Shown: piece after piece, positions 1 to 64,000 of the stretch
Layout: each line of letters opens with the position of its first letter
Numbering within the stretch: position 1 is the first letter of the stretch
Assembly: GCF_001865575.2 (NCBI RefSeq)
Contig: NZ_CP017561.2
Location: forward strand, 1,364,001 to 1,428,000
DNA length: 64,000 bases
Source of the DNA: Paraburkholderia sprentiae WSM5005
Lineage (GTDB): Bacteria > Pseudomonadota > Gammaproteobacteria > Burkholderiales > Burkholderiaceae
Direction: 5' to 3'
The notes under the pieces: model-generated
What the model saw: only the letters and a program-made list of their open reading frames with translations
Told to the model about the DNA's origin: nothing
Database searches by the model: none
Position numbers and translations under genes: made by a program

Positions 1-19
1 CCTGCCTGACCCAGCCGAT

Positions 20-155
20 CCAGTGGTTCCGCGCAGCGGGTGCGAGTGCTTGAGCCTGCGCGACATCAAGGAGTTGTTGCTCGAGCGCGGTGTCGTGGTC
101 ACGTACGAAACAATCCGTTGCTGGTGCGAAGGATCTCCTGAAAGAGTTCAACTGA
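20..155 (+). pseudogene. IS6-family transposase N-terminal fragment
   Basis: The frame reading from about position 47 gives the peptide LSLRDIKELLLERGVVV followed by TYETIRCWCE. This is the conserved N-terminal segment of IS6/IS240-type DDE transposases (consensus like LSLRDVEELLAERGV..SYETIRRW). The resemblance stops at about position 155, where an IS66 fragment begins, so the piece is about 35 codons with no catalytic residues. It may begin left of the window. It is a relic, not a functional gene. Identification is from motif memory, not a search. Confidence 0.6.
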
Positions 156-158
156 ACG

Positions 159-831
159 CTTCAGGCGGACTCGTTCGCCGGGTACAACGCGATCTACGAT
201 GACTGCCGCATGAGAGAGGCTGGATGCATGGCGCACGCACGCCGCAAATTCCATGATCTGTTCGTCGCACGCGGAAACGAGGTCAATTCCGAAGCGCTAC
301 ACCGGATCGGCGAGCTGTATGCAATTGAGTCCGCGATTCGCGGCAAGCCACGGAGGTGTGAAGACGTGTCTGGCAGGAATAGGCGCGTCCGCTACTCGAC
401 GCCCTCGAGACCTGGCTGCGCTCGACATTGAGTCATGTGTCGCAGAAAGGCGATACCGACAAAGCCATCAACTACGCGCTCAACCACTGGCCTGCGCTCA
501 CAACGCACGTCGACGACGGGACCGTCGAGATCGACAACCATGCTGCTGAACGCGTCCTGAGAGCGGTAGAGCAGGGAAGGAAAAACTTCCTGCCTTTCGG
601 CTCGGACAATGGCGGCGAAACGGGTGCCGCAACCTACACGCTGGTCGCCACGGCAAAGCTGAACGGCCTCGATCCCGAAGCGTATCGGCGCTACGTCATT
701 GCTTGTGTCGCCGATCATCCGGTCAATCGCGTCTGCTTCCGTGGGTCGCTGCCGATCACATCAAGAACGACCACCCCTGAGAATCCTCATGCACTCACCG
801 GTGTCAAGAACGGCCTGCACCGGACGCTTAC
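159..831 (+). pseudogene. IS66-family transposase (TnpC) C-terminal part, frameshifted, with right IS end
   Basis: From 159 the frame reads LQADSFAGYNAIYD and then REAGCMAHARRKFHDL, both hallmarks of the IS66 DDE transposase core. Around 345-385 the frame shifts. It resumes in another frame with LLDALETWLR, NYALNHWPALT and DNHAAERVLRAV (the region carrying the last catalytic Glu), ending near ADHPVNRV. The next bases read, on the other strand, GTAAGCGTCCGGTGCAGGCC, matching the conserved GTAAGCG terminus of IS66 elements. I therefore place the right end of the element at about 831. The N-terminal half, tnpA and tnpB are absent. The copy is inactive and was probably truncated by the neighbouring IS6 fragment. 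Confidence 0.85.
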
Positions 832-944
832 GTTGAGTTTGAGCTTTTCGTCGTGATTCGCCATCAAAAAGACCCACGGAGCCGATCGGGACCGACTCTG
901 GGGTTTCAGTTCAATGACGGGGCTTTTTCTATCGCCGCGATACT

Positions 945-2525
945 TTAGGGTGTCGCGGAACGTACCGGTTGCTTGGAAACACTAATATTGCCGGTGCTGT
1001 CGCGGGATAGGCAGACGTGCTGGACCCACCGATCGTCTGTTTCGGGAAAGTCTGTGCGCCCGTGGCCACTGCGCGTTTCCTCCCGCGCGAGTTTGGCGCG
1101 AGCCACGAGTTCGGCGGCCAACGTCAGATTCGCCGCCTCCTCAGCGGCGAACAGGCTTTGTTTGCTGATCAGGTTTTCTGCTGAACTGCGTAGGGCACCG
1201 ATCTTCGCGATAGCATCGGTGAGACGGTCATTGTTCGACACGACGCCCGCCTGTTCCCACATCACCGACTGCACGCGTGAGATGATTTCCGCCGGATCCT
1301 GCGTACCTTCACCTGACAGTCGTGCCTGTTCCGCCAGCACCTGCGTTTCGTCGATTTCCAGCGCCTCGTGATCGCTTGCGAATCTCGCAGCATTTTGACC
1401 GGCAACCAGGCCGAACGTTTGCGTTTCCAGGAAACCACAGCCTTGCATACGGTCGCCGCCCAAAACCCCGCCGGAAGACTCGCCGGCTGCGAAGAGAGCT
1501 TCAACGGTTGTAGCCGCGTTGGAATCGATCCAGGCACCGCCCGTGGATCGTTGGAACATTAGCGTAATGGGCACGGTCTGACCGCCTTGATACTGATGGC
1601 CGACAGGTGCACGGGAGCGAGCAACTTGCCCGTCCTCGACATGCCAGACGACGGGGCCGCGCCCTTCGAAATTTTCTTGATACACCGCACGCGCCATCAT
1701 GTAGCGGGGTGCACATTCCAGATTGACCGGATCATAACGTTCCATGATGCGCTCGCCCAGCGCATTCACATACTTGGCACCAAAAATGGGACCGGCAGGC
1801 GGTGAATCACGGAACTGTGTGAATTCGACATCAACGATCGTAGCCCCGGCCTCGAATGCCAGTCGCCAACCATCGCCAGTAGTGCGGCTACGTTCGTCTT
1901 TAACCTCGTCGCAGAGCACAGAATAAAGGCGATTTGCACCACCAGCCGCGAGCACAACTGCCTTCGCCTTGATGATGATGGGTTCACCGTCAGCGGTGAC
2001 GGCGTAAGCACCGTTGACGCGTCCCTGATTCGACAGTAGACGTGTGACCATCACACCTTCAAGCAAATCCACGTTGGACTTGATGACTGCCTCGCGTACG
2101 GGCAGCATAACGTTGGCATGTACGCCGGGGCCCAGGCCACGGGCTTGGAGCGTGCGACGTACCGAGTGACCAGCACGTTTCGATATGAACCAACTCCCGT
2201 CGGGGTTGGTGATGAACGGCACGCCCAACTTTTCCATGTCTTCCGCAATCTGTCGGCCATAACGGGCGCAGGCGGCCACCAGATCAAGATCGCAAATGCC
2301 GCCTGCGGCTTTGAGCCAGTCTCCGATAAAGAGGGCGTCGGTGTCCTCCGGGTCCAGGAGGGGAACGCTGAAGCCAACAAGAGCGCTCGGGCTTGAGCCG
2401 CTTTCACTGATTCTCCCCTTATCGACTAGCAGGACGCGGGCGCCTGCCTTCTTCGCTTCGATTGCTGCACGGCAAGCTGCGGAACCACCGCCGATAACAA
2501 GCACTTCACAACTTAGCGTTTCCAT
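945..2525 (-). CDS. FAD-dependent oxidoreductase, fumarate reductase/succinate dehydrogenase flavoprotein family
   Basis: About 526 residues. The N-terminus has a dinucleotide-binding motif (VLVIGGGSAACRAAIEAKKAG). A second FAD-contact motif, VVLAAGGA, lies near residue 195. The C-terminus has the FRD/SDH signature REETRSGHGRTDFPE, whose Arg is the usual proton donor in this superfamily. Such enzymes reduce or oxidise dicarboxylates, or act like APS reductase A or L-aspartate oxidase; the substrate here cannot be read from sequence. I chose the ATG at 2525 because AGGAT sits about 10 bases upstream. A longer frame from 2600 would overlap the upstream gene more. The start overlaps the end of the Cys-rich gene by 20 bases, so the two are probably translated together. 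The divergent MFS carrier could import the substrate. Confidence 0.8.
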   Translation of the reverse strand: METLSCEVLVIGGGSAACRAAIEAKKAGARVLLVDKGRISESGSSPSALVGFSVPLLDPEDTDALFIGDWLKAAGGICDLDLVAACARYGRQIAEDMEKLGVPFITNPDGSWFISKRAGHSVRRTLQARGLGPGVHANVMLPVREAVIKSNVDLLEGVMVTRLLSNQGRVNGAYAVTADGEPIIIKAKAVVLAAGGANRLYSVLCDEVKDERSRTTGDGWRLAFEAGATIVDVEFTQFRDSPPAGPIFGAKYVNALGERIMERYDPVNLECAPRYMMARAVYQENFEGRGPVVWHVEDGQVARSRAPVGHQYQGGQTVPITLMFQRSTGGAWIDSNAATTVEALFAAGESSGGVLGGDRMQGCGFLETQTFGLVAGQNAARFASDHEALEIDETQVLAEQARLSGEGTQDPAEIISRVQSVMWEQAGVVSNNDRLTDAIAKIGALRSSAENLISKQSLFAAEEAANLTLAAELVARAKLAREETRSGHGRTDFPETDDRWVQHVCLSRDSTGNISVSKQPVRSATP

Positions 2526-2796
2526 CTTCCAATCCTGTTGTTTTTGATGAGTCATCGAAAGTGAATCGATATTCAAACTCGCCCAACTGCTTGGTTGCAC
2601 GCATCCGGCATTCGCAAAAATAGCAGGTTAGGGCTTGTCCGATCTCGAGATAATCGCCTAGGCGGCAACCCGAATATTTTTCGCAGCGAGGGCAAGTGAA
2701 TCGGTACCCGGGAAGCGGACCGCAATGTCCACCCCCGCAGCAATAGTCTGGTTCAAGTTGCAGATCGAAGGTATCGGCAGGAGCATCTGATGCCAT
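2506..2796 (-). CDS. Small Cys-rich metal-binding protein, probable partner of the flavoprotein
   Basis: A 96-residue protein whose Cys residues cluster in CCGGGHCG (near residue 19), CPRCEKYSGC (near 35) and CYFCECR (near 58). They look able to bind one or two zinc ions or an iron-sulfur cluster. It overlaps the following flavoprotein gene by 20 bases, which implies a shared transcript and probably a shared function. By analogy, APS reductase and fumarate reductase A subunits have ferredoxin-like B partners, but the Cys spacing here is not the CxxCxxCxxxC of classic 4Fe-4S ferredoxins. A zinc ribbon is equally possible. I do not recognise a named family. Confidence 0.6.
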   Translation of the reverse strand: MASDAPADTFDLQLEPDYCCGGGHCGPLPGYRFTCPRCEKYSGCRLGDYLEIGQALTCYFCECRMRATKQLGEFEYRFTFDDSSKTTGLEDGNAKL

Positions 2797-3003
2797 GAAA
2801 TTGAAGTTCCGTAATTCTAAATAATATTCTAAACAGTATGCGGAGCGGCCGGAAACCGCTATCGGTGTTAACCATTAAGCGTGTTAGCCCTTACTCGTAA
2901 GCACTAATGCAATAAGTTATCCAAAAAAGAATACATTGCAACGGGATTAAAAGATCCGTGGCGACACTGGATCGTCGGACGGAATAACGAAAGGAGATCA
3001 GCG
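2797..3003. promoter_or_regulatory. Divergent promoter region between Cys-rich protein and MFS carrier
   Basis: This 207-base AT-rich gap separates two outward-reading genes. It contains an exact 8-base direct repeat, ATTCTAAA, at 2814-2821 and 2826-2833, 12 bases centre to centre. That lies just upstream of the minus-strand start and could be a regulator site. On the plus side AAGGAG precedes the TTG start at 3004. No convincing -35/-10 pair was assigned. Confidence 0.4.
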
Positions 3004-4356
3004 TTGGAAGATGCGAGCGCAACAAGGTCAGTTAATTTGACGCAGTACATAGACGAAACACCTTGGACTACGGCTCAGAAAATGATGATAGTCATGATGG
3101 CGCTCGCCTTCATTATCGATGGGTGCGCGAATCAGGTACTTGGTCTTGCTATCCCTTCAATCGTTGCTGAATGGCATGTTCAACGGGCGGCGACTGCGCC
3201 TATCGCTGCGATTGGCTTGTTGGGTATTGCATTCGGCGCCATGGGCGGCGGTATAGTTGCGGATCGTATCGGACGACGAAAAAGCCTTATCGCCGCGATT
3301 ACCCTCTTTGGTATAGCAACGTTGCTATCTGCGTCAACGAATAGTGTTGCGTCCTTGGCGGCGGTGAGATTCTTTGATGGACTCGGATTGGGCGGTGCAT
3401 TGCCTATCTGCACGGCGTTGCTTGCAGAGACCAGTCCCCGTAATCGGCGCGCTATCGCTATCGCAGCAGGGATGTTGTTTATTCCTGCGGGCGGCGTTAT
3501 TTCGGGGCTATTGAGTACAGTCATCGTGCCGACATTTGGCTGGCGCGGCCTTTTCGTGGGTGCTGGTTTGCTGGCTCTTGCATCGGCGGTGTTCTTCGCA
3601 ATCGCTATTCCGGAAAGCCCTTTTTATCTGGCGTTGCGCCCCGAGCGGAAAGACGAGTTGGGTCGCGTCATGCGTCGCCTGAAAACGAATGTTGATCCGA
3701 ATATTGTTTTCTACGACGTCATTCCGCCGCGCGAGGAGCGAAAGATCTCGACACTCCTGAATAGCGAGTATCGAACGATAACCATCGGCGTATGGGTTGG
3801 CTTTTTCTGCTGCCTGCTGGCAAGTTATACCCTGTTCAGCTGGCTGCCGTCACTTCTGTCGGCTCGGGGCTTCACTCATGCACGCACTGGCTTCGTGATG
3901 AGCCTTTTCCATAGCGGATCGATCGTCGGCGGGCTGATCAGCGGCATTCTTTTCCAGCGATATGGCGTACGTAAGCCCCTATTGGGAATTGCTGCTGCCG
4001 CTTTGATTATCGCCATAGTGCTCTCAGTGTGTTCGATCGATCCCGATCACAGCGTCGTGCTGACTATTATTTTCATGGCCTTGGGATTGCTGCTGGCGGC
4101 GATGCATAACGGCTTCTATACGCTCACGGCTTTTGTTTATCCTTCGGCTATTCGGGGCAGCGGCATCGGTGCTGCGTCAGGACTCGGACGACTTGGTGCG
4201 ATTACGAGTTCGTTCACGGGTGTCTTTTCCATGGGGCTCAGCGCAGAGTCGAACACCTACTTTTTGGTGATCGCGGCTTGGCTTTTTATCGGGCTCATAG
4301 GCGTATCCGTAATTCGTGCGCCGAAAACACTGGTGCCGGCCGCGAGCAGCGCATAA
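3004..4356 (+). CDS. MFS transporter, aromatic/organic acid:proton symporter-like
   Basis: A 450-residue protein with about 12 hydrophobic segments. The loop 2-3 motif, DRIGRRKSL, is typical of the major facilitator superfamily. The motif PESPFYLALRPE precedes the central loop, as in the AAHS aromatic-acid and sugar-type carriers. It most likely imports a small organic acid with protons across the inner membrane. The start is a TTG at 3004 with an excellent AAGGAG Shine-Dalgarno site 7 bases upstream; no ATG fits as well. It is divergent from the FRD-type flavoprotein, which suggests uptake plus oxidation or reduction of the same compound. The substrate is unknown. Confidence 0.8.
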   Translation: MEDASATRSVNLTQYIDETPWTTAQKMMIVMMALAFIIDGCANQVLGLAIPSIVAEWHVQRAATAPIAAIGLLGIAFGAMGGGIVADRIGRRKSLIAAITLFGIATLLSASTNSVASLAAVRFFDGLGLGGALPICTALLAETSPRNRRAIAIAAGMLFIPAGGVISGLLSTVIVPTFGWRGLFVGAGLLALASAVFFAIAIPESPFYLALRPERKDELGRVMRRLKTNVDPNIVFYDVIPPREERKISTLLNSEYRTITIGVWVGFFCCLLASYTLFSWLPSLLSARGFTHARTGFVMSLFHSGSIVGGLISGILFQRYGVRKPLLGIAAAALIIAIVLSVCSIDPDHSVVLTIIFMALGLLLAAMHNGFYTLTAFVYPSAIRGSGIGAASGLGRLGAITSSFTGVFSMGLSAESNTYFLVIAAWLFIGLIGVSVIRAPKTLVPAASSA

Positions 4357-4439
4357 GCTCAGCTACAAAAGTCCCGAGGCGAACCCTCCTCGGGGCCTTG
4401 CGGCCGGCAGGGCGCGCGGCCGATCTTGTGCGCGGGCAC

Positions 4440-5080
4440 TTCTTGCGATGGCGGAACAGATTCTTGACGACATGAAACGGATGCTCGACCCGTGCGCGAG
4501 TCTGCGCCTTGGTTCGCTAGACCTGGATCGGCAGATCCTTCAGCGCACCGTCACGCATTGCCTTGATTTTTCCGTGCTTGACAGCCACACGCCACTGCAC
4601 CGGATTGCCGTGCATCTCGTCGCGGTTTTCAACGCCCGTGTAGCCGGCATCGCCGAACGCTTCCTGCTCATGCCCGTGCAACGAAGCATGGGCTTGCGAT
4701 CCGTCCGATACGTTGGCCGGTGTACCCACAGGCTATGCACCAGACCCGAGTCGGCATCGACGCCGATATGCGCCTTCATGCCAAAATGCCATTCGTTGCC
4801 CTTCTTCGTTTGATGCATCTCGGGATCGCGGCTGTTCCCGGCGTTCCTGGTCGACGGCGGCGCCTCGATAATCGTCGAATCGACCAACGTGCCTTCCTTC
4901 ATCAGCAAGCTGCGTTCGCACAGCGAAACGCCGATCTCGTCGAACAGCTTGCGCGTCAAGTCATGCTCGACCAGCAGGCGGCGGAACTTCTACAACGTGG
5001 TCGCGTCTGGCACGTCCTCGACCGCCAGATCGTCCTCGGTGGCCGGTGCGATGACCGCCGAGCCGAATAAATCAGTGTTG
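4440..5080 (-). pseudogene. IS5-family transposase remnant, multiply frameshifted
   Basis: On the minus strand the successive fragments are all conserved IS5-group transposase segments. The first is VPDATTL near 4990; then come [33 protein letters not shown] and [20 protein letters not shown], which includes catalytic Asp residues; then [16 protein letters not shown] near 4640, and finally EHPFHVVKNLFRHRK near 4450. They occupy at least three different frames, so the copy is dead. The N-terminal 60 or so residues and clear terminal inverted repeats are missing. The element lies just downstream of the MFS gene and may have removed the original neighbour. Confidence 0.85.
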
Positions 5081-5551
5081 CCCAAGTCGTTCATGCAGGC
5101 GAGCGTTACCGGATGCCGGCTGATGTTGTCCACGTTACTACTGCCGGGCGCTGCAGGCGCGAAGGTAATTGCAACCTGGGCTTGGAAACCCGGAAAGCCG
5201 TTCAATGTCCGCGTGCCGAACTAGCTGGTGCTGATCGACACCAGCAACATGTCCAACGTTTCGGGGGTCGGTTCAAAAATGGTGACACATGCGGCGCTAT
5301 TTTCTCTTCGCAGCACACGTGGGGTATGTCGCGCGTACGACTCGACAACATGCCCCTTGTGGCATGGCTCGAATGCATCACTAGCGGCAATCCAGGCATT
5401 TGAAGCGCGGACCGTCGGTGCGGCGGGCTCGCGGGTCTGATGTCAGTCTGCTGAGTGACCTGGACGGAACGCTGTGCCATGGGTCGCAGCAATAGCGCTG
5501 GTAAAATTTCGCGCTATTATTTCTGCATTGGGGCGCCAGTAGAGGACAAAC
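5081..5551. other. Gene-poor stretch upstream of the LuxR regulator
   Basis: No supported gene. The left part may include degraded IS5 sequence. Short frames on both strands have no recognisable domain. The promoter of the LuxR-type gene should lie at the right end, where AGAGGA precedes its ATG by 6 bases. Confidence 0.4.
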
Positions 5552-8332
5552 ATGGATGCGTCGTCAGACAGTACCGATCGCCCATGGAGCGTGTCGCTGA
5601 TTCAGACCAAGATGCTCCCGCCCCGTCTTCCGTCTGGCTGCGTGCAACGATCCGTGTTGCTTAAGTGGTTGCATAAACAGCCGGCTCGTAGCATCACCGT
5701 CGTGACCGCCCCGGCGGGGTTCGGCAAGACGACATTGCTTGCTGGTTGGTGTGAAGCGCTGTCGCAGCGAAAGCATGTTGTTGCATGGCTCAGCCTCGAC
5801 GCTGAAGACGATGATCCGCAGCAGTTCTGCGCTTACCTGGTGGCCGCATTCGCCAGGGCCTCGGCGGAAATTGCCTCGCAAGCGCAACACATCCTTAATA
5901 AAGATCCGCTGACTCCTAACAGAACGGTCATTTCACTACTCCTGAACGGGATCGCTGCATCCGGCAGGCGCGTTTTCCTCGTGCTGGATGACGCCGACCG
6001 TCTGACTGCGAAACCAGTTCTTGCGATTACTTCCCGTCTGCTTCGCTATGCCCCCGAGAACATGCATATCCTGCTCGGGGTGCGAGGTGAGCCGGCCTTG
6101 ATGGTTGGCCAGTTTCGAGCGCCAGAGGAACTCGTACGTATTGACGTCGACGATCTCCGTTTTTCGATCGCCGATGCGCAAGCATTTTTTGACCGGACAG
6201 GCACCGTGCCGCTTGACCGGACCAGTGTTGAGTTGCTGAACGACGCAACGGAGGGATGGGTCGCTGGCTTGCAACTTGCCGCTCTTTCGCTACGCGATGT
6301 GGGCGATGCGGCCAAGGTCGCCGGTGCGCTGGTCGGAGTCAGCTCCGGAATCGATTCGTACCTGAACGATTCCGTGCTCGCACATCTGCCGCTCCCTGTG
6401 CTCAAGTTTCTGCTGCACACGTCGATTCTTGAACGACTCGCCCCTGAGTTGTGCGATGCCATCATGGGCAGGGGAAGTGGAAGCGGGGGCCAGCTCGACT
6501 GGCTGGAGCGACACAGCGTGTTCATCCGGCCGCTGGACGAAACACGGCACTGGTACCGCTATCATGCGCTCCTGTCCGACGCACTTCGTCGGCGCCTTCT
6601 TCGCCAGATGCCGCAACAGGTCCCGTTGCTGCACCGTCGTGCGTCCCAATGGTTTGCAGGAGCACGTCTTTGGCCCGAGGCAGTCAGACATGCCTTGGCT
6701 GCGGGCGAACTCGAGCAGGCGGCACAGTGGGTTGAAAACTGTGCGACGGAGATGCTCGAGCGCGGTGAGTTGAACACGTTGCTAGGATGGATCGGAAAAC
6801 TGCCACCGGATGTCATCCAGAGACGGCTTCGTTTGCGCCTGACGAAAGCATGGGCGCTCGTGTTCTCGATTCAGCCGGACGCCGCCTCGAGGGAAGTTGC
6901 TGCTGTTACCAACGAATTCTTTCGGGGGCGTCGCAAGGATACCCGCATGGTAGAGGAAGCGGCATTGGCGGAGATCAACGCGGTCAGCGCACAGATCGCC
7001 ATTATGGTAGAGGACAGCGAGCGGGCGCTCGAACTGGGCCTTGCTGCTCAAACCTCAATGGCGCCTACGGCGCCTTGGGTGCAGCGATGCGCGCAATTCG
7101 CGCAGCTCTTCGGCTTGATGCACAGGGGCGGGTTCGACCAGATACGTGAAATACGCGACGCCGTCGGCGAGCGAGTTGAACAGGGCCAGGAGCCCGACTA
7201 TTCGGATATGTTTCGGCGCTCGTCGTTCGGTGTTGCTGCATTTGTGCATGGCGAGCTGTCTGAATCAAGGCGAATTTTTGAGGCGATGTTCCACGACATC
7301 GAAAAAGCATGGGGCCGCTCGTCGTCCTGCGCAACCTGGGCGGCCAGTTGCCTTGCTGCGATCTACTATGAGTGCAACGAACTGCCTGAAGCGCGGAGGA
7401 TGATCGCGGGCCGCACGATCATCGCACTGGAAACCTCGCCGCTAACTGGTTTGATGCGCCATATACTGTCTGCAGCACGCTTGCTGTGGCGCGACGGGGA
7501 GGTGGGTTCGGCGTTGGCTATGCTCGAAGACGGTCGACAGGCCGCCGTAACCCGACACTGGCTGCGTCTGAAGTTGGCGCTGGATGCCGAAACGGTAAGA
7601 TTGCTCCTTGTAGAAGGCAACGTTGCTCAAGCCAGGCAGATCGCCGACGAGCTGAGCAAGAGCGTGCCAATGATGTGCGAAGGGCGGACTGGATGCGCGG
7701 TAGACACGTGGACAAGCTATTGTCTCCTGCAGGCTCGCGTACTGATCGCCGGGGATCGTGCAGATGAAGCCGTCACGCTTCTCACACCTTTGCTTGATAC
7801 CCTGGCTGCTACGGGCAGGCGCTGTTCGGAGGCTGTGGTTACCTTGCTGTTCTCATGCGCGCTCGCGCAATGTGGAGCGTCGGAAAAGGCGCTTGGTGCG
7901 CTCGAACGAGCGCTACGGCTCGGAATGCAGAGCGGCATGATTAACAGCTTCGTGGATGAGGGGCCACCCGTGCGCGCGTTGCTACAGCAATTTCGCTTGG
8001 CTTCAGCGAACGTTCCTACGGCAGAAACGGCGTATATCGACGGGCTGCTTGCAGCTTTTGATGCCTTCGGCAATTCACCGGCTGCGTCGCCCGCGCATGT
8101 TGAGGCCGCGCCGCTGTCACCGGATGTTCTTAGTGCAAGGGAGTTCGAGGTACTCGAGTGGGTTGCCCGCGGTCTTTCGAACAAGGAAATCGGCCGGTCG
8201 TTGAAACTGGCACCCGAGACGGTCAAGTGGCATTTGAAAAACGTCTTCGAAAAGCTCGACGTAAATTCGAGAATTGAAGCCGTACAGAGAGTTTTTGGAC
8301 CTGGGGTAGGAAAGGGCCGCGCGGCCATGTAG
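5552..8332 (+). CDS. LuxR-family regulator of the large ATP-binding (LAL/MalT-like) type
   Basis: A 926-residue protein. A P-loop ATPase occupies the N-terminus: Walker [10 protein letters not shown] at about residues 53-61 and Walker [11 protein letters not shown] at about 141-150. A long helical middle follows, like the MalT superhelical sensor region. A LuxR-type helix-turn-helix ends the protein ([20 protein letters not shown], then [16 protein letters not shown]), within the last 65 residues. Relatives such as MalT and AlkS are ATP-dependent activators that bind a small inducer in the middle region. AGAGGA stands 6 bases before the ATG. Pseudogenes flank it on both sides, so its target may be elsewhere or already lost. 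The family call is firm; the inducer and regulon are unknown. Confidence 0.88.
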
Positions 8333-8354
8333 TAACGAGCCATATGCAATAGCC

Positions 8355-8745
8355 CTCACCAGATTCGGCGCGGACATCCCCAGATCGCCTGGAGTTTTTT
8401 TCTTAGTATCACCAGCGCAGCCGCTTCCGCCAGCGCCCTTCTGCTGCTGCTGCAATTGCTCCTCAAGCTGCTGGATGCGCTTCTTGTCAACTTTCGACTG
8501 ATGACGCTGCTCGCGCGCCTGCTTGGCAGCATTCGCGTTGGCCGCCTGGCAAGCAGCCCGCCACGCCGCAATCTGTTCGGGATAAAGACCTTTGCTGTCG
8601 GCGCCACGTGTACAACGTCTGTTCTGTAATCCCCGTTTTTATGGCCAGCGCCGAAACCAGCGCATTGTCCGGCGGCATCATGCGGCGCACTAATGCTTCT
8701 TTTCTCTCTGCTGAGTAGGCTTTTCAGTCACCCTGATTTTACCGC
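8355..8745 (-). pseudogene. IS3-family OrfA (helix-turn-helix) remnant
   Basis: Reading on the minus strand from about 8745, the peptides EALVRRMMPPDN, TGITEQTLYTWRRQ and, after frame changes, LYPEQIAAWRAACQAA and LVILRKKLQAIWG appear in order. These belong to the OrfA DNA-binding subunit of a subgroup of IS3-like elements. At least two frameshifts separate the pieces, and no integrase-like OrfB follows. It is a relic lying between the LuxR and MocR regulators. Confidence 0.75.
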
Positions 8746-8851
8746 CCCCGGACCATGTCTATAAGAATCAGATAACACGACAACGATTCTGACGCCGGGG
8801 GAGGGTGACATGAGCAGCATTGCTGTCAAAACTTGCCGCGAACGAAGTCGC

Positions 8852-10336
8852 CTAAGAGGATGCTCCTAGAATCAACCCCAGTTTTCGGCCTGAAAACCTG
8901 GCTTGCGACAAGCTTAAGGCGGAGTACCCCATGATAAAGGCCGGCCCAAAAGACGCTCTGCGACAGAGCGATCCAAGCGATTGCAATGCAATTCCGACAG
9001 TTGCCGCTTGATTGACGATGTCTTGCTCGTCCGTCCCCGGCTTTAGCCAAAGAATGAAGTGAAACCCTGCATGGCCGCCAGTTACGTTGTATTTTCCGGA
9101 AGCGTGACGCTCAAGCTCACGAATCAGGACGTCACGGCGTTGCTGATAAGCCTGTCGACACCGCCGCAGATGACTCGAAAAATCGCCACTCGCCATGAAA
9201 GCAGCCAAGGCAAGCTGGGTCGTTCCACTGACGGGTGACCCGATCATCTCCGACAATGCAAGCATTCTATTCTGAAGGGCTGGTGGCACTACCATAAACC
9301 CGACGCGCAGATTTGCCGCGACAGTTTTGTTGAACGAGCTGCAATAGATGACCCGTTGGTGCTGATCCTGCGACTTGAGTGCGGGAAGCGGCGCAGACTG
9401 AAAACTAAACTCTCCATCGTAGTCGTCCTCGATAATCCACCCCTGATTTTGGTGAGACCACTTCAAGAGGCTCTCTCGACGGTCAACTGACATAGTCACG
9501 CCGAGCGGCGACTGATGTGCGGGCGTGGTGTAGACAAGCGAAATGTCGGGATGCTTTTCTAGATCGGCGACTTTCATCCCGTACTCGTCGACCGCGATAT
9601 CGACCATGTCAGCGCCGGCTAGCTCAAATATCTGACTTGCTCCGGGGTAGCCAGGATCTTCGATCGCTACCTTACTGGACGGCTCCAACAGCACTCGCGC
9701 CACCGCGTCAATCGCGTGCCTGATTCCTGATGTAATGAAGATATCCTCTGGGCGGCATAACAGCCCGCGGAAAACACCAAGGTAAGCGGCAACCTGCTGA
9801 CGCAACGGGTACAAGCCTCGGGTCGGCATGAAATCTGCATCTATCGTCCCGCTGTCTTTCGCTGCTTCCGCCGCGTGCTTATGCCAATGCGACGCCCGCA
9901 ATAGGTCCGGCGCTGCGAGACGAGCGATGAACGGGATACCCGCCTGGACCGGAGCCTCCGCAGACGTTAACAACATGCCCCTGTCCAACACGTCGGCTGC
10001 AAGTCGATCGTTAGGCTTGTGCAGATCCGCCGTTAAGGATGGCAGAAAGCTGTCCGGGACGGCCGCGCTCACGCGGGTCCCCGATCCTGGTGTTCGAGTG
10101 ATATATCCCTCCGAACACAGTCGATCAAACGCCGCCTCTACCGTTCCACGTGATACATGCCATCGGTCGGCTAACGTGCGCGACGAGGGAAGGCGGCCCT
10201 GCGCGGAAAGCAGCCCTGTCGAGATCGCGTTGCGGATCGTGTTCGCTATGCAGTCGCGCTTTGAGCGATTCCCAGCTTGGGGAAGCGTTGGCGGAAAGGG
10301 AAGATCGGGCGATAAAGCGGTCTTTCCTCGGGCCAT
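8852..10336 (-). CDS. MocR/PdxR-type transcriptional regulator (GntR helix-turn-helix fused to aminotransferase fold)
   Basis: A 494-residue protein. A GntR winged helix lies at about residues 30-90, with LPSSRTLADRWHVSRGTVEA as recognition region. It is followed by a fold-type I aminotransferase domain. The segment SSFNKTVAANLRVGF carries the Lys that normally binds pyridoxal phosphate, and IEDDYDGEF carries another conserved element. MocR regulators sense PLP plus an amine or amino acid and often control genes beside them. The gene is divergent from a D-aminoacylase remnant at 10.64 kb. Its promoter region has a diverged duplicate at 11.13-11.40 kb, upstream of the reductase-ABC operon, so it may also control that operon. 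It appears intact. Confidence 0.88.
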   Translation of the reverse strand: MARGKTALSPDLPFPPTLPQAGNRSKRDCIANTIRNAISTGLLSAQGRLPSSRTLADRWHVSRGTVEAAFDRLCSEGYITRTPGSGTRVSAAVPDSFLPSLTADLHKPNDRLAADVLDRGMLLTSAEAPVQAGIPFIARLAAPDLLRASHWHKHAAEAAKDSGTIDADFMPTRGLYPLRQQVAAYLGVFRGLLCRPEDIFITSGIRHAIDAVARVLLEPSSKVAIEDPGYPGASQIFELAGADMVDIAVDEYGMKVADLEKHPDISLVYTTPAHQSPLGVTMSVDRRESLLKWSHQNQGWIIEDDYDGEFSFQSAPLPALKSQDQHQRVIYCSSFNKTVAANLRVGFMVVPPALQNRMLALSEMIGSPVSGTTQLALAAFMASGDFSSHLRRCRQAYQQRRDVLIRELERHASGKYNVTGGHAGFHFILWLKPGTDEQDIVNQAATVGIALQSLGSLCRRASFGPAFIMGYSALSLSQARFSGRKLGLILGASS

Positions 10337-10582
10337 AGTGGTCTAACTTCCGCTGCGTTATCTGGTCCTTTAGTTTACACCGAACGATTTGTATAGTCGT
10401 CACATGGGATCAGTCACGGCGTCTACTGCAACAACGTGCTGTCTGCATCAACCCATGACGACAGGTCGGAAGCCGGCATTATGCTGCGAGTCGGGCCGAA
10501 CGCCGCGACACCGACTTTTCACGCGGGAGTCGTGTAGCCCGAAGCATTTTGACTCCACTGATTACTGAAGCGATTGTCCAAC
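10309..10582. repeat. Diverged direct repeat, copy A (MocR start codons and upstream region)
   Basis: This stretch covers the first nine codons of the MocR gene and its upstream DNA. It aligns with 11130-11402. The first roughly 90 bases are nearly identical, sharing GCGATAAAGCGGTCTTTCCT, TTATCTGGTCCTT and ACGATTTGTATAGTCG. The rest is patchier, up to a shared ACTGAAGC..TCCAAC block. The shared CTGGTCCTT(T/C)AGTTTA resembles the CTGGACYTAA-type half-sites described for MocR regulators such as TauR, so it may be an autoregulatory operator. Confidence 0.75.
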
Positions 10583-10639
10583 CGAAAGTTGCCGCTTGTT
10601 ACGCGTTTCCAGTAGCCCTGGATCTGATGAGTTGTTATT

Positions 10640-10925
10640 TATGTGGTCGAGGCTGAAGGACGAGTGCTAGCGCCGGGTTTTATCGATGCTCATACGCACG
10701 ACGATACCAACGTCATCCGCTTGCCACAGATGCTACCGAAGATCCCGCAAGGCGTGACGACGGTGAGTGTAGGCAATTGCGGAATCAGTGCGTCGCCGGT
10801 GATGCTCAACGGCGATCTGCCTGATCCGATGAACTTGTTAGGCGTTCAAGGTGATTTTCGGTATTCGTTGCGTACATCGATGCCGTGAACGAAGCCCGCC
10901 CGGCTGTGAACGTTACAACGGGTGG
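10640..10925 (+). pseudogene. N-acyl-D-amino-acid deacylase (D-aminoacylase) N-terminal remnant
   Basis: The frame gives LAPGFIDAHTHDD (the metal-binding HxHDD motif of amidohydrolases), then QGVTTVSVGNCGISASP and DPMNLLG, diagnostic of the D-aminoacylase group. Near 10860 the frame shifts and continues with AYIDAVNEARPAVNV before similarity ends. The first 50 or so residues and the remaining three quarters (usual length near 480) are missing. An intact enzyme would hydrolyse N-acyl-D-amino acids. Its position, divergent from a MocR regulator, suggests a former regulator-target pair. Confidence 0.8.
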
Positions 10926-10999
10926 GACATTTCGTGCCGCGTGGCGTAGGTTAGAAACTCGACGCGCTTGGGCACTTTTGACTAGAAGGGTTAGAGCGT

Positions 11000-11130
11000 G
11001 CCAGGAATCTTGAAATAAAGGTACGGCGTGAACGAACATAAGCATGGCGAGGATCACAAAATGAAGACCGGTGCCGGTTTCGGGTAGTCGTTCATAATCG
11101 CGCGCAAGGCAACGCCGAGCAGAGGCTCGA
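11000..11130 (-). pseudogene. IS5-family transposase C-terminal remnant
   Basis: On the minus strand the frame reads RRCLARDYERLPETGTGLHF and continues VILAMLMFVHAVPLFQDS, the C-terminal tail of IS5-group transposases (typically RRLA.DYE.LP...). The fragment abuts the MocR-promoter duplicate (copy B) at 11130. It belongs to a different IS5 subgroup from the 4.4-5.1 kb copy, which ends differently. It appears to be what truncated a second MocR gene. Confidence 0.65.
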
Positions 11131-11402
11131 GCGATAAAGCGGTCTTTCCTCGATGCATAGTGGTCTAACTTTCGCCGCGTTATCTGGTCCTTCAGTTTAG
11201 TCAGAACGATTTGTATAGTCGCTGCGTGGCGCCAGGCAAAGTGTTCAACGCAACGACGTGGTTGTCGGCCATATCCCTTTTCAAAGTTCCGAATACGGCA
11301 ACATTCTGTGAATCGGGGCGAGCTCCGCTTCATTGGTCTGGCATGCAGAACATCGCATTGCCTGAAGCCGTTGACTCACTGACTACTGAAGCAATCCTCC
11401 AA
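11130..11402. repeat. Diverged direct repeat, copy B (remnant start of a second MocR gene plus promoter)
   Basis: The copy mirrors 10309-10582. On the minus strand it still encodes a start codon at 11158 followed by HRGKTALS, matching ARGKTALS of the intact MocR protein. It then breaks off into the IS5 remnant. Upstream, the same CTGGTCCTTCAGTTTA element is kept. The copy therefore marks a second, paralogous MocR locus that faced the reductase-ABC operon and has lost its regulator gene. Confidence 0.7.
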
Positions 11403-11680
11403 CTACAAAGTGCCCCACGTCACGAGCTTTTATTAGCCAGGATGTTGACGGTGGGCAGGGATTTGGGCTCCGGTTTTTTTCGAGCGGCGCATACCGGGTG
11501 ACTTGAAGCGAAGTTCGACTGCGTCGCGTTGGCAGGCTGTTCCCTGGGAAGAAAAGCGACGGAAACGTAGCCTTAAATCGTCGAAATAGGCGTTGCAATA
11601 CGAGGCGCTTCACGCAGTCAGAGCGTCAGTAGTTTATCTCTAGGGTAAGTGGGAACCTTTCAAACAAATCAGGAAAAACC
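11403..11680. promoter_or_regulatory. Leader of the reductase-ABC operon
   Basis: There is no gene in these 278 bases. The strong Shine-Dalgarno sequence AGGAAAAA lies just before the ATG at 11681. A promoter is expected here, but I could not pick a convincing -35/-10 pair. The MocR-like CTGGTCC element lies further upstream, near 11185. Confidence 0.35.
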
Positions 11681-12787
11681 ATGAGTTCGTCAGTATCGGC
11701 AGGCGAAGTGCAGGCGCAGGTGGAGAGCCTCGAACGTCGTGGAGAGTCGGTTGTAATACTCCGATTGCGTCCCGTGGACGCACCATTCGCCTATACCGAG
11801 GGCCAGTACCTAAGTATCTCTGTTCCTGGCACGGCGGAGCGGCGCTCGTACTCAATGGCTTCGCGCTGTCATCCCGATGGCGCTATTGACCTGCATATCC
11901 GTTTGCATAAAGACGGCTTGTTCTCGCGTATGCTGCGCGAGCAAATTGGCGCCGGAAGCTCATTGACCTTTTCCGGACCCTACGGAAATTGCGTCTGGAG
12001 TGTCCCTGACACTGAGGCCGCTACAGTGATTCTTCTCGCGACCGGGACGGGAATCGCGCCTCTCAAAGCCATGGTCGAAAGGCACTTACCTGATGCCGCC
12101 CGAAATGATGTCTGGCTGTACTGGGGTGCGGAAACTCCTGACGACTTCTATGTGGCAGACGAACTGCAATCACTTGAGCAAGCTTTTCCATATTTTCACT
12201 TCATTCCCGTGGTGCGATCCGAAAACGAGCGTTGGACCGGATCGAAAGGGTTCGTTCAAGATGTCGCGGCTTCAGCTCACCCCGATTTGCGGAATGCCTA
12301 CGTCTTTGCATGCGGTGCTCCAGCAATGATTCGTAGCGCCCGTGATCTTCTCGTGTCCCGTAATCATCTGCTTGCTGACAGATATTTTTTTGACGCTTTC
12401 GAACCCTCAATGTTCCCTCGTGCCGCTAGTCTGAACCCGTACTCAGTTTCAAGCGTCGCAGTCGTCGTCTCCATGCCAGATCAATCTGTCCGTTCTGTTC
12501 GTTGCCCAGTGGGAGCGTCGCTGATGCTATCCCTGGTGTCCAAAAACATCATCCATGCGATCTGCGGTGGCAATCAATCGTGCGGCACCTGTCGGGTAAC
12601 GATCGAGGGTTCCGCGATATCAAGGTTGCCCGAAATAACGAAATCTGAGAGGCGTTTGCTTCGCGCATTACCTGACAGTGGTCCGTTCGACCGCTTGTCG
12701 TGCCAACTGAACGTGGCTCCTGAACACGAGGGCATGCACATCACGATTCCTTGCGGAATGTTCGATCAAATTGTTACTTCGGAGTAA
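11681..12787 (+). CDS. FNR-type flavin reductase with C-terminal [2Fe-2S] ferredoxin domain
   Basis: A 368-residue protein. The N-terminal FAD barrel contains RRSYSMAS (FAD contact, about residue 52). The NAD(P)-binding lobe has LLATGTGIAPLKA (about 111). The C-terminus has a ferredoxin domain with CGGNQSCGTC and a fourth Cys in RLSCQL. The spacing C-x5-C-x2-C is nearer to adrenodoxin-type than to plant-type ferredoxin (C-x4-C-x2-C). Such reductases pass electrons from NAD(P)H to a Rieske or P450-type oxygenase, but no oxygenase gene lies nearby. It is the first gene of the plus-strand operon, with 6 bases before the next start. Confidence 0.82.
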   Translation: MSSSVSAGEVQAQVESLERRGESVVILRLRPVDAPFAYTEGQYLSISVPGTAERRSYSMASRCHPDGAIDLHIRLHKDGLFSRMLREQIGAGSSLTFSGPYGNCVWSVPDTEAATVILLATGTGIAPLKAMVERHLPDAARNDVWLYWGAETPDDFYVADELQSLEQAFPYFHFIPVVRSENERWTGSKGFVQDVAASAHPDLRNAYVFACGAPAMIRSARDLLVSRNHLLADRYFFDAFEPSMFPRAASLNPYSVSSVAVVVSMPDQSVRSVRCPVGASLMLSLVSKNIIHAICGGNQSCGTCRVTIEGSAISRLPEITKSERRLLRALPDSGPFDRLSCQLNVAPEHEGMHITIPCGMFDQIVTSE

Positions 12788-12793
12788 AGCGCC

Positions 12794-13480
12794 GTGAATC
12801 ACCACGAAAATCCGCTTGAAGCAGTTGGGAAAAATTATGATGCAGACCAGATGATGGTGGTGCGCGAAAAAACCCGTGAAGCTGTCAGAGCGATCGCCTC
12901 AGCGATAAAGCCTGGAATGATTGAGGAAGAGACGACCGAGATGGCGAAAGACATCTTGAGCGATCTAGGTTTGCTCCGAGGCTGGCACGACGTCTGTATT
13001 CGGTTCGGGGAAAATACCGTGACCATGACCACTGCTCCTCTCAACCCAAAGATGGTACTTGGTGAAGACGATATCTTCCTTGTTGATATCGGGCCCTGCT
13101 GGAAGCACTGGGAAGGCGATGGCGGGGACACATTCGTCACCGGTTTGAATGCCGACATGGCACGTTGTGCCGCAGACGTGAAAAACGTGTTCCATGATGT
13201 ACGGCGCCACTGGTTAAGTACTCACGCGTCGGGTAAGGAACTTTATGACTTCGCAAAGAGTTGCGCGGCGCGACGAGGCTGGGAATTGAATATGGACTTG
13301 CCCGGTCACCGAATCGCCGATTTTCCACACAAGGTCATTTCGAACACCCCGTTATCAGCCATCGACTTCCACCCGTCGAAAGAACTCTGGGTTCTGGAGA
13401 TCCATATCTGTGACAAAGATCGTCGCTTCGGTGCTTTCTTCGAAGACATGCTGCTCGACGATTCGCATTTCGAGTTGTAA
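12794..13480 (+). CDS. M24-family (creatinase/aminopeptidase P fold) metallohydrolase, short form
   Basis: A 228-residue pita-bread-fold domain without the N-terminal creatinase domain. The five metal ligands of M24 enzymes seem present: Asp in LVDIGPCWKHWEGDGGDTF (two Asp, about residues 96 and 107), His in LPGHRIADF, Glu in VLEIHI and Glu in FFEDML. It could be a Xaa-Pro-like peptidase or an amidinohydrolase-like enzyme (creatinase, ectoine hydrolase relatives). The start is a GTG with GGAG about 10 bases before it. It sits between the reductase and the sugar-binding protein on what looks like one transcript, which is an unusual combination. Confidence 0.75.
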   Translation: MNHHENPLEAVGKNYDADQMMVVREKTREAVRAIASAIKPGMIEEETTEMAKDILSDLGLLRGWHDVCIRFGENTVTMTTAPLNPKMVLGEDDIFLVDIGPCWKHWEGDGGDTFVTGLNADMARCAADVKNVFHDVRRHWLSTHASGKELYDFAKSCAARRGWELNMDLPGHRIADFPHKVISNTPLSAIDFHPSKELWVLEIHICDKDRRFGAFFEDMLLDDSHFEL

Positions 13481-13525
13481 GGCAGGCTCGCTAATTTAAC
13501 CAGGTAGATCCAGGAGGAGAAGGCG

Positions 13526-14758
13526 ATGAGTTTGTGTTCGCGCGCGTCCTTTACATTCAGGAAGATTGGCGTAGCTATCGTATTTGCTGGTGCAGCTCTG
13601 TCTGCGCGCGCCGACACGGTCCGAATCACCGTTTCACACTACAGCGATTCGACTGGCCCATATTTCCAAAAGATGGCGCAGGAGTTCGAAAAGGCTAATC
13701 CTGGAACAACGATTAAAGTCGAAAGTGTGAACTGGGATTCGCTGCAGCAAAAGTTACAAACGGACATCATGGGAAATGCCAACGCAGACCTCGCAATTAT
13801 CGGTACTCGCTGGTTGCTGGACTTCGTGAAAGACGATGTGGCCGAGCCGCTTGACGGCTACATGGACGCAAGCTTTAAGGACCGATTTATTGGACAGATG
13901 TTGGTCCCAGGTCAAATCAACGGTAAGGTCTACGGACTGCCGAACGCAGCTGCGGCGCGTGCATTGTATTACAACAAGGATTTCATGACGAAAGTCGGAT
14001 ATCCCAACGGACCAAAGACCTGGAGCGACGTGATCAACGCATCGAAGAAGCTGAAAGCGCTGGGCGTGGCCGGCTTCGGTCTGCAAGGCAAGGAAATCGA
14101 AACAGACGTCTACTTTTACTACGCCCTCTGGAGTTTTGGAGGCGACGTTGTGGGCAAAGATGGTAAGGCTGCCTTTAATTCGGCTGCCGGTGTGCAAGCC
14201 GCGACGCTGTATAGGTCAATGATCGACGAAGGTTTAACAGAATCGGGCGTAACAGGTTACAACCGGGAAGACGTGCAGAACCTTTTCAAGCAGGGGCGGG
14301 TGGCGATGGTGATCTCGTTGCCCTTCCTCGCAAAGCAGATCGCAAAGGAAGCGCCCAATCTGAAGTTTGGTATCAATCCGATTCCGACGGGGACCACCCA
14401 CGCTACCTATGCAACAACTGATTCGATCATGATGTTTAAGAACTCCAAGGTAAAAAAGACTGCTTGGAAATTTCTCGACTTTCTTTTTTCAAAGGACCCG
14501 CGCGTGGAGTTCACCAGGACAGAAGGTTTCCTGCCGACCACGAAGGCTGAAGCGGCGGATCCCGCGCTCAACGATCCCATTACGAAGTCGTTCAGCGCGT
14601 TGTTACCAAACGCACACTTCGCACCGACCGTAACCGGTTGGGAAGACACCGCGAAGGCGGTTTCAGATGCAATGCAGGCAATCTATCTAGGCCGGGCACA
14701 ACCGGCTATGGCTTTGAACGTGGCAGCTGCAAAAGCAAACCAGGCATTGGGCAAATAG
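13526..14758 (+). CDS. Sugar ABC transporter periplasmic substrate-binding protein (family 1)
   Basis: A 410-residue protein with an N-terminal signal peptide (VAIVFAGAALSARA, cleavage near residue 29 before DTVRIT). The body is typical of extracellular solute-binding family 1 (UgpB/MalE-like), including FEKANPGTTIKVE, a GLPNAAAARALYYNKD segment and a C-terminal repacking loop. AGGAGG lies about 9 bases before the ATG. It delivers an oligosaccharide, glycoside or amino sugar to the two permeases that follow. The linked PIG-L deacetylase, SIS remnant and ROK kinase suggest an N-acetylated sugar, but this is inferred from context. Confidence 0.87.
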   Translation: MSLCSRASFTFRKIGVAIVFAGAALSARADTVRITVSHYSDSTGPYFQKMAQEFEKANPGTTIKVESVNWDSLQQKLQTDIMGNANADLAIIGTRWLLDFVKDDVAEPLDGYMDASFKDRFIGQMLVPGQINGKVYGLPNAAAARALYYNKDFMTKVGYPNGPKTWSDVINASKKLKALGVAGFGLQGKEIETDVYFYYALWSFGGDVVGKDGKAAFNSAAGVQAATLYRSMIDEGLTESGVTGYNREDVQNLFKQGRVAMVISLPFLAKQIAKEAPNLKFGINPIPTGTTHATYATTDSIMMFKNSKVKKTAWKFLDFLFSKDPRVEFTRTEGFLPTTKAEAADPALNDPITKSFSALLPNAHFAPTVTGWEDTAKAVSDAMQAIYLGRAQPAMALNVAAAKANQALGK

Positions 14759-14884
14759 TTTGCACTGAGCGTCTGGTATCAAGAAGGCCACGCGTGCTGT
14801 CCGACGTCGGTCAGCACGCACGCACTGAACATAAGCCAAGGTTCGCGAGCCTGCCGCGAACTCGTCCCATGAAAGGAAGTTCGA

Positions 14885-15805
14885 ATGTGTTCAGCTATAT
14901 ACAACCGATTCCGCGTGAGCCGTTTTGTCTTCCCGCGCTTTTCTGCGGCATGGTTACTAATAGCGCCGAGTCTGATTTTGACGGTAGCAATTATTGGTTA
15001 TCCGGTCTTCAATCTCATGTATCAATCGTTGCACGATATCTCGCGATTTGGCGCGATACGGGGCTTCGTTGGGCTCGGCAACTTTTCACAAGTCCTGGCA
15101 GACCGGGAATTTGTTGACGCACTGGAACGTACCGTCTACTGGACCGCTGGCGTCGTGGGCGGAACAATCTTTATTTCAGTGCCGGTCGCGCTGATTCTTA
15201 ATCAAGATTTCTACGGACGCGGCCTCGCTCGCACCATCGTTATGTTGCCTTGGTCCATATCTTTGACCATGACCGCCGTTGTTTGGCGTTGGGCGTTTAA
15301 CGATGATTATGGCATGGTTAATGTCACGCTGCATCGACTTGGTTTAATTGCAGGGCCAATCCATTGGCTAGCATCCGCAGGGCTTGCTTTCCCGGTGGAG
15401 ATCTGCATTGGAATCTGGGCGTCCATTCCATTTACCGTGACTATTCTGCTCGGAGGCTTGTCATCAGTTCCGGGCGACATCTATGAGGCTGCGCGGATTG
15501 ACGGCGCGAGCATCTGGCAGCAATTCCGACGATTGACGCTGCCTCTGATGAAGCCTTTCATCAACATGGCGATTTTGCTGAATGTGATCTACGTGTTCAA
15601 CTCATTTCCGATTATCTGGATCATGACGCAAGGAGGGCCGGACAAAGGCACGCACATTCTCGTTACATATTTATACGAACTTGGGTTCCGCCTGGGCCGT
15701 CCAGGTCAGGCGGCAGCGGTTTCTCTCATCATGCTGGTAATACTGTTTCTGTTTGCAATGCTGTATCTACGTCTGCAGTCGTCGAAGGAAGCGGAGTCAA
15801 TATGA
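14885..15805 (+). CDS. Sugar ABC transporter permease 1 (UgpA/MalF-like)
   Basis: A 306-residue inner-membrane protein with six predicted helices. The cytoplasmic EAA loop is visible as EAARIDGASIWQQFRRLTLP, about residues 200-220, which docks onto the ATPase. AGGAAG lies 5 bases before the ATG. Its stop overlaps the start of the second permease by 4 bases (ATGA), showing translational coupling. It forms the channel with the next gene product. Confidence 0.88.
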   Translation: MCSAIYNRFRVSRFVFPRFSAAWLLIAPSLILTVAIIGYPVFNLMYQSLHDISRFGAIRGFVGLGNFSQVLADREFVDALERTVYWTAGVVGGTIFISVPVALILNQDFYGRGLARTIVMLPWSISLTMTAVVWRWAFNDDYGMVNVTLHRLGLIAGPIHWLASAGLAFPVEICIGIWASIPFTVTILLGGLSSVPGDIYEAARIDGASIWQQFRRLTLPLMKPFINMAILLNVIYVFNSFPIIWIMTQGGPDKGTHILVTYLYELGFRLGRPGQAAAVSLIMLVILFLFAMLYLRLQSSKEAESI

Positions 15806-16647
15806 ACAGTGTAATAAGGCGTTCGCTATGGTCCTGGATTGCGTTGTTCCCGTTGATCGCGGGAGTGCTATTCCCGTTTGCGATCATGCTGTTCACGGCG
15901 CTCAAGCCGGCGAATGAGGTGTTCGTCTATCCTGCCCATTGGTTGCCGGTTCAGTGGCAATGGAGCAACTTCGCCGATATGTGGAACCGGGCAAACTTCG
16001 GGGTGGCACTGCGCAATAGCATGATGATCAGTTTGCTGTCTATGGCCCTTTCGTTGTTCGTCGCTCTGCCCGCAGCATACGCTTTGGTCCACTTCCGGTT
16101 CGGGGGTAAGGACGTGTATCGGAAATTTCTGCTAGTTACACAGATGATCTCGCCCATCTTGTTGGTGGTTGGTTTGTTTCGACTTGCTGCAATGATTCCA
16201 TATGGAAGCGGCAATCTTGTTGATTCGAAGTCCGCAGTCGTGATCTCCTATGCGGCATTCAATGTTGGGTTCGCTATCTGGATGCTTTCGTCATACTTTG
16301 AGACGATACCCCGCGATCTGGAAGAGTCGGCGTGGCTCGAAGGCTGTAGTCGAACCAAGGCGGTTTTTAAGGTCTTTTTGCCGCTGGCAGTGCCCGCCGT
16401 CGTTGTCACGGCCATCTTCACATTCATTAACGCCTGGAATGAGTTCGCGGTCGTCTATACGCTAATTAGGTCAGCCGAAAACAAGACACTGACCGTTCAA
16501 GTCACCGATATGGTTGCCGGTAAATACGTTGTGGAATGGCAGCTTGTCATGGCGGCGACATTGTGCGCCACGTTGCCAGTTTCTGTCATTTTCGCTTGGT
16601 TACAGCGCTATCTTGTCAGGGGTCTCGCATTGGGCGCTGTGAAGTAG
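15802..16647 (+). CDS. Sugar ABC transporter permease 2 (UgpE/MalG-like)
   Basis: A 281-residue inner-membrane protein with about six helices. Its EAA-type loop, DLEESAWLEGCSRTKAVFKV, lies near residues 173-192. It is the partner of the upstream permease, overlapping it by 4 bases. The C-terminal segment with FINAWNEF is typical of CUT1 carbohydrate permeases. Confidence 0.88.
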   Translation: MNSVIRRSLWSWIALFPLIAGVLFPFAIMLFTALKPANEVFVYPAHWLPVQWQWSNFADMWNRANFGVALRNSMMISLLSMALSLFVALPAAYALVHFRFGGKDVYRKFLLVTQMISPILLVVGLFRLAAMIPYGSGNLVDSKSAVVISYAAFNVGFAIWMLSSYFETIPRDLEESAWLEGCSRTKAVFKVFLPLAVPAVVVTAIFTFINAWNEFAVVYTLIRSAENKTLTVQVTDMVAGKYVVEWQLVMAATLCATLPVSVIFAWLQRYLVRGLALGAVK

Positions 16648-16846
16648 CGTCAGACCTAAGGCCGACTGCGAATGCATGGAGAACCGCGACACGGCAGCTA
16701 GCTACCTTTGCCATGTTCCCCGCCAGCGTTTCCGGCGGCTCCGGTGATCGGAGCGAAGCAAGTTGTCGGCAGCGCGGCCCTGCTTACGCAACCGACCTGT
16801 GGAAGAGATGCAAACAAAACATGCTGTAATCGAAGAAAGGGAAATC

Positions 16847-17923
16847 ATGGCAGCAGTGCAATTGCATGGTATTCAGAAGCGCTATGGCACCACGCAGGTA
16901 GTTCACGGGATCAATCTGAACATCGACGATGGAGAGTTCATTGTGCTTGTGGGCCCGTCTGGATGTGGAAAGTCCACTTTGATGCGAATGATCGCAGGAT
17001 TGGAAGATATCAGCGATGGTGACCTGATGATTGGTGGCACCCGCGCCAATGACTTTTCTCCCCAGAAGCGAAACATCTCGATGGTGTTTCAAAGTTACGC
17101 GTTGTACCCAAATCTAAGCGTGTACGAAAACATTGCGTTCGGCCCGCGAGTTCGAAGGGAGCAACCAGGCAGCTTCAAACCTCGCATCGAAGCTGCGGCG
17201 AAAATGCTCAATCTAAGCGGTTATCTCGACCGGTTGCCGCGCGCGCTTTCCGGTGGCCAGCGCCAGCGCGTTGCAATGGGCCGTGCGGTTGTTCGAGATC
17301 CGTCGCTCTTCCTTTTTGACGAGCCCCTCTCGAACCTTGATGCAAAATTGCGGGTCCAGATGCGCGCAGAGATCAAGTCGCTGCATCATCGTCTCAAAAG
17401 TACGGTCGTGTATGTTACCCACGATCAGATTGAAGCGATGACAATGGCCGACCGGATTGTGGTAATGAACGCGGGTCGGGTCGAGCAATTCGGTCGTCCA
17501 TTGGACCTCTACGACCAGCCTGCAAATCTGTTTGTTGCCAGCTTTCTTGGCTCGCCGGCAATGAACTTCGCAGAAGGAATTATGGTTGCGTCACCCGACG
17601 GTGTAGGAGTGAAGTTGGCTGATGACAACGTTATCGGAGTGCCGCAGGATGTAGCTTCTACGAGGATTGGCAGCAAGGTCACGCTCGGTGTTAGGCCAGA
17701 GCATGTCGACGCGAGGTTGGAAGATCAGAGATTGTCGATGAAAGTCGACATGATGGAGCCGACTGGTGCGGAGACTCATTTGTACGGCACGGTAGGTGGG
17801 AGCACGTGGTGTGTGACGACCCGTCACCGGGTCGACGTTGCTCCTGGTCGGACCGTTGCGCTGCGGATACCGGGGGCGCATGTTCATCTGTTCGATACGG
17901 TGACCGGTTTAAGGATCGGTTAA
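16847..17923 (+). CDS. Sugar ABC transporter ATP-binding protein (UgpC/MalK-like)
   Basis: A 358-residue ATPase: Walker A GPSGCGKST (about residue 37), signature [16 protein letters not shown], Walker B LFLFDEPLSNLD, switch His in VTHDQIEAMT, and a C-terminal TOBE/MalK-type regulatory domain of about 120 residues. I chose the ATG at 16847, which has AAAGGGA about 6 bases upstream; an open frame continues back to 16763 without a good ribosome site. It powers the importer encoded by the three preceding genes. The extra C-terminal domain means it could be shared or regulated as in MalK. Confidence 0.9.
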   Translation: MAAVQLHGIQKRYGTTQVVHGINLNIDDGEFIVLVGPSGCGKSTLMRMIAGLEDISDGDLMIGGTRANDFSPQKRNISMVFQSYALYPNLSVYENIAFGPRVRREQPGSFKPRIEAAAKMLNLSGYLDRLPRALSGGQRQRVAMGRAVVRDPSLFLFDEPLSNLDAKLRVQMRAEIKSLHHRLKSTVVYVTHDQIEAMTMADRIVVMNAGRVEQFGRPLDLYDQPANLFVASFLGSPAMNFAEGIMVASPDGVGVKLADDNVIGVPQDVASTRIGSKVTLGVRPEHVDARLEDQRLSMKVDMMEPTGAETHLYGTVGGSTWCVTTRHRVDVAPGRTVALRIPGAHVHLFDTVTGLRIG

Positions 17924-18022
17924 TTGCGTTGGAAAGACGCTGAGACGTGAAACGCATCGGACGTTCTTGGATGAGCGCATTGGCTTATCCGGAAAGGTGC
18001 GGTTATTTTTTCTAAAACAGGA

Positions 18023-18832
18023 ATGACGCGAGCTATTGGCCGTAACGATCGGATTTTGGTTCTATCCCCTCACCTGGACGACGCGATTCTTAGTCTTGGG
18101 GGCAGCATTGCATCCTGGACAGACGCTGGCGCCGTGGTTACAGCGTTGACCGTTTTCACGGCAGAAGGAGATGACAGTGCTCTGAGATCAAAGATAGTAA
18201 AGAAGATGCATAAGCTCTGGAACCTCGGCGAGCATCCGTATGCAACCCGCAGAATTGAAGATATTGCTGCGTTAGAAGTCGTCGGTGCCAATTATATTCA
18301 CGGTAACCTGCTTGATTGCATCTACAGGCAGACCGAAAACGGTAAGAGCCTTTATCCTTCCGAGGCATCCGTTTATTCGGCGGCTCCTGCCTCCGCGGAA
18401 ACGATATACGGACCTCTTAAAGAATTGATCATCGGATGCTTGGACACAATCAACCCAACGCTCGTGCTTTCTCCAATGGGAATCGGCCGGCATGTCGATC
18501 ACTTCATTACGTCCGAAGTGTTCAGGGAAATTTCGCACGGCGCCGAATACGACGTCGCCCTGTATGAAGAAATTCCGTATGCGACGGGCAAGTATCCGAT
18601 GATTAACCCCGACAATGTCCAGGCAGCCAAAGACAGGAGCGCATGGGGTATCCGGTCCTCCAGGCTCGTGGAGATTGATTTTGAGCGCAAAAGGCGCGCC
18701 ATCGAATGCTATAGCTCTCAGCTTGTAGACATCTTCCCTGACGGGTTTGGGGTTCTCGAGGACTATATGTCGACATTGAACGGAGAGCACGCGGTCGAGC
18801 GCATTTGGCAGGCCGACACAAATTCTAATTGA
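18023..18832 (+). CDS. PIG-L/LmbE-family zinc-dependent deacetylase
   Basis: A 269-residue protein with the family zinc motif SPHLDDAILSLGG near residue 15 and the second His pair in GIGRHVDHF near residue 157. Members remove N-acetyl groups from GlcNAc-containing compounds such as GlcNAc-PI, mycothiol and bacillithiol precursors, and diacetylchitobiose. It begins 99 bases after the importer ATPase and lacks a signal peptide, so it would act in the cytoplasm on imported substrate. The ribosome site is poor (AGGA abuts the ATG). The match to an N-acetylated sugar importer is contextual. Confidence 0.83.
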   Translation: MTRAIGRNDRILVLSPHLDDAILSLGGSIASWTDAGAVVTALTVFTAEGDDSALRSKIVKKMHKLWNLGEHPYATRRIEDIAALEVVGANYIHGNLLDCIYRQTENGKSLYPSEASVYSAAPASAETIYGPLKELIIGCLDTINPTLVLSPMGIGRHVDHFITSEVFREISHGAEYDVALYEEIPYATGKYPMINPDNVQAAKDRSAWGIRSSRLVEIDFERKRRAIECYSSQLVDIFPDGFGVLEDYMSTLNGEHAVERIWQADTNSN

Positions 18833-19149
18833 GGTGCCCAGTTCGGAGCGTGCCTGGTTGCGGTGAGGAGAGCCGGTTTCCCAAGCGTTATAGAAAATAC
18901 AACCAGGAGATAGGGTTTGCGGTGTTGGAGCCTGTCGAAGTTGCTGCTCGAAGCTCCTACAGTCGAAAGGACGACGCGCCGTACGTCCCGCATGGCTTCA
19001 TCTATCCGGACGTTCATCGGGGCGTGATTAGCTCTACATCGCGCACATTGCCGGGTCTGCATATGGGACGGGCAATACGCGAGGCACCGGCATGTGTGGC
19101 AGCGAATACCGTCTCGGAAGCCAGCATGTCGGAAATGCCTGGCAGCAGG
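18833..19149. other. Decayed intergenic stretch after PIG-L gene
   Basis: Several short overlapping frames occur on both strands but none shows a recognisable motif. Given the gene remnants immediately to the right, this may be the eroded body of the NagA-like gene. Confidence 0.3.
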
Positions 19150-19283
19150 TGGGCCGTCGGCATCGAACACAGCAGGCGTGTCTCGCGCGCGGTGCGCGGC
19201 CCACCATCGTCGTTTTCGATTGTGAACCGCGTTGGCCGCGATTTACGCCGAAGGAGATGTAATTGTCGAATATGCTTAAAGAG
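19150..19283 (+). pseudogene. Possible C-terminal remnant of a NagA-like (GlcNAc-6-phosphate) deacetylase
   Basis: One frame reads ARPTIVVFDCEPRWPR and a neighbouring frame continues AIYAEGDVIVEYA and a stop. Together they resemble the end of amidohydrolases of the NagA type (ADLVVFD...VYVEGEVV). The stop overlaps the ATG of the SIS remnant, as expected for neighbouring operon genes. The match is short and needs a frameshift, so this is a weak call based mainly on context. Confidence 0.3.
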
Positions 19284-19570
19284 GCGCTGGCGTCCGCTGA
19301 AATAGTCGCCGCGCAACACTCGGACACTTCCGGCGTCGAGGCACTCGCGGCGATGCTCGCGCAGCAGCCGCGCCTTGTCGCGCTGACCGTCGCTCGTGGA
19401 AGCTCGGACCGCCGCTCACGCGTCGCTCGATCCGATCGCCGCTCACGCGTCGCTCGATCCGATCGCCGCGCTCCTGTCCTTTTACGTGATGGCGGCTGCT
19501 CTTGCCGACGCGCGCGGACGCAATCCCGACGTGCCACGCCATCTTAAGAAAGTCACTGAAACTCACGGAT
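19272..19570 (+). pseudogene. SIS-domain sugar-phosphate isomerase/deaminase (GlmS C-terminal/AgaS type), internally deleted
   Basis: The 5' part encodes MLKEALASAEIVAAQ and VALTVARGSSD, matching the start of stand-alone SIS isomerases related to the GlmS C-terminal domain. After a junction at about 19410-19463 the sequence jumps to LDPIAALLSFYVMAAALADA and NPDVPRHLKKVTET, the extreme C-terminus of the same family. About 200 internal codons are missing and the normal stop is lost. A 27-base tandem duplication lies exactly at the junction. The intact enzyme would have interconverted amino-sugar phosphates. Confidence 0.82.
19410..19463. repeat. 27-bp tandem duplication at the deletion junction of the SIS pseudogene
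   Basis: Two perfect adjacent copies of a 27-base unit starting CGCCGCTCACGCGTCGCTCG (19410-19436 and 19437-19463) are followed by a partial third copy of six bases. The length, nine codons, keeps the frame. It sits where the internal deletion joins the two ends of the gene, which suggests slippage during or after the deletion. Confidence 0.9.
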
Positions 19571-19885
19571 GCGAAATCAGGTTCAGCTGCGCGCGAAGCC
19601 GCACTGAAGCATGGGCATCCGGTGCAATTGTGCGCGAGGTCCGATGCATGAAAGCTGAAGGCACGGATGCCATGAAAGTATGGCTGTTCATGCGCTCCAA
19701 GACTGCGGCGACATCGACGCTGACGACGGTTGGTCTCGTTGAGGCCCCGGCTAATGCTTAGCCTCGGGTGCGTGTTGCCGGATACGTCCAGGACCTTTAG
19801 CAGTAGCTCGATTCGTAGCGCGAGTCATCTATCGTTCGCTGCAATATGCCAGAAATGAACGATCACATCCGATACGTGAAATCTC
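19571..19885. other. Intergenic stretch before the ROK kinase
   Basis: No supported gene. One frame runs on from the SIS remnant to 19761 because the original stop is lost, but the extension has no family resemblance. Confidence 0.35.
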
Positions 19886-20875
19886 ATGAACCTTAAGACC
19901 GTGAAGAACCGTCCCATCGAAATTGAAGAAGGATTCATCCTCGCAATCGATTTCGGTGGAACGAAGATTGCGATGGCGACGACCACCTTATCAGGACAAC
20001 GTCTCTACGAAGCCGAAATCCCGACGTTCGCCCAAGACGGCGCCCAGTCGGTTATGCGACGCATGTTTGAGGCTGCGCGGACACTGATCTTGCGGATCGA
20101 CACAAATCTCGGCGTGCCGCTGCGCGCAGTGGCCGCGGTAACGCCAGGCATCGTCGAAGCGGACGGTATCTGCCTTGCTCCGAATAACCCCGGATGGGAT
20201 ACGCTTGCGCTTGCGGACATGCTGCGGGAAGGGTTTGAGGTCGAATGCATCGCGGTCGAAACCGATGTAAAGGCCGCAGCCTTAGCCGAGGCGCGGCTCG
20301 GTGCACTCGTCGGTGTTGACTGTGGGCTGTATTTGAATTTGGGAACCGGACTGGCCGCCGCCGTCGTTATTCACGGAAAGGTGCTGCGCGGCGCACATGG
20401 CGCGTCAGGAGAAATCGGTTATCAGCTATGCGGTGTACCCGGAGAAGCCGGTTTTGCGCACGGCCGCGCACCGCTCGAGGAATTTGTATCGGGGCGTGCG
20501 ATCAGCGATCGGGCAAGTGCGTTACTTGGCCGCCCGATCACTGCGCGCGAAGCATTCGACCTCAGTTTGTCCGATCCGACAGTCGAGGCGCTCCTCGCCG
20601 ACGCGCTTGAATGTCTGGGCACCCATGTCGCAAATATGGTGCTTCTGCTCGATCCGTCGCGGATCGTACTGGGCGGCGGAATGTCGCGTGTAGCAAGAGT
20701 CGCCGTGCACATCGGCACGCGATTGCGCACCGCCGTGCCATATTCGCCCGAGATTCAGACTTCAGCATTTGCGCATGGTGCGGCGTTGGCGGGGGCCATT
20801 GTATTGGCCAACGATGCATGGGCTTCGTCGCGACGGTGCGACAAATCGAATGATCGGCGCGGCGTCCTTTTATAG
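19886..20875 (+). CDS. ROK-family sugar kinase/repressor homologue with altered zinc site
   Basis: A 329-residue protein. AIDFGGTKIAMA near residue 20 is the ATP-binding phosphate-1 motif, VETDVKAAALAEARLG near 130 supplies the likely catalytic Asp, and LYLNLGTGLAAAVV is the phosphate-2 region. Classical ROK kinases have ExGH and CxCGxxGCxE zinc motifs. Here the equivalent reads GEIGYQLCGVPGEAG, with Tyr for His and no Cys triad, so the structural zinc is probably absent. It has no DNA-binding domain, so kinase function on glucose, ManNAc or GlcNAc is likelier than repression. It closes the amino-sugar cluster. Confidence 0.82.
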   Translation: MNLKTVKNRPIEIEEGFILAIDFGGTKIAMATTTLSGQRLYEAEIPTFAQDGAQSVMRRMFEAARTLILRIDTNLGVPLRAVAAVTPGIVEADGICLAPNNPGWDTLALADMLREGFEVECIAVETDVKAAALAEARLGALVGVDCGLYLNLGTGLAAAVVIHGKVLRGAHGASGEIGYQLCGVPGEAGFAHGRAPLEEFVSGRAISDRASALLGRPITAREAFDLSLSDPTVEALLADALECLGTHVANMVLLLDPSRIVLGGGMSRVARVAVHIGTRLRTAVPYSPEIQTSAFAHGAALAGAIVLANDAWASSRRCDKSNDRRGVLL

Positions 20876-20929
20876 GTCGTGCACGGCACGTGTCGGATGT
20901 TGGGCCGCAAACATATGCATTGTCGGACC

Positions 20930-21770
20930 TGGCGTACGTGAGTAGGAGACGGTCGTCGTCGAACGTTGTTCTGTCGGAGGCCTTCTGTACGTCACCTCGT
21001 TTCGCGTGAGCGAGTTGCGCTTCGAGAACATCGATGTCGATGCCGAGCCGCTCCCTGCCAACCGTTCGTAGCATGCCGCGGGAATCCCATCTGCGGCATG
21101 CATTCCTTGAAATCTCATGTCGCGTAGAGCCTTGCTTAACGCGTCTTGGTGCAAATGCGGCGTCTTCTGACGGGCGGGCGACGCAAACACATCATGTCCG
21201 CGGCCCGTCAGCGGCCGCAAGTTCCTAAGTAACGCCACCGCTTGTCGAGGTAACGGCACGATATGGTCGTGGCGCATCGTCATTCGGCTGGCTGGGACAT
21301 GCCACTCGCCCGCGTCAAGATCGATCTCGTCCCAAGGTGCAGTGGCCACTACCCCGGGGCGTAAGCCAGTGAACATGGTCAGCTTCAGACCGGCCCTCGT
21401 GATTGGCGACTGATATGCATTGATGGCTTGGACTAGCGGGACAATCTCGGCGGGCTTCGTGGTCGCCGGGGATGTGTCCTTTCTTGTGTCGCGGGATGAC
21501 GCCGCGTAGCGACAAGGGAACGCCGTCTTCCCTCAGGTCATGGTAGATCGCGTAGGTGACGATACCGCCTACATATTGCCGTGCCTTGGTTGCCAGGTTG
21601 GGCGCATGAATCGCTATTCCTTCTAGCACCGGTTTGACCTCCGATGTCGCGAGCGTCGAAACTGGCTTGTCGCGAAGTGGCCGCAGAAAATACTGCCCGA
21701 CCGCGAATTCGGCTTTACGGTAAATCTCGCCGGCTCACTCCTTCCGTTTGAAGGCGAGCTAATTGTCGGC
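20930..21770 (-). pseudogene. P4-type tyrosine integrase, frameshifted, at tRNA-Leu
   Basis: Minus-strand pieces in order are FAVGQYFLRPLRDKPVSTL (about 21700), IHAPNLATKARQYVGGIVTY, then LRPGVVATAPWDEIDLDAGE (with the catalytic-box Arg) and DHIVPLPRQAVALLR, then MLRTVGRERLGID and LEAQLAHAKRGDVQKA (about 20960), which aligns with the C-terminal catalytic box and lies in another frame. This is a phage P4/prophage CP4-57-like integrase broken by at least three frameshifts. It lies beside the 3' end of a tRNA-Leu gene, the usual insertion site for such enzymes, and marks the right border of the accessory region. The tail near the active Tyr is degraded. Confidence 0.88.
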
Positions 21771-21950
21771 GACGAGGTGGAATGCGCCTTCGGCAAGAAG
21801 GTAGGGCGTTGTCGTACCTTGGCTCCGCGAACGCCAACTCCGACTTCGGTTCGGCTCGTCTGGGCATGGCAATAGCCCAAGATCCGGTATGCGCAACAGT
21901 ATGCGCAAAAAGGATCGACGTCAGTGGAATGTACGGAATCTGAAGGCAAC

Positions 21951-21985
21951 AAAAACCCCGTAAGTCTTTGATCTTACGGGGTTTC
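21951..21985 (-). terminator. Rho-independent terminator of tRNA-Leu
   Basis: A 12-bp perfect stem (21953-21964 with 21973-21984) and an 8-base loop are followed on the minus strand by a T run. It lies just downstream of the left tRNA-Leu gene. Confidence 0.92.
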
Positions 21986-22018
21986 TCGAACTACTTCGGC
22001 TTACGCCGGACCATCTGA

Positions 22019-22105
22019 TGGTGCCCAGGAGAGGACTCGAACCTCCACGGTGTTGCCACCGCTAGGACCTGAACCTAGTGCGTCTACCAATTCCGCCACC
22101 TGGGC
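22019..22105 (-). tRNA. tRNA-Leu (anticodon CAG), first copy
   Basis: The minus strand starts GCCCAGGTGGCGGAATTGG, has a long variable arm typical of leucine tRNAs and anticodon loop TTCAGGT, and ends with an encoded CCA. All stems pair. A strong promoter precedes it and a terminator follows. The broken integrase lies beyond its 3' end, so this gene was probably the attachment site. Confidence 0.97.
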
Positions 22106-22126
22106 ACGTCTTAAAGCTAGACAGCT

Positions 22127-22154
22127 ATTTTAGCAAGATGATTAAGTTTGTCAA
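22127..22154 (-). promoter_or_regulatory. Sigma-70 promoter of first tRNA-Leu
   Basis: On the minus strand TTGACA is followed by 16 bases and TAAAAT, ending 22 bases upstream of the mature tRNA. The -35 box is a perfect consensus. Confidence 0.8.
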
Positions 22155-22286
22155 TTTCTGCTTCGGACAAACCTGTCTCATCCGCCCGGTGAACGCGCAG
22201 CGAAGTGATCCAATCGCTACCGAGCCACCGTCCTGCTCACCGGGCAATTGAGACGCAAACAACGCTCTCGACTGCCAAGCTCTAAC

Positions 22287-22322
22287 AAAAAGTAGAGCCG
22301 CCAGAAGGCGGCTCTACTTTTT
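22287..22322 (-). terminator. Terminator between the two tRNA-Leu genes
   Basis: A 16-bp perfect stem (22287-22302 with 22307-22322) with a 4-base loop has A and T runs at its ends. It ends transcription of the second tRNA-Leu on the minus strand, so each tRNA has its own unit. Confidence 0.92.
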
Positions 22323-22328
22323 CGAATC

Positions 22329-22415
22329 TGGTGCCCAAGAGAGGACTCGAACCTCCACAGTGTTGCCACCGCTAGGACCTGAACCTAGTGCGTCTACCAA
22401 TTTCGCCACCTGGGC
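22329..22415 (-). tRNA. tRNA-Leu (anticodon CAG), second copy
   Basis: Nearly identical to the first copy. The differences include GAAATTGG for GGAATTGG in the D-arm and CTTGGGC for CCTGGGC in the 3' acceptor strand, which creates a G-U wobble. CCA is encoded. It has its own consensus promoter and terminator. Confidence 0.97.
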
Positions 22416-22439
22416 AGGTGATGAACAGCAAAGACCGCC

Positions 22440-22467
22440 ATTATAGCGACCGGTTTTGACCTGTCAA
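22440..22467 (-). promoter_or_regulatory. Consensus sigma-70 promoter of second tRNA-Leu
   Basis: The minus strand shows perfect TTGACA, a 16-base spacer and perfect TATAAT, 24 bases before the tRNA 5' end. Confidence 0.88.
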
Positions 22468-22541
22468 GCGATTCGCCAATCGCGATCGAACCTTGCGGCG
22501 AGCCGGTCCGCCACGTGTCCGAACCACCGCCGCAAGCCCGC

Positions 22542-22569
22542 TTGGCGCATGGGGCGCGGGTGTTAGAAT
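22542..22569 (+). promoter_or_regulatory. Candidate sigma-70 promoter of rnr
   Basis: TTGGCG, 16 bases, then TAGAAT on the plus strand, about 200 bases before the rnr start. The rest of the gap between the tRNA and rnr (22416-22768) shows no gene. Confidence 0.5.
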
Positions 22570-22768
22570 GCCTCGCAGTACTCCATCGGCACATTGCACA
22601 TTCGGTGTCCCACGGACGCCGGCAATTTCCGGTGCAAATCGCGGTAGAGCAGAAAGCAGGCAGGTGCAATGACCGAGGCAGCGCAGCCGCCCTGCAGATG
22701 CAGCCAGGCGCGACTGTGCGCATTACGCAAACGCCTTCCAGGCCGGGCCCCATCGCCGACCGACGTCC

Positions 22769-25264
22769 ATGCAACGAGAAAAAATCATCGACAAGCCCTT
22801 GAGCAAATTTCCGTATCCGATTCCAAGCCGCGAAGAAATCCTCGGCGTGCTGCGCACGAGTGAAACGCCGCTTGCCGCGAACGACATCGCCGAAGCGCTG
22901 TCGATCAAGCGCCAGGAGCGCGAAGGATTTTTCAAGCGTCTCGGCGCGATGGAGCGCGACGGCCAGATCCGGCTCGATCAGCGCAATCTCTATCAATTGA
23001 CGCATCCGTCGAACTTCGTCGCCGGCCGCGTGCAGGGGCATCGCGACGGCTACGGCTTCCTGATTCGCGACGACGGCCAGGACGACCTGTTCCTGCCCAA
23101 TGGCGAAATGCAGAAGGTCATGCACAACGACCGCGTGCTCGCGCGCATCGTCGGCTATGACCGGCGCGGGCGGCCGGAAGGGCACATCGTCGAGGTCACG
23201 GACCGCGCGAACAAGCGTGTGATCGGCCGTTTGCTCAATGAAAACGGCGCGCTGATCGTCGCGCCCGAAGACAAGCGCATCGGCCACGACATCCTGATCA
23301 CGCAGAACACCCGCAAGGCGAAGGTCGGCCAGGTCGTGGTGGTCGAGCTGACCGATTTCCCGAGCCGGCATTCGCAGCCGCTTGGCCGCGTGGTCGAAGT
23401 GCTCGGCGATATCGATGACCCCGGCATGGAAATCGAAATTGCGGTGCGCAAGTACGGCGTGCCGCACGAATTCAGCGAGGCCGCGCTCGGCGAAGCGGCC
23501 AAGCTGCCCGACGAAGTGCGTCCGGCCGACATCCGCCATCGCGTCGATCTGCGCGACGTGCCGCTCGTCACGATCGACGGCGAGGACGCGCGCGACTTCG
23601 ACGACGCGGTCTATTGCGAGCCCGTGAAGGTCGGCCGCGGCGACGGCTTTCGTCTGATCGTCGCGATCGCGGACGTGTCGCATTACGTGCATCCGCAAAG
23701 CGGGCTCGATACCGACGCCATCGAGCGCAGCACGTCGGTCTATTTCCCGCGCCGCGTGATCCCGATGCTGCCGGAGAAGCTGTCGAACGGACTGTGCTCG
23801 CTCAATCCGCAAGTCGACCGCTGCGTGCTCGTGTGCGACGTGATCGTCACCGCGCGCGGCGACGTGAAGGCGTATCAGTTCTATCCGGGCGTCATGCATT
23901 CGGCCGCGCGGCTCACCTACACCGAAGTCGCCGCGGTGCTGACGAACACCAAGGGCCCGGAAGCGATTCGCCGTGCCGCGTTGCTGCCGCAACTGCAGAA
24001 TCTGTATGGCGTCTACAAGGCGCTATTCGCCGCGCGCCAGAAGCGCGGCGCGATCGACTTCGATACGACGGAGACGTACATCGTCTGCAACGCGCAGGGC
24101 AAGATCGAGCAGATCGTGCCGCGCACGCGCAACGACGCGCACAAGTTGATCGAGGAATGCATGCTGGCCGCGAACGTGTGCGCGGCGGATTTCCTCAAGC
24201 GCAACAAGCATCCAGGCCTGTTCCGCGTGCACGCGGGCCCAAGCGCGGAAAAGCTCGAGAACCTGCGCACCTTCCTTCGCGGCATGGGCCTGACGCTCGG
24301 CGGCGGCGACTCGCCGCACGCGAGCGACTACGCTGCGCTGATGGCACAGATCCGCGACCGGCCCGACGCCTCGATGCTGCAGACGATGCTGCTGCGCTCG
24401 ATGCAGCAGGCGGTCTACAGCCCCGACAACATCGGCCACTTCGGTCTTGCCTACGAGGCCTACGCGCACTTCACGAGCCCGATTCGCCGTTATCCCGATC
24501 TGCTCACGCATCGTGCGATCTACGCGATTCTGCAGGGTCGCAAGTATCAGCCGCAGCCGTCGCATGGCGTCGAGCTCAATACCGCGCTGTCGCCGCGCGC
24601 CCGCGCGATGCAGCAGGCCGACGAGGAAAAGCGTGGCGCCCGCGCGCGCGCCAACAACGTGGCGATCTGGGAAGAGCTCGGGCTGCACTGCTCGGCGAAC
24701 GAGCGCCGCGCGGACGAAGCGTCGCGCGACGTCGAAGCATGGCTCAAGTGTTATTTCATGCGCGACAAGCTTGGCGAAGAGTACGGCGGCAGGGTCAACG
24801 GCGTCACGTCGTTCGGCATCTTCGTGCAGCTCGATTCGCTGTTCATCGAAGGTCTCGTGCATGTGACCGAGCTCGGCTCCGACTACTTCCAGTACGACGA
24901 AATCAAGAACGAGCTGCGCGGCGAGCGCACCGGCATTCGCTATCGGCTGTCGGATCGCGTGCGGGTGCAGGTGAGCCGCGTCGATCTCGACGCGCGCAAG
25001 ATCGACTTCCGACTCGTGCGCGATACCCCGATCAAGCCGCCTGCGGCACGCGGCATCGCGGCGGACAAGGGCGAAGGCGCGGGCCCGCGGCTGCGCGCGT
25101 TGCCGTCGGCGGAAAGCGGCGCGTCGGTGCCGGGTCCGCGGCGCAACAAGGCCGCGCCCGCGCAGAGCGTGGCCGTCAAGGAGGCGCGCGCGGCGCGTGG
25201 CGCGGGCAACAAGCACGGTGTCGCGACCAGGCCGGCGTCGAAGCAGCCACGCAAGAAGCGCTGA
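22769..25264 (+). CDS. rnr: Ribonuclease R
   Basis: An 831-residue 3'-to-5' exoribonuclease. An N-terminal helix-turn-helix-like region (residues 20-80) is followed by cold-shock domains. The RNB catalytic domain carries [12 protein letters not shown] at residues 270-281, whose Asp residues bind Mg. An S1 domain ([18 protein letters not shown]) lies near residue 675. A basic, Ala/Lys/Arg-rich tail, with a C-terminus ending KQPRKKR, probably binds structured RNA. It degrades structured RNA and takes part in rRNA quality control. rlmB follows, the conserved order in proteobacteria. Confidence 0.97.
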
Positions 25265-25395
25265 GATTTCACGGTGTCAGGACCGCGCGCAGCGGGCACG
25301 CGAACGCGTGCCGGCTGCGCGCGGTCTGCCTTTTGGTTTCATATTCATCACAGTGGCGCGCGTTGAATGCGCGCCCAATCACAGGTTGTTCAGTC

Positions 25396-26139
25396 ATGGC
25401 ACGTCATAAGGTTTTATACGGTTTCCACGCAGTGACCGCGCGTATTCGACACGATGCGTCGACGGTCGAGGAGGTCTATTACGACGCGACACGCAAGGAC
25501 CGTCGTATGACCGAATTCCTGCATGCCGCGAAGGACGCCGGCGTACGGCTGATCGCTGCCGACGAAACGCGTCTGTGGGGCCTCGCGCGCACCGAACGCC
25601 ATCAGGGCGTGGTCGCGCGCGCGGGCGATCTGCCGCTCGCGCAGAATCTGGCCGAACTGCTCGACGGCATCAGCGGCTCGCCGCTGATCCTCGTGCTCGA
25701 TGGTGTGACGGATCCGCACAATCTCGGCGCCTGCCTGCGCGTCGCCGACGCGGCCGGCGCGCACGCTGTGATCGCGCCGCGCGATCGCGCGGTGGGGCTG
25801 AACGCGACCGCCGCGAAGGTCGCGAGCGGCGCGGCCGACACGGTGCCGTACATCACGGTCACGAATCTGGCGCGCGCGCTGCGCGAGCTCAAGGATGCGG
25901 GCGTGTGGGTGGTCGGCACGGCCGGCGACGCGGACAAGAGCGTCTACGAAACGGAGCTCGACGGGCCGGTGGCGCTCGTGATGGGCGCCGAAGGCGAGGG
26001 CATGCGGCGTCTGACGCGTGAAACGTGCGACGTCGTGATGACCATTCCGATGGCGGGGACGGTGGAGAGTTTGAATGTGTCCGTGGCGAGCGGGGTGTGT
26101 TTGTTCGAGGCTGTGCGGCAAAGGGCGGTGAAGAAGTAG
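25396..26139 (+). CDS. rlmB: 23S rRNA (guanosine-2'-O-)-methyltransferase RlmB
   Basis: A 247-residue SpoU-type (SPOUT) methyltransferase that modifies G2251 in the 23S peptidyl-transferase P loop in E. coli. The N-terminal substrate-binding domain is followed by the three SPOUT motifs: [11 protein letters not shown] (about residue 112), [12 protein letters not shown] (about 195) and [15 protein letters not shown] (about 216) with the conserved knot Asn. The start at ATG 25396 gives the usual [13 protein letters not shown]. It lies 131 bases after rnr and is probably cotranscribed. Confidence 0.97.
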
Positions 26140-26172
26140 TTCTTTGTCGCTTTTGTCGTTGGTCGATGGTGG

Positions 26173-26208
26173 GCGCCCGGAACGCGGTGATGGTTCCGGG
26201 CGCTTTTT
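26173..26208 (+). terminator. Rho-independent terminator after rlmB
   Basis: GCGCCCGGAAC and GGTTCCGGGCGC form an 11-12 bp stem with a short loop, followed by five T, 33 bases past the rlmB stop. Confidence 0.92.
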
Positions 26209-26320
26209 GATTCCTGCGACTCAATGTGTGCACAGGTGCCCGGCAAACGCCGCGCCAACCGAGCCTTCCCAGCGCCGCTCCGGTAAACTATCGGTTTTTC
26301 ACGCTTCCGCCGCCTCTCCC

Positions 26321-27016
26321 ATGACTCAAGACGAACTCAAGCAACTGGTCGGCCAGGCCGCCGCCGATTACGTCAACGCCAACGTACCGCAAGGCTCGGT
26401 GATCGGCGTCGGCACGGGCTCCACCGCGAACTGCTTCATCGACGCGCTGGCGGCCACCCGAGCCCGCTATCGCGGCGCCGTGTCGAGTTCGCTCGCCACC
26501 ACCGCGCGTCTGCAATCGCACGGCTTCAAGGTGCTCGACCTGAACGAGATCGACGCGCTGCCCGTGTACGTCGATGGCGCCGACGAAATCGATTGCAGTG
26601 GCGCGATGATCAAGGGCGGCGGCGGCGCGCTCACGCGCGAGAAGATCGTCGCGTCGGTGTCGGACGTATTCGTCTGCATCGCGGACGCGAGCAAGGTCGT
26701 CGACACGCTCGGCAAGTTCCCGCTGCCGATCGAAATCGTGCCGATGGCGCGCACCGCGATCGGCCGCCGCGTGACGGCGCTCGGCGGCGTGCCCGTCGTG
26801 CGCGTGACCAAAGAGGGCGTGCCGTTCATCACCGACAACGGCAACGAGATCATCGACGTAAAGGGCTTGAGCATCGGCGACCCGCGCACGCTCGAGGCGC
26901 ATCTCAACGCATGGCCCGGCGTCGTCACGGTGGGCCTGTTCGCGGGCCGCGGCGCGAATCTGTGTCTGCTCGGCACGGACTCCGGCGTGCAAACCATCAC
27001 GTACGGCCAGAATTAA
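26321..27016 (+). CDS. rpiA: Ribose-5-phosphate isomerase A
   Basis: A 231-residue enzyme interconverting ribose-5-phosphate and ribulose-5-phosphate in the pentose phosphate pathway. Signature motifs are [12 protein letters not shown] (about residue 27), YVDGADEID (about 83) with catalytic Asp residues, and [12 protein letters not shown] (about 96). The ATG at 26321 gives the usual MTQDELKQ start. The open frame upstream of it is non-conserved. Its own terminator follows. Confidence 0.97.
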
Positions 27017-27041
27017 GCGGATTGCGTTTCCGTTCGCTCTG

Positions 27042-27080
27042 ACGCGTGTGAGCTGTTCCAACGGCTCACACGCGTTTTTT
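27042..27080 (+). terminator. Rho-independent terminator after rpiA
   Basis: ACGCGTGTGAGC and GCTCACACGCGT pair perfectly around a 10-base loop and are followed by six T. Confidence 0.95.
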
Positions 27081-27337
27081 ATTGCGCTCGCGCAAAGCGA
27101 TCTCCGACGCCCGCGCTACCCGCATCCAGGCGCACCCGTGAAGTGATGCCTCCGGCGTACTACGCATACGAAAGCGCACGAATGAAGCCGTCATTTCGCG
27201 GGCGCAAACGAACTGTCTGAACGACGACTCCGGTACTGTCGCATGTCGAATGTGGGCACGCGCACGCACAGCCGGGAGCGCGGCACATACACTCTTCCCT
27301 GAGGCCAAATGGCGTTTTGCGACAGATAGGACAGAAC

Positions 27338-28573
27338 ATGAAAGTGGCGATCGTGCACGATTGGCTGGTCGCTCCCGGCGGCGCCGAGAAAGTGCTCGAG
27401 CAGATCATCGAGTGCTTTCCCGACGCCGACGTTTTCAGCGTCGTCGATTTCCTCGAAGATCGCGCGCCGCTTGCCGGCAAGCCGGTCACCACCTCGTTCA
27501 TTCAACGTCTGCCGTTTGCGCGCACTCGTTATCGCGCCTATTTGCCCTTGATGCCGCTCGCCGTCGAACGGTTCGATCTGTCGAGCTACCACCTGGTCAT
27601 AACGAGTTCTTGCGCGGTCGCGAAGGGCGTGCTGGTCGGTCCCGACCAGACGCACATCAGTTACGTGCATTCGCTGATGCGGTATGCGTGGGATCTGCAG
27701 CATCAATATCTGCGCGACGCGAATCTGTTGCGCGGGCCGAAGTCGTGGGCGGCGCGCGTGTTGCTGCATTATCTGCGCGGCTGGGATGCGCAGTCCACGA
27801 ACAGTGTGGATCGTCTGATCGCGAATTCGCAATCGGTCGCGCGGCGCATGATGAAAACCTATCGGCGCGATGCCGCGGTGATTCCGCCGCCGGTCGATGT
27901 GGACGAATTCGAACTGCGCACCGAGAAAGACGATTTCTATCTGACGGTGTCGCGCATGGTGCCGCGCAAACGCATCGATCTGATCATCGAGACGTTCAAC
28001 GCGACGCCGCAGCGCAAGCTGATCGTGATCGGCGACGGGCCGCAGATGGCGTCGCTTCGCGCGAGCGCCGGACCGAACGTGACGATTCTCGGCAATCAGC
28101 CGTTCGGCGTACTTAAGGATTATCTGGCGCGCGCGCGAGCTTTCGTGTGCGCCGCCGACGAAGATTTCGGCATCGTGCCGCTCCAGGCGCAGGCCTGCGG
28201 CACGCCGGTCATTGCGTTCGGTAAGGGCGGGGCGCTCGAAGCGGTGGTGCCGGTCGGCGACCCGCATCCGACCGGGGTTTTTTTCGCGCGCCAGACGGCG
28301 GTGTCGATACTCGACGCGATCGACCGCTTCGAGCGGCTGAGCGCGTACATCACGCCAGCGGCCTGTCGCGCGAACGCCGAGCGGTTTTCGGCTCCGGTGT
28401 TCCGGCGCGCGTTCATGGCCGAGGTCACGCGCACGATCGCGGCGGGCGCACAGGGTCTGCCGGCGCTGGAGCCCGGCGAGCAGGTGGCGTGGGCGGAGCC
28501 CGATCTCGCGACGCGGGAACTCCGCATCGCCAGCGACACCGCGCCCAACAGCAGGAAGAGGGCATTGAGGTGA
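27338..28573 (+). CDS. GT4-family glycosyltransferase (WbaZ-like mannosyltransferase)
   Basis: A 411-residue GT-B enzyme. The N-terminal lobe starts KVAIVHDWLVAPGGAEKVLE, and the C-terminal lobe has the EX7E retaining motif in EDFGIVPLQAQACGTPVIAF (about residue 269). WbaZ-type enzymes transfer mannose in O-antigen or exopolysaccharide assembly. The inner ATG (27338) with AGGACAG upstream is preferred over the open-frame start at 27317. It stands alone on the plus strand, but the initiating transferase WcaJ, a flippase and a GMP-like gene lie within 16 kb. The last 40 residues are low-complexity and may be dispensable. Confidence 0.85.
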   Translation: MKVAIVHDWLVAPGGAEKVLEQIIECFPDADVFSVVDFLEDRAPLAGKPVTTSFIQRLPFARTRYRAYLPLMPLAVERFDLSSYHLVITSSCAVAKGVLVGPDQTHISYVHSLMRYAWDLQHQYLRDANLLRGPKSWAARVLLHYLRGWDAQSTNSVDRLIANSQSVARRMMKTYRRDAAVIPPPVDVDEFELRTEKDDFYLTVSRMVPRKRIDLIIETFNATPQRKLIVIGDGPQMASLRASAGPNVTILGNQPFGVLKDYLARARAFVCAADEDFGIVPLQAQACGTPVIAFGKGGALEAVVPVGDPHPTGVFFARQTAVSILDAIDRFERLSAYITPAACRANAERFSAPVFRRAFMAEVTRTIAAGAQGLPALEPGEQVAWAEPDLATRELRIASDTAPNSRKRALR

Positions 28574-29064
28574 GCGTCTTTCGCTGTTCTCGCCTCGTGG
28601 GGTTTTCGATAGGAGAGCAACAGGTTTTCGTCGTCATGCAGTGACTTCGCAACGGGCAGTAACGAGCCGTTCTGACCAACATGTGTCCGGGCGGCTATTG
28701 GTGTGGGCGCGTCCGCTTCGCGCTTTGTATCGGCAGCGCGTATCGCGTACCGCGCGAGATGCGCCGCGCGTGCAAGGCCCGCTGTGGCGGGCCAGTGTCA
28801 AGCAAGCAGGATTGGACTTCAAAAAACGAGATCGGGGTGCGCGCCACGCGCTACGGGCGAGATATTCGCTGGCGCGGCATGCCTCGCGTGGCCATAACGA
28901 CCTGAAGCAGACGTTCGCTATCGTGACCGCCGAATGACCTCACTGCGCAGTTCGCCGTGAAGGTAGCCCGGCGTGCCACGGCGATTCACTACAACAGGCA
29001 GTCGTCATTCGCGCGTCATCGATTAACGCGCGGACGGCTTTTGGACGAGGACGAATTTAAACAC
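28574..29064. other. Intergenic stretch upstream of the HigA-like gene
   Basis: There is no supported gene in these 491 bases. I looked specifically for a HigB toxin remnant and found none. Several short overlapping plus-strand frames lack any motif. Confidence 0.4.
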
Positions 29065-29487
29065 ATGAATGCCGATCGCCTTCCGGGACCCTTTCCCGAC
29101 ATCTCCGCAACGTGGGCTGCGCTGAAGAGCCAGTTGCCGATCACACCGATTCGCACCGAGGAGGACTATCACCAGATGGTGCGCGTCGCGAACTCGCTGT
29201 CCGATCATCTAAGTGGCAACGACAGCGATCCGCTCGCCGATCTGCACGCGATCGTGACGGAACTCGTCGGTCACTGGCAAGCGCGCCATCTGACGATTCC
29301 AAAAGCGGAGCCCCGCGAGGTGCTGCGCCATCTGCTGATCACCCATGGGCTCAAGCAGAAGGATCTGGCCGGCATCGCGTCGCCGACCGTGGTCAGCGAT
29401 ATTCTCGCGGGGCGCCGCGCGATCAGCAAGAAGGTCGCCAAGGCGCTCGCGGTGCGGTTTCAGACCGACGTCAGCGCGTTTCTGTAA
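29065..29487 (+). CDS. HigA-type XRE-family antitoxin/regulator, orphan
   Basis: A 140-residue protein similar to E. coli HigA (YgjM). The N-terminal helical region contains RTEEDYHQMVRVANSLSDHL and the linker DPLADLHAIVTELV. The helix-turn-helix LITHGLKQKDLAGIASPTVV followed by SDILAGRRAISKKVAKALA lies near residue 95. Such proteins bind DNA and neutralise the HigB mRNA interferase. No higB is visible within 500 bases on either side, so it may be a stand-alone repressor. The start at 29065 is chosen because the HigA family begins near here; the open frame extends to 28957. Confidence 0.75.
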   Translation: MNADRLPGPFPDISATWAALKSQLPITPIRTEEDYHQMVRVANSLSDHLSGNDSDPLADLHAIVTELVGHWQARHLTIPKAEPREVLRHLLITHGLKQKDLAGIASPTVVSDILAGRRAISKKVAKALAVRFQTDVSAFL

Positions 29488-29682
29488 AGGCGGGTGTCGC
29501 GCGGCGGATCCATGCACGACGTGCTCCGCAGCGGCTGCTCATGGTGCGTCAACGACGGCTGCTGTCGATCGGGCCGCCGCGGTTGGCGTTTCTATTCGCA
29601 GCGACGTAGCAAGCGAGATCGGCGGTGCGCCGCAGAGCCGGCGCGATCACCGGCACGCGCCGATGCGATTGCCCGCGCATAG

Positions 29683-31089
29683 TCAGAACGCGTTGCGGCC
29701 GACAAAGCCCTTGAAAATGGTGATGAAGACAATCTTCATGTCGAACCAGAACGACCAGTTCTGGATATAGAAGAGATCGAACTTCACGCGCGCTTCCATC
29801 TTTTCGACCTTGGTGGTGGCGCCGCGATAGCCATTGACCTGCGCCCAGCCGGTGATGCCGGGCTTGATGCGATAACGGTGCATGTAGCCGCGCACCTGGT
29901 CCTTGTACAGATCGTCGTGTTCGACCGCATGCGGACGCGGACCCACCACCGACATCTGACCGAGCAGCACGTTCAGAAACTGCGGCAGTTCGTCGAGACT
30001 CGTGCGGCGCATGAAGCTGCCGAGCTTCGTCACGCGCGAGTCGTTGCGGGTCGCCTGCGTGATCTGGCCGTGCTCTTCCTGGTGCACGGTCATCGAGCGG
30101 AATTTGTAGATGCCGAACGGCCGGCCGTCGACGCCCTTGCGGATTTGCCGGAAAAACACCGGTCCCGGCGAGGTGAGCTTGATGCCGATCGCGAGCGCGA
30201 CGAAAACCGGCGCGAGCGCGAACAGCGCGAGCGCGGCGAACACGCGGTCGAACATCAGCTTGGGCCACATCTGCGGCGGCGAGAACGGCGTCGCGCTCAA
30301 ATTCAGCGTCGGCAAACCGACAACATCGGCGATCGCATGATTGAACAGCGACAGACTGCGTACATCGGGAATGAAGCGCAGATTGACGAAGTCGTGTCTG
30401 AAGGTGCGCGTGAAGCGGTAGATCGTGCGTTCCTCGGAGAGCGGCAACGCGAGCCACACTTCGTTCACGCGTTCATCGCGCACCTTCGTCGCGAACGCCT
30501 TCAGATCGGTCAGCACGGGTAGCCGGGTCAGACGCGCGCCATATGCGTCGTGGCCTTCCACGCTGGTATCGAACACGCACACCGGTTTGAAGCCCGCTTG
30601 CGGCGCATGCTCGAGGTGTGCGAGCAGCGTGCGCGCAAAGCCCGGTGCGCCGACGATCGCGACGGTGCGCGCGTTCATGCCGCGGCGGCGCATGAAGCGT
30701 AGCACCACGTGCATGATGCAGCGGGTCGCGATGATGAGCGCGCCGGAGATCAGTGTCGAGTAACCGAACCACAGGCGCGACACCGCATCCGTCCGATGCA
30801 GCGTGAACGCGAGCACGAGCGCGGTGGCGACCACCATGAGCCACGCGGCGGCGATTCTCGCGAGCACCGGCGCGAGCGCCTTGCCGCGCCAGGTCTCATA
30901 GACGCCAAAGCCCGGAAACAGCAACAGAACCAGCACACAGTTGAACGCGATCAAAAGGCGCTCGGTATCGGCTAACGCGATTGGCGTGGAGAAGCGCATC
31001 CAGTGGGCGAGCATGCCGCCCACAATCACGAAGAGCGCGTCGAGGCATCGAGCGGTCATCCTGAACATAGGCAAATCGATCCCGGTCAT
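29683..31089 (-). CDS. Undecaprenyl-phosphate glucose phosphotransferase (WcaJ/BceB type)
   Basis: A 468-residue polyprenyl-phosphate hexose-1-phosphate transferase that starts exopolysaccharide repeat-unit assembly. Four N-terminal helices, a CoA-binding-like domain (AIVGAPGFARTLLAH) and a fifth membrane segment precede the catalytic domain. That domain contains RKGVDGRPFGIYKFRSM, RRTSLDELPQFLNVLLG, SVVGPRPHAVEHDD and PGITGWAQVNGYRG. Length and architecture match WcaJ. It sits 15 bases downstream of the Crp/Fnr gene, so the two are probably cotranscribed. The sugar could be glucose or galactose. Confidence 0.92.
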   Translation of the reverse strand: MTGIDLPMFRMTARCLDALFVIVGGMLAHWMRFSTPIALADTERLLIAFNCVLVLLLFPGFGVYETWRGKALAPVLARIAAAWLMVVATALVLAFTLHRTDAVSRLWFGYSTLISGALIIATRCIMHVVLRFMRRRGMNARTVAIVGAPGFARTLLAHLEHAPQAGFKPVCVFDTSVEGHDAYGARLTRLPVLTDLKAFATKVRDERVNEVWLALPLSEERTIYRFTRTFRHDFVNLRFIPDVRSLSLFNHAIADVVGLPTLNLSATPFSPPQMWPKLMFDRVFAALALFALAPVFVALAIGIKLTSPGPVFFRQIRKGVDGRPFGIYKFRSMTVHQEEHGQITQATRNDSRVTKLGSFMRRTSLDELPQFLNVLLGQMSVVGPRPHAVEHDDLYKDQVRGYMHRYRIKPGITGWAQVNGYRGATTKVEKMEARVKFDLFYIQNWSFWFDMKIVFITIFKGFVGRNAF

Positions 31090-31104
31090 CGAGCGGCGTG
31101 CCGC

Positions 31105-31839
31105 TTATTCAACGGTCTCGGCCTGGCGCAGCCGCGGCAGCAGACGATCGAATTCGCGCTTCACGAGGCCGTAGCATTCGCACGCGCGGGCTTCGAGGCC
31201 CTTGCGGTCGAGCACCTTGATATGACCGCGGCTATGATGAATCAGACCTTCGTCGTGCAGCTTGCCGGCCGCTTCGGTGATGCCTTCGCGGCGCACACCG
31301 AGCATGTCGGCGATCAGTTGCTGCGTGACGGTCAGGTCGTTCGATGCCACGCGGTCCACTTCGATCAGCAGCCAGCGGCACAGTTGCTTGTTCAGTGCGT
31401 GATGGCGATTGCACGCGGCGGTCTGCGCGACCTGGGTCAGAAGAGCGTGCATGTACAGCAGCATCAGGCGGCGCAGAAAGTCGGAACGCGCGAACTGTTG
31501 CTTGAGCGCCTGCGCGCTCATCCGGTAGGCGAAGCCCGCGCATTGCACTTGCACGCGGTTAGGCATGGTCTCGCCGCCCGTGAGGACCGGCACGCCGGTC
31601 ATGCCTTCGCGGCCGACCGCGGCGATCTCGACCGAACTGCCGTCTTCCATCGTCGAGAGCATCGAGATGATCGCGGTGGTGGGGAAGTACACGTGATGGA
31701 TCCGTTGACCCGAATCGCACAACAGCTGCTCGGTGCGCAGATGAACCAGTTCGAGGTGCGGAGCTAGCGCTTGCCATTCGTGCGACGGCAATGCGCCCAG
31801 CAGATGGTTACCGTGCAGATCGGATTGAAGTGTCAACAT
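31105..31839 (-). CDS. Crp/Fnr-family transcriptional regulator
   Basis: A 244-residue protein. An N-terminal cyclic-nucleotide-binding-like beta barrel (residues 15-130) is followed by a C-terminal Crp-type winged helix with LIADMLGVRREGITEAAGKL near residue 175. There are no Fnr-type N-terminal Cys residues, so it is not an iron-sulfur oxygen sensor. It probably regulates the wcaJ-like gene directly downstream and perhaps other polysaccharide genes. The effector is unknown. Confidence 0.87.
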   Translation of the reverse strand: MLTLQSDLHGNHLLGALPSHEWQALAPHLELVHLRTEQLLCDSGQRIHHVYFPTTAIISMLSTMEDGSSVEIAAVGREGMTGVPVLTGGETMPNRVQVQCAGFAYRMSAQALKQQFARSDFLRRLMLLYMHALLTQVAQTAACNRHHALNKQLCRWLLIEVDRVASNDLTVTQQLIADMLGVRREGITEAAGKLHDEGLIHHSRGHIKVLDRKGLEARACECYGLVKREFDRLLPRLRQAETVE

Positions 31840-32457
31840 GATCGGTCCTCGATGAGAGAGTCGCGCGTCGCGTGACGCTCTCCGTTTCTTTGATCCGATG
31901 TCCGCATCCTCGGGGCTGGCTAGCAGCTAGGATGAACAGCATCGGCCCCGTTTAGGCCTGTCTGCCGCCGCCTCTGTCGTTGCTCGTGTGCGGTGGCGCT
32001 CTGTTGCGCAAAGGTAATAGCGAGGACCATGCCAACGATACTGAGAACGTGCGCTGATGCGGCGCAGCGAAGAACCCCTCGACGCATCGCGAGGAGAAAA
32101 GCGGTTTTTTGTTTCAGTTCTGCACACTGCCGCCAGATCGGGAGTGCATCCAATGAAAGCTTCGGGTTTCGGCGCATCCCTTGATATCACAGGCCTCACG
32201 GCCCAAAACAGGGTGGCTGTCGAAGCTGTCGCAGATTTGAACCTGGCGCCGCATGCACGTTTTGAAGCGCTCCGCGCGCAGTGCCCGAAATGATTCAGAA
32301 GTGTTAAATGCAATGCGTATGCTGCCGCACGCAAGGCCCCGCAGACGTGGCAACAGTCGCGCTCCAGCCAACAGTGAGCGCGCACAGCAGACAGTTCGAA
32401 ACGTGCGAAGCGAGCTTTGGCGCGCTTCGCGGGCATGTGACTAGTTCGGAATGACCA
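31840..32457. other. 618-base intergenic region upstream of the Crp/Fnr gene
   Basis: It holds the promoter of the Crp/Fnr gene near the left end. A small plus-strand frame (ATG 32153 to 32293, about 46 residues: KASGFGASLDITGLTAQNRV and on) has phasin-like amphipathic character but no firm match. No hairpin terminator stands out. Confidence 0.35.
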
Positions 32458-35145
32458 CTAGCCGTAGAAGATGGCGGATAGCGCATTGATCGCGCGGACT
32501 TCCCCCCGGGGTGCCGCGCATGTTTCATCAACTTTAAAGACTGCGTTCGATGCAGTTGCAACGACTTCCTGCGGCGACGCGGCGAACGCGGTCGGCAGCA
32601 ATGGGTCGAGCGCAAGCAACGGCACGATGGTGCGCCGGTTCGGCGCGAGATGGAACCAGTCGCGCGCCGCGCGGTAGTACGGATCGATAATATGAACGAA
32701 GCGCGCAAAGCGCTTCGTTTCGATCGCGAGATGCCAGCCGTTGCCGTCGCCGCTACGTTCGAGCTCGACGGTCATACCGATGTCATCACGCGCGTGCACG
32801 CTACGCTCGGGCAGATGAAACGCTTCAGACACGATCTCGCCGCTCGCGGCATCGTAGAGCGTTGCAATCGTGACATCGTGCGCGCGCGGGCCGAAGCGGT
32901 ACGCATGCGTGAAATCGAAGAACTGGCCGAGATACGCGGCCGCGCTGATGCGTCGCAGGCTGCGCGGGGCAAGCGTCAGCGCGTGGCGCGCTGAGGCGAC
33001 CTTTATGCTGCCGTCGCGCAGACAGACCAGTTCGAGTTCGCCGCTAAACGTTTGCGCATGCTCGTTGATCAGGTGAATGTCGAGGCCGTTCAGGCCTTCG
33101 TCGGTGAGCGTGACCTGCAGGGACTGCAGCGTCTGCGCGAAGCCGTGTAGCGCGCTTTTGGGCCGTCCTGTCGCATCGATTACGCCCCAGCCCGCGCCCG
33201 CTCGCAGATCCTGCAACTGCCAGACGAGACCGCCACGGCACGGAGAACCCGCGCGCCGCCATTCGGCGAACACGTCGCCGATCAGCTCGGCGACCACCGC
33301 GCGCGACAGATCCAGATAACGCGCCGCGTCTTCATAGCGCAAGCGCGCCGGCTCGACGCCGTAGAGCGACTGCAGATAGAAATCGCGCACGTCGTCGAAA
33401 TCCCAGCCCGCGCCGGCATCACGCGGCACGGCGGCTTTCCAGCGCGGATCGTGCCGATGAATCGTGCCGAGCGCCTCATGCAGCGTCGCCTCGTCGGGAA
33501 CGTTGGCAAACGCCAGACATTCGGCGGCGAAGCGGACCTGGGCACCGCGCACGTCGGCGAGCGGGCGCTGATACGCGCCCACTCCGTAGTAATGCGTGAT
33601 GCCCTCGTTAGTCGAAAACGGCCATGGTCCGCCAGACGGCGAGTTGCTGACATAGGGGACGTCAGCGCGTTCGCGCGCGACGAGCGCAGGCAACAGCTCG
33701 GTAAACAACGGATGCGCGCGCCGCGCCACGGGCAGTCCGAACATGGCCGCCTGCTGATCGACCTCGCTGCCGCCGCACAGCACCGCGAGCGACGCGAAGC
33801 GACGTGTGCGAGTCAGGAACTGGCTCGCTTCTCGTTCGATCAGTGCGCTGAACGCGGCATCGTTCGGGTAGTCGAAGTTCGCCAACGCGAAGTCCTGCCA
33901 GATCAGCAGGCCGTACTCGTCGGCGAGTGCATAAAACAGATCGGACTCATAGAGCGTCGTGCCGCCCACGCGCAGCATGTTCATGCCAGCGGCGCGCGCG
34001 AGCTCGAACGTATGGCGCAATTGCGCCTCGGTGCCGGCGAGCGTGACGAGATCGGCGCTCGTCCAGCACGCGCCGCGGCAGAACACGGGCACTTCATTCA
34101 CGCGCAACGCGAAGTCCCCGCCGTCGGCGCCGCGGTCCACTTCGATCCGACGAAAGCCGATCGAGCCAAGAGAATGAGACATCACCTTGCTGTCGGCGAG
34201 CTGCAACGTCACAGGATATAAAGTGGGCTCTCCGTGCGTATGCGGCCACCAGCGTTTCGCGTCGCGCACGCGAACGTTGCCCGTGAGTGTGTATGCATCG
34301 CGCCATTGCAAAGACGAAACATGATCGCCGCAAGAAAGTGTCGCGCGGCAGATGGTGGGGTCATGGGGGTGGACGAAACGTAACGTCAACGAAACAACCC
34401 CGTCGTCGCGCTCGAGCCGGCTGGTCAGATCAATCGTGTCGAAGGCGTGCGGCGCGTCGCCAAGCATCTCGATCGGACGCCATGGACCGACCGCCTGAAT
34501 CGTCGGACACCAGCCGGGCATATGACCGAGCAGCGTGGTGCGCACATTGCGAAGCGTCGGCGGCGACACGAGCCGCGGTCGCCAGCGTGCGCGCGGGCGT
34601 TTAGCGGTCAACGCTGGGGTAAGGGAGCGAAAGCACAGCACGAGCGTTGCGCGTCCATTCAGTTCGATATCCAGATCGTGTGCGATGAACATCGATTCGG
34701 AATCGAGCCGCTTCACATCGTCGAGCCACACTTGCGCGAGCGTCGCGAGTCCATGAAAACGCAAACGGCGCGACCCCTCGCCGATCAGTGTGACGCGATA
34801 CCAGTGATCGTCGAACGCGAGTTGTGGCGGGTGATCGACATCGAGCAGACCCGCTGCGCGCCGCGCACTCGCGACGGTGCCGGGTACGGGTGCGGCGAGC
34901 CAGCCTTGGGCGGGCAGATCGGCCGGCGACTCGTACGCGTGCGGTGGCGTGCTCAGACATGCCCAGCCGGTGTCGAGCCGTTGTGGCCATAGCGCGGGCG
35001 CGGTGGGCGCAGTAGGCGCAGTGCTAGCCTCGTGCGCCGGCGCGAGCGCTCCGGCCGCGCGCGGCCGGCCGGCGCCGCCCTCGTCAGCCGCCGGATCGAG
35101 TGTCGATACATCCACGGTCAATTCCCCGGAAAAGCTGCGCGGCAC
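32458..35145 (-). CDS. Glycoside hydrolase family 2 (beta-mannosidase-like) protein
   Basis: An 895-residue protein with the GH2 order: N-terminal jelly roll (residues 60-230), Ig-like domain, a TIM barrel from about 340, and C-terminal beta domains. The barrel contains RGACWTSADL, GMNMLRVGG and YALADEYGLLIWQDF. AVLCGGSEVDQQ offers the acid/base Glu (usual W.GNNE) and RFAAECLAFANVPDE offers a candidate nucleophile Glu (usual SEFGFQ.FP), so catalysis is plausible though both motifs are atypical. No signal peptide is seen; an Ala/Thr/Pro-rich stretch fills residues 25-50. It starts 27 bases after the DUF1839 gene, as last gene of the carrier-protein operon. Confidence 0.82.
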   Translation of the reverse strand: MPRSFSGELTVDVSTLDPAADEGGAGRPRAAGALAPAHEASTAPTAPTAPALWPQRLDTGWACLSTPPHAYESPADLPAQGWLAAPVPGTVASARRAAGLLDVDHPPQLAFDDHWYRVTLIGEGSRRLRFHGLATLAQVWLDDVKRLDSESMFIAHDLDIELNGRATLVLCFRSLTPALTAKRPRARWRPRLVSPPTLRNVRTTLLGHMPGWCPTIQAVGPWRPIEMLGDAPHAFDTIDLTSRLERDDGVVSLTLRFVHPHDPTICRATLSCGDHVSSLQWRDAYTLTGNVRVRDAKRWWPHTHGEPTLYPVTLQLADSKVMSHSLGSIGFRRIEVDRGADGGDFALRVNEVPVFCRGACWTSADLVTLAGTEAQLRHTFELARAAGMNMLRVGGTTLYESDLFYALADEYGLLIWQDFALANFDYPNDAAFSALIEREASQFLTRTRRFASLAVLCGGSEVDQQAAMFGLPVARRAHPLFTELLPALVARERADVPYVSNSPSGGPWPFSTNEGITHYYGVGAYQRPLADVRGAQVRFAAECLAFANVPDEATLHEALGTIHRHDPRWKAAVPRDAGAGWDFDDVRDFYLQSLYGVEPARLRYEDAARYLDLSRAVVAELIGDVFAEWRRAGSPCRGGLVWQLQDLRAGAGWGVIDATGRPKSALHGFAQTLQSLQVTLTDEGLNGLDIHLINEHAQTFSGELELVCLRDGSIKVASARHALTLAPRSLRRISAAAYLGQFFDFTHAYRFGPRAHDVTIATLYDAASGEIVSEAFHLPERSVHARDDIGMTVELERSGDGNGWHLAIETKRFARFVHIIDPYYRAARDWFHLAPNRRTIVPLLALDPLLPTAFAASPQEVVATASNAVFKVDETCAAPRGEVRAINALSAIFYG

Positions 35146-35172
35146 CAGGCGCGCGCATCAACGCATCAACGC

Positions 35173-36183
35173 TTAGCGCACCAGAGCGGCCAGCGGCGGC
35201 AGCGTTTTTTCATAAGCGCTTTCGAGCACGTCGAAGCAGTCTTCGCAGCTATCGCGACGGCCGCGCGCGAGCGCGCGAATCAGCCGGAATTGCATCACCA
35301 TCGACTCCGACGCGATGCGTTGCGCGGCGGCCGGTATCGTCGGCGGAATCTCGAAGCCTTGTGCGAACAGCCACTGCAGATACTTCGACAGAAACTCGAA
35401 GTTCGCGCCGAGCTGCCGCATCAGATTGAACGAGTACAGGTGGAAGTACGCCTCGTCGCGATCGAACAGCATGTCGAGATGCGTGGGAAACGCGGCACGC
35501 CATTGCGATATCGGATTGGTCAACGGGCGCCGTTCCAGATGCGCGCACAGCAAGTCCGCCGACGCCTGCGCGAGCGCGCTGCCTTCAAGCGCGGGGCGCG
35601 CCTGCTTGGCGAACTCGACGTAGGGAAACAGCAGATCGGCTTGCGCGGTGAAATGCGGCAGCTTGCGAAACACGCCGTCGTAGTCGTCGCCCTCGAGCCG
35701 GTGATAGCTGGTGTTGTGGAAATAGCCGAGGCGACGCGCGGCGGTGTCGACGAAGTCGATGCCGATCGTGGTCTTCGGATGCTCACTGCGATACGAGGTC
35801 GCGCGCGTATCGGGCAGGTAGTAGCCGTCCACCTCGACGAGCACGGTATGTCCGCGCAGTGTCTGCGCGAGCACGCGTTGTTCGAGCGAGTCGTAGATCG
35901 CGAGCTCCTGCACCTGGATGCCGTACAGGCGTCCGAGATCGTCGAGTGGAAACTTGAAGAACGTGAACTGATCGCCTTCGAAATCCTGTGTGACCGTAAA
36001 CGCGAGCGCCGCGCGCGGATCGAGCCCGAAGCCGTGCAGCAGCTCGATCCATAGATCGACATAGCAGTTGGTCTCCTGCCACACGCGCTCGCCCTGATGC
36101 AGCGCGTGCGCGACGTGTTCGCGCCACGGCGTGTCGCCACGGGGCGCCGCGCCGTCAAGCGCCGGACTCGGCGATGGCTTCAT
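35173..36183 (-). CDS. DUF1839-family protein
   Basis: A 336-residue protein of a family found almost only beside amino acid:[carrier protein] ligases. Conserved-looking blocks include ETNCYVDLWIELLHG, FTVTQDFEGDQFTFFKFP, VLVEVDGYYLPDT and GIDFVDTAARRLGYFHN. The blocks resemble a papain-like or butirosin-BtrH-type fold (Cys41 in NCYVD, and the His in GYFHN), which would fit an acyltransferase that takes the aminoacyl group from the carrier protein. That reading is inference. The ATG overlaps the ligase stop (ATGA), so translation is coupled. Confidence 0.8.
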   Translation of the reverse strand: MKPSPSPALDGAAPRGDTPWREHVAHALHQGERVWQETNCYVDLWIELLHGFGLDPRAALAFTVTQDFEGDQFTFFKFPLDDLGRLYGIQVQELAIYDSLEQRVLAQTLRGHTVLVEVDGYYLPDTRATSYRSEHPKTTIGIDFVDTAARRLGYFHNTSYHRLEGDDYDGVFRKLPHFTAQADLLFPYVEFAKQARPALEGSALAQASADLLCAHLERRPLTNPISQWRAAFPTHLDMLFDRDEAYFHLYSFNLMRQLGANFEFLSKYLQWLFAQGFEIPPTIPAAAQRIASESMVMQFRLIRALARGRRDSCEDCFDVLESAYEKTLPPLAALVR

Positions 36184-37241
36184 GCGCGCTCCGTGGCGAC
36201 GCTTGACGTTGGCGTCGACGGCGCCGCCTGCAGCGCATGCGCGACGCGGGTTTCGGTATCGCCCCACAGCAGCGCGCGCACTTCGTCGGGCCACGTGTTG
36301 ACGTCGAGCCCATGATGACGGAACAGCGCGAGGGTGATGCGTTCCATGCCGAAGCCCACACAGCCCGTATGCGCAGTCGCACCGTCGTGGCAGGCGATCT
36401 TCCAGATCGCGCCGAAGTGGTCCATGTGATAGTTGAACGACAGGCAGGCCGTCTTGCCGCGCGGGTCGGCGACCGGGATCAGCAACTCGAACTTGAGCGC
36501 CTGCGAGCGCTGGCTATCGGCGACGATCTTGCCGCCGCGGCCGAAGAACGGATCATTCGCGAGATCGACTTCGACCGGCAAGCGCAGCAGCTTCACGAGC
36601 AGCGAGCCGCGCTCGATCCACATCTGGCGGAACGCCATCACCTGCTCGGGACTGCCGAGGCGCACGTATTCGCGTTGGCGGAACATCTGCATGCGGCCCG
36701 GATCGAGCGATGGCTCATGGCGAAAGCAGTACGACAGCACGTCGACCGTGCGGCCGCCGGCGGGCAGGGGGCCGCGCCGCGCCATCACCGGATAGATCGG
36801 ATAGCAGGCGGCCGGCGTCAGCACGACGCGCGTCGGTTTCTGTTGCGCGAGCCATGCGTCGCCGCGATCGTCTTCGCTGTCGGCCATCGCATCGTCGAGC
36901 GCGCGCAGCAGACGGTGGTGGCCCATGTCGTTGCCGCAGAACGAATGAATGGTGCCCGCGAGATTCGGAAAACTCTTCAGGTACTCGCTATCCTCGAAGT
37001 CGGTGCGGCGCATCGCGGGCGGAAAACGCAGTACTTCGGGCTGCTGATCTTTACCCAGCTGCGTAATCGCCACGTTCAGACGGTCGATCACGTCCTCGAA
37101 AATCTGGCTGCGGCCATACAGCCCGTTTTCCCCGGTATCGATCAGCAGGCCGGCGGCCAGCATCTCGTCGCGCAGCGTGAGGGAAGGCCCCAGATCGGCG
37201 GCGGCCGCGGCGACAGCGGCGGTATGGGTCATCAGCTTCAT
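36180..37241 (-). CDS. Amino acid:[carrier protein] ligase (class II aaRS paralogue, Bll0957 family)
   Basis: A 353-residue homologue of atypical seryl-tRNA synthetase catalytic cores, lacking any tRNA-binding domain. Known relatives such as Bradyrhizobium Bll0957 activate Gly or Ala with ATP and load it onto the phosphopantetheine of a small carrier protein. The zinc ligands of that family appear as Cys in TPAACYPIYP, Glu in FRQREYVRLG and Cys in AHTGCVGFGMERI. The last also contains class II motif 3 with its ATP-binding Arg. Motif 2 is around SYCFRHEPSLDPGRMQMFR. The gene abuts the dehydrogenase stop and overlaps DUF1839. The amino acid used cannot be read from sequence. Confidence 0.9.
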   Translation of the reverse strand: MKLMTHTAAVAAAAADLGPSLTLRDEMLAAGLLIDTGENGLYGRSQIFEDVIDRLNVAITQLGKDQQPEVLRFPPAMRRTDFEDSEYLKSFPNLAGTIHSFCGNDMGHHRLLRALDDAMADSEDDRGDAWLAQQKPTRVVLTPAACYPIYPVMARRGPLPAGGRTVDVLSYCFRHEPSLDPGRMQMFRQREYVRLGSPEQVMAFRQMWIERGSLLVKLLRLPVEVDLANDPFFGRGGKIVADSQRSQALKFELLIPVADPRGKTACLSFNYHMDHFGAIWKIACHDGATAHTGCVGFGMERITLALFRHHGLDVNTWPDEVRALLWGDTETRVAHALQAAPSTPTSSVATERA

Positions 37242-38549
37242 TCAGGCTCTCCCCGGCGCGGCAGGACGTTGCGCGAGCAGCAGACTCGCGGTGTTCTGCG
37301 CGATGCGGTCGTTATTGATCATCAAGGGCGCCGAGTGCAGGTCGCGCAGATGGCGGCCGACGCTATAGGGCGTGCCGTTCTTGTAGCCCGCCATGCCGCA
37401 GATCATCAGCACCTGCTGGACGACCTGCAGCGCGGTGGTCGAGATGCTGGTCTTCAGCGTGTTCATGTCCGACGCGAAACCCAGCATGGCCGCGAGCGGG
37501 GCGTCCGCTTGTGCTGCGCCGTCGCGTGCCCGATGCGCGGCGCGCGCGGCTTCCAGCGCGACCGACAGACGCGCCTGCATCATCTGCAGCAGGCCGACCG
37601 CTTCAGCCAGCCGCAGGCCCGCGGGCGGCATCGTGCCGGGCTTGGCGCGCGCCTGCGCACGGAAGAACGCCTTCGCGCGATTGACCGCGTCGAGCGCGAT
37701 GCCGGTCCACACCGACGCCCACAGTATGTGCGACACGGGCAGCATGGTCTGATCGGCGATGTCGGCGAACGGTGTCGCGAGAATCTGTTCGGCCAGTCCC
37801 GTCGCGACGAGCCGGAAGCCCTCGCTGCAGGTGCCGCGCATGCCCATCGCGTCCCAGCCGCCGCGCCGCTCGAGCTGCGTATCGGCGCGCAGCGCCACGA
37901 TCAGCAGCTGGTCGGACGCGGCCGCGTCGGCGGTGCGGCGCGCGGTCACCAGGATGCCGTCGGCGTGCGCGCCGTAGGAGATCGTCGGGGCGAGCTTGTC
38001 GATCCGAAACCGCGCGCCATCGAGTTCGACCGAGCACGCGCTGGTGCGCATGTTGCCGCCGATCGTCTCTTCCGACGTCGCCGACGCGAGCAGCCATTGC
38101 TGCTCGGCCAGCTGCGCGAGCAGGCTCGCGTGCCAGGCCGAGGCGCCGCGATGCGAGTCGATGCACGCGACCTGGATCTGATGCATCGCATAGATCATCG
38201 CCGTCGACGCGCAGCCCTGCGCGAGCGTCTCGCAGATCGCGCCGATATCGGCAAGCGACAGCCCTGCGCCACCGTAAGCGCTCGGCACCATCGCCGAGAG
38301 CAAACGCTCGCCCTTGAGCGCGTCGAACGCCTCGGCCGGAAAGCGCGCCTCGCGGTCCACGGCGTCCGCGTGCTGCGCGGCGATGGCCGCGCAACGATGC
38401 GCTGCGGCACGCCATTCGGGACCGGACGCGAGCGCGGTCAGCGCCACGTTGGCAGCGGCGTGGCCATCGTGGGTCTGTGTGTCGGTAGTCGAGTTCGCGG
38501 CCGCCCCGGAGGCCGCCGCGGCGGCCTGATCCAGCAGCGGTGCACTCAT
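37242..38549 (-). CDS. Acyl-CoA dehydrogenase-like flavoenzyme acting with the carrier protein
   Basis: A 435-residue protein with acyl-CoA dehydrogenase fold. The N-terminal helical domain contains YGGAGLSLADIGAICETLAQ. The middle beta domain contains ATSEETIGGNMRTSACSVEL. The C-terminal helices contain MICGMAGYKNGTPYSVGRHLRD. Related enzymes in nonribosomal pathways oxidise aminoacyl groups on carrier proteins (for example prolyl-carrier dehydrogenases), which fits the adjacent ligase and carrier protein. The usual catalytic Glu position could not be assigned with certainty. It overlaps the carrier-protein stop by 4 bases. Residues 1-30 are Ala-rich and probably disordered. Confidence 0.82.
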   Translation of the reverse strand: MSAPLLDQAAAAASGAAANSTTDTQTHDGHAAANVALTALASGPEWRAAAHRCAAIAAQHADAVDREARFPAEAFDALKGERLLSAMVPSAYGGAGLSLADIGAICETLAQGCASTAMIYAMHQIQVACIDSHRGASAWHASLLAQLAEQQWLLASATSEETIGGNMRTSACSVELDGARFRIDKLAPTISYGAHADGILVTARRTADAAASDQLLIVALRADTQLERRGGWDAMGMRGTCSEGFRLVATGLAEQILATPFADIADQTMLPVSHILWASVWTGIALDAVNRAKAFFRAQARAKPGTMPPAGLRLAEAVGLLQMMQARLSVALEAARAAHRARDGAAQADAPLAAMLGFASDMNTLKTSISTTALQVVQQVLMICGMAGYKNGTPYSVGRHLRDLHSAPLMINNDRIAQNTASLLLAQRPAAPGRA

Positions 38550-38797
38550 GCCGCCGCCTTAGCCCGCTGCAGCTCCGTGATCGCGGCGGCCATCGAGTCG
38601 AGGCTCGAGAATAGTCGGCGCGTCAGCATACGGTCAGGAATCTCGACGTTGAATTCGTCTTCCATGGCAAGCATCAGATGCACGGTCGCGAGCGATGAGA
38701 GTCCGGCAGCATAGAGGTCGGCGTCGTCGGCAAGACTATCCACCGGGACATCCAGGCGTGCGGATTCGGAAAGGATGCGTCTCAATGCAGTCTTCAT
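38546..38797 (-). CDS. Acyl carrier protein-like (aminoacyl carrier protein)
   Basis: An 83-residue four-helix carrier protein. DLYAAGLSSLATVHLMLAME holds the Ser (near residue 35) that would receive 4'-phosphopantetheine. Canonical ACP has DSL; here GLSSL, as in the small carrier proteins paired with amino acid:[carrier protein] ligases. It is the first gene of the five-gene minus-strand operon, with a 4-base overlap to the next gene. It is not the fatty-acid ACP, whose locus would be fabD-fabG-acpP-fabF. Confidence 0.88.
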   Translation of the reverse strand: MKTALRRILSESARLDVPVDSLADDADLYAAGLSSLATVHLMLAMEDEFNVEIPDRMLTRRLFSSLDSMAAAITELQRAKAAA

Positions 38798-39153
38798 GCA
38801 GTGTTCCCCTTATGTTCGAAGGTCTGTCGGTTGGTGCCCAGCTCGAACGATCGGCGGCACCTGATTTTCGTGTGTAGAGTCCGGGCGGTGCGATGACCGC
38901 GGCGCGCGTGCGCGATGTCGCAGTGCCGTGATGCAGATGGATCTCGGTTGAGCCATCTGCGATAAGCGGCCTGCGCTTCATTGACTCGTATTTAAGAATT
39001 GTCAAGCCCGAGCGTCAGTGCGATGGCGCACGGAAGCGCATCTTTCGCGCACGTACCGTGTAGCCCATGATGAGGGACCGTCATGGATCGGGCTGCCGTC
39101 GCGCACGCCAGGCGTTGCCGGTCCGCCGAGATTGTTGACCACCCGGGGACGTG
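38798..39153. promoter_or_regulatory. Divergent promoter region, carrier-protein operon and GNAT gene
   Basis: There is no gene in these 356 bases. On the minus strand TTGACA (39000-39005), 17 bases and AATGAA (38977-38982) form a candidate promoter about 180 bases before the carrier-protein gene. The -10 box is weak. Confidence 0.4.
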
Positions 39154-39687
39154 ATGAACTGGAAAACGCTGGAGTTCGATCAGCTATCTGCACGTGAGCT
39201 ATACGTCGTGCTGCGTGCGCGCAGCGCGGTATTCGTCGTCGAGCAGTCGCATGTATGCCTCGACCCGGACGGTCGCGACGAGCAGGCCTTGCATGTGTTC
39301 GCGGTCGAGGACATGGCGCGGCCGATGCCGGTGCTCGCCTATGCGCGGGTGCAGCCCGGCGATTCCGAAGATCCGGAAGTGACGATCGACAAGGTGCTGA
39401 CGAGCCCGCTGCGGCGCGGCGACGGTACCGCGGAGATGCTCATCGAGCGCGTGCTCGAAGCGGTCGCCGAACGCTGGCCGGGACGCGCCACGCGCGTGAG
39501 CGCACCGCTCGGCTTGCGCGGGTTCTACGAGCAGTTCGGTTTCCGTAAGACGGAGGGGCCGTACCTCGAACACGGCGCGCCGTTCATCGGTCTCACGCGT
39601 CAGGTGCGCGGCGCGCCGGCGCGCTTCGGTTCGCGGCGCCGCGAGCGCGGCGCCGCATCGTTCGTCAACACGTTCGAGCTGTTGTAG
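39154..39687 (+). CDS. elaA: GNAT-family N-acetyltransferase, ElaA type
   Basis: A 177-residue protein of the ElaA group. RARSAVFVVEQ near residue 22 is the conserved first strand-helix element. KVLTSPLRRGDGTAEMLIE near 85 is the acetyl-CoA-binding motif, in altered form (usual R..G.G..L). The end of the domain reads RGFYEQFGFRKTEGPYLEHG. A 30-residue Arg-rich tail follows. The acceptor is unknown. A GTG at 39151 is an alternative start directly before the ATG. Its position beside the carrier-protein operon is divergent, and no link is evident. Confidence 0.8.
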   Translation: MNWKTLEFDQLSARELYVVLRARSAVFVVEQSHVCLDPDGRDEQALHVFAVEDMARPMPVLAYARVQPGDSEDPEVTIDKVLTSPLRRGDGTAEMLIERVLEAVAERWPGRATRVSAPLGLRGFYEQFGFRKTEGPYLEHGAPFIGLTRQVRGAPARFGSRRRERGAASFVNTFELL

Positions 39688-39779
39688 TGCGCGTGGGCCG
39701 GTTACGCCTGGTCAACCCTGCATCCAGGTCTGCCGCCGCTTAGCGGTGAACCTGCGTCATTGAGTCGTGCGCCGCGCGC

Positions 39780-41249
39780 TTAGCCTTGCGCCGGTCCGGA
39801 CCACGGCACGAAACGCAGCCACAGCCTGTAAAGCGCAGCGCGCAACTCGCTCGATCCAAGCAGCGACATGCCGAAGTTCGCTGCGCTCAAACCGAGCGCG
39901 ACGGCGATCGCCAGCAGCAACGCGTCGATCGAATCCGCGAGCGCGAGCGCGACAAGTAAAAACGCCAGATGCGCGAGCATATTGCGCACGATCGTCCACG
40001 CATGCAGTCGTGAGAATGCAAGCAATACGGAATAATCGAATAGCGCTTTCAGCACGACGACGAGCGCCGCGCCCATGATCCCGAACCAGTGGATGCCGCA
40101 CCACAATGCGCCGGTGAAGAACGGCAACTGCAGCCAACTGACGCTAGCCACCGCCGCGGGATGGGTCTGCGCCTGCAACAAACTGCTGAGGATGCTCGAC
40201 TGCCCGCTCAGCCACACGCCGAGGATCAGCACGCTCGCGACCGGCGCCGAGGCGGCGAGCTGCGGTCCGAGCCACAGCAGCAGGAACGGCTTCAGCGCGA
40301 ACAGCGCGACGATCATGCACGGCGTAAAAGCCCCGTTGAGAAACGCGAGCGCGTGGTGCGCGAGCACATCCGCATCCTCGCGCGACGCCGCCGACAGACG
40401 CGGAAACAGGGTTCGCACGATCGCGAGCGGCAGCAGGTTCAATCGATTGATCAGGTTTTGCGGCGTCGCATAGTAGGTGACGAAGCGCGCGCCGAGCAGC
40501 CCGCCGACGAGCACCCGGTCGAGCGTCGACGCAATCATGTTGGCGCCGGAAAACATCAGCAGCCAGCGGCCGTAGCGAAACAGGCCGATCATCAAACGCC
40601 AATGCGGCATGCGCATGCGGCGAATGTGGAGCGCGCGAATCGCGGCCACGCCGAGCAACAGGCCGGCGACCAGACGCGCGATCACGGCGGCGGGAATCGC
40701 GATCGCGAGCGACGGCGAAAAGCAGACGATCGCCGCGATCGGCAGCAACTGGAACAGCGCGGTGCCGAACATCTGGTTGATGTTGTAGCTCGCGAAGCGC
40801 TCGACGCCGGTGATCGCGCCCGCGAACACCCAGGTGACGTTCGCGATCGGCACGGCGACCGCGATCCACGGCAGGCTCGCCATCACTTCATGCTGGAACG
40901 TCGGCTCGATTTTTACGCCGTAGGTGATGTAGACGATGGTGGCCGCATAAATCAGCGCACCGCCGATGATGCCGGTGCCGAGATTCATGAAACACGCGCT
41001 CCAGAAAATCGGTTCGATCGAATCGTCGTTGGCCGCGCGGGCCTTGGCGATCTGATTTTCCGTCGCGAGACTGGTGCCCAGATCGAGGACGCTGAAGTAG
41101 CCGATCAGCGTCCACAGCAGATTGATCACCCCATAGCGCTCGACGCCCAGCAGATGAATGTAGGCGGGCACGGTCACGAGGGAAACGAAGGTCGGCGCAA
41201 CGGCGCCGGCAAAGTTGACGAAGATGTTCCTGACGATGCTTCTTTCCAT
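39780..41249 (-). CDS. Polysaccharide repeat-unit flippase-like membrane protein (Wzx/MOP superfamily)
   Basis: A 489-residue very hydrophobic protein with about 12-14 membrane helices. It starts RNIFVNFAGAVAPTFVSLVT and contains GTSLATENQIAKARA after the second helix, both typical of O-antigen translocases. It would move undecaprenyl-linked repeat units, such as those begun by the WcaJ homologue, across the inner membrane. The gene stands alone, divergent from the hydrolase gene. Confidence 0.85.
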   Translation of the reverse strand: MERSIVRNIFVNFAGAVAPTFVSLVTVPAYIHLLGVERYGVINLLWTLIGYFSVLDLGTSLATENQIAKARAANDDSIEPIFWSACFMNLGTGIIGGALIYAATIVYITYGVKIEPTFQHEVMASLPWIAVAVPIANVTWVFAGAITGVERFASYNINQMFGTALFQLLPIAAIVCFSPSLAIAIPAAVIARLVAGLLLGVAAIRALHIRRMRMPHWRLMIGLFRYGRWLLMFSGANMIASTLDRVLVGGLLGARFVTYYATPQNLINRLNLLPLAIVRTLFPRLSAASREDADVLAHHALAFLNGAFTPCMIVALFALKPFLLLWLGPQLAASAPVASVLILGVWLSGQSSILSSLLQAQTHPAAVASVSWLQLPFFTGALWCGIHWFGIMGAALVVVLKALFDYSVLLAFSRLHAWTIVRNMLAHLAFLLVALALADSIDALLLAIAVALGLSAANFGMSLLGSSELRAALYRLWLRFVPWSGPAQG

Positions 41250-41603
41250 GTTCCATTGTCCGGCCGTTGAGGCGTGAGCCTATCGTGTGATTTTTCTCGT
41301 CGGCGTTGCCGCTGGATAGAGACATTTTCGCGCGCACATGGGCGGCGGCGGGAACGCGTCGCAGTGTTGCATCTTGCCCCCAGGTGCCGCGTGGCTGTGT
41401 GGGTGGCCGTACAGATAGCCGCGATTGGGCGGGGGTTAAATGTCAGAGGTGTCGATGCGCGGGCATGCTGCACTGCACCACCTGGCCATCGAAGCGCAAG
41501 CGCAGCTCGAATCGGAGTCCAAACGAATGCGGTGGGACGCACATAACGGGAACAGCACCTTTGTTGTAATGACTTGAAAGAAAGAAACCGTAAGGAGCGG
41601 ACT
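41250..41603. promoter_or_regulatory. Divergent upstream region of flippase and hydrolase genes
   Basis: This 354-base gap has no supported gene and should contain both promoters. AAGGAG lies 6 bases before a GTG at 41604, which fixes the hydrolase start. No clear -35/-10 pair or operator was identified. Confidence 0.4.
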
Positions 41604-43463
41604 GTGAGACCCATCGTCTTCGACGGCAACTTCGGCTGGTTGCATTCAGCCCACGGCCCGGATGGCGTTGTGATGTGTTCCCCGTTTGGCTACGACGCGC
41701 TGTGCACCTATCGCGGCATGCGCCGGCTCGCCGAGCGACTCGCCGCGCGCGGCATGCCGGTGCTGCGCTTCGACTACCCGGCGACCGGCGATTCAGCCGG
41801 CGATCCGAGCGACGCCGGCCTGTGGCGCGCGTGGATCGACAGCGTCAAACAGGCGGTCGCGCAGCTGCGCGCGGCGACCGGCGTCGAGCGTGTGACCGTG
41901 TGCGGTTTGCGTCTTGGCGGCATGCTGGCCGCGCTCGCCGCGCAGGAACTCGGCGACGTCCACGGTCTGGTGCTGATGTCGCCGGTGCTCTCGGGCAAGA
42001 CCTACCAGCGCGAATTGCGCGCGCATTACCGGCAGTGGCTGAAGTTGCCGGCCGCGATGGATTGCGTGGTCGAGCCCGATACCGACGAGTTCGTCGAAGC
42101 CTATGGATTCCGCATGTATCGCGACACGCTCCAAAGCCTGCACGCGGCGGAGCTGTTTCGCGCGACGAGCCGGCCGGCCGCGCGCGTGTTGCTGCTCGAT
42201 TCGCTCAACCCTGTGCGTACCGATGCGCTCGCCGCCTATTACACGAAACATGGCGTGGAAGTCGAGCGTCGCCCGTTCGACGAATATAGCCGCTTCATGA
42301 TGGAGCCGCTCGACAGCGAGATACCGCACGCCGCGTTCGAATCCATCGAGAACTGGCTGGCGGCGGGTGGTGCGCGAGCTCACGGCATGGCGAGCGTGCC
42401 CCGGCGAGGCGAAGAGCCGGCGAGCGGTCACCATGTCGCGCCGGGGTTGCGCGAAACACCGGTGTGGCTGAACGACGGCAAGGTGTTCGGCATCTACTGC
42501 CTGCCCGACGGCGCCGCGGCGGCGAGCGCGCCCGCGGTGCTGCTGCTCAATACGGGCGCGGTGTCGCGGATCGGCAATGGGCGTTTCGGCGTGCATTTCG
42601 CGCGGCGCCTCGCGCGCCAGGGGATCGCGTCGCTGCGCATCGACGTCGGCGGTGTCGGCGACAGCATGCCGTCGTGCGACACGCTGAGCCTCGACGCGCT
42701 GTACTCGCAGTCGAGCGCCGACGATGCGGCGTGCGCATCGCGCTGGCTCGCCGCGCGCGGCCATGCCGGCGCGGTGCTGCTTGGCATCTGCTCCGGCGCC
42801 TACACCGGCCTGCATGCGGCGACGCGCGAACCGGCGGTGGTGGGCGCGGTGATCGTCAACGTGCAGAAGTTCAGATGGCATAACGTCTGCGACGAACACG
42901 GCAAGCCGATGATCCCGGTGTCCGAGTTCGGTTCGACGCGCAACTACATGCGCTCGATGAAGCAGCCCGGCAAGTGGCTGCGCATGCTCAAGGGGGAGAC
43001 CGGCGGCTGGCGCATCCTGCGCGAGGTGGTGGTGCGCCACCTCGCACGGACCGGCGAAACGCTGGCGGACCGCATCGAGCAGCTGTGCGGCCTCCAGCTC
43101 GGCGCGCGCGAGGAGCGGCATATGTTCGCCAGCCTCGATGCGCGGGGCGTCGACACGCATCTGGTGTTCGGTGTGCTGGACGAAGGCGTCGAGGAACTCG
43201 AGCGCTACTTCGGCGTGCGCGGTGCGCGGCTCGCGCGCTTCGCCCGCATTCACGTGGCCTTCTGCAAGCACACCGATCACGCGATCCTGTCGTCGGTGGC
43301 GCAGCAAAACATCATGTCCTACGTCGAGAACGTCTATCGCGACGGCTTTGCGAAGCTGCGTCAACCCCGCGGCGCGGCCCTCGACGGCGAGCTGCGCAGG
43401 CAGCAACCGGAGCATGACGAAGATCGCGGCGCGGACGCGTTGCGTCCGTTCGAAGAAGCATAG
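41604..43463 (+). CDS. Two-domain alpha/beta-hydrolase protein, probably exopolysaccharide-associated
   Basis: About 619 residues with two tandem alpha/beta-hydrolase domains (residues 1-265 and 290-570). Domain 1 has the nucleophile-elbow sequence VCGLRLGGM, where the expected Ser/Cys is Arg. Domain 2 has LLGICSGAY, where the elbow residue is Cys. Each has a FDYPATGDSAGD- or IDVGGVGDS-like strand typical of serine aminopeptidase-like hydrolases. Such proteins occur in exopolysaccharide and exosortase loci, possibly as deacylases or pseudoenzymes. The GTG at 41604 is chosen because AAGGAG is 6 bases upstream. The next gene begins 14 bases after the stop, so the two are cotranscribed. Confidence 0.78.
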   Translation: MRPIVFDGNFGWLHSAHGPDGVVMCSPFGYDALCTYRGMRRLAERLAARGMPVLRFDYPATGDSAGDPSDAGLWRAWIDSVKQAVAQLRAATGVERVTVCGLRLGGMLAALAAQELGDVHGLVLMSPVLSGKTYQRELRAHYRQWLKLPAAMDCVVEPDTDEFVEAYGFRMYRDTLQSLHAAELFRATSRPAARVLLLDSLNPVRTDALAAYYTKHGVEVERRPFDEYSRFMMEPLDSEIPHAAFESIENWLAAGGARAHGMASVPRRGEEPASGHHVAPGLRETPVWLNDGKVFGIYCLPDGAAAASAPAVLLLNTGAVSRIGNGRFGVHFARRLARQGIASLRIDVGGVGDSMPSCDTLSLDALYSQSSADDAACASRWLAARGHAGAVLLGICSGAYTGLHAATREPAVVGAVIVNVQKFRWHNVCDEHGKPMIPVSEFGSTRNYMRSMKQPGKWLRMLKGETGGWRILREVVVRHLARTGETLADRIEQLCGLQLGAREERHMFASLDARGVDTHLVFGVLDEGVEELERYFGVRGARLARFARIHVAFCKHTDHAILSSVAQQNIMSYVENVYRDGFAKLRQPRGAALDGELRRQQPEHDEDRGADALRPFEEA

Positions 43464-43477
43464 GGAGTGTGTGCGAA

Positions 43478-44629
43478 ATGAATCGGATAGTTGAACCAGG
43501 CAATCCGCTCGCGACACAGGGCGGGACTGCCGCCGCGCTTCGCGAACTGACCGTGCAGCCGGTGATTCTCGCGGGCGGCTCCGCTACGAGGCCGTGGCCG
43601 CTGTCGCGCGAACGCGATCGAAAGCAGCTGATCGGGCTGATGGACGAGCAATCGCTGCTCGAAGCGACGCTGCGCCGGCTCGACGACGCGTTCGACGCGT
43701 TCGACCCGGCCGCTCACGACGCGGCGCGCACCGCGCCGCTGGCCGTACCGCTGGTGGTCTGCGCCGAGGAACCGCGGCTGCCGACGCTCGAGCGCGTCGG
43801 GCAGTACCGCAAGCCGGTGCGCATGCTGCTCGAACCGGTGGCGCGCAACACCGCGCCGGCGCTCAGCGTCGCGGCGCTCGCCGCGCGTGCGTCGAGCGTG
43901 GCCGGCGACGATCCGATCCTCGTCGCGCTGTCCGCCGATCATCCGATCGCCGATCGCGCGGCGTTCGGCGCGGCGCTCAACGAGGCGCTCGGGTATGCGT
44001 CGCGCGGCGCGATCGTCACGCTCGGGGTGCCGCCGCAGCGCGCGGCGACCGGCTACGGCTATATCCGCACGGCCGCGGCATTGGGCGACCGGGGGGCGCG
44101 GGGGATCGCGCGCTTCGTCGAAAAGCCCGATGCCGAACGGGCCGAGCGCTATTTGGCGTCCGGCGAGTACTGGTGGAACAGCGGCATATTCGTGGTGCGC
44201 GCGTCAGTGTGGCTAGACGCGATCGGCCTGTGCCGTCCGCTGATCGCGGCGGCCTGCAAGGACGCATTCGCGGGCGCGAGCGTCGACGACACCGGCGCGT
44301 GGCATCTCGCGCGCGACGCGTTCGCCGCATGTCCTGCCGACTCGGTCGACCATGCGGTGATGGCACGCATCGGCAGCGACGCGCGCCTCGTCGGCGTGAC
44401 GGTGCGGCTCGACGCGGGCGGCTCGCACGTCGGCGCAGCGGACTCGGTGCGGGATGCGTCGAGCAAGGTCGCGCGGCCGTGGGGCTTTGATGATCCGCTC
44501 GGACGTGGCGCGCGCTTTCAGGTGGCGTCGGGCGGCTATCCCGGCGAAGACGACCTGGTGCGCTTCGACGATCGGTACGGCCGCGGGCAGGGGAGCGCCC
44601 ATGCGCGCCACGGCACTTCAGGCCGATAA
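43478..44629 (+). CDS. Mannose-1-phosphate guanylyltransferase-like protein, truncated and motif-altered
   Basis: A 383-residue nucleotidyltransferase-fold protein. The signature region reads ILAGGSATRPWPLSR (residues 30-44) where active enzymes have LAGGSGTRLWPLSR, followed by RDRKQLI for the usual YPKQFL. Downstream, LEPVARNTAPA, LSADHPIAD, ATGYGYI, FVEKPD and EYWWNSGIFV are well conserved. The linker VARPWGFDDPLGRGARFQV starts the cupin-like isomerase domain of type II enzymes, but the protein ends about 40 residues later. Normal length is about 470. It may have reduced or regulatory activity. The ATG at 43478 is preferred to a GTG at 43469. Confidence 0.8.
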   Translation: MNRIVEPGNPLATQGGTAAALRELTVQPVILAGGSATRPWPLSRERDRKQLIGLMDEQSLLEATLRRLDDAFDAFDPAAHDAARTAPLAVPLVVCAEEPRLPTLERVGQYRKPVRMLLEPVARNTAPALSVAALAARASSVAGDDPILVALSADHPIADRAAFGAALNEALGYASRGAIVTLGVPPQRAATGYGYIRTAAALGDRGARGIARFVEKPDAERAERYLASGEYWWNSGIFVVRASVWLDAIGLCRPLIAAACKDAFAGASVDDTGAWHLARDAFAACPADSVDHAVMARIGSDARLVGVTVRLDAGGSHVGAADSVRDASSKVARPWGFDDPLGRGARFQVASGGYPGEDDLVRFDDRYGRGQGSAHARHGTSGR

Positions 44630-45164
44630 GCCAGCCGATGAAGCGCCGCCGCCGTCATTCGACGAGCGGCGCTTTCGGCATGCGCTCGGGCGCTTCGCGA
44701 CCGGCGTGGTGGTGATCTCGACCGGCAGCGGCGAGAGCCTTCACGCGATGACCGCCAACGCGTTCATGTCGGGGTCGTTGAAGCCGCCGCTGATCGTCGT
44801 CTCGGTCGGGCATCGGGCGCGCATGCATGCGCGGCTGATGGATGCCGAGCTATTCGGCGTCAGCGTGCTATCGGCAGCGCAGGAGCCGTACAGCCGCCAT
44901 TTCGCGGGCGAGGCGCAAAGCCGCTTCGCGCCGCCTTGCGCGCCGCGCTTCGCGGCGGTCGACGGCCTCGTCGGCGTCGTGCTGCTCGAGCACGCGGCTG
45001 CGCGCTTCGCCGCGCGCGTGGTGGACCGCCATGCGTGCGGCGACCATACGCTGTTCGTCGGCGAGGTGCTGGTGTTCTCGCTCGACGAGCACGCGCCGCT
45101 GCTGTTCTTCGGCGGCCGCTATACGTCGGTCGCGGCGAGCGCGTCGAACGAAGATTCGGTGTGA
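44601..45164 (+). CDS. Flavin reductase-like FMN-binding protein
   Basis: A 187-residue split-barrel flavin reductase. FRHALGRFATGVVVISTG starts the domain and AMTANAFMSGSLKPPLIVVS is the flavin-binding element. GDHTLFVGEV is the C-terminal family motif. It would supply reduced FMN to a two-component monooxygenase using NAD(P)H. It overlaps the guanylyltransferase-like gene by 29 bases, with GGGAG 6 bases before the ATG. No monooxygenase gene is adjacent; the nearest FMNH2 user is SsuD, 16 kb away, which also lacks its usual SsuE here. Confidence 0.85.
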   Translation: MRATALQADKPADEAPPPSFDERRFRHALGRFATGVVVISTGSGESLHAMTANAFMSGSLKPPLIVVSVGHRARMHARLMDAELFGVSVLSAAQEPYSRHFAGEAQSRFAPPCAPRFAAVDGLVGVVLLEHAAARFAARVVDRHACGDHTLFVGEVLVFSLDEHAPLLFFGGRYTSVAASASNEDSV

Positions 45165-45469
45165 TGCCGAATGCTGACCAGACCCGCGTAAATCAGACGA
45201 TTTCATCTCGCAACGTGCGAATGCGCACTAATCAAAGCCCGCAACGCAGGCACGCTTTGACGAGCGAGCTGTGTGCCTGGCGAAACAGATGGCGTTACAT
45301 GAAAGAAACAAATCTTCAGAGGGATAACCCTGTCAGGAAGTGTCCCAACTGGCGCATCTGTTTTGAAGCTAGCAACGTATCGAAAAACGATCCTATTTGC
45401 ATAGCAACGATACGTACGGGCCCTTCATTCACAGGCCACGCGGGGTCAACACCGCTTCGGGGATATGTC
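45165..45469. other. Intergenic stretch before the FadR-type regulator
   Basis: There is no gene in these 305 bases. The stretch is AT-richer than its neighbours and should contain the promoter of the regulator. No operator was identified. Confidence 0.4.
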
Positions 45470-46189
45470 ATGGAACACGCAAACAAGGATCGCTCGTTGG
45501 TGAGCAAAGTCATGGACGGCCTCGTCAGCGGCATCGTCGAGGAGAAATACGGCGCGATACTGCCGCCGCAGGATGTGCTGTCGAAGGAATTCGACGTGAG
45601 CCGCACCGTGATGCGCGAGGCGCTGTCGATGCTGCTCGCGCGCGACATGCTCGACGTGCGGCCGAAGATCGGCACGCGCATCCGGCCGATGAGCGACTGG
45701 CGCATGATCGACGAGGACGTGGTCAACTGGCGTTTTCGCGCGAAGCCCGATCCGATGTTTCTGCGTGACGTCATCGAGTTTCGCATCCTGATCGAACCGC
45801 GCGCGTCGGCGCAGGCGGCCGCGCGCGGCAATGCGGCGGACGTCACGGCGATTCGCGAGGCGTTCGAGGCGTTTCGCGTGATCCGTCCGGCCGAGGCCGG
45901 TTATCAGGAAGCCGACGAGCTGTTCCACACGCGTATCGTGATCGCGAGCGGCAATCAGTTCTTCAAGCAGATGGCGGCGATCATTCGCGGCGCGCTGTCG
46001 ACCGTCAATCCGATCGTGCACGACCGGGAAGGGCTGTGGGAGAACGCGGTCGCATCGCATCAGCGCGTCGTCGAGGCGATCGAGCGGCGCGATCCGAAAG
46101 AGGCGGAACTCGCTTCGCTCGCGATGATCGATGACTCCACCGAGGACGTCGGCGGCCGGTTTTCCGTGGAGCCGCCGGCGCGGAGGTGA
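45470..46189 (+). CDS. GntR/FadR-family transcriptional regulator (FCD domain)
   Basis: A 239-residue protein. The N-terminal winged helix has LPPQDVLSKEFDVSRTVMRE at about residues 30-50. A C-terminal FCD ligand domain carries metal-ligand residues in FRILIEPRASAQAAARG, DELFHTRIVIASGN and ASHQRVVEAIERRD. It is closest in style to sugar-acid regulators such as DgoR or UxuR relatives. The ATG at 45470 is preferred because the open frame upstream runs back into the preceding gene out of frame. The oxidoreductase gene 160 bases downstream is a plausible target. Confidence 0.87.
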   Translation: MEHANKDRSLVSKVMDGLVSGIVEEKYGAILPPQDVLSKEFDVSRTVMREALSMLLARDMLDVRPKIGTRIRPMSDWRMIDEDVVNWRFRAKPDPMFLRDVIEFRILIEPRASAQAAARGNAADVTAIREAFEAFRVIRPAEAGYQEADELFHTRIVIASGNQFFKQMAAIIRGALSTVNPIVHDREGLWENAVASHQRVVEAIERRDPKEAELASLAMIDDSTEDVGGRFSVEPPARR

Positions 46190-46348
46190 GCGAAGGTTCG
46201 AGTGCGGATTCGAGTGCGGGTTGAGCGTATCGGGGAGCGCTTGGCCGCGGGAGCGGCGCGCGGGTGTCGAAGGTCGGTGCGCGGCGCGCGCAAGCGGCAT
46301 CGGTGACAATAGCGGCTGTTTCGAACCGCACGGACCTTTGCACACACG

Positions 46349-47395
46349 ATGACAGACACGACAGCGGCACCGCACGCACCCACCGCCCAACCGACCCAGC
46401 GGGCAGCGCAGGACAACACTTCATCGCGCGAGATCCGTTGGGGGATCGTCGGTGCCGGCCGGATTGCGCACCGCTTCGCGCAAGGGCTCGCCTACGTGCC
46501 GCGGACGTGTCTCGCCGCGCTGTGGTCGCGTCGCGTGGAACCGGCGCGGGCGTTCGCCGACGAATTCGGCGGGACCGTGTGCGGCAGCTTCGACGCGTTG
46601 CTCGCGAGCGGCATCGACGCGCTCTATATCGCGACGCTGCAGGACAGCCACGCCGACTACGCGATCGCCGCCTTGCAAGCCGGGCTGCACGTGCTGTGCG
46701 AGAAACCCGCGTGCATCAATCGTGCGCAGCTCGAGCGCGTACTCACGGCCGCGCGCGCTTCGCAACGGCTCTTCATGGAAGCGATGAAGCCGCCGTTCTA
46801 TCCGCTCTACACCCGCTTGCGCGAGCACCTGGCGGCCGAGCCGATCGGCGAGGTCGGCCTCGTGCGCGCGGGCTGCTCGGTGCCGGGCGTGCCGGACGAT
46901 CATCCGTCGCTGTCGTTCGAGCATGCGGGCGGCGCGTTGCTCGATATCGGCATCTACGAGATGTTTCTCGCGGTCGACTGGCTCGGCGCGCCGCGCGACG
47001 TACAGACCTTCGGCCGGCTTGGCGCGACCGGCGTCGATACGTTCGCGAGTCTGAACAGTCAGCACGAGCGCGGCGGTATCGCGCAGCTGTTCTGTGGGCT
47101 CGACCTGCATGGCAGGGGCGATGCGCTGTTGATGGCCAAAGGCGGCCACGTGACGCTGCACGAGCCGTGGTGGAACCCGTCGCGCGCGACGATCCGTTAC
47201 GCGGACGGTCGCGTCGTCGAACTCGACGAGCCGTTCGAAGGCGGAGGCTTGAACTACGAGACCGCGCACTTTTGCGAGCTGATTCGCGCCGGTCGGCTGG
47301 AGAGTCCGCTGATGCGGCACGACACGTCGCGCCAGATGATCGCGATGGCCGACGCGGCGCGCGCGGCGCTGGGACTCAGGTTCGCCGGAGAATGA
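46349..47395 (+). CDS. Gfo/Idh/MocA-family NAD(P)-dependent oxidoreductase
   Basis: A 348-residue protein. The Rossmann motif WGIVGAGRIAHRFAQGL lies near residue 31. The EKPACINRAQLERVL segment (residues 114-128) holds the family EKP motif with the catalytic Lys, and a conserved DIGIYEMFLAVDWL helix follows. These enzymes oxidise or reduce cyclic polyols, sugars or sugar-nucleotide derivatives. The first 25 residues are unstructured, so an inner start is possible but no better ATG exists. It follows the FadR-type regulator on the same strand. Confidence 0.88.
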   Translation: MTDTTAAPHAPTAQPTQRAAQDNTSSREIRWGIVGAGRIAHRFAQGLAYVPRTCLAALWSRRVEPARAFADEFGGTVCGSFDALLASGIDALYIATLQDSHADYAIAALQAGLHVLCEKPACINRAQLERVLTAARASQRLFMEAMKPPFYPLYTRLREHLAAEPIGEVGLVRAGCSVPGVPDDHPSLSFEHAGGALLDIGIYEMFLAVDWLGAPRDVQTFGRLGATGVDTFASLNSQHERGGIAQLFCGLDLHGRGDALLMAKGGHVTLHEPWWNPSRATIRYADGRVVELDEPFEGGGLNYETAHFCELIRAGRLESPLMRHDTSRQMIAMADAARAALGLRFAGE

Positions 47396-47429
47396 GCCGC
47401 TCGCGTGAACCAAAGGGCGCGGGCGGCGC

Positions 47430-48089
47430 TCAGTGCCGCGTCGGCAGCGACAGACGCCGCTCGTACCAGCGCTGCGCCCACTCGAGCACCTGGCACAGCA
47501 CCCAGTACACGGCCGCGGCCGCAAGATAAAGCGGCAGCGGCTGATAGGTCGACGCGATGATTTCCTGCGCGCTGCGCAGCAGCTCAGTCACCGTAATCAC
47601 CGACACGAGCGAGGTGTCCTTGATCAGGCTGATCAGGCTGTTCGACAGACTCGGCACCGCGATACGCAGCGCCTGCGGCGCGATCACGTAGCGCAGCGTC
47701 TGGCGCCGCGACAGCCCGAGGCTGTACGAGGCGAGCCACTGGCCCTGGTGGATGCCCAGAATCGCGCCGCGCATGCTCTCGGACAGATACGCGGCGACGT
47801 TCGCCGACAGCGCGATCACGCCGGCCGGCGTCGGATCGAGTGAAATGCCGAAGCTCGGCAGACCGTAATAGATCACAAAGATCTGCACGAGCAGCGGCGT
47901 GCCGCGCATCACGCTCACGTAGACGCGCGCGATCCAGTTCAGCGGACGGCTGTGGCTGATGCCCATCAGCGCGAGCACGGCGCCGCCGATCAGGCCGAAG
48001 ATCATCGACAGGATCGCGAACTTGATCGTCAGCAATGCGCCTTGTGCGAGCACCGGCAGCGATTGGAGCAGCAGGGAGGTGATGGACAT
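47430..48089 (-). CDS. Polar amino-acid ABC transporter permease (HisM/TcyL-like)
   Basis: A 219-residue inner-membrane protein with about five helices. The C-terminal family loop YVIAPQALRIAVPSLSNSLI, near residues 150-170, contacts the ATPase. The relative order matches cystine/polar amino-acid importers, with the binding protein upstream. No ATPase gene follows; the next gene on the right of the operon end is on the other strand. An ATPase encoded elsewhere must be shared, or the operon is incomplete. Confidence 0.87.
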   Translation of the reverse strand: MSITSLLLQSLPVLAQGALLTIKFAILSMIFGLIGGAVLALMGISHSRPLNWIARVYVSVMRGTPLLVQIFVIYYGLPSFGISLDPTPAGVIALSANVAAYLSESMRGAILGIHQGQWLASYSLGLSRRQTLRYVIAPQALRIAVPSLSNSLISLIKDTSLVSVITVTELLRSAQEIIASTYQPLPLYLAAAAVYWVLCQVLEWAQRWYERRLSLPTRH

Positions 48090-48224
48090 GGGCAGTGTTC
48101 TTATTGACGCACAAAGCGCACATCATAAACTTTGGCGCGCCTTAAGACGCGGGGCGCTCGATGGCGCTTGGGGTATACGCGACGCGCGGTTCGGACCCGG
48201 GGCCTCGCGCGTGCCCCGCAAACG

Positions 48225-48258
48225 CGAAGGGCGGCACCGTGGTCGATGCCGCCCTTCG
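48225..48258 (-). terminator. Perfect hairpin between binding-protein and permease genes
   Basis: A 12-bp perfect stem (48225-48236 with 48247-48258) and a 10-base loop lie 17 bases after the binding-protein stop. There is no T run on the minus strand, so this is more likely an mRNA-stabilising or attenuating hairpin that lets the binding protein be made in excess over the permease, as in many importer operons. Confidence 0.65.
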
Positions 48259-48274
48259 TTGGACTCCACGCGCG

Positions 48275-49069
48275 TTACTTGATCGGCTTGCTGACGTCGA
48301 TGCCGAACCACTTGTCCGAGATCTTCGTGAAGGTACCGTCCGCTTCGAGCTGGGTCATCGCGTTGTCGATCGCCTGCGCGAACTTCGGGTTGCCCTTCCT
48401 GAACGGAATGCCCGACGGATTGCCCGGGCCGACGTTCGCGCCGGTGCGCAGCGGCAGGTTCGAGTTCTTCAGCAGGTACGCGAGCATCAAACGGTCGTTC
48501 AACGCCGCGTCGAGCCGGCCGGCGGCCAGATCACGCAAGTATTCGGGCGCGCCCGGGTAGGTCTTCACGTCGATGCCCGGCACCGCTTTCGCCATGTCCA
48601 TGTAGTTCGTGCCGAGACCGACGCCGAGCTTCTTGCCCTTCAGGTCTTCGAGCGAATTGAACTGGCGCGTGTCGTCCTTGCGCTGGATCAGCTGCGCGGC
48701 CGAGTAGGTGTAAGGCGGCGAGAAGTCGAGCGTCTGCTTGCGCGCATCGGTGATGCCAACCTGGTTGACGATCACGTCGAACTTGCCCGCCTGCAGACCG
48801 GCGATGATGCCGCTCCACTCGGTCGTGACGAACTGCGGTTTCACGCCGAGCTTGGCCGCAACCGCCTTGGCGATGTCGACGTCATAGCCGACCAGCTCGC
48901 CCGACGGCGCTTTCGAGTTGAACGGCGGGAAGGTTCCTTCGAGACCGATGCGCAGTGTGCCGCGCTGCTTGACCTGGTCGAGCAGGTCTTCCGCGTGCGC
49001 GGCAACGGCGGTCAACGACGCGCCGACGAGCGCGGTGGCGAGGAGCTTTTTCAGCAGGCCAAATTTCAT
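48275..49069 (-). CDS. Polar amino-acid ABC transporter substrate-binding protein (TcyA/FliY-like)
   Basis: A 264-residue periplasmic protein with a clear signal peptide (LLATALVGASLTAVAAHA, cleavage before EDLLDQV near residue 27). The family-3 fold shows LRIGLEGTFPPFN at the first ligand-binding strand and VGYDVDIAKAVAAKLG after it. Close in style to cystine-binding TcyA/FliY. AAAGGA precedes the ATG at 49069. A hairpin separates it from the permease gene. The ligand is probably cystine or another small polar amino acid. Confidence 0.87.
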   Translation of the reverse strand: MKFGLLKKLLATALVGASLTAVAAHAEDLLDQVKQRGTLRIGLEGTFPPFNSKAPSGELVGYDVDIAKAVAAKLGVKPQFVTTEWSGIIAGLQAGKFDVIVNQVGITDARKQTLDFSPPYTYSAAQLIQRKDDTRQFNSLEDLKGKKLGVGLGTNYMDMAKAVPGIDVKTYPGAPEYLRDLAAGRLDAALNDRLMLAYLLKNSNLPLRTGANVGPGNPSGIPFRKGNPKFAQAIDNAMTQLEADGTFTKISDKWFGIDVSKPIK

Positions 49070-49179
49070 CGTGTTCCTTTTGTACGTCTGACGTTTTGAC
49101 GGTCGAGAGCATAGCAAACGGCACTATCACAACCTAAATACCGTTTGTTTATGTCTATATGCGCCGGCGGCGCGAATGC

Positions 49180-50202
49180 CTAGCGCAGCGCCTGCGCGCA
49201 TTCGGCGACGAGCGCCGGACCGCGGTAGATGAAACCAGTATAAAGCTGCACCAGCGACGCGCCGGCCGCGAGCTTCGCGCGCGCATCGTCGCCCGAGAAA
49301 ATGCCGCCGACGCCGATGATCGGCACCGCCTCGCCGAGTTCGGCGCGCAGCTTGCGGACCACCGCGTTCGACGCGTCGAACACCGGCTTGCCCGACAGGC
49401 CGCCGGCTTCGTCGCCGTGCTGCATGCCGGTGACGGCAGTGCGCGAGAGCGTCGTGTTGGTGGCGATCACGCCTTCGAATTGGTGGCGCAGCACGGTGTC
49501 AGCGATCGACTTGATCTGCTCGTCGTCGACGTCCGGGGCGATCTTCAGCGCAAGGGGCACGAGCTTGCCGTGCAGGTCGGCGAGCCGTTGCTGTTTGTCC
49601 TTCAGCGCGGCGAGCAGCGCGTCGAGTTCGTCGGCGCCTTGCAACTGGCGCAGATTTTTCGTATTCGGCGACGAGATGTTGACCGTCACGTAGCTCGCGA
49701 ACGGGTAGACGCGCTCGAGGCAGTACAGGTAGTCTTCAGCGGCGCGCTCGATCGGCGTATCGGCGTTCTTGCCGATGTTCAGGCCCAGAATGCCGCGATA
49801 GCGCGCGGCCTGGACGTTCTTTACGAACTGGTCGACGCCAGCGTTGTTGAAGCCCATCCGGTTGATCACCGCGTTGGCCTGCGGCAACCGGAACATGCGC
49901 GGGCGCGGATTGCCCGGCTGCGCGCGCGGCGTCACGGTGCCCACTTCGATGAAGCCGAAGCCGAGCGCCGCCAGACCGTCGATGCACGCGCCGTCCTTGT
50001 CGAGGCCCGCCGCCAGTCCGACGGGGTTGCGGAACGTCAGGCCCATCACGGTGCGCGGCGAATCGGGCACGCGCGCCGCGAGCGCGCCGGCCAGACCGGT
50101 GCGGCCGGCGGCCCCGAGCATGCGCAAGGTCAGATGGTGAGCGTCTTCCGCGTCCATGCGAAAGAGTTGGGCGCGAACGAGCGGATAAAGGGAACTGAGC
50201 AC
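49180..50202 (-). CDS. pyrD: Dihydroorotate dehydrogenase (quinone), class 2
   Basis: A 340-residue membrane-associated FMN enzyme of pyrimidine synthesis that oxidises dihydroorotate with ubiquinone. The N-terminal amphipathic extension ([20 protein letters not shown]) marks class 2. Signature motifs are [13 protein letters not shown] (about residue 55), VNISSPNT (about 174) with the Ser base in the class 2 position, [18 protein letters not shown] and [10 protein letters not shown]. The start is a GTG at 50202. It is last in a minus-strand run nudix-aat-bpt-pyrD. Confidence 0.97.
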
Positions 50203-50313
50203 GGGAAGAAGCCGGACGGCCGGAAAATGGGAACCCGCTATTTTACCGGCTTTAGGCTCTATAACACTGGCAGCGCGTGGCCGGCGACGACCCGGACCTG
50301 GACGATGCCTCGA

Positions 50314-51147
50314 CTACGGCCTGAGCGGCCCGCGCCGACCATGCAGCGCAAAATCGACCGGCGGCAGGTCGATAGCGGACGGATCGAGCACGCGCCACGC
50401 GCCGTCGATCAAGCCTTCGAGCGGCCGGAAATTCGCCTTGTAGGCCATTTTCGGGCTTTCGCGAATCCAGTAGCCGAGATACACGTAAGGCAGGTTCAGG
50501 CTGCGCGCCTGCTCGATCTGCCAGAAGATGTTGTAGGTGCCGAAGCTCGCGTGCGGCAGGTCCGGCTCGAAGAACGTGTACACCGACGACAAGCCGTCGC
50601 CGAGGATATCGATCATGCTGATCATGCGTAGCGCGCCCTGCGCGTCGGGGCGCCCATCGGACCGCGGCGACGCCGGCTCGCGAAACTCGACGAGCCGCGA
50701 GTTGATCCGGCTTTGCAGCAGGAATTGCTCGTACTGGTCGCGGCTGTCGCGATCCATCCCGCCGCCCGCGTGGCGCGCCGACTGGTAGCGCATATACAGC
50801 GCGTAATGCTCCTCGTCGTAGTGCAGTGGCGCGACGGTTGCCATCAGGTCGCCGTGCTTTCTCCATACGCGCCGTTGCGTGCGGTTCGGCTGAAAACGCT
50901 CGACCGGCACGCGCACCGGCACGCACGCGCGGCAGCCGTCGCAGTACGGGCGGTACGTAAACACGCCCGAGCGCCGGAAGCCCGCCTTGACGAGGTCCGT
51001 GTAGACGTCCGAATTGATCAGGTGACTGGGTGTGGCGACCTGCGAGCGCGCGATGCGGCCGTCCAGGTAACTGCAGGGATAGGGCGCCGTTGCATAAAAT
51101 TGCAGCGCGGAAAGCGGAGATAGAGGCAGCTCGTTGGGATGAGTCAC
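50314..51147 (-). CDS. bpt: Aspartate/glutamate leucyltransferase (N-end rule, Bpt)
   Basis: A 277-residue homologue of eukaryotic arginyl-tRNA-protein transferases. It adds Leu from Leu-tRNA to proteins beginning with Asp or Glu, marking them for ClpAPS. The N-terminal Cys-containing region has [10 protein letters not shown] and [17 protein letters not shown]. The C-terminal GNAT-like part has [11 protein letters not shown] and [11 protein letters not shown], and [15 protein letters not shown] is the family signature. The start is a GTG at 51147. It is adjacent to aat, which supplies the other arm of the same pathway. Confidence 0.96.
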
Positions 51148-51249
51148 GTTGGCAGCTCTCGAAGCGTCTCTGGTAATGCAAACCCGGCGCGCCCGGCGGT
51201 TGATGCCGCTATTCGATGGGCGGCGGACCCGGGTACGGGCTGACTTTTC

Positions 51250-51987
51250 CTACGCCGCCCGCGCGAGGATTTCGAGCAGGGCGCTCTTGTCGAACCGCCA
51301 CGGGATGGCCGGTGCGCCGACAGACGCGCGAACGTGCGCGACGAACGCCTTGCGCGCTATCTCGCGGCCGCCGAGCGACGCCAGATGCGACGTATTCTGC
51401 TGGCAGTCTATCATTTCTATTTCGTGACGTCGCAGGTGGCCGACCAGTGCGGCCAGCGCGATTTTCGAGCCGTCGGTGACGTCGGTGTACATCGATTCGC
51501 CGAAGAACATCCGGCCGAGCGACACGCCATACAACCCCGCTACACGCTTGCCCTCGAACCAGGTTTCGATGCTATGCGCATCGCCCAGGCGGTGCAGCGA
51601 CGCATAGGCTTCGACGACGTCGGCGGTGATCCACGTACCGCGCTGGCCGCGGCGCGGCGCCTGCGCGCACGCGCGCATCACGGCCGCGAAGTCGTGATCG
51701 ACGCGGATTTCCCACGCGTCGTCGCGCAGCACGTGCTTGAGCGTCTTGCGCAGCGATGGCGATACCTTGAACTCGGCGGGGCGCAGGATCATGCGCGGAT
51801 CGGGACTCCACCACAACACCGGCTGGCCGTCTGAATACCAGGGGAAAATGCCGCGCTGGTAAGCGTCGATGAGGCGCGACGGCAGCAGATCGCCGCTTGC
51901 CGCGAGCAGACCGGGCGCGCCGCTCGCGGCGCCGAGCGCGCGCTCGACGGGGGGGAACGGATCGTCAGCGCCGAGCCAGGGAACCAT
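51250..51987 (-). CDS. aat: Leucyl/phenylalanyl-tRNA--protein transferase
   Basis: A 245-residue enzyme that adds Leu or Phe from tRNA to N-terminal Arg or Lys (bacterial N-end rule). The family motif [20 protein letters not shown] lies at about residue 43. [20 protein letters not shown] and [15 protein letters not shown] are the donor-site region. It starts 9 bases after the Nudix stop and precedes bpt by 102 bases. Confidence 0.97.
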
Positions 51988-51996
51988 GCGCGGCGC

Positions 51997-52542
51997 TCAA
52001 CCTTCGCGCAGGGAGCGGAAGATGTCGCCGGTATGCAGGCCGAAACTGCCGGCCGCGCGATCGGCGAAAAAAAAGCGCAGCGTCTGGCCGACGGTCGGAA
52101 ACGCGATCTCGTCCCACGGAATCTCTTGTTCTTCGAAGAGCTTGACTTCGAGGCTTTCCTCGCCAGCAGCAACGTCGAGATCGAGCAGCCGCGCCATGTA
52201 GAACAGATGGACCTGATGCACGTGTGGCACGTTCAGCAACGAAAACAGATTCTGCACCTCGACGCGCGCGCCGGCTTCCTCGAGCGTTTCGCGCGAAGCG
52301 GCTTCGGCCGTCGTTTCTCCCATTTCCATGAAGCCGGCGGGCAGCGTCCAGTAACCGTAACGCGGCTCGATCGCGCGACGGCATAGGAGCACTTTGTCGT
52401 CCCACACCGGTACCGTGCCGACTACGTTGCGCGGGTTCTGATAATGTACGGTGCCGCAACTGCCGCATACGAAGCGCTCGCGATTGTCGCCCGGCGGAAT
52501 GCTCAGGCTGACGTCATGGCCGCAGACAGAACAGAATTTCAT
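51997..52542 (-). CDS. Nudix hydrolase with N-terminal zinc ribbon (NudC-like)
   Basis: A 181-residue protein. The N-terminal CSVCG..CGSCG pairs form a zinc ribbon (residues 4-30), and the Nudix box G-x5-E-x7-REUxEExGU is present as GFMEMGETTAEAASRETLEE at about residues 72-91. The zinc ribbon suggests NADH or dinucleotide pyrophosphatase-type substrates, but the protein is shorter than NudC (about 257) and lacks its usual SQPWPFPxS tail. The ATG at 52542 removes a non-conserved upstream frame. It heads the aat-bpt-pyrD run. Confidence 0.87.
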   Translation of the reverse strand: MKFCSVCGHDVSLSIPPGDNRERFVCGSCGTVHYQNPRNVVGTVPVWDDKVLLCRRAIEPRYGYWTLPAGFMEMGETTAEAASRETLEEAGARVEVQNLFSLLNVPHVHQVHLFYMARLLDLDVAAGEESLEVKLFEEQEIPWDEIAFPTVGQTLRFFFADRAAGSFGLHTGDIFRSLREG

Positions 52543-53395
52543 GGGAAAGGGAACGAGAAGGGGTGATAGGAGTTTATCACCGGGGCGGGGCGTGACTGAG
52601 GCCCGGGCAGAGGCGGCGCGACATGACGTCACCAATGCGCAGGTGGTCTCGGTGATGGACGGTTCAACGCCCACCGTGGGGTTCCTGTCAATTCTGCAGA
52701 TGACAGCACCGCTGGCAGACACTGTCAGCGCACGGATTTTAGTCAATCCCGATTGCGGCGCGAGCTTCAGACAGACTGAAATATTCAACCGGCATCAGTC
52801 GATCAAATACGGATAAGTGACAATAAATACGATTTATACTCATCATCAATTCGCGGCACCGGTATTTAGTGATATTCGAGGAGCGACGTCTAGTCGGCAA
52901 TCGGGACTTGGCGCCGTTGTGTAAGGATTCGAAAACGCCGCTCCGTTGCGCATGGCTTCGTCCGGCATTACAGGTAAAAGAACAATGAATATCCGTTGTT
53001 TCCGACGTGGGTTTAGCAGGCATCGGGGTATGCTCACTGCCGCTAAAGAAACGGCAACCGAACGTGGAAACTTGAGCCACGGTGAGGCGGGGTCATCGCT
53101 CGCGACTCAGCCCTTCATGCTGGTAGCTACCGGATTCGCTGCCGATCTCCCGGACACGCGGATCCGATCCACCCGTCGGTTCTTCCTTATGTTGCTCACA
53201 TTCCTCATTTCGATGCAGTGCAATCGCTTCAGAGGAATCCCGACGTAGCACAAGCCGTTGCGCAAGAGCACGTCAGCCCTGCGCAAAACACCTCACCCGC
53301 GATGGCCGTGCGGGAGGGCGCTCGTTCAGACGATCGACACGGCACAGCCAGCGTTACCTTAAAGCCAGTTACCTCGAAACGCGAACCGTCAAAAA
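52543..53395. other. 853-base gene-poor region upstream of the PhyH gene
   Basis: No supported gene. Several short frames on both strands lack motifs. The right part should contain the promoter for the PhyH gene. The AT-rich stretch near 52810-52845 (ACAATAAATACGATTTATAC) could be a promoter or a transferred-DNA edge. No inverted repeats were assigned. Confidence 0.35.
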
Positions 53396-54643
53396 ATGAA
53401 TACTCTCGAGAATCAGCGCTTTTTCGATAAGCCCGTCGTCGCGGACGTTCCGATCGACAGTCAGACACAGATCTTCAAATTCGAAAACTTTCCCGCGGCT
53501 GGCCCGACGCCTTGGCTCGATCGTCCCGATGCGCTGGAGCGCGTCGCGCAATTGTTGTCCGACCGAGTGATCAACGAAGAGCAAGCCGAGTGGTGCCGAA
53601 AATGGGTGAGCGACGGCTACCTGATCGTTGAAGGTTTCTTCACGGACGAACAGCTCGATGCGACGTGGCAAGCGTACGAAAACGCGATTGCCGACGGCAC
53701 GCTGCGCCCGCCGCACGAGCCGCTCTTCGAAGGCGATACACTGCCTGGGCGCACGCTGAATCCGCATTTCAACGTACCGGCTATTCGCGACATGTTGTTC
53801 GACGCGCGCATGAACGAGATCGTGAGTCTGCTGCTGGGCGCGAAATCGGCGCCGTTCCAGACGATCGGCGGTCACAAGAGCAGCGAGCAACTCGAGCATT
53901 CCGATTCGATTCATATGTCGACCTATCCGAACGGGTATCTGGTCGCGAACTGGATCGCCTTCGAGGATATTCATCCGGACTCGGGGCCGCTCGTGTATCA
54001 CCCCGGCACGCACAAGCTGCCGTATCTGATGTCGACGGAACTGGGCATGCCGTTCGGTTGCGGTTACTCCGCTTACCACGATATCTATGAGCCCGCGATC
54101 CAGAAGCTCATCGCCGAACGTTCAGCGGGCCCGAAATATTTCTACCCGAAGAAGGGGGATGTGCTGTTGTGGCATGCGAATCTGCTGCACGGCGGCAGCA
54201 AGATGAGCCATCCCGAGCACGTGAGTCGCAAGGCACTGGTTTGCCATTTCTTCGCGCATGGCTGTCTGTGCTATCACGACCTGACCGGCATGCCGTCGAG
54301 CCTGACGCCGATCGTCGACTTCGACGGCGAGGCGTACTTCGACGCGAATCCGGACGTGGCGGCGAGCGGCGGCAATGCGTTGCAGCACTACATCTACTAC
54401 GGTCGATTCGAGGGGCGCCCCTTGAGCAGCGCCGAATCGTTACAACGCAAAGCGCGGCTGGCCGCACTGCCTAACGGGTTCGATCCGACGCTCTACCTCG
54501 AGGCGAATCCCGACGTCGCCGCCGCGGGTGTCGACGCGGTCGATCACTTCATCGAATTCGGCCGCGTGGAAGGCCGGCCGCTGCGGCCCCAAGACACGCT
54601 GGCGCCGAGGCAGATGCAACCTGGTGCGACAACCGTTTCATGA
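53396..54643 (+). CDS. Phytanoyl-CoA dioxygenase-fold protein with two C-terminal NPDVA repeats
   Basis: A 415-residue protein. Residues 75-305 form a PhyH-type Fe(II)/2-oxoglutarate oxygenase domain. LEHSDSIHMS gives the H-x-D ligands, LLHGGSKM the distal His, and SRKALVCHF the Arg that would hold 2-oxoglutarate. After the oxygenase come two roughly 35-residue repeats, DGEAYFDANPDVAASGGNAL and DPTLYLEANPDVAAAGVDAV, each ending YGRFEGRPL- or FGRVEGRPL-like. These repeats recur in glycosyltransferases and surface-associated proteins, but I know of no assigned function. The substrate is unknown. It is a single gene, followed by a pseudogene. Confidence 0.84.
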   Translation: MNTLENQRFFDKPVVADVPIDSQTQIFKFENFPAAGPTPWLDRPDALERVAQLLSDRVINEEQAEWCRKWVSDGYLIVEGFFTDEQLDATWQAYENAIADGTLRPPHEPLFEGDTLPGRTLNPHFNVPAIRDMLFDARMNEIVSLLLGAKSAPFQTIGGHKSSEQLEHSDSIHMSTYPNGYLVANWIAFEDIHPDSGPLVYHPGTHKLPYLMSTELGMPFGCGYSAYHDIYEPAIQKLIAERSAGPKYFYPKKGDVLLWHANLLHGGSKMSHPEHVSRKALVCHFFAHGCLCYHDLTGMPSSLTPIVDFDGEAYFDANPDVAASGGNALQHYIYYGRFEGRPLSSAESLQRKARLAALPNGFDPTLYLEANPDVAAAGVDAVDHFIEFGRVEGRPLRPQDTLAPRQMQPGATTVS

Positions 54644-54654
54644 CAGCAGTCGGA

Positions 54655-55300
54655 CGATTGGCGATCTTGTGAACTCGGACGGTTTGCTTTCGTCGGCACC
54701 AGGCTGTGAGCTGACGTTTCTGACGAGGCAATGGCTTGGCGCGAAATCGACCTATGGATTTCACTGCCCTGCCGGGCACGAATTCACGCGCGTAGGAACG
54801 GTCGCGATGCGCGGCACCATGACCTGTCTGGAGCGCGTGGAGGAAAGCACGCAACGCGGCTTTCTGGAAATCCTGAGTGAACGCGACACTGTTTGCCACG
54901 AGGTGCGCTAGCGTCTCTCCGACCTCCACGCGAAGGCGGTCTCATACGGTGGCCAGTGCTTGGACGACACCCGTGGTGGGACGAATGCCATTTACCGGTT
55001 CGGCTGCGCCGGGGCGTGAACGCTCGGCCCGCGCGCATTTTGTGCTGGCCGGGACGTGGTGCGGAAAGTGTGCGAATGCGGACCAGCGTCTGGCGATCGA
55101 ACGGATGCAGCAGGTCGCGCAGGAGCGTGGCGGGCGTTGCCTGAGCGAGACGTATGTCAACGGGCGGCCGGGCTCACCTGGGAATGCAGCGTTGACCCTG
55201 TCCGGGAGTTCACGCCGGGCACCGTCATCTATGTGGCGCGTGGTGCCCGAACTGCTTCCGGCTGCGGGGCACGAAGCACGCGGGGAGACGCCAGATAGTA
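54655..55300 (+). pseudogene. Zinc-ribbon/treble-clef repeat protein, broken by a stop and frameshifts
   Basis: Frames between 54655 and 55300 encode repeats with the pattern GG-C-L..Y.N....W.C..GH.W...P...G.WC..C, seen as FHCPAGHEFTRVGTVA, GGQCLDD, FVLAGTWCGKCANADQRLAI and GGRCLSETYVNG. An in-frame TAG at about 54909 and frame changes near 55010 and 55170 interrupt it. Such zinc-ribbon proteins are usually hypothetical, DNA-related and often mobile. It lies between the PhyH gene and the tRNA-fMet, possibly at an integration site. Confidence 0.65.
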
Positions 55301-55324
55301 CGCCCGGTTACACGGACGCCAGAA

Positions 55325-55362
55325 ACAAAAAAGGGTTACACGCCAATGCGTTGTAACCCTTC
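55325..55362 (-). terminator. Terminator of tRNA-fMet
   Basis: A 10-bp perfect stem (55331-55340 with 55352-55361) is followed on the minus strand by a T run, 12 bases after the tRNA CCA end. Confidence 0.9.
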
Positions 55363-55374
55363 GATGATTTCGTT

Positions 55375-55451
<77 letters not shown>

Positions 55452-55466
55452 TCCGTCGAAGAAAAG

Positions 55467-55495
55467 ATTATAGACCACCCAGACAGACAGCGCAA
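55467..55495 (-). promoter_or_regulatory. Promoter of tRNA-fMet
   Basis: The minus strand has TTGCGC, a 17-base spacer and a perfect TATAAT 16 bases before the tRNA. Confidence 0.7.
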
Positions 55496-55671
55496 TAGCC
55501 ATGTAAGGATTGGCTTCATTGAGTTTGCCCGGCCGCGCGATGTCACATATCGGTGAGGCTGCGGAAAGCCGCACGCGGACGCTGCGCTAGAATTCAGATC
55601 TCCATGCGGCTCGCCCGATCTTCGAGACGGCGGGCCGTTCGACTCTGATCCTCCGACCCGTTCTGAACCTC

Positions 55672-56169
55672 ATGGATATCGCTCACGATCTGCAGGTCAT
55701 CGCCATTCAGGAAAAGACCCTCGTGTTTCCGCGCTTCGATGCCGACCGCGCGTGGCAAGTCGGCGCGTATCTACACGAGGTCGCGAAAGCGCGCGGCATT
55801 GCCGCCGCGATCGACGTGCGCACGTTCGGCCAGCCGCTGTTCTTCAGCCTTCTCGATGGCGCCACGCCCGACAACGTCGACTGGGCGCGTCGCAAGGGCA
55901 ACACCGTCGCGCATTTTCGCCGCAGCTCGTACGCGATCGGTCTGAAAATGCAACTCGCGGGCGCGACGCTCGCCGACAAGCACGGTCTGCCGGCCACCGA
56001 GTACGCATCGCACGGCGGCGCGTTCCCGCTGACGGTGGAAGGCGCGGGCGTAATCGGTTCGATCACGGTGTCCGGCCTGCCGCAGCGCTTCGATCACGAA
56101 CTCGTGGTCGAAGCGCTGTGCGCGCATCTGGGCCACGACTACGGCAAGCTCGCGCTCGCGAAGGGCTGA
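55672..56169 (+). CDS. UPF0303/heme-degrading-domain family protein
   Basis: A 165-residue cytoplasmic protein of the GlcG/HbpS-like fold (UPF0303). Recognisable segments are [36 protein letters not shown] (Leu/Phe-rich core), [20 protein letters not shown] and [19 protein letters not shown]. Some members bind heme or cobalamin-like cofactors; the exact function is unknown. It appears to be a single gene. Confidence 0.85.
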
Positions 56170-56264
56170 CCGATGCGCGTGCGCCCGCATGCGCGGCTCG
56201 CGAAGAGGGGGCCATCGAGTGCCCGCGCAGGCCGCCACGATGGCCGTCAGCAACGTAAATAGGC

Positions 56265-56654
56265 TTACTTGCAGCGCACGATCATCGAGCGGTTCTTCAC
56301 GTTCGCCGACACCACATTCGTGACGCTGCCGCCGGCGGTGCCACCTTCGTCGTTATCCTTCGACACGATGTCGTAGCCGGTCGCGCCGCAGGCCTTACCC
56401 GCTTGCACGTAGCACGAGGCCCAACTCGAGCCGGCGTCGGCGCCGCTGCAATTGACCGCGAAGCCGGTCTGGCCGTTCGGCAGATTGATCAGCGTGGTCG
56501 TGTTCGACGACGCGCAGCCGCCCAGTCCCGCGGCGAGCAGCAGCGCGGCGGGCAATACGGCCGACAGCGACGCGCGACGCACGAGGGCAAGCGCGGCGCT
56601 GGGTCGAAGGCGGTGGAATCGGCCGGCGCGCCGCGGTTGCGTCGTGAATTGCAT
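56265..56654 (-). CDS. Small outer-membrane or periplasmic lipoprotein
   Basis: A 129-residue protein. A signal peptide with a typical lipobox (LLAAGLGGC, lipidated Cys near residue 48) is followed by a short mature domain with TLINLPNGQTGFAVNCSG. Cys residues there (NCSG, SCYVQAGKACG, VRCK) could form disulfides in the periplasm. The N-region before the hydrophobic stretch is unusually long and Arg-rich (about 30 residues). The function is unknown. GGA precedes the ATG by about 11 bases. Confidence 0.75.
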   Translation of the reverse strand: MQFTTQPRRAGRFHRLRPSAALALVRRASLSAVLPAALLLAAGLGGCASSNTTTLINLPNGQTGFAVNCSGADAGSSWASCYVQAGKACGATGYDIVSKDNDEGGTAGGSVTNVVSANVKNRSMIVRCK

Positions 56655-56742
56655 CGTAGTGTGTCCTTTCATTCGGATAGAGGGTCTGCCGGATCGGCGC
56701 GGCCGTGGTTGGCTGCTGCGCAACGCCTTGGCGCGCCGCGCG

Positions 56743-56934
56743 TCAAATCGCTTCGACCTTGATGCCCGCTGCGCTGACGAGCCGCCGGGCTTGCGCGCCG
56801 TCTTCAGTGGCCGCGTCTTCCCAGATGCTGATCGCTTTCGGGATGTCGATGCCGTGACTTTCGGCGTATTCAAACCAGTGGTTCGCCGCATCCGGCTCGG
56901 GTAGTTCGTGATTCTGCAGAAAATATTTTCCCAT
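56743..56934 (-). CDS. Small conserved hypothetical protein
   Basis: A 63-residue acidic, probably helical protein (GKYFLQNHELPEPDAANHWF, then EYAESHGIDIPKAISIWEDA). It resembles small proteins seen in other Burkholderiales, but no function is known to me. The frame is open upstream to 57192; the ATG at 56934 is the most natural start because the residues before it are compositionally random. Confidence 0.55.
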   Translation of the reverse strand: MGKYFLQNHELPEPDAANHWFEYAESHGIDIPKAISIWEDAATEDGAQARRLVSAAGIKVEAI

Positions 56935-57212
56935 ATTGCGCTCGGTGGGCTCGAAATGGCGTCCTAACCGGTACCGATGCGACAGCATGGAGTATGCCGG
57001 TCCGGACAGTTGGACCGGCGCGCGCGGCCGAGGTGCGAGGCGCCTTGGGTGCGATGCGAGGGCGGGTTTCGCGGCAGAACTTATCGCGCTGCAACGCGCC
57101 TTATCGTTATGGGGCGGGCCGCCCGCACACGGTAGCGCGGCCCGCGGCATGCTGAAGACGGAGGCGGCGCCGCGATTGGCGCCACCTCTCAAATCGCAAC
57201 AGGAGGACGAAG

Positions 57213-57491
57213 ATGGCTGAACGGGTCAGTGGCCCTTATCGCGGCTATTACATCAGCGCCGCCGCGCGCCTCGTGCCAGGGGGCAGCGCGTCGGTCGACG
57301 CGCACGCCAAAGCCGGTGGCACTTACGTTGGCTCGGTCAGCCTCGCCGAACTCGGTCCGGACGATCCGCATCGCATGGAAACGCTGCTCGAACTTGGCGA
57401 TCGGCAACGGTTCGGCAGCGAAGAAGAGGCACTCGCGTTCGTCGAACGGGCGGCGCGCGAGTATGTCGACCGATTGCTGGATGGGCAGTGA
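57213..57491 (+). CDS. Small conserved hypothetical protein
   Basis: A 92-residue protein starting with a strong AGGAGG ribosome site 6 bases before the ATG, which supports expression. Composition is mixed alpha/beta (AERVSGPYRGYYISAAARLV, SLAELGPDDPHRMETLLELG, ALAFVERAAREYVDRLLDG). No domain recognised. Possibly cotranscribed with the DUF1488 gene 200 bases downstream. Confidence 0.7.
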   Translation: MAERVSGPYRGYYISAAARLVPGGSASVDAHAKAGGTYVGSVSLAELGPDDPHRMETLLELGDRQRFGSEEEALAFVERAAREYVDRLLDGQ

Positions 57492-57689
57492 GCGTGGCGC
57501 CGAATCCCGCGCAATGGGCCGGCCCCAGCGCTCGCCAAGACAACGCGCGATGCCCGCAACCAGGCGCCCGCGTGCGCTGGACCGTGATCCGGCGGCGCGA
57601 GTACGATAGCGGGACTCGCGAGCACCGGCGGCAAGCAGCCGCATTGCGCGCGTGCTCCGTTCCCGCCGCCACCTTCTGACGAGGCGACC

Positions 57690-57974
57690 ATGGACATCCG
57701 TTTTCTCGCAGACGCGCCTGCTTACCGCGACGCCAACCTGACCGTCGTCTTTTCGGCGCTGGTGGACGGTGAGCCGGTGCCGTGCGCGATCTCGGTGGAA
57801 GCGCTCGAGGATCATTTCGGCGCTCACAGCGAGGACCTCGAAGGCTGGCTGCGCGCGTTCGATGCGGGGCGCCCGCGCATCGAGGCTGTGGCACGCGAGC
57901 ATTTGCAGATCAGCAACGGCGCGCCCGTGCTGCTCAAGAGCGGCCATTTTCCGCCGGGGCAGATGGCAGGCTAG
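57690..57974 (+). CDS. DUF1488-family small protein
   Basis: A 94-residue protein that resembles DUF1488 (ALVDGEPVPCAISVEALEDH, FGAHSEDLEGWLRAFDAGR, then ARPRIEAVAREHL-like helix). Members are short proteobacterial proteins of unknown role. GAGGCGACC precedes the ATG. Confidence 0.7.
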   Translation: MDIRFLADAPAYRDANLTVVFSALVDGEPVPCAISVEALEDHFGAHSEDLEGWLRAFDAGRPRIEAVAREHLQISNGAPVLLKSGHFPPGQMAG

Positions 57975-58009
57975 CGACCTCCCGCTAACGCATCGTCAAT
58001 GGCTTGCCG

Positions 58010-58162
58010 CTAATTTGCCTCGCGCGCCCGCTCTGCCTCGCGCGCCGCTTCGAAGCACCGCCTGATTCCTTCCCGATATGACGTTTTGCTGAGCGGGCCG
58101 ATCAACGTCGCCAGCGCCGAATCGTCGAGCACGACCGGCTCCGTCATCAGGCGGCGCGACAT
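58010..58162 (-). CDS. Possible 50-residue small protein
   Basis: A minus-strand ATG-to-TAG frame encodes 50 residues (SRRLMTEPVVLDDSALATLI, then GPLSKTSYREGIRRCFEAAR and a charged tail). The amphipathic helical ending and codon use like core genes make it more credible than the other short frames here. It is divergent from the TetR gene and its operator, so it could be a target. It may instead be a fragment. Confidence 0.4.
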   Translation of the reverse strand: MSRRLMTEPVVLDDSALATLIGPLSKTSYREGIRRCFEAAREAERAREAN

Positions 58163-58210
58163 CGCCGCGTGAGCTTGCGACTACGGAATCTTCACAGATC
58201 AAAATTTTTC

Positions 58211-58239
58211 CTGAACAACGTTCAGTAAACGATGTTCAG
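58211..58239. promoter_or_regulatory. TetR operator: perfect 15-bp palindrome plus half-site
   Basis: CTGAACAACGTTCAG (58211-58225) is a perfect palindrome with a 3-base centre, and a further GTTCAG half-site follows at 58234-58239. It lies 57 bases before the TetR start in an AT-rich promoter. The same AACGTTCAG half-site recurs at 59046-59054, between the TetR gene and the hydrolase gene, which suggests both units are controlled by this regulator. Confidence 0.75.
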
Positions 58240-58282
58240 TTTAATTTGACATTTCAGTTTGTGAATCCGAGAATTGCGCATC

Positions 58283-59044
58283 ATGGGAATCGCCGAACGA
58301 AAACACCGGCAGAAACAGGCGCTGCGCGAACGCATCCTTGATGCCGCGCGGCGCATCGTCGTGCGCGAGGGCTTTGCCGCACTGTCGATGCGCAAGATCG
58401 CCGACGCGATCGAATATTCGCCCGCCACGTTATATCTGCATTTCGAGAGTCGCGATCACATTGCGCACGCCTTGTGCGCGGAGGGTTACGCTCAACTGCT
58501 CGCGAGCTTCGCGCCGCTCGCGCAAATCGCCGATCCCGCCGAGCGGCTGAGGGCGCTTGGGCGCGCGTACGTCGCGTTTGGTGTCGCACATCCGGAAACG
58601 TATCGGCTGATTTTCATGGAAGATCCGAGCTATACCGGCGCGGCGCTGGCCGGCGCGGCGGGCGTTAGCGAAGACGACACCGCCGGTGACGCCGCACTGC
58701 AGATCATGATCGATGCGCTCGACGAGTTGCGCGGAGCGGGGCGTCTATCCGGGTCGGTCGCATCGACGGAGCCCGCGGTCTGGGCGGAGGCGCTGTGGGC
58801 GAGTCTGCATGGCATCGTCGCGCTGAATCTCACCTGCTCGGTATTTCCGAGCGCGCCGCTCGAGACGCTTGTCGGCGTGACGCTCGACGCGTGGCTCGGC
58901 GAGCCGCAGGCCGCAGGGGCCGGTGCTTCGACCAGCGCCGCCGGCCGCGGCAAAAAAACCGCCGCGCGGCGTCGCCCGTCGACCGCCAGCTCCAAGCACA
59001 CGGCCCCCGAGCCTGCCACCAAACGCAAAGCCGCAGGCCCGTGA
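58283..59044 (+). CDS. TetR/AcrR-family transcriptional regulator
   Basis: A 253-residue protein. The N-terminal helix-turn-helix region reads LRERILDAARRIVVREGFAA and LSMRKIADAIEYSPATLYLH (residues 16-55), followed by an alpha-helical ligand domain (to about 205). An Ala/Lys/Arg-rich tail of about 45 residues (GRGKKTAARRRPSTASSK) is unusual and probably disordered. The palindromic operator upstream suggests autorepression. The ATG at 58283 is chosen over a TTG at 58274. The adjacent acyl-CoA hydrolase makes an acyl-CoA-type ligand plausible. Confidence 0.87.
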   Translation: MGIAERKHRQKQALRERILDAARRIVVREGFAALSMRKIADAIEYSPATLYLHFESRDHIAHALCAEGYAQLLASFAPLAQIADPAERLRALGRAYVAFGVAHPETYRLIFMEDPSYTGAALAGAAGVSEDDTAGDAALQIMIDALDELRGAGRLSGSVASTEPAVWAEALWASLHGIVALNLTCSVFPSAPLETLVGVTLDAWLGEPQAAGAGASTSAAGRGKKTAARRRPSTASSKHTAPEPATKRKAAGP

Positions 59045-59090
59045 TAACGTTCAGTTCCACTTCATCACGTGCCGCCGCGCCCAAGTCCCC

Positions 59091-60227
59091 ATGTCCACGT
59101 CCGCCTCACCCGCCGTCAGCGACGAAATCGCCACCCACGTAGCCAACCGTATCGGTTTCATCGAACTGGAGCGCCCCAAAGCGCTGAACGCGCTATCGAC
59201 CGGCATGATCCGCGCGATCCACGGGGCGCTCGACCAGTGGCGCGAAGACCCCGAGGTGCTCGCCGTCGTCGTGCGCAGCCAGCACGCGCGCGCGTTCTGC
59301 GCGGGCGGCGACATCCGCATCATGTACGAGGCGGCGCAACGCGGCGACCAGCAGGCGCGCGACACGTTTTTCAGCGAGGAATATCGCCTCAATCACGCGA
59401 TCTTCGTGTACCCGAAACCGTATATCGCTTTGATGAACGGCATTGTGATGGGCGGCGGCATGGGCATCTCGCAGGGCGCGCATCGCACCGGCGGCCTGCG
59501 CGTCGTCACGGAATCGACGAAGATGGCGATGCCCGAAACGCGCATCGGCCTGTTTCCCGACGTCGGCGCAAGCTGGTTTCTCGCGCGCACGCCCGGCGCG
59601 ATCGGCCGCTATCTGGCGGTGACGGGCGAGACGATCGGCGCGGCCGACGCACTGTACGCGGGCCTCGCCGATGCCTACATCGACGACGCGGCGTTGCCCG
59701 CGCTCATCGATACGTTGCGCTGCGAACGGTTCGAGCGCAGCGCGGATGTGGTTGCGTGCGTCGAGCGCGAGACGCGCGCGCATCAGGTCGCGCCGCAGCC
59801 CGGGCAGAGCGCGCTTGCGAAGGCGCGGATCTTGATCGACCGGCATTTCGCGCTGCCCGACGTCGCTCGAATACTCGCGTCGCTCGAACAGGAACGCGAG
59901 CGCGGCGGCGACGCGGCGGAGTGGGCCGAGCAGACGATCGCGGTGCTGCGCGAGCGCTCGCCGCTGTCGATGGCGATCTCGCTCGAAGTGGTCACGCGCG
60001 CGGAAGGGTCGATGGCCGAGGTGCTGCGCGTCGATCTCGATCTGACGCGCTCGAGCTTCCTGCTCGGCGATACGGTGGAAGGCATACGCGCGCGCATCAT
60101 CGACAAGGACAATGCGCCGCGCTGGCGCTTCGCGCGCATCGAGGACATCGATCGCGCGTACGTGGAGAAGATGTTCGAGAGCCCGTGGCCGGCAAGTGAG
60201 CATCCGCTGGGCGCTCTACGGGGGTGA
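59091..60227 (+). CDS. 3-hydroxyisobutyryl-CoA hydrolase (enoyl-CoA hydratase superfamily)
   Basis: A 378-residue crotonase-fold enzyme. VVRSQHARAFCAGGDIRIM (oxyanion-hole and ADIR-like region, about residue 55), VMGGGMGIS (about 120), and MPETRIGLFPDVGASWFLAR, which carries the catalytic Glu and the Asp typical of HIBCH. Length and the extended C-terminal domain distinguish it from true enoyl-CoA hydratases. It acts in valine degradation on 3-hydroxyisobutyryl-CoA, in the cytosol. The ATG at 59091 is preferred; an open frame continues upstream. It is probably controlled by the TetR protein encoded just before it. Confidence 0.88.
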   Translation: MSTSASPAVSDEIATHVANRIGFIELERPKALNALSTGMIRAIHGALDQWREDPEVLAVVVRSQHARAFCAGGDIRIMYEAAQRGDQQARDTFFSEEYRLNHAIFVYPKPYIALMNGIVMGGGMGISQGAHRTGGLRVVTESTKMAMPETRIGLFPDVGASWFLARTPGAIGRYLAVTGETIGAADALYAGLADAYIDDAALPALIDTLRCERFERSADVVACVERETRAHQVAPQPGQSALAKARILIDRHFALPDVARILASLEQERERGGDAAEWAEQTIAVLRERSPLSMAISLEVVTRAEGSMAEVLRVDLDLTRSSFLLGDTVEGIRARIIDKDNAPRWRFARIEDIDRAYVEKMFESPWPASEHPLGALRG

Positions 60228-60302
60228 ACGCGCGCTGAACGCGCGGCCTCGCGATCCCGCCGGCGCGAATCAACCCGTTGCGCGAATTCACGCGCGATAC
60301 GC

Positions 60303-60728
60303 TTACTCCTCTGCCTCGCTCGCCATGAACGCGCGCATGAACACGAGTGCGCCCCAGCCCCACATCGCATTCGCCGCGAAGCCGACCGCGAGGCGCGGCA
60401 GCATGTTGCCGCTCGGCCAGATGCCGCGCAGCGGGTCGACGACGAACACGCTCGCCGCCGTCAGCACGATGCCGCCGAACACGAACGCCGGTACCCACGG
60501 CGCGTGCCGTTGCGGCGCGACGCGCAAGAGCCAGGCCATCAGCACCGCCCAGCACGCGCTCCAGATTGCGTTCGCGATGAATTCAGGCAGGCCGAGCGGC
60601 AAAAACGGCGCGGTCGAAAAACCGCTGGGATCGATCATGCCGGCGGCATGCATCAGCGCCAGCGTCGATTCGCGAAAGAACAGGGAAGCCAGAAAACCGG
60701 CGATGAACGGCAGAATAATTTTTTGCAT
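60303..60728 (-). CDS. Small integral membrane protein
   Basis: A 141-residue protein with about four hydrophobic segments (LPFIAGFLASLFF, WSACWAVLMAWLLRV, AFVFGGIVLTAASVFVV, GFAANAMWGWGALVFMRAF). No family recognised with certainty; it resembles conserved hypothetical membrane proteins of Burkholderiales. The ATG at 60728 is supported by the hydrophobic N-terminus starting directly after it. Confidence 0.7.
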   Translation of the reverse strand: MQKIILPFIAGFLASLFFRESTLALMHAAGMIDPSGFSTAPFLPLGLPEFIANAIWSACWAVLMAWLLRVAPQRHAPWVPAFVFGGIVLTAASVFVVDPLRGIWPSGNMLPRLAVGFAANAMWGWGALVFMRAFMASEAEE

Positions 60729-61138
60729 GCATGGCACCGGCAACGTACAGGCGTCGCGAATCGTAAGACCTGTACCGGGTGATTGGAAACGAGCGCCATT
60801 ATATCGACCGGGGTAGGACCGGCCGGGGCCGCGTGTATAAAGCGCAACAACCGTACGCGGTAGCGCCGGGCTAATCACGAAAGCGGAAATCCTAAGCTCG
60901 AAAAAATCGTTCAAAAGCCGTGGACCGCTCCATAGACTGTTCCCTCATGCAAACGGCGCGGGTGTCGCCGTCAGCCGTTAAATCGAGCGCATCATGCGCA
61001 CGTTGGTGGTCTGAGTCCATCGTCCGTTTTTCAATCCGTTGACACGTCGCAGCGCCTTGTCTTTGCCGGCTCGATGCCGCGCGGCCGGCGCTCGCGCTCA
61101 CCGTTTTCATTCCGTCAAGAACGGGCAGGAGCAACCGC
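60729..61138. promoter_or_regulatory. Divergent promoter region upstream of ssuD
   Basis: This 410-base gap has no supported gene. It should contain the ssu promoter and any CysB or SsuR-type site. AGGAG lies 7 bases before the ssuD ATG. No ssuA or ssuE gene is present here. Confidence 0.4.
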
Positions 61139-62299
61139 ATGAATGTGTTCTGGTTCATTCCGACTCACGGCGACAGCCGCTATCTCGGTACGTCCCAAGG
61201 CGCACGCGCAGCCGACTACGACTACTTCCGGCAGATCGCCGTCGCCGCCGATACGCTCGGCTACGAGGGCGTGCTGCTGCCGACCGGCCGCTCGTGCGAG
61301 GACGCCTGGGTGGTCGCGTCGAGCCTGATTGCCGCGACGCAGCGGCTGAAGTTCCTCGTCGCGATTCGCCCCGGGCTGTCGTCGCCGGGGCTCGCCGCGC
61401 GCATGGCGGCGACGTTCGACCGGCTGTCGAACGGGCGTCTGTTGATCAACGTGGTGACCGGCGGCGACGCGGCCGAGCTGGCCGGCGACGGCGTGTTCGT
61501 CGATCACGACACGCGCTACGAAATCACCGACGAATTCCTGCATATCTGGCGCAAGCTGCTCGCGGCGTCGCACCGCAAACAAGCGATCGATTTCCACGGT
61601 GAGCATCTGCAATCGAAGGGCGGCAAGGCGCTGTATCCGCCGGTGCAGAAACCGCATCCGCCGCTGTGGTTCGGCGGCTCGTCGGCGGCCGCGCACCATA
61701 TCGCAGCCGAGCACATCGACACCTATCTGACGTGGGGCGAGCCGCCTGAAGCAGTCGCTCAGAAAATCGCCGACATTCGCGCACGCGCCGCGGCGCGCGG
61801 CCGGCAGATCCGCTTCGGCATCCGTCTGCACGTGATCGTGCGTGAGACCGAGGAAGAGGCGTGGGCCGCGGCCGACAAGCTGATCAGCAAGCTCGACGAC
61901 GAGACCGTTGCGCGCGCGCAGGCCTCGTTCGCGAAGATGGATTCGCAAGGGCAGCGCCGCATGGCCGCGCTGCACGGCGGCAAGCGCGGTGGGCGCGAGC
62001 AGCTCGAGGTCTATCCGAACCTGTGGGCGGGCGTAGGGCTCGTGCGCGGCGGCGCGGGCACCGCGCTGGTCGGCAGTCCGCAGCAGGTAGCCGCGCGCAT
62101 GAAAGAGTATGCGGCGCTCGGCGTCGAGACCTTCATTCTGTCGGGCTATCCCCACTTGGAGGAATCCTACCGTTTCGCCGAACTCGTTTTCCCGCTGCTG
62201 CCGCAACGATCGACCAAGCTCGCCAATGGGCCGCTGTCGGGGCCGTTCGGCGAAATCGTCGGAACCAGCTATCTGCCGAAGGCGGCGAGCGCAAGCTGA
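61139..62299 (+). CDS. ssuD: FMNH2-dependent alkanesulfonate monooxygenase
   Basis: A 386-residue luciferase-like enzyme (bacterial luciferase fold). [17 protein letters not shown] at the start, [19 protein letters not shown] and [18 protein letters not shown] are SsuD signatures. It uses reduced FMN and O2 to release sulfite from alkanesulfonates for sulfur supply under sulfate limitation. It normally needs SsuE for FMNH2; no ssuE is present nearby. It is followed by ssuC after 70 bases. Confidence 0.96.
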
Positions 62300-62369
62300 G
62301 CGGACACGAAGCGTGGGTTGCGCGACACACGCGCGACGATCGACAGGCATGGGATGGAGAAAAGCCAAC

Positions 62370-63218
62370 ATGAGTGACACTACTTTTCGCACGGGAACGG
62401 GGGCAGCCCCACAGCCCGTGCCCGCGGCGCGCGCTGCCGCGCTGCGCCGCTTCGGCGCGCACCTTCTGCCGTGGCTGGCGCCGATCGCCATCCTGCTCGC
62501 GTGGGAAATCGCCGCGCGCAGCGGCGCGCTGTCGACGCGCGTGCTGCCCGAACCGCTCGCGGTCGTGAAGGCCGCATGGTCGCTCATTCAGTCCGGCGAA
62601 ATGTGGGCCGACGTGAAGGTCAGCACATGGCGCGCGGTGTCGGGCTTTGCGATCGGCGGGGGCATCGGTCTCGTGCTCGGACTCGCGACGGGTCTCTTCA
62701 AACCCGCGGAAATCGTGCTCGATTCGACGGTGCAGATGATTCGCAACATCCCGGCGCTCGCGATGATTCCGCTCGTGATCCTATGGTTCGGCATCGAGGA
62801 AGAAGCGAAGATGTTCCTCGTCGCGCTGGGCGTGTTTTTCCCGATCTATGTGAACACGTTCCACGGCATCCGTTCGATCGATGCGAACCTGGTCGAGATG
62901 GCGCGCAGCTATGGCGTCAAAGGCTTCGCACTGTACCGACATGTGATTCTGCCGGGCGCGCTGCCGTCGATTCTGGTCGGCGTGCGCTTCGCGTTCGGTC
63001 TGATGTGGGTCACGCTGATCGTCGCCGAGACTATTTCCGCGCAATCGGGCATCGGCTACATGACGATGAACGCGCGCGAATTCCTGCAAACCGATGTGGT
63101 GGTGGTCGGCATTCTGCTGTACGCGGTGCTCGGCAAACTCGCGGACATGCTCGCGAAGAGCCTCGAACGTGTGTCGCTGCGCTGGCATCCGGCCTATCAG
63201 CGAGGAGCGAAAGCATGA
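62370..63218 (+). CDS. ssuC: Aliphatic sulfonate ABC transporter permease
   Basis: A 282-residue inner-membrane protein, six helices, of the SsuC/TauC/NrtB group. The EAA-type loop [20 protein letters not shown] lies near residue 178. Residues 1-45 are an extended Ala/Pro-rich N-terminus. The stop overlaps the ssuB ATG by 4 bases, giving coupled translation. The ATG at 62370 is used; an open frame continues upstream to 62109, inside ssuD. Confidence 0.94.
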
Positions 63219-64000
63219 GCGCAACGACGCTGTCGACGACATTCCGCGTCATCGCGGGCAGCGATCGCGAGGCCGAACTCGACGCACGCCCCGCCACCGA
63301 CTACGCCGTGCGGTTGCGCGGCATCGGCAAACGCTATGGCGAGCGCGAGGTGCTCTCGGGCTTCGATCTGTCGATCGAGCGGGGCAGCTTCGTCGCGATC
63401 GTCGGCCGCAGCGGCTGCGGCAAGTCGACCTTGCTGCGGCTCGTAGCGGGTCTCGAAGAAGCCAGCTCGGGCCTGCTCGAAAAACGCGCCACCAACGGCG
63501 GTCCGCTCGACACCCGCATCATGTTTCAGGACGCGCGTCTGCTGCCGTGGAAAAACGTGCTGCAAAACGTGATGCTCGGCCTCGGGCGCGGCGCCCGCGA
63601 CGATGCCCGCGCGGTGCTCGCCGAAGTCGGCCTGCTCGAACGCGCGAACGACTGGCCCGCGCAACTATCGGGTGGACAGCGGCAGCGCGTCGCGCTCGCG
63701 CGGGCGCTCGTGCATCGTCCGCAATTGCTGTTGCTCGACGAACCGCTCGGCGCGCTCGATGCGTTGACGTGCATCGAAATGCATGCGCTGATCGAGAGGC
63801 TGTGGCGCGAGCATCGCTTCACCGCGCTGCTCGTCACGCACGACGTGCACGAAGCCGTCGCGCTGGGTGACCGGATCCTGCTGATCGAGGAGGGCCGCAT
63901 CGCGCTCGATCAGCCGGTCGCGCTCGCGCGTCCGCGCGCGCGGGCGTCGGCGGGATTCGCCGCGCTTGAAGATCATGTGCTGCAACGCGTGCTGAGAAAC
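63215..64000 (+). CDS. ssuB: Aliphatic sulfonate ABC transporter ATP-binding protein, cut by window end
   Basis: At least 262 codons with no stop before the window ends. Motifs: Walker [11 protein letters not shown] (about residue 70), signature [16 protein letters not shown] (about 151), Walker [13 protein letters not shown] (about 171), switch His in [14 protein letters not shown] (about 208). GAGGAGC lies 7 bases before the ATG, which overlaps the ssuC stop. E. coli SsuB is 255 residues, so this version is longer at both ends. With SsuC it forms the sulfonate importer; the binding protein SsuA is not in this window. Confidence 0.94.

Follow-up and report, generated by a model that had tools for sequence, protein, structure and literature searches.

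A conserved amino acid:[carrier protein] ligase gene set with a CcbD-like DUF1839 protein, probably joining a small amino acid to a cell-surface sugar amine

The gene neighbourhood of the amino acid:[carrier protein] ligases was described in a note in proof in Biol Direct 2010 5:48 (PMC2922099), which lists an acyl carrier protein, a redox enzyme, a 'highly conserved uncharacterized protein' (Atu2574), a glycosidase and liposaccharide genes. The same section predicts that the amino acid is joined by an amide bond to a sugar amine and that the redox enzyme is probably a monooxygenase. A test of this amide-ligation idea was not found in the literature. Atu2574 is presumably a DUF1839 protein. 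A preliminary description of the DNA analysed here had called the locus a candidate for an undescribed pathway; this holds as regards the unproven function, but the set of genes and an almost identical prediction had already appeared in print in 2010 (PMC2922099). That section gives no fold for the conserved protein, GH2 subfamily, hydrolase partner, Wzx fusion or paralogue analysis, all of which are presented here.

The window is the whole stretch of 64,000 nucleotides that was analysed, from Paraburkholderia sprentiae WSM5005 (GCF_001865575.2, NZ_CP017561.2, positions 1,364,001-1,428,000, forward strand). Its features, numbered from its first letter, are as follows.

38546-38797, minus strand: carrier protein (CP; PF00550, PP-binding)
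37242-38549, minus strand: acyl-CoA-dehydrogenase-fold flavoenzyme (ACAD-like; Acyl-CoA_dh_N)
36180-37241, minus strand: amino acid:[carrier protein] ligase (NF005479)
35173-36183, minus strand: DUF1839 protein, CcbD-like (DUF1839 437 bits; ATG at 36183)
32458-35145, minus strand: GH2 protein with GH2_14 signature (GH2 N-terminal and middle domains)
41574-43463, plus strand: HYD, tandem alpha/beta hydrolase (TIGR03101 and TIGR03100, both below cut-off)
39780-41249, minus strand: Wzx-type oligosaccharide flippase (PF01943/PF13440)
39151-39687, plus strand: GNAT acetyltransferase (family match; frequent cassette neighbour)
31105-31839, minus strand: Crp/Fnr-type regulator, downstream of the cassette (family match)
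29683-31089, minus strand: WcaJ-type undecaprenyl-phosphate glucose phosphotransferase of the flanking exopolysaccharide locus (TIGR03023, 517 bits, cut-off 411)
27317-28573, plus strand: glycosyltransferase-like protein of the flanking locus (called GT4 in the preliminary description, from sequence)

The five minus-strand genes from the carrier protein to the GH2 protein had been described as translationally coupled or nearly so, and direct reading confirmed all of them together with their junctions: an ATGA overlap between carrier protein and flavoenzyme, a zero gap (TGA-ATG) between flavoenzyme and ligase, a second ATGA overlap between ligase and DUF1839, and a gap of 27 bases before the GH2 gene, which starts with GTG and whose upstream in-frame codons soon run into TGA. 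A functional operon is supported. The ligase matches NF005479, 'amino acid--[acyl-carrier-protein] ligase', with 525 bits (curated cut-off 357), and in the PDB it scores 298 bits to 4h2w and 292 bits to Bll0957 (3mey). It aligns with 4h2w over the motifs AACYP, REYV and CVGFG, whose Cys, Glu and Cys, which we take to be zinc ligands, are kept in 102 rows, judged by at most eight listed variants of each motif. The carrier protein, encoded in the same operon, scores 127 bits against the carrier protein family NF005480 (cut-off 72) and is related to Atu2571 (2jq4) and to the carrier protein of the complex 4h2w. Its Ser35 (38693-38695) in a GLSS motif, a column which is serine in 103 of 104 rows, is the expected phosphopantetheine site. 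For the flavoenzyme we propose oxidation of the tethered amino acid, with both dehydrogenation or desaturation and oxygenation being possible. Ile411, invariant in 27 rows, was compared at what we take to be the position of the glutamate base E376 of MCAD, and HMMER pairs it with the first threonine of YTGT in 7p98. Some acyl-CoA dehydrogenases carry the catalytic base at another place.

In a fold comparison the whole chain of DUF1839 was found to have the fold of the CcbD/CtaG/AziU3-type acyltransferases, which are carrier-protein-dependent amide synthases. The Cys-His dyad for which a search had been suggested was also located. Cys40 (36064-36066) and His156 (35716-35718) are present in 99 and 115 of 117 DUF1839 copies, respectively, and we infer that they correspond to catalytic residues of CcbD; His135 lies at 35779-35781. 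A conserved QFxLxRA helix is situated near residues 298-304, with R303 invariant in alignment A4, and is a candidate counterpart of the basic C-terminal helix with which acyltransferases of this type bind the carrier protein. Comparison of the DUF1839 profile A1 with PDB sequences at E values up to 1, which distant relatives can escape, did not retrieve CcbD, CtaG or AziU3, and the sole match was a cysteine protease (E 0.15). By analogy we propose that DUF1839 may be an aminoacyl-CP:amine amide synthase. In the pages of PMC10318531 devoted to it DUF1839 is counted among the papain-like proteins and given a C(T/S)H triad, and an acyl-CoA-dependent processing of cell-wall glycan is suggested. 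This fits an alternative in which DUF1839 is a cell-envelope hydrolase, that is a papain-like protease or amidase, and the carrier protein and ligase supply an unrelated acyl group, which we consider highly improbable.

Gene order and strand were kept, beyond what chance would give, in 15 of 15 cassettes, drawn from the phylum sample's other DUF1839 genomes plus the window. Among the named relatives, which are the nearest 80 of 565 confirmed, 64 cassettes were complete and 2 were interrupted by contig ends; the GH2 gene, whose recurrence across DUF1839 neighbourhoods had been put forward as a check, recurs with the cassette. Fourteen of the 80 loci contained DUF1839 without ligase, flavoenzyme and GH2, three of them in genomes for which the search gave no ligase. 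In a family sample of 230 genomes the ligase was over cut-off in 98, DUF1839 was present in 102, and both occurred together in 93 (Fisher p 8e-47, kinship ignored). The cysteine is missing in 18 of the 117 DUF1839 copies, and DUF1839 therefore has another role too. On the tree the cysteine state changed five separate times, most simply explained by five losses, and purifying selection acts on those Caballeronia-type copies that lie at the exopolysaccharide locus and have no cysteine (median dN/dS 0.167, 45 pairs). Like the 14 loci, these observations favour a reading in which DUF1839 serves exopolysaccharide chiefly as a structural or regulatory protein and the cysteine chemistry is secondary. 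Against this, seven of nine two-copy genomes with readable copies combine one Cys copy with one Cys-less copy, and where a full cassette has a Cys-less DUF1839 the genome carries a Cys copy elsewhere (4/4). Moreover, losses of DUF1839 alone escape the survey of named loci because these were found by DUF1839, and the 230 genomes contained 5 with ligase only versus 9 with DUF1839 only. A mainly structural or regulatory role appears very unlikely. Ligase, carrier protein and flavoenzyme in turn serve elsewhere too, since type II loci (L174, L176) combine ligase with HYD but contain neither DUF1839 nor GH2, and type III loci (10 of 12 ligase-only phylum genomes read) are without DUF1839, GH2 and HYD.

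The best PDB match of the GH2 protein is the beta-mannosidase 5n6u. Both catalytic glutamates, the acid/base Glu461 (33763-33765) in a GGSE motif and the nucleophile Glu542 (33520-33522), are conserved in 86 of 86 rows. The residue preceding the acid/base is serine in 85 rows, including the window (SE, not NE), and asparagine in one, and the C2/C3 His/Trp site, placed by alignment to 5n6u, is occupied by glycine in the window and by 63 Gly, 18 Ser, 4 Pro and 1 Asn in the 86 rows. A hydrophobic N-terminal stretch was not found, the best 15-residue mean being 0.34. Assignment as a beta-mannosidase (GH2_13) was rejected, as SE and glycine are found versus the required NE and tryptophan at the C2 site. 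The SE motif, the glycine at the C2/C3 site and the scarcity of signal peptides are shared with GH2_14 as characterised in the relevant part of PMC12243196, where one assayed member comes from Burkholderia and assayed members are slow on pNP-beta-galactoside and inactive on mannobiose or mannotriose. The mannose-containing acceptor initially suggested could therefore not be upheld.

HYD, which was absent from the preliminary description, probably belongs to the gene set as well. Its two domains match, in tandem, both exosortase-A-associated hydrolase families TIGR03100 and TIGR03101, with 84 and 95 bits under the cut-offs of 168 and 203. Domain 1 has GLRLG and no nucleophile serine (missing in 24 of 24 rows listed), and domain 2 has a cysteine motif, GICSG, with Asp and His, the cysteine being present in 30 of 33 rows. 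Elsewhere HYD adjoins ligase, GH2 or Wzx, and we propose it to be a second acyl-transfer or release enzyme. In the phylum sample 9 of 15 cassettes had it in view; with about 10 kb inspected on each side, it was in view in 14 of the 64 full named loci (from the nearest 80 of 565), Wzx being in view in 12. Paraburkholderia xenovorans LB400 carries a full cassette (L059), around which HYD is not in view. Within the same span WcaJ was in view in 44 and out of view in 20; the GNAT acetyltransferase occurred in 45 and the Crp/Fnr-type regulator in 47 of these 64 full named loci. A relative of the glycosyltransferase-like protein at 27317-28573 (query GT4a) adjoins a ligase in L175. The polysaccharide association claimed at first stands for Burkholderiaceae and for some Rhizobium-like loci with Wzx beside or fused, but not for 11 loci outside the class, with few glycan genes among their commonest flank families (25 of 92 families listed).

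These loci bear on another explanation, in which the product is a small diffusible glycoside or amide, lincosamide- or siderophore-like, DUF1839 carries out its proposed amide synthesis on a free amino sugar, and the exopolysaccharide location is an accident of the Burkholderiaceae. Outside the class, the flank family seen most often is that of ABC transporter domains (5 of 85 proteins). An Azospirillum cassette (L117) with 21 annotated features has no glycan gene beyond its own GH2, Caballeronia cassettes such as L092, L096 and L100-L103 are without the window's flanking genes in view (those genes alone were sought), and TonB receptors lie near the type II loci L174 and L176. The close fold relatives AziU3 and CtaG are, as we take it, enzymes of small-molecule pathways. 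CcbD stems from such a pathway as well, according to the part of PMC12945683 concerned with it. On the other hand, Wzx lies within 3 kb of HYD or is fused to it in 16 of 34 cases, the fusion is found in Rhizobium, a Wzx relative is fused to HYD in L021 and L023, and neither NRPS nor PKS appeared among the neighbourhood families listed. We regard a diffusible product as rather unlikely.

Our main reading, to which we assign a probability of roughly 0.55, is that the operon serves the synthesis of an N-aminoacylated sugar destined for a surface glycan. The ligase, judging from its family and the residues kept, would activate a small amino acid, glycine or alanine by analogy with Bll0957, and charge the carrier protein. 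The flavoenzyme may then oxidise the tethered aminoacyl group. In the third step, modelled on CcbD in celesticetin synthesis and supported by fold, catalytic residues and the adjoining carrier protein gene, the acyl group would move to Cys40 of DUF1839 and from there to a sugar amino group, yielding an amide. The GH2_14-like enzyme, probably cytoplasmic, may act on a beta-glycoside with a C2 amino or acylamino group and so trim or proof-read the same sugar. Finally HYD, by its adjacency and fusion, could use its Cys-Asp-His domain for another acyl transfer, or for release, on the lipid-linked unit before Wzx exports it or during that export. In Paraburkholderia sprentiae WSM5005 the product would go into the exopolysaccharide from the flanking WcaJ/Wzx locus. 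Against this glycan model we count that WcaJ, HYD and Wzx are not constant, that glycan genes are few outside the class, the type II and III loci, the Cys-less DUF1839 copies, the lack of profile similarity between DUF1839 and CcbD, and that no gene of amino-sugar biosynthesis was recognised among the neighbourhood families listed.

A more elaborate version, offered tentatively and in its entirety rather unlikely, is a quality-controlled glycan-decorating machine. The ligase, derived from an aminoacyl-tRNA synthetase, would with carrier protein and flavoenzyme provide an oxidised aminoacyl thioester, which the CcbD-like enzyme would attach through an amide bond to a C2-amino sugar in the lipid-linked repeat unit. 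Wrongly decorated or undecorated units would be removed by the GH2_14 enzyme, and HYD, flippase-fused in Rhizobium, would tie the final acyl step to export. The Cys-less DUF1839 paralogues, with about five origins, might act as non-catalytic partners or regulators. In CcbD the sugar site takes residues from the adjacent monomer.

Taken together, the conserved genes probably serve to charge a carrier protein with a small amino acid, to oxidise that amino acid and to attach it to the amine of a cell-surface sugar. If true, the long-known amino acid:[carrier protein] ligases gain their missing job, and an amide-forming route borrowing translation machinery is added to bacterial surface-sugar decoration, with the CcbD fold link, the GH2_14 link and the Wzx-HYD fusion naming reaction, acceptor class and cellular place. 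The butirosin acyltransferase BtrH is papain-like; it takes its acyl group from a carrier protein and passes it to an aminoglycoside. It differs from the DUF1839 system in donor and pathway and was absent from the DUF1839 fold results; it is named in the sections of PMC10318531 and PMC2922099 cited above. The lincosamide condensing enzymes CcbD and LmbD (PMC12945683, PMC4351081), in the portions describing their mechanism, share with DUF1839 a cysteine nucleophile, a donor amino acid tethered to a carrier protein, the fold in the case of CcbD and, as expected for DUF1839, a sugar amine as acceptor. The triad is Cys-His-Glu in CcbD (PMC12945683) versus C(T/S)H given for DUF1839 (PMC10318531), and the donor of CcbD and LmbD is loaded by an NRPS-type A-domain (PMC12945683, PMC4351081), whereas here an aaRS-like ligase takes this place.

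The preliminary description had placed five genes in one minus-strand run, and this placement was borne out, as were the families named for them. Read from the sequence, two of the four junctions of this cassette are ATGA overlaps, one has a gap of zero bases and one a gap of 27 bases, and the ligase scored well above the family cut-off in a profile search. The host genome has 7.84 Mb and its closest named relatives are Paraburkholderia. The genes needed here are the following:

32458..38797, minus strand: the cassette, consisting of carrier protein, acyl-CoA-dehydrogenase-fold flavoenzyme (ACAD), amino acid:[carrier protein] ligase, DUF1839 protein and GH2 protein
39780..41249, minus strand: flippase Wzx
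41574..43463, plus strand: tandem alpha/beta hydrolase (HYD)

The surroundings resemble a small exopolysaccharide locus, with a glycosyltransferase-like protein, WcaJ and a Crp-type regulator on one side of the cassette and GNAT, Wzx, HYD and a ManC-like protein on the other. The ManC-like reading frame (43469-44629) has a relative of 527 residues in L063, of which it matches residues 1-329 and 492-526 but not the part in between, so that it looks internally shortened; a relative from L035 aligns to it over residues 1-327.

The cassette is one unit. DUF1839 was found in 16 of 398 phylum genomes, all 16 of which carry the ligase above cut-off, and 12 more genomes have the ligase above cut-off without DUF1839. 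Gene order and single strand are kept in 16/16 phylum-sample cassettes, i.e. that of the window and those from the 15 other DUF1839 genomes. Among 230 genomes of the family sample the ligase occurs in 98, DUF1839 in 102 and both in 93 (Fisher p 8e-47, a value which ignores kinship). Ligase only was seen in G425, G455, G458, G477 and G517 (the last a partial match), and DUF1839 only in G420, G443, G503, G557, G571, G572, G584, G620 and G625, with weak ligase matches present in G443 and G620. The 80 named loci comprised 64 full ones, 14 with DUF1839 but without ACAD, ligase and GH2 (solo loci), and two broken by contig ends; as they were collected via DUF1839, loss of this gene alone is under-seen in these counts.

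Four layouts could be distinguished, type I being that of the window. Type II (L174, L176) has ligase and HYD, separated by 3 bases in L176, and lacks both DUF1839 and GH2; L175 is partly similar, with Wzx, a GT4-like protein and two ligases and no match to carrier protein or ACAD. Type III (L149-L158), found in 10 of those 12 phylum genomes that have the ligase alone, possibly Bradyrhizobium- and Rhizobium-like ones, contains ACAD and ligase, with a carrier protein match on the opposite strand in 8/10 and no match to DUF1839, GH2 or HYD at the locus. Type IV (L164, L167, L168) has HYD, carrier protein, ACAD and a DUF1839 which has lost Cys40 in all three loci, while ligase and GH2 are missing from the locus. 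TonB-dependent receptor genes lie close to both type II cassettes, together with an acyltransferase-3 gene in L174 and a phospholipase-C-like gene in L176. In L172 (5164-11507 and 16245-17975) DUF1839 lies past GH2 on the opposite strand, and a second, altered copy about 5 kb beyond the carrier protein gene. Four loci encode a class II aaRS-like protein about 353 residues long (L021 4781-5842, L023 14101-15162, L025 14153-15226, L027 2035-3105); the four copies form one cluster and lie within 10 kb of the cassette, and that of L021 matches tRNA-synt_2.

In Azospirillum (L117) and Mycetohabitans (L118) the HYD and GH2 genes share a four-base overlap. HYD is in view in 9/15 phylum-sample cassettes and only 14/64 full named loci, and is thus a frequent, not constant, close neighbour. 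Its first domain has Arg or Gly at the expected nucleophile serine site in all 24 rows shown. In the second domain this site is Cys in 30 of 33 rows, a gap in two and Gly in one, the latter from the ligase-free locus L164 with its Cys-less DUF1839; Asp and His are kept in 31/33, with gaps in two. Wzx is fused to HYD or lies within 3 kb in 16/34 HYD loci, and reading frames of 1108 (L021) and 1103 residues (L023) match both flippase and hydrolase. Among the 120 listed of 162 HYD relatives found, 49 exceed 1050 residues and 49, counted by hand, list PF13440; these are from Rhizobium wherever the organism is named.

When eight of the 14 solo loci were compared with the window by BLAST, remnants of the lost genes were detected in six (L042, L043, L064, L072, L087, L089) and none in L094 and L104. 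A ligase elsewhere was found in 10 of 13 solo-locus genomes searched (all except that of L043), and none in those of L072, L087 and L089, genomes of unstated completeness. Nine two-copy genomes were readable, seven combining a Cys with a Cys-less copy.

DUF1839 copies in two-copy genomes
Cys and Cys-less: L020; L019 and L028; L115; L173
Cys and Cys-less, Caballeronia: C. cordobensis L099 and L105; C. pedi L102 and L109; C. temeraria L103 and L113
Cys in both: L172 (one copy otherwise altered); C. terrestris L091 and L093

A tree of 56 copies, with the Cys column itself included in the alignment, requires the Cys label to change five times, a number imposed by branches with good support. The Cys-less solo copies at the exopolysaccharide locus are under purifying selection, median dN/dS being 0.167 for Cys-less Caballeronia-type copies (n=10, two of them, L170 and L177, from genomes with an incomplete family match) versus 0.349 for cassette copies (n=13). 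In L094, L099, L104, L106, L107, L109, L113 and L114, and also in the incompletely matched L170 and L177, the Cys-less solo copy has the GNAT and Crp-type genes of this locus as its neighbours. A Rhizobium plasmid carries a lone Cys-bearing DUF1839 in the vicinity of conjugation genes (L116, 14932-15918); this record has no ligase match.

The exopolysaccharide setting proposed at the outset held in part. WcaJ is in view in 44/64 full and 10/14 solo named loci, counts which come from genomes of close kin, but flanks outside the class contain few glycosyltransferases: in 85 proteins from 11 loci, one of them Azospirillum, counted from 25 of 92 families, ABC transporters were commonest (5) and glycosyltransferase families reached 2 and 2.

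A structure model of ACAD (pLDDT 87.0) gave a tie between dehydrogenases (40.9) and DszC (40.3) in a fold search, so that the fold cannot decide the reaction type. Ile411 is invariant in 27 aligned rows and is placed by HMMER opposite the first Thr of YTGT in 7p98, presumably where classical dehydrogenases carry their Glu base. Isoleucine at this predicted base position favours, short of proof, an unusual reaction.

The role of the ligase was stated to be unknown in a passage of a 2022 paper (PMC9437257). A prediction had already been printed in 2010 (PMC2922099), to which the preliminary view is therefore close; no test of it was found in the searches made of open-licence literature. The present analysis adds HYD as a partner with its Wzx fusion, the four layouts and repeated Cys loss in DUF1839, and a model-derived case for DUF1839 from its predicted fold, shared with the celesticetin amide synthase CcbD.

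It also adds a correction regarding GH2, which had been called beta-mannosidase-like and is now putatively reassigned toward subfamily GH2_14. Profile matches in the PDB list beta-mannosidases first (5n6u, 281 bits) and exo-beta-D-glucosaminidase lower (58 bits). Both catalytic glutamates are kept in 86/86 rows, but before the acid/base 85 rows have Ser and one has Asn, and at the mannosidase Trp site 63 have Gly, 18 Ser, four Pro and one Asn. The window protein has the SE motif and the Gly site in common with GH2_14, for which these are given as marks in a published account that describes two assayed members as slow beta-galactosidases with undetectable activity on mannobiose and mannotriose (PMC12243196). 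The same account reads the Ser in related glucosaminidases as sparing the C2 amine a clash. Taken together, the CcbD-like DUF1839 and the SE/Gly motif of GH2 both point to a 2-amino sugar, the step from motif to substrate being inferred.
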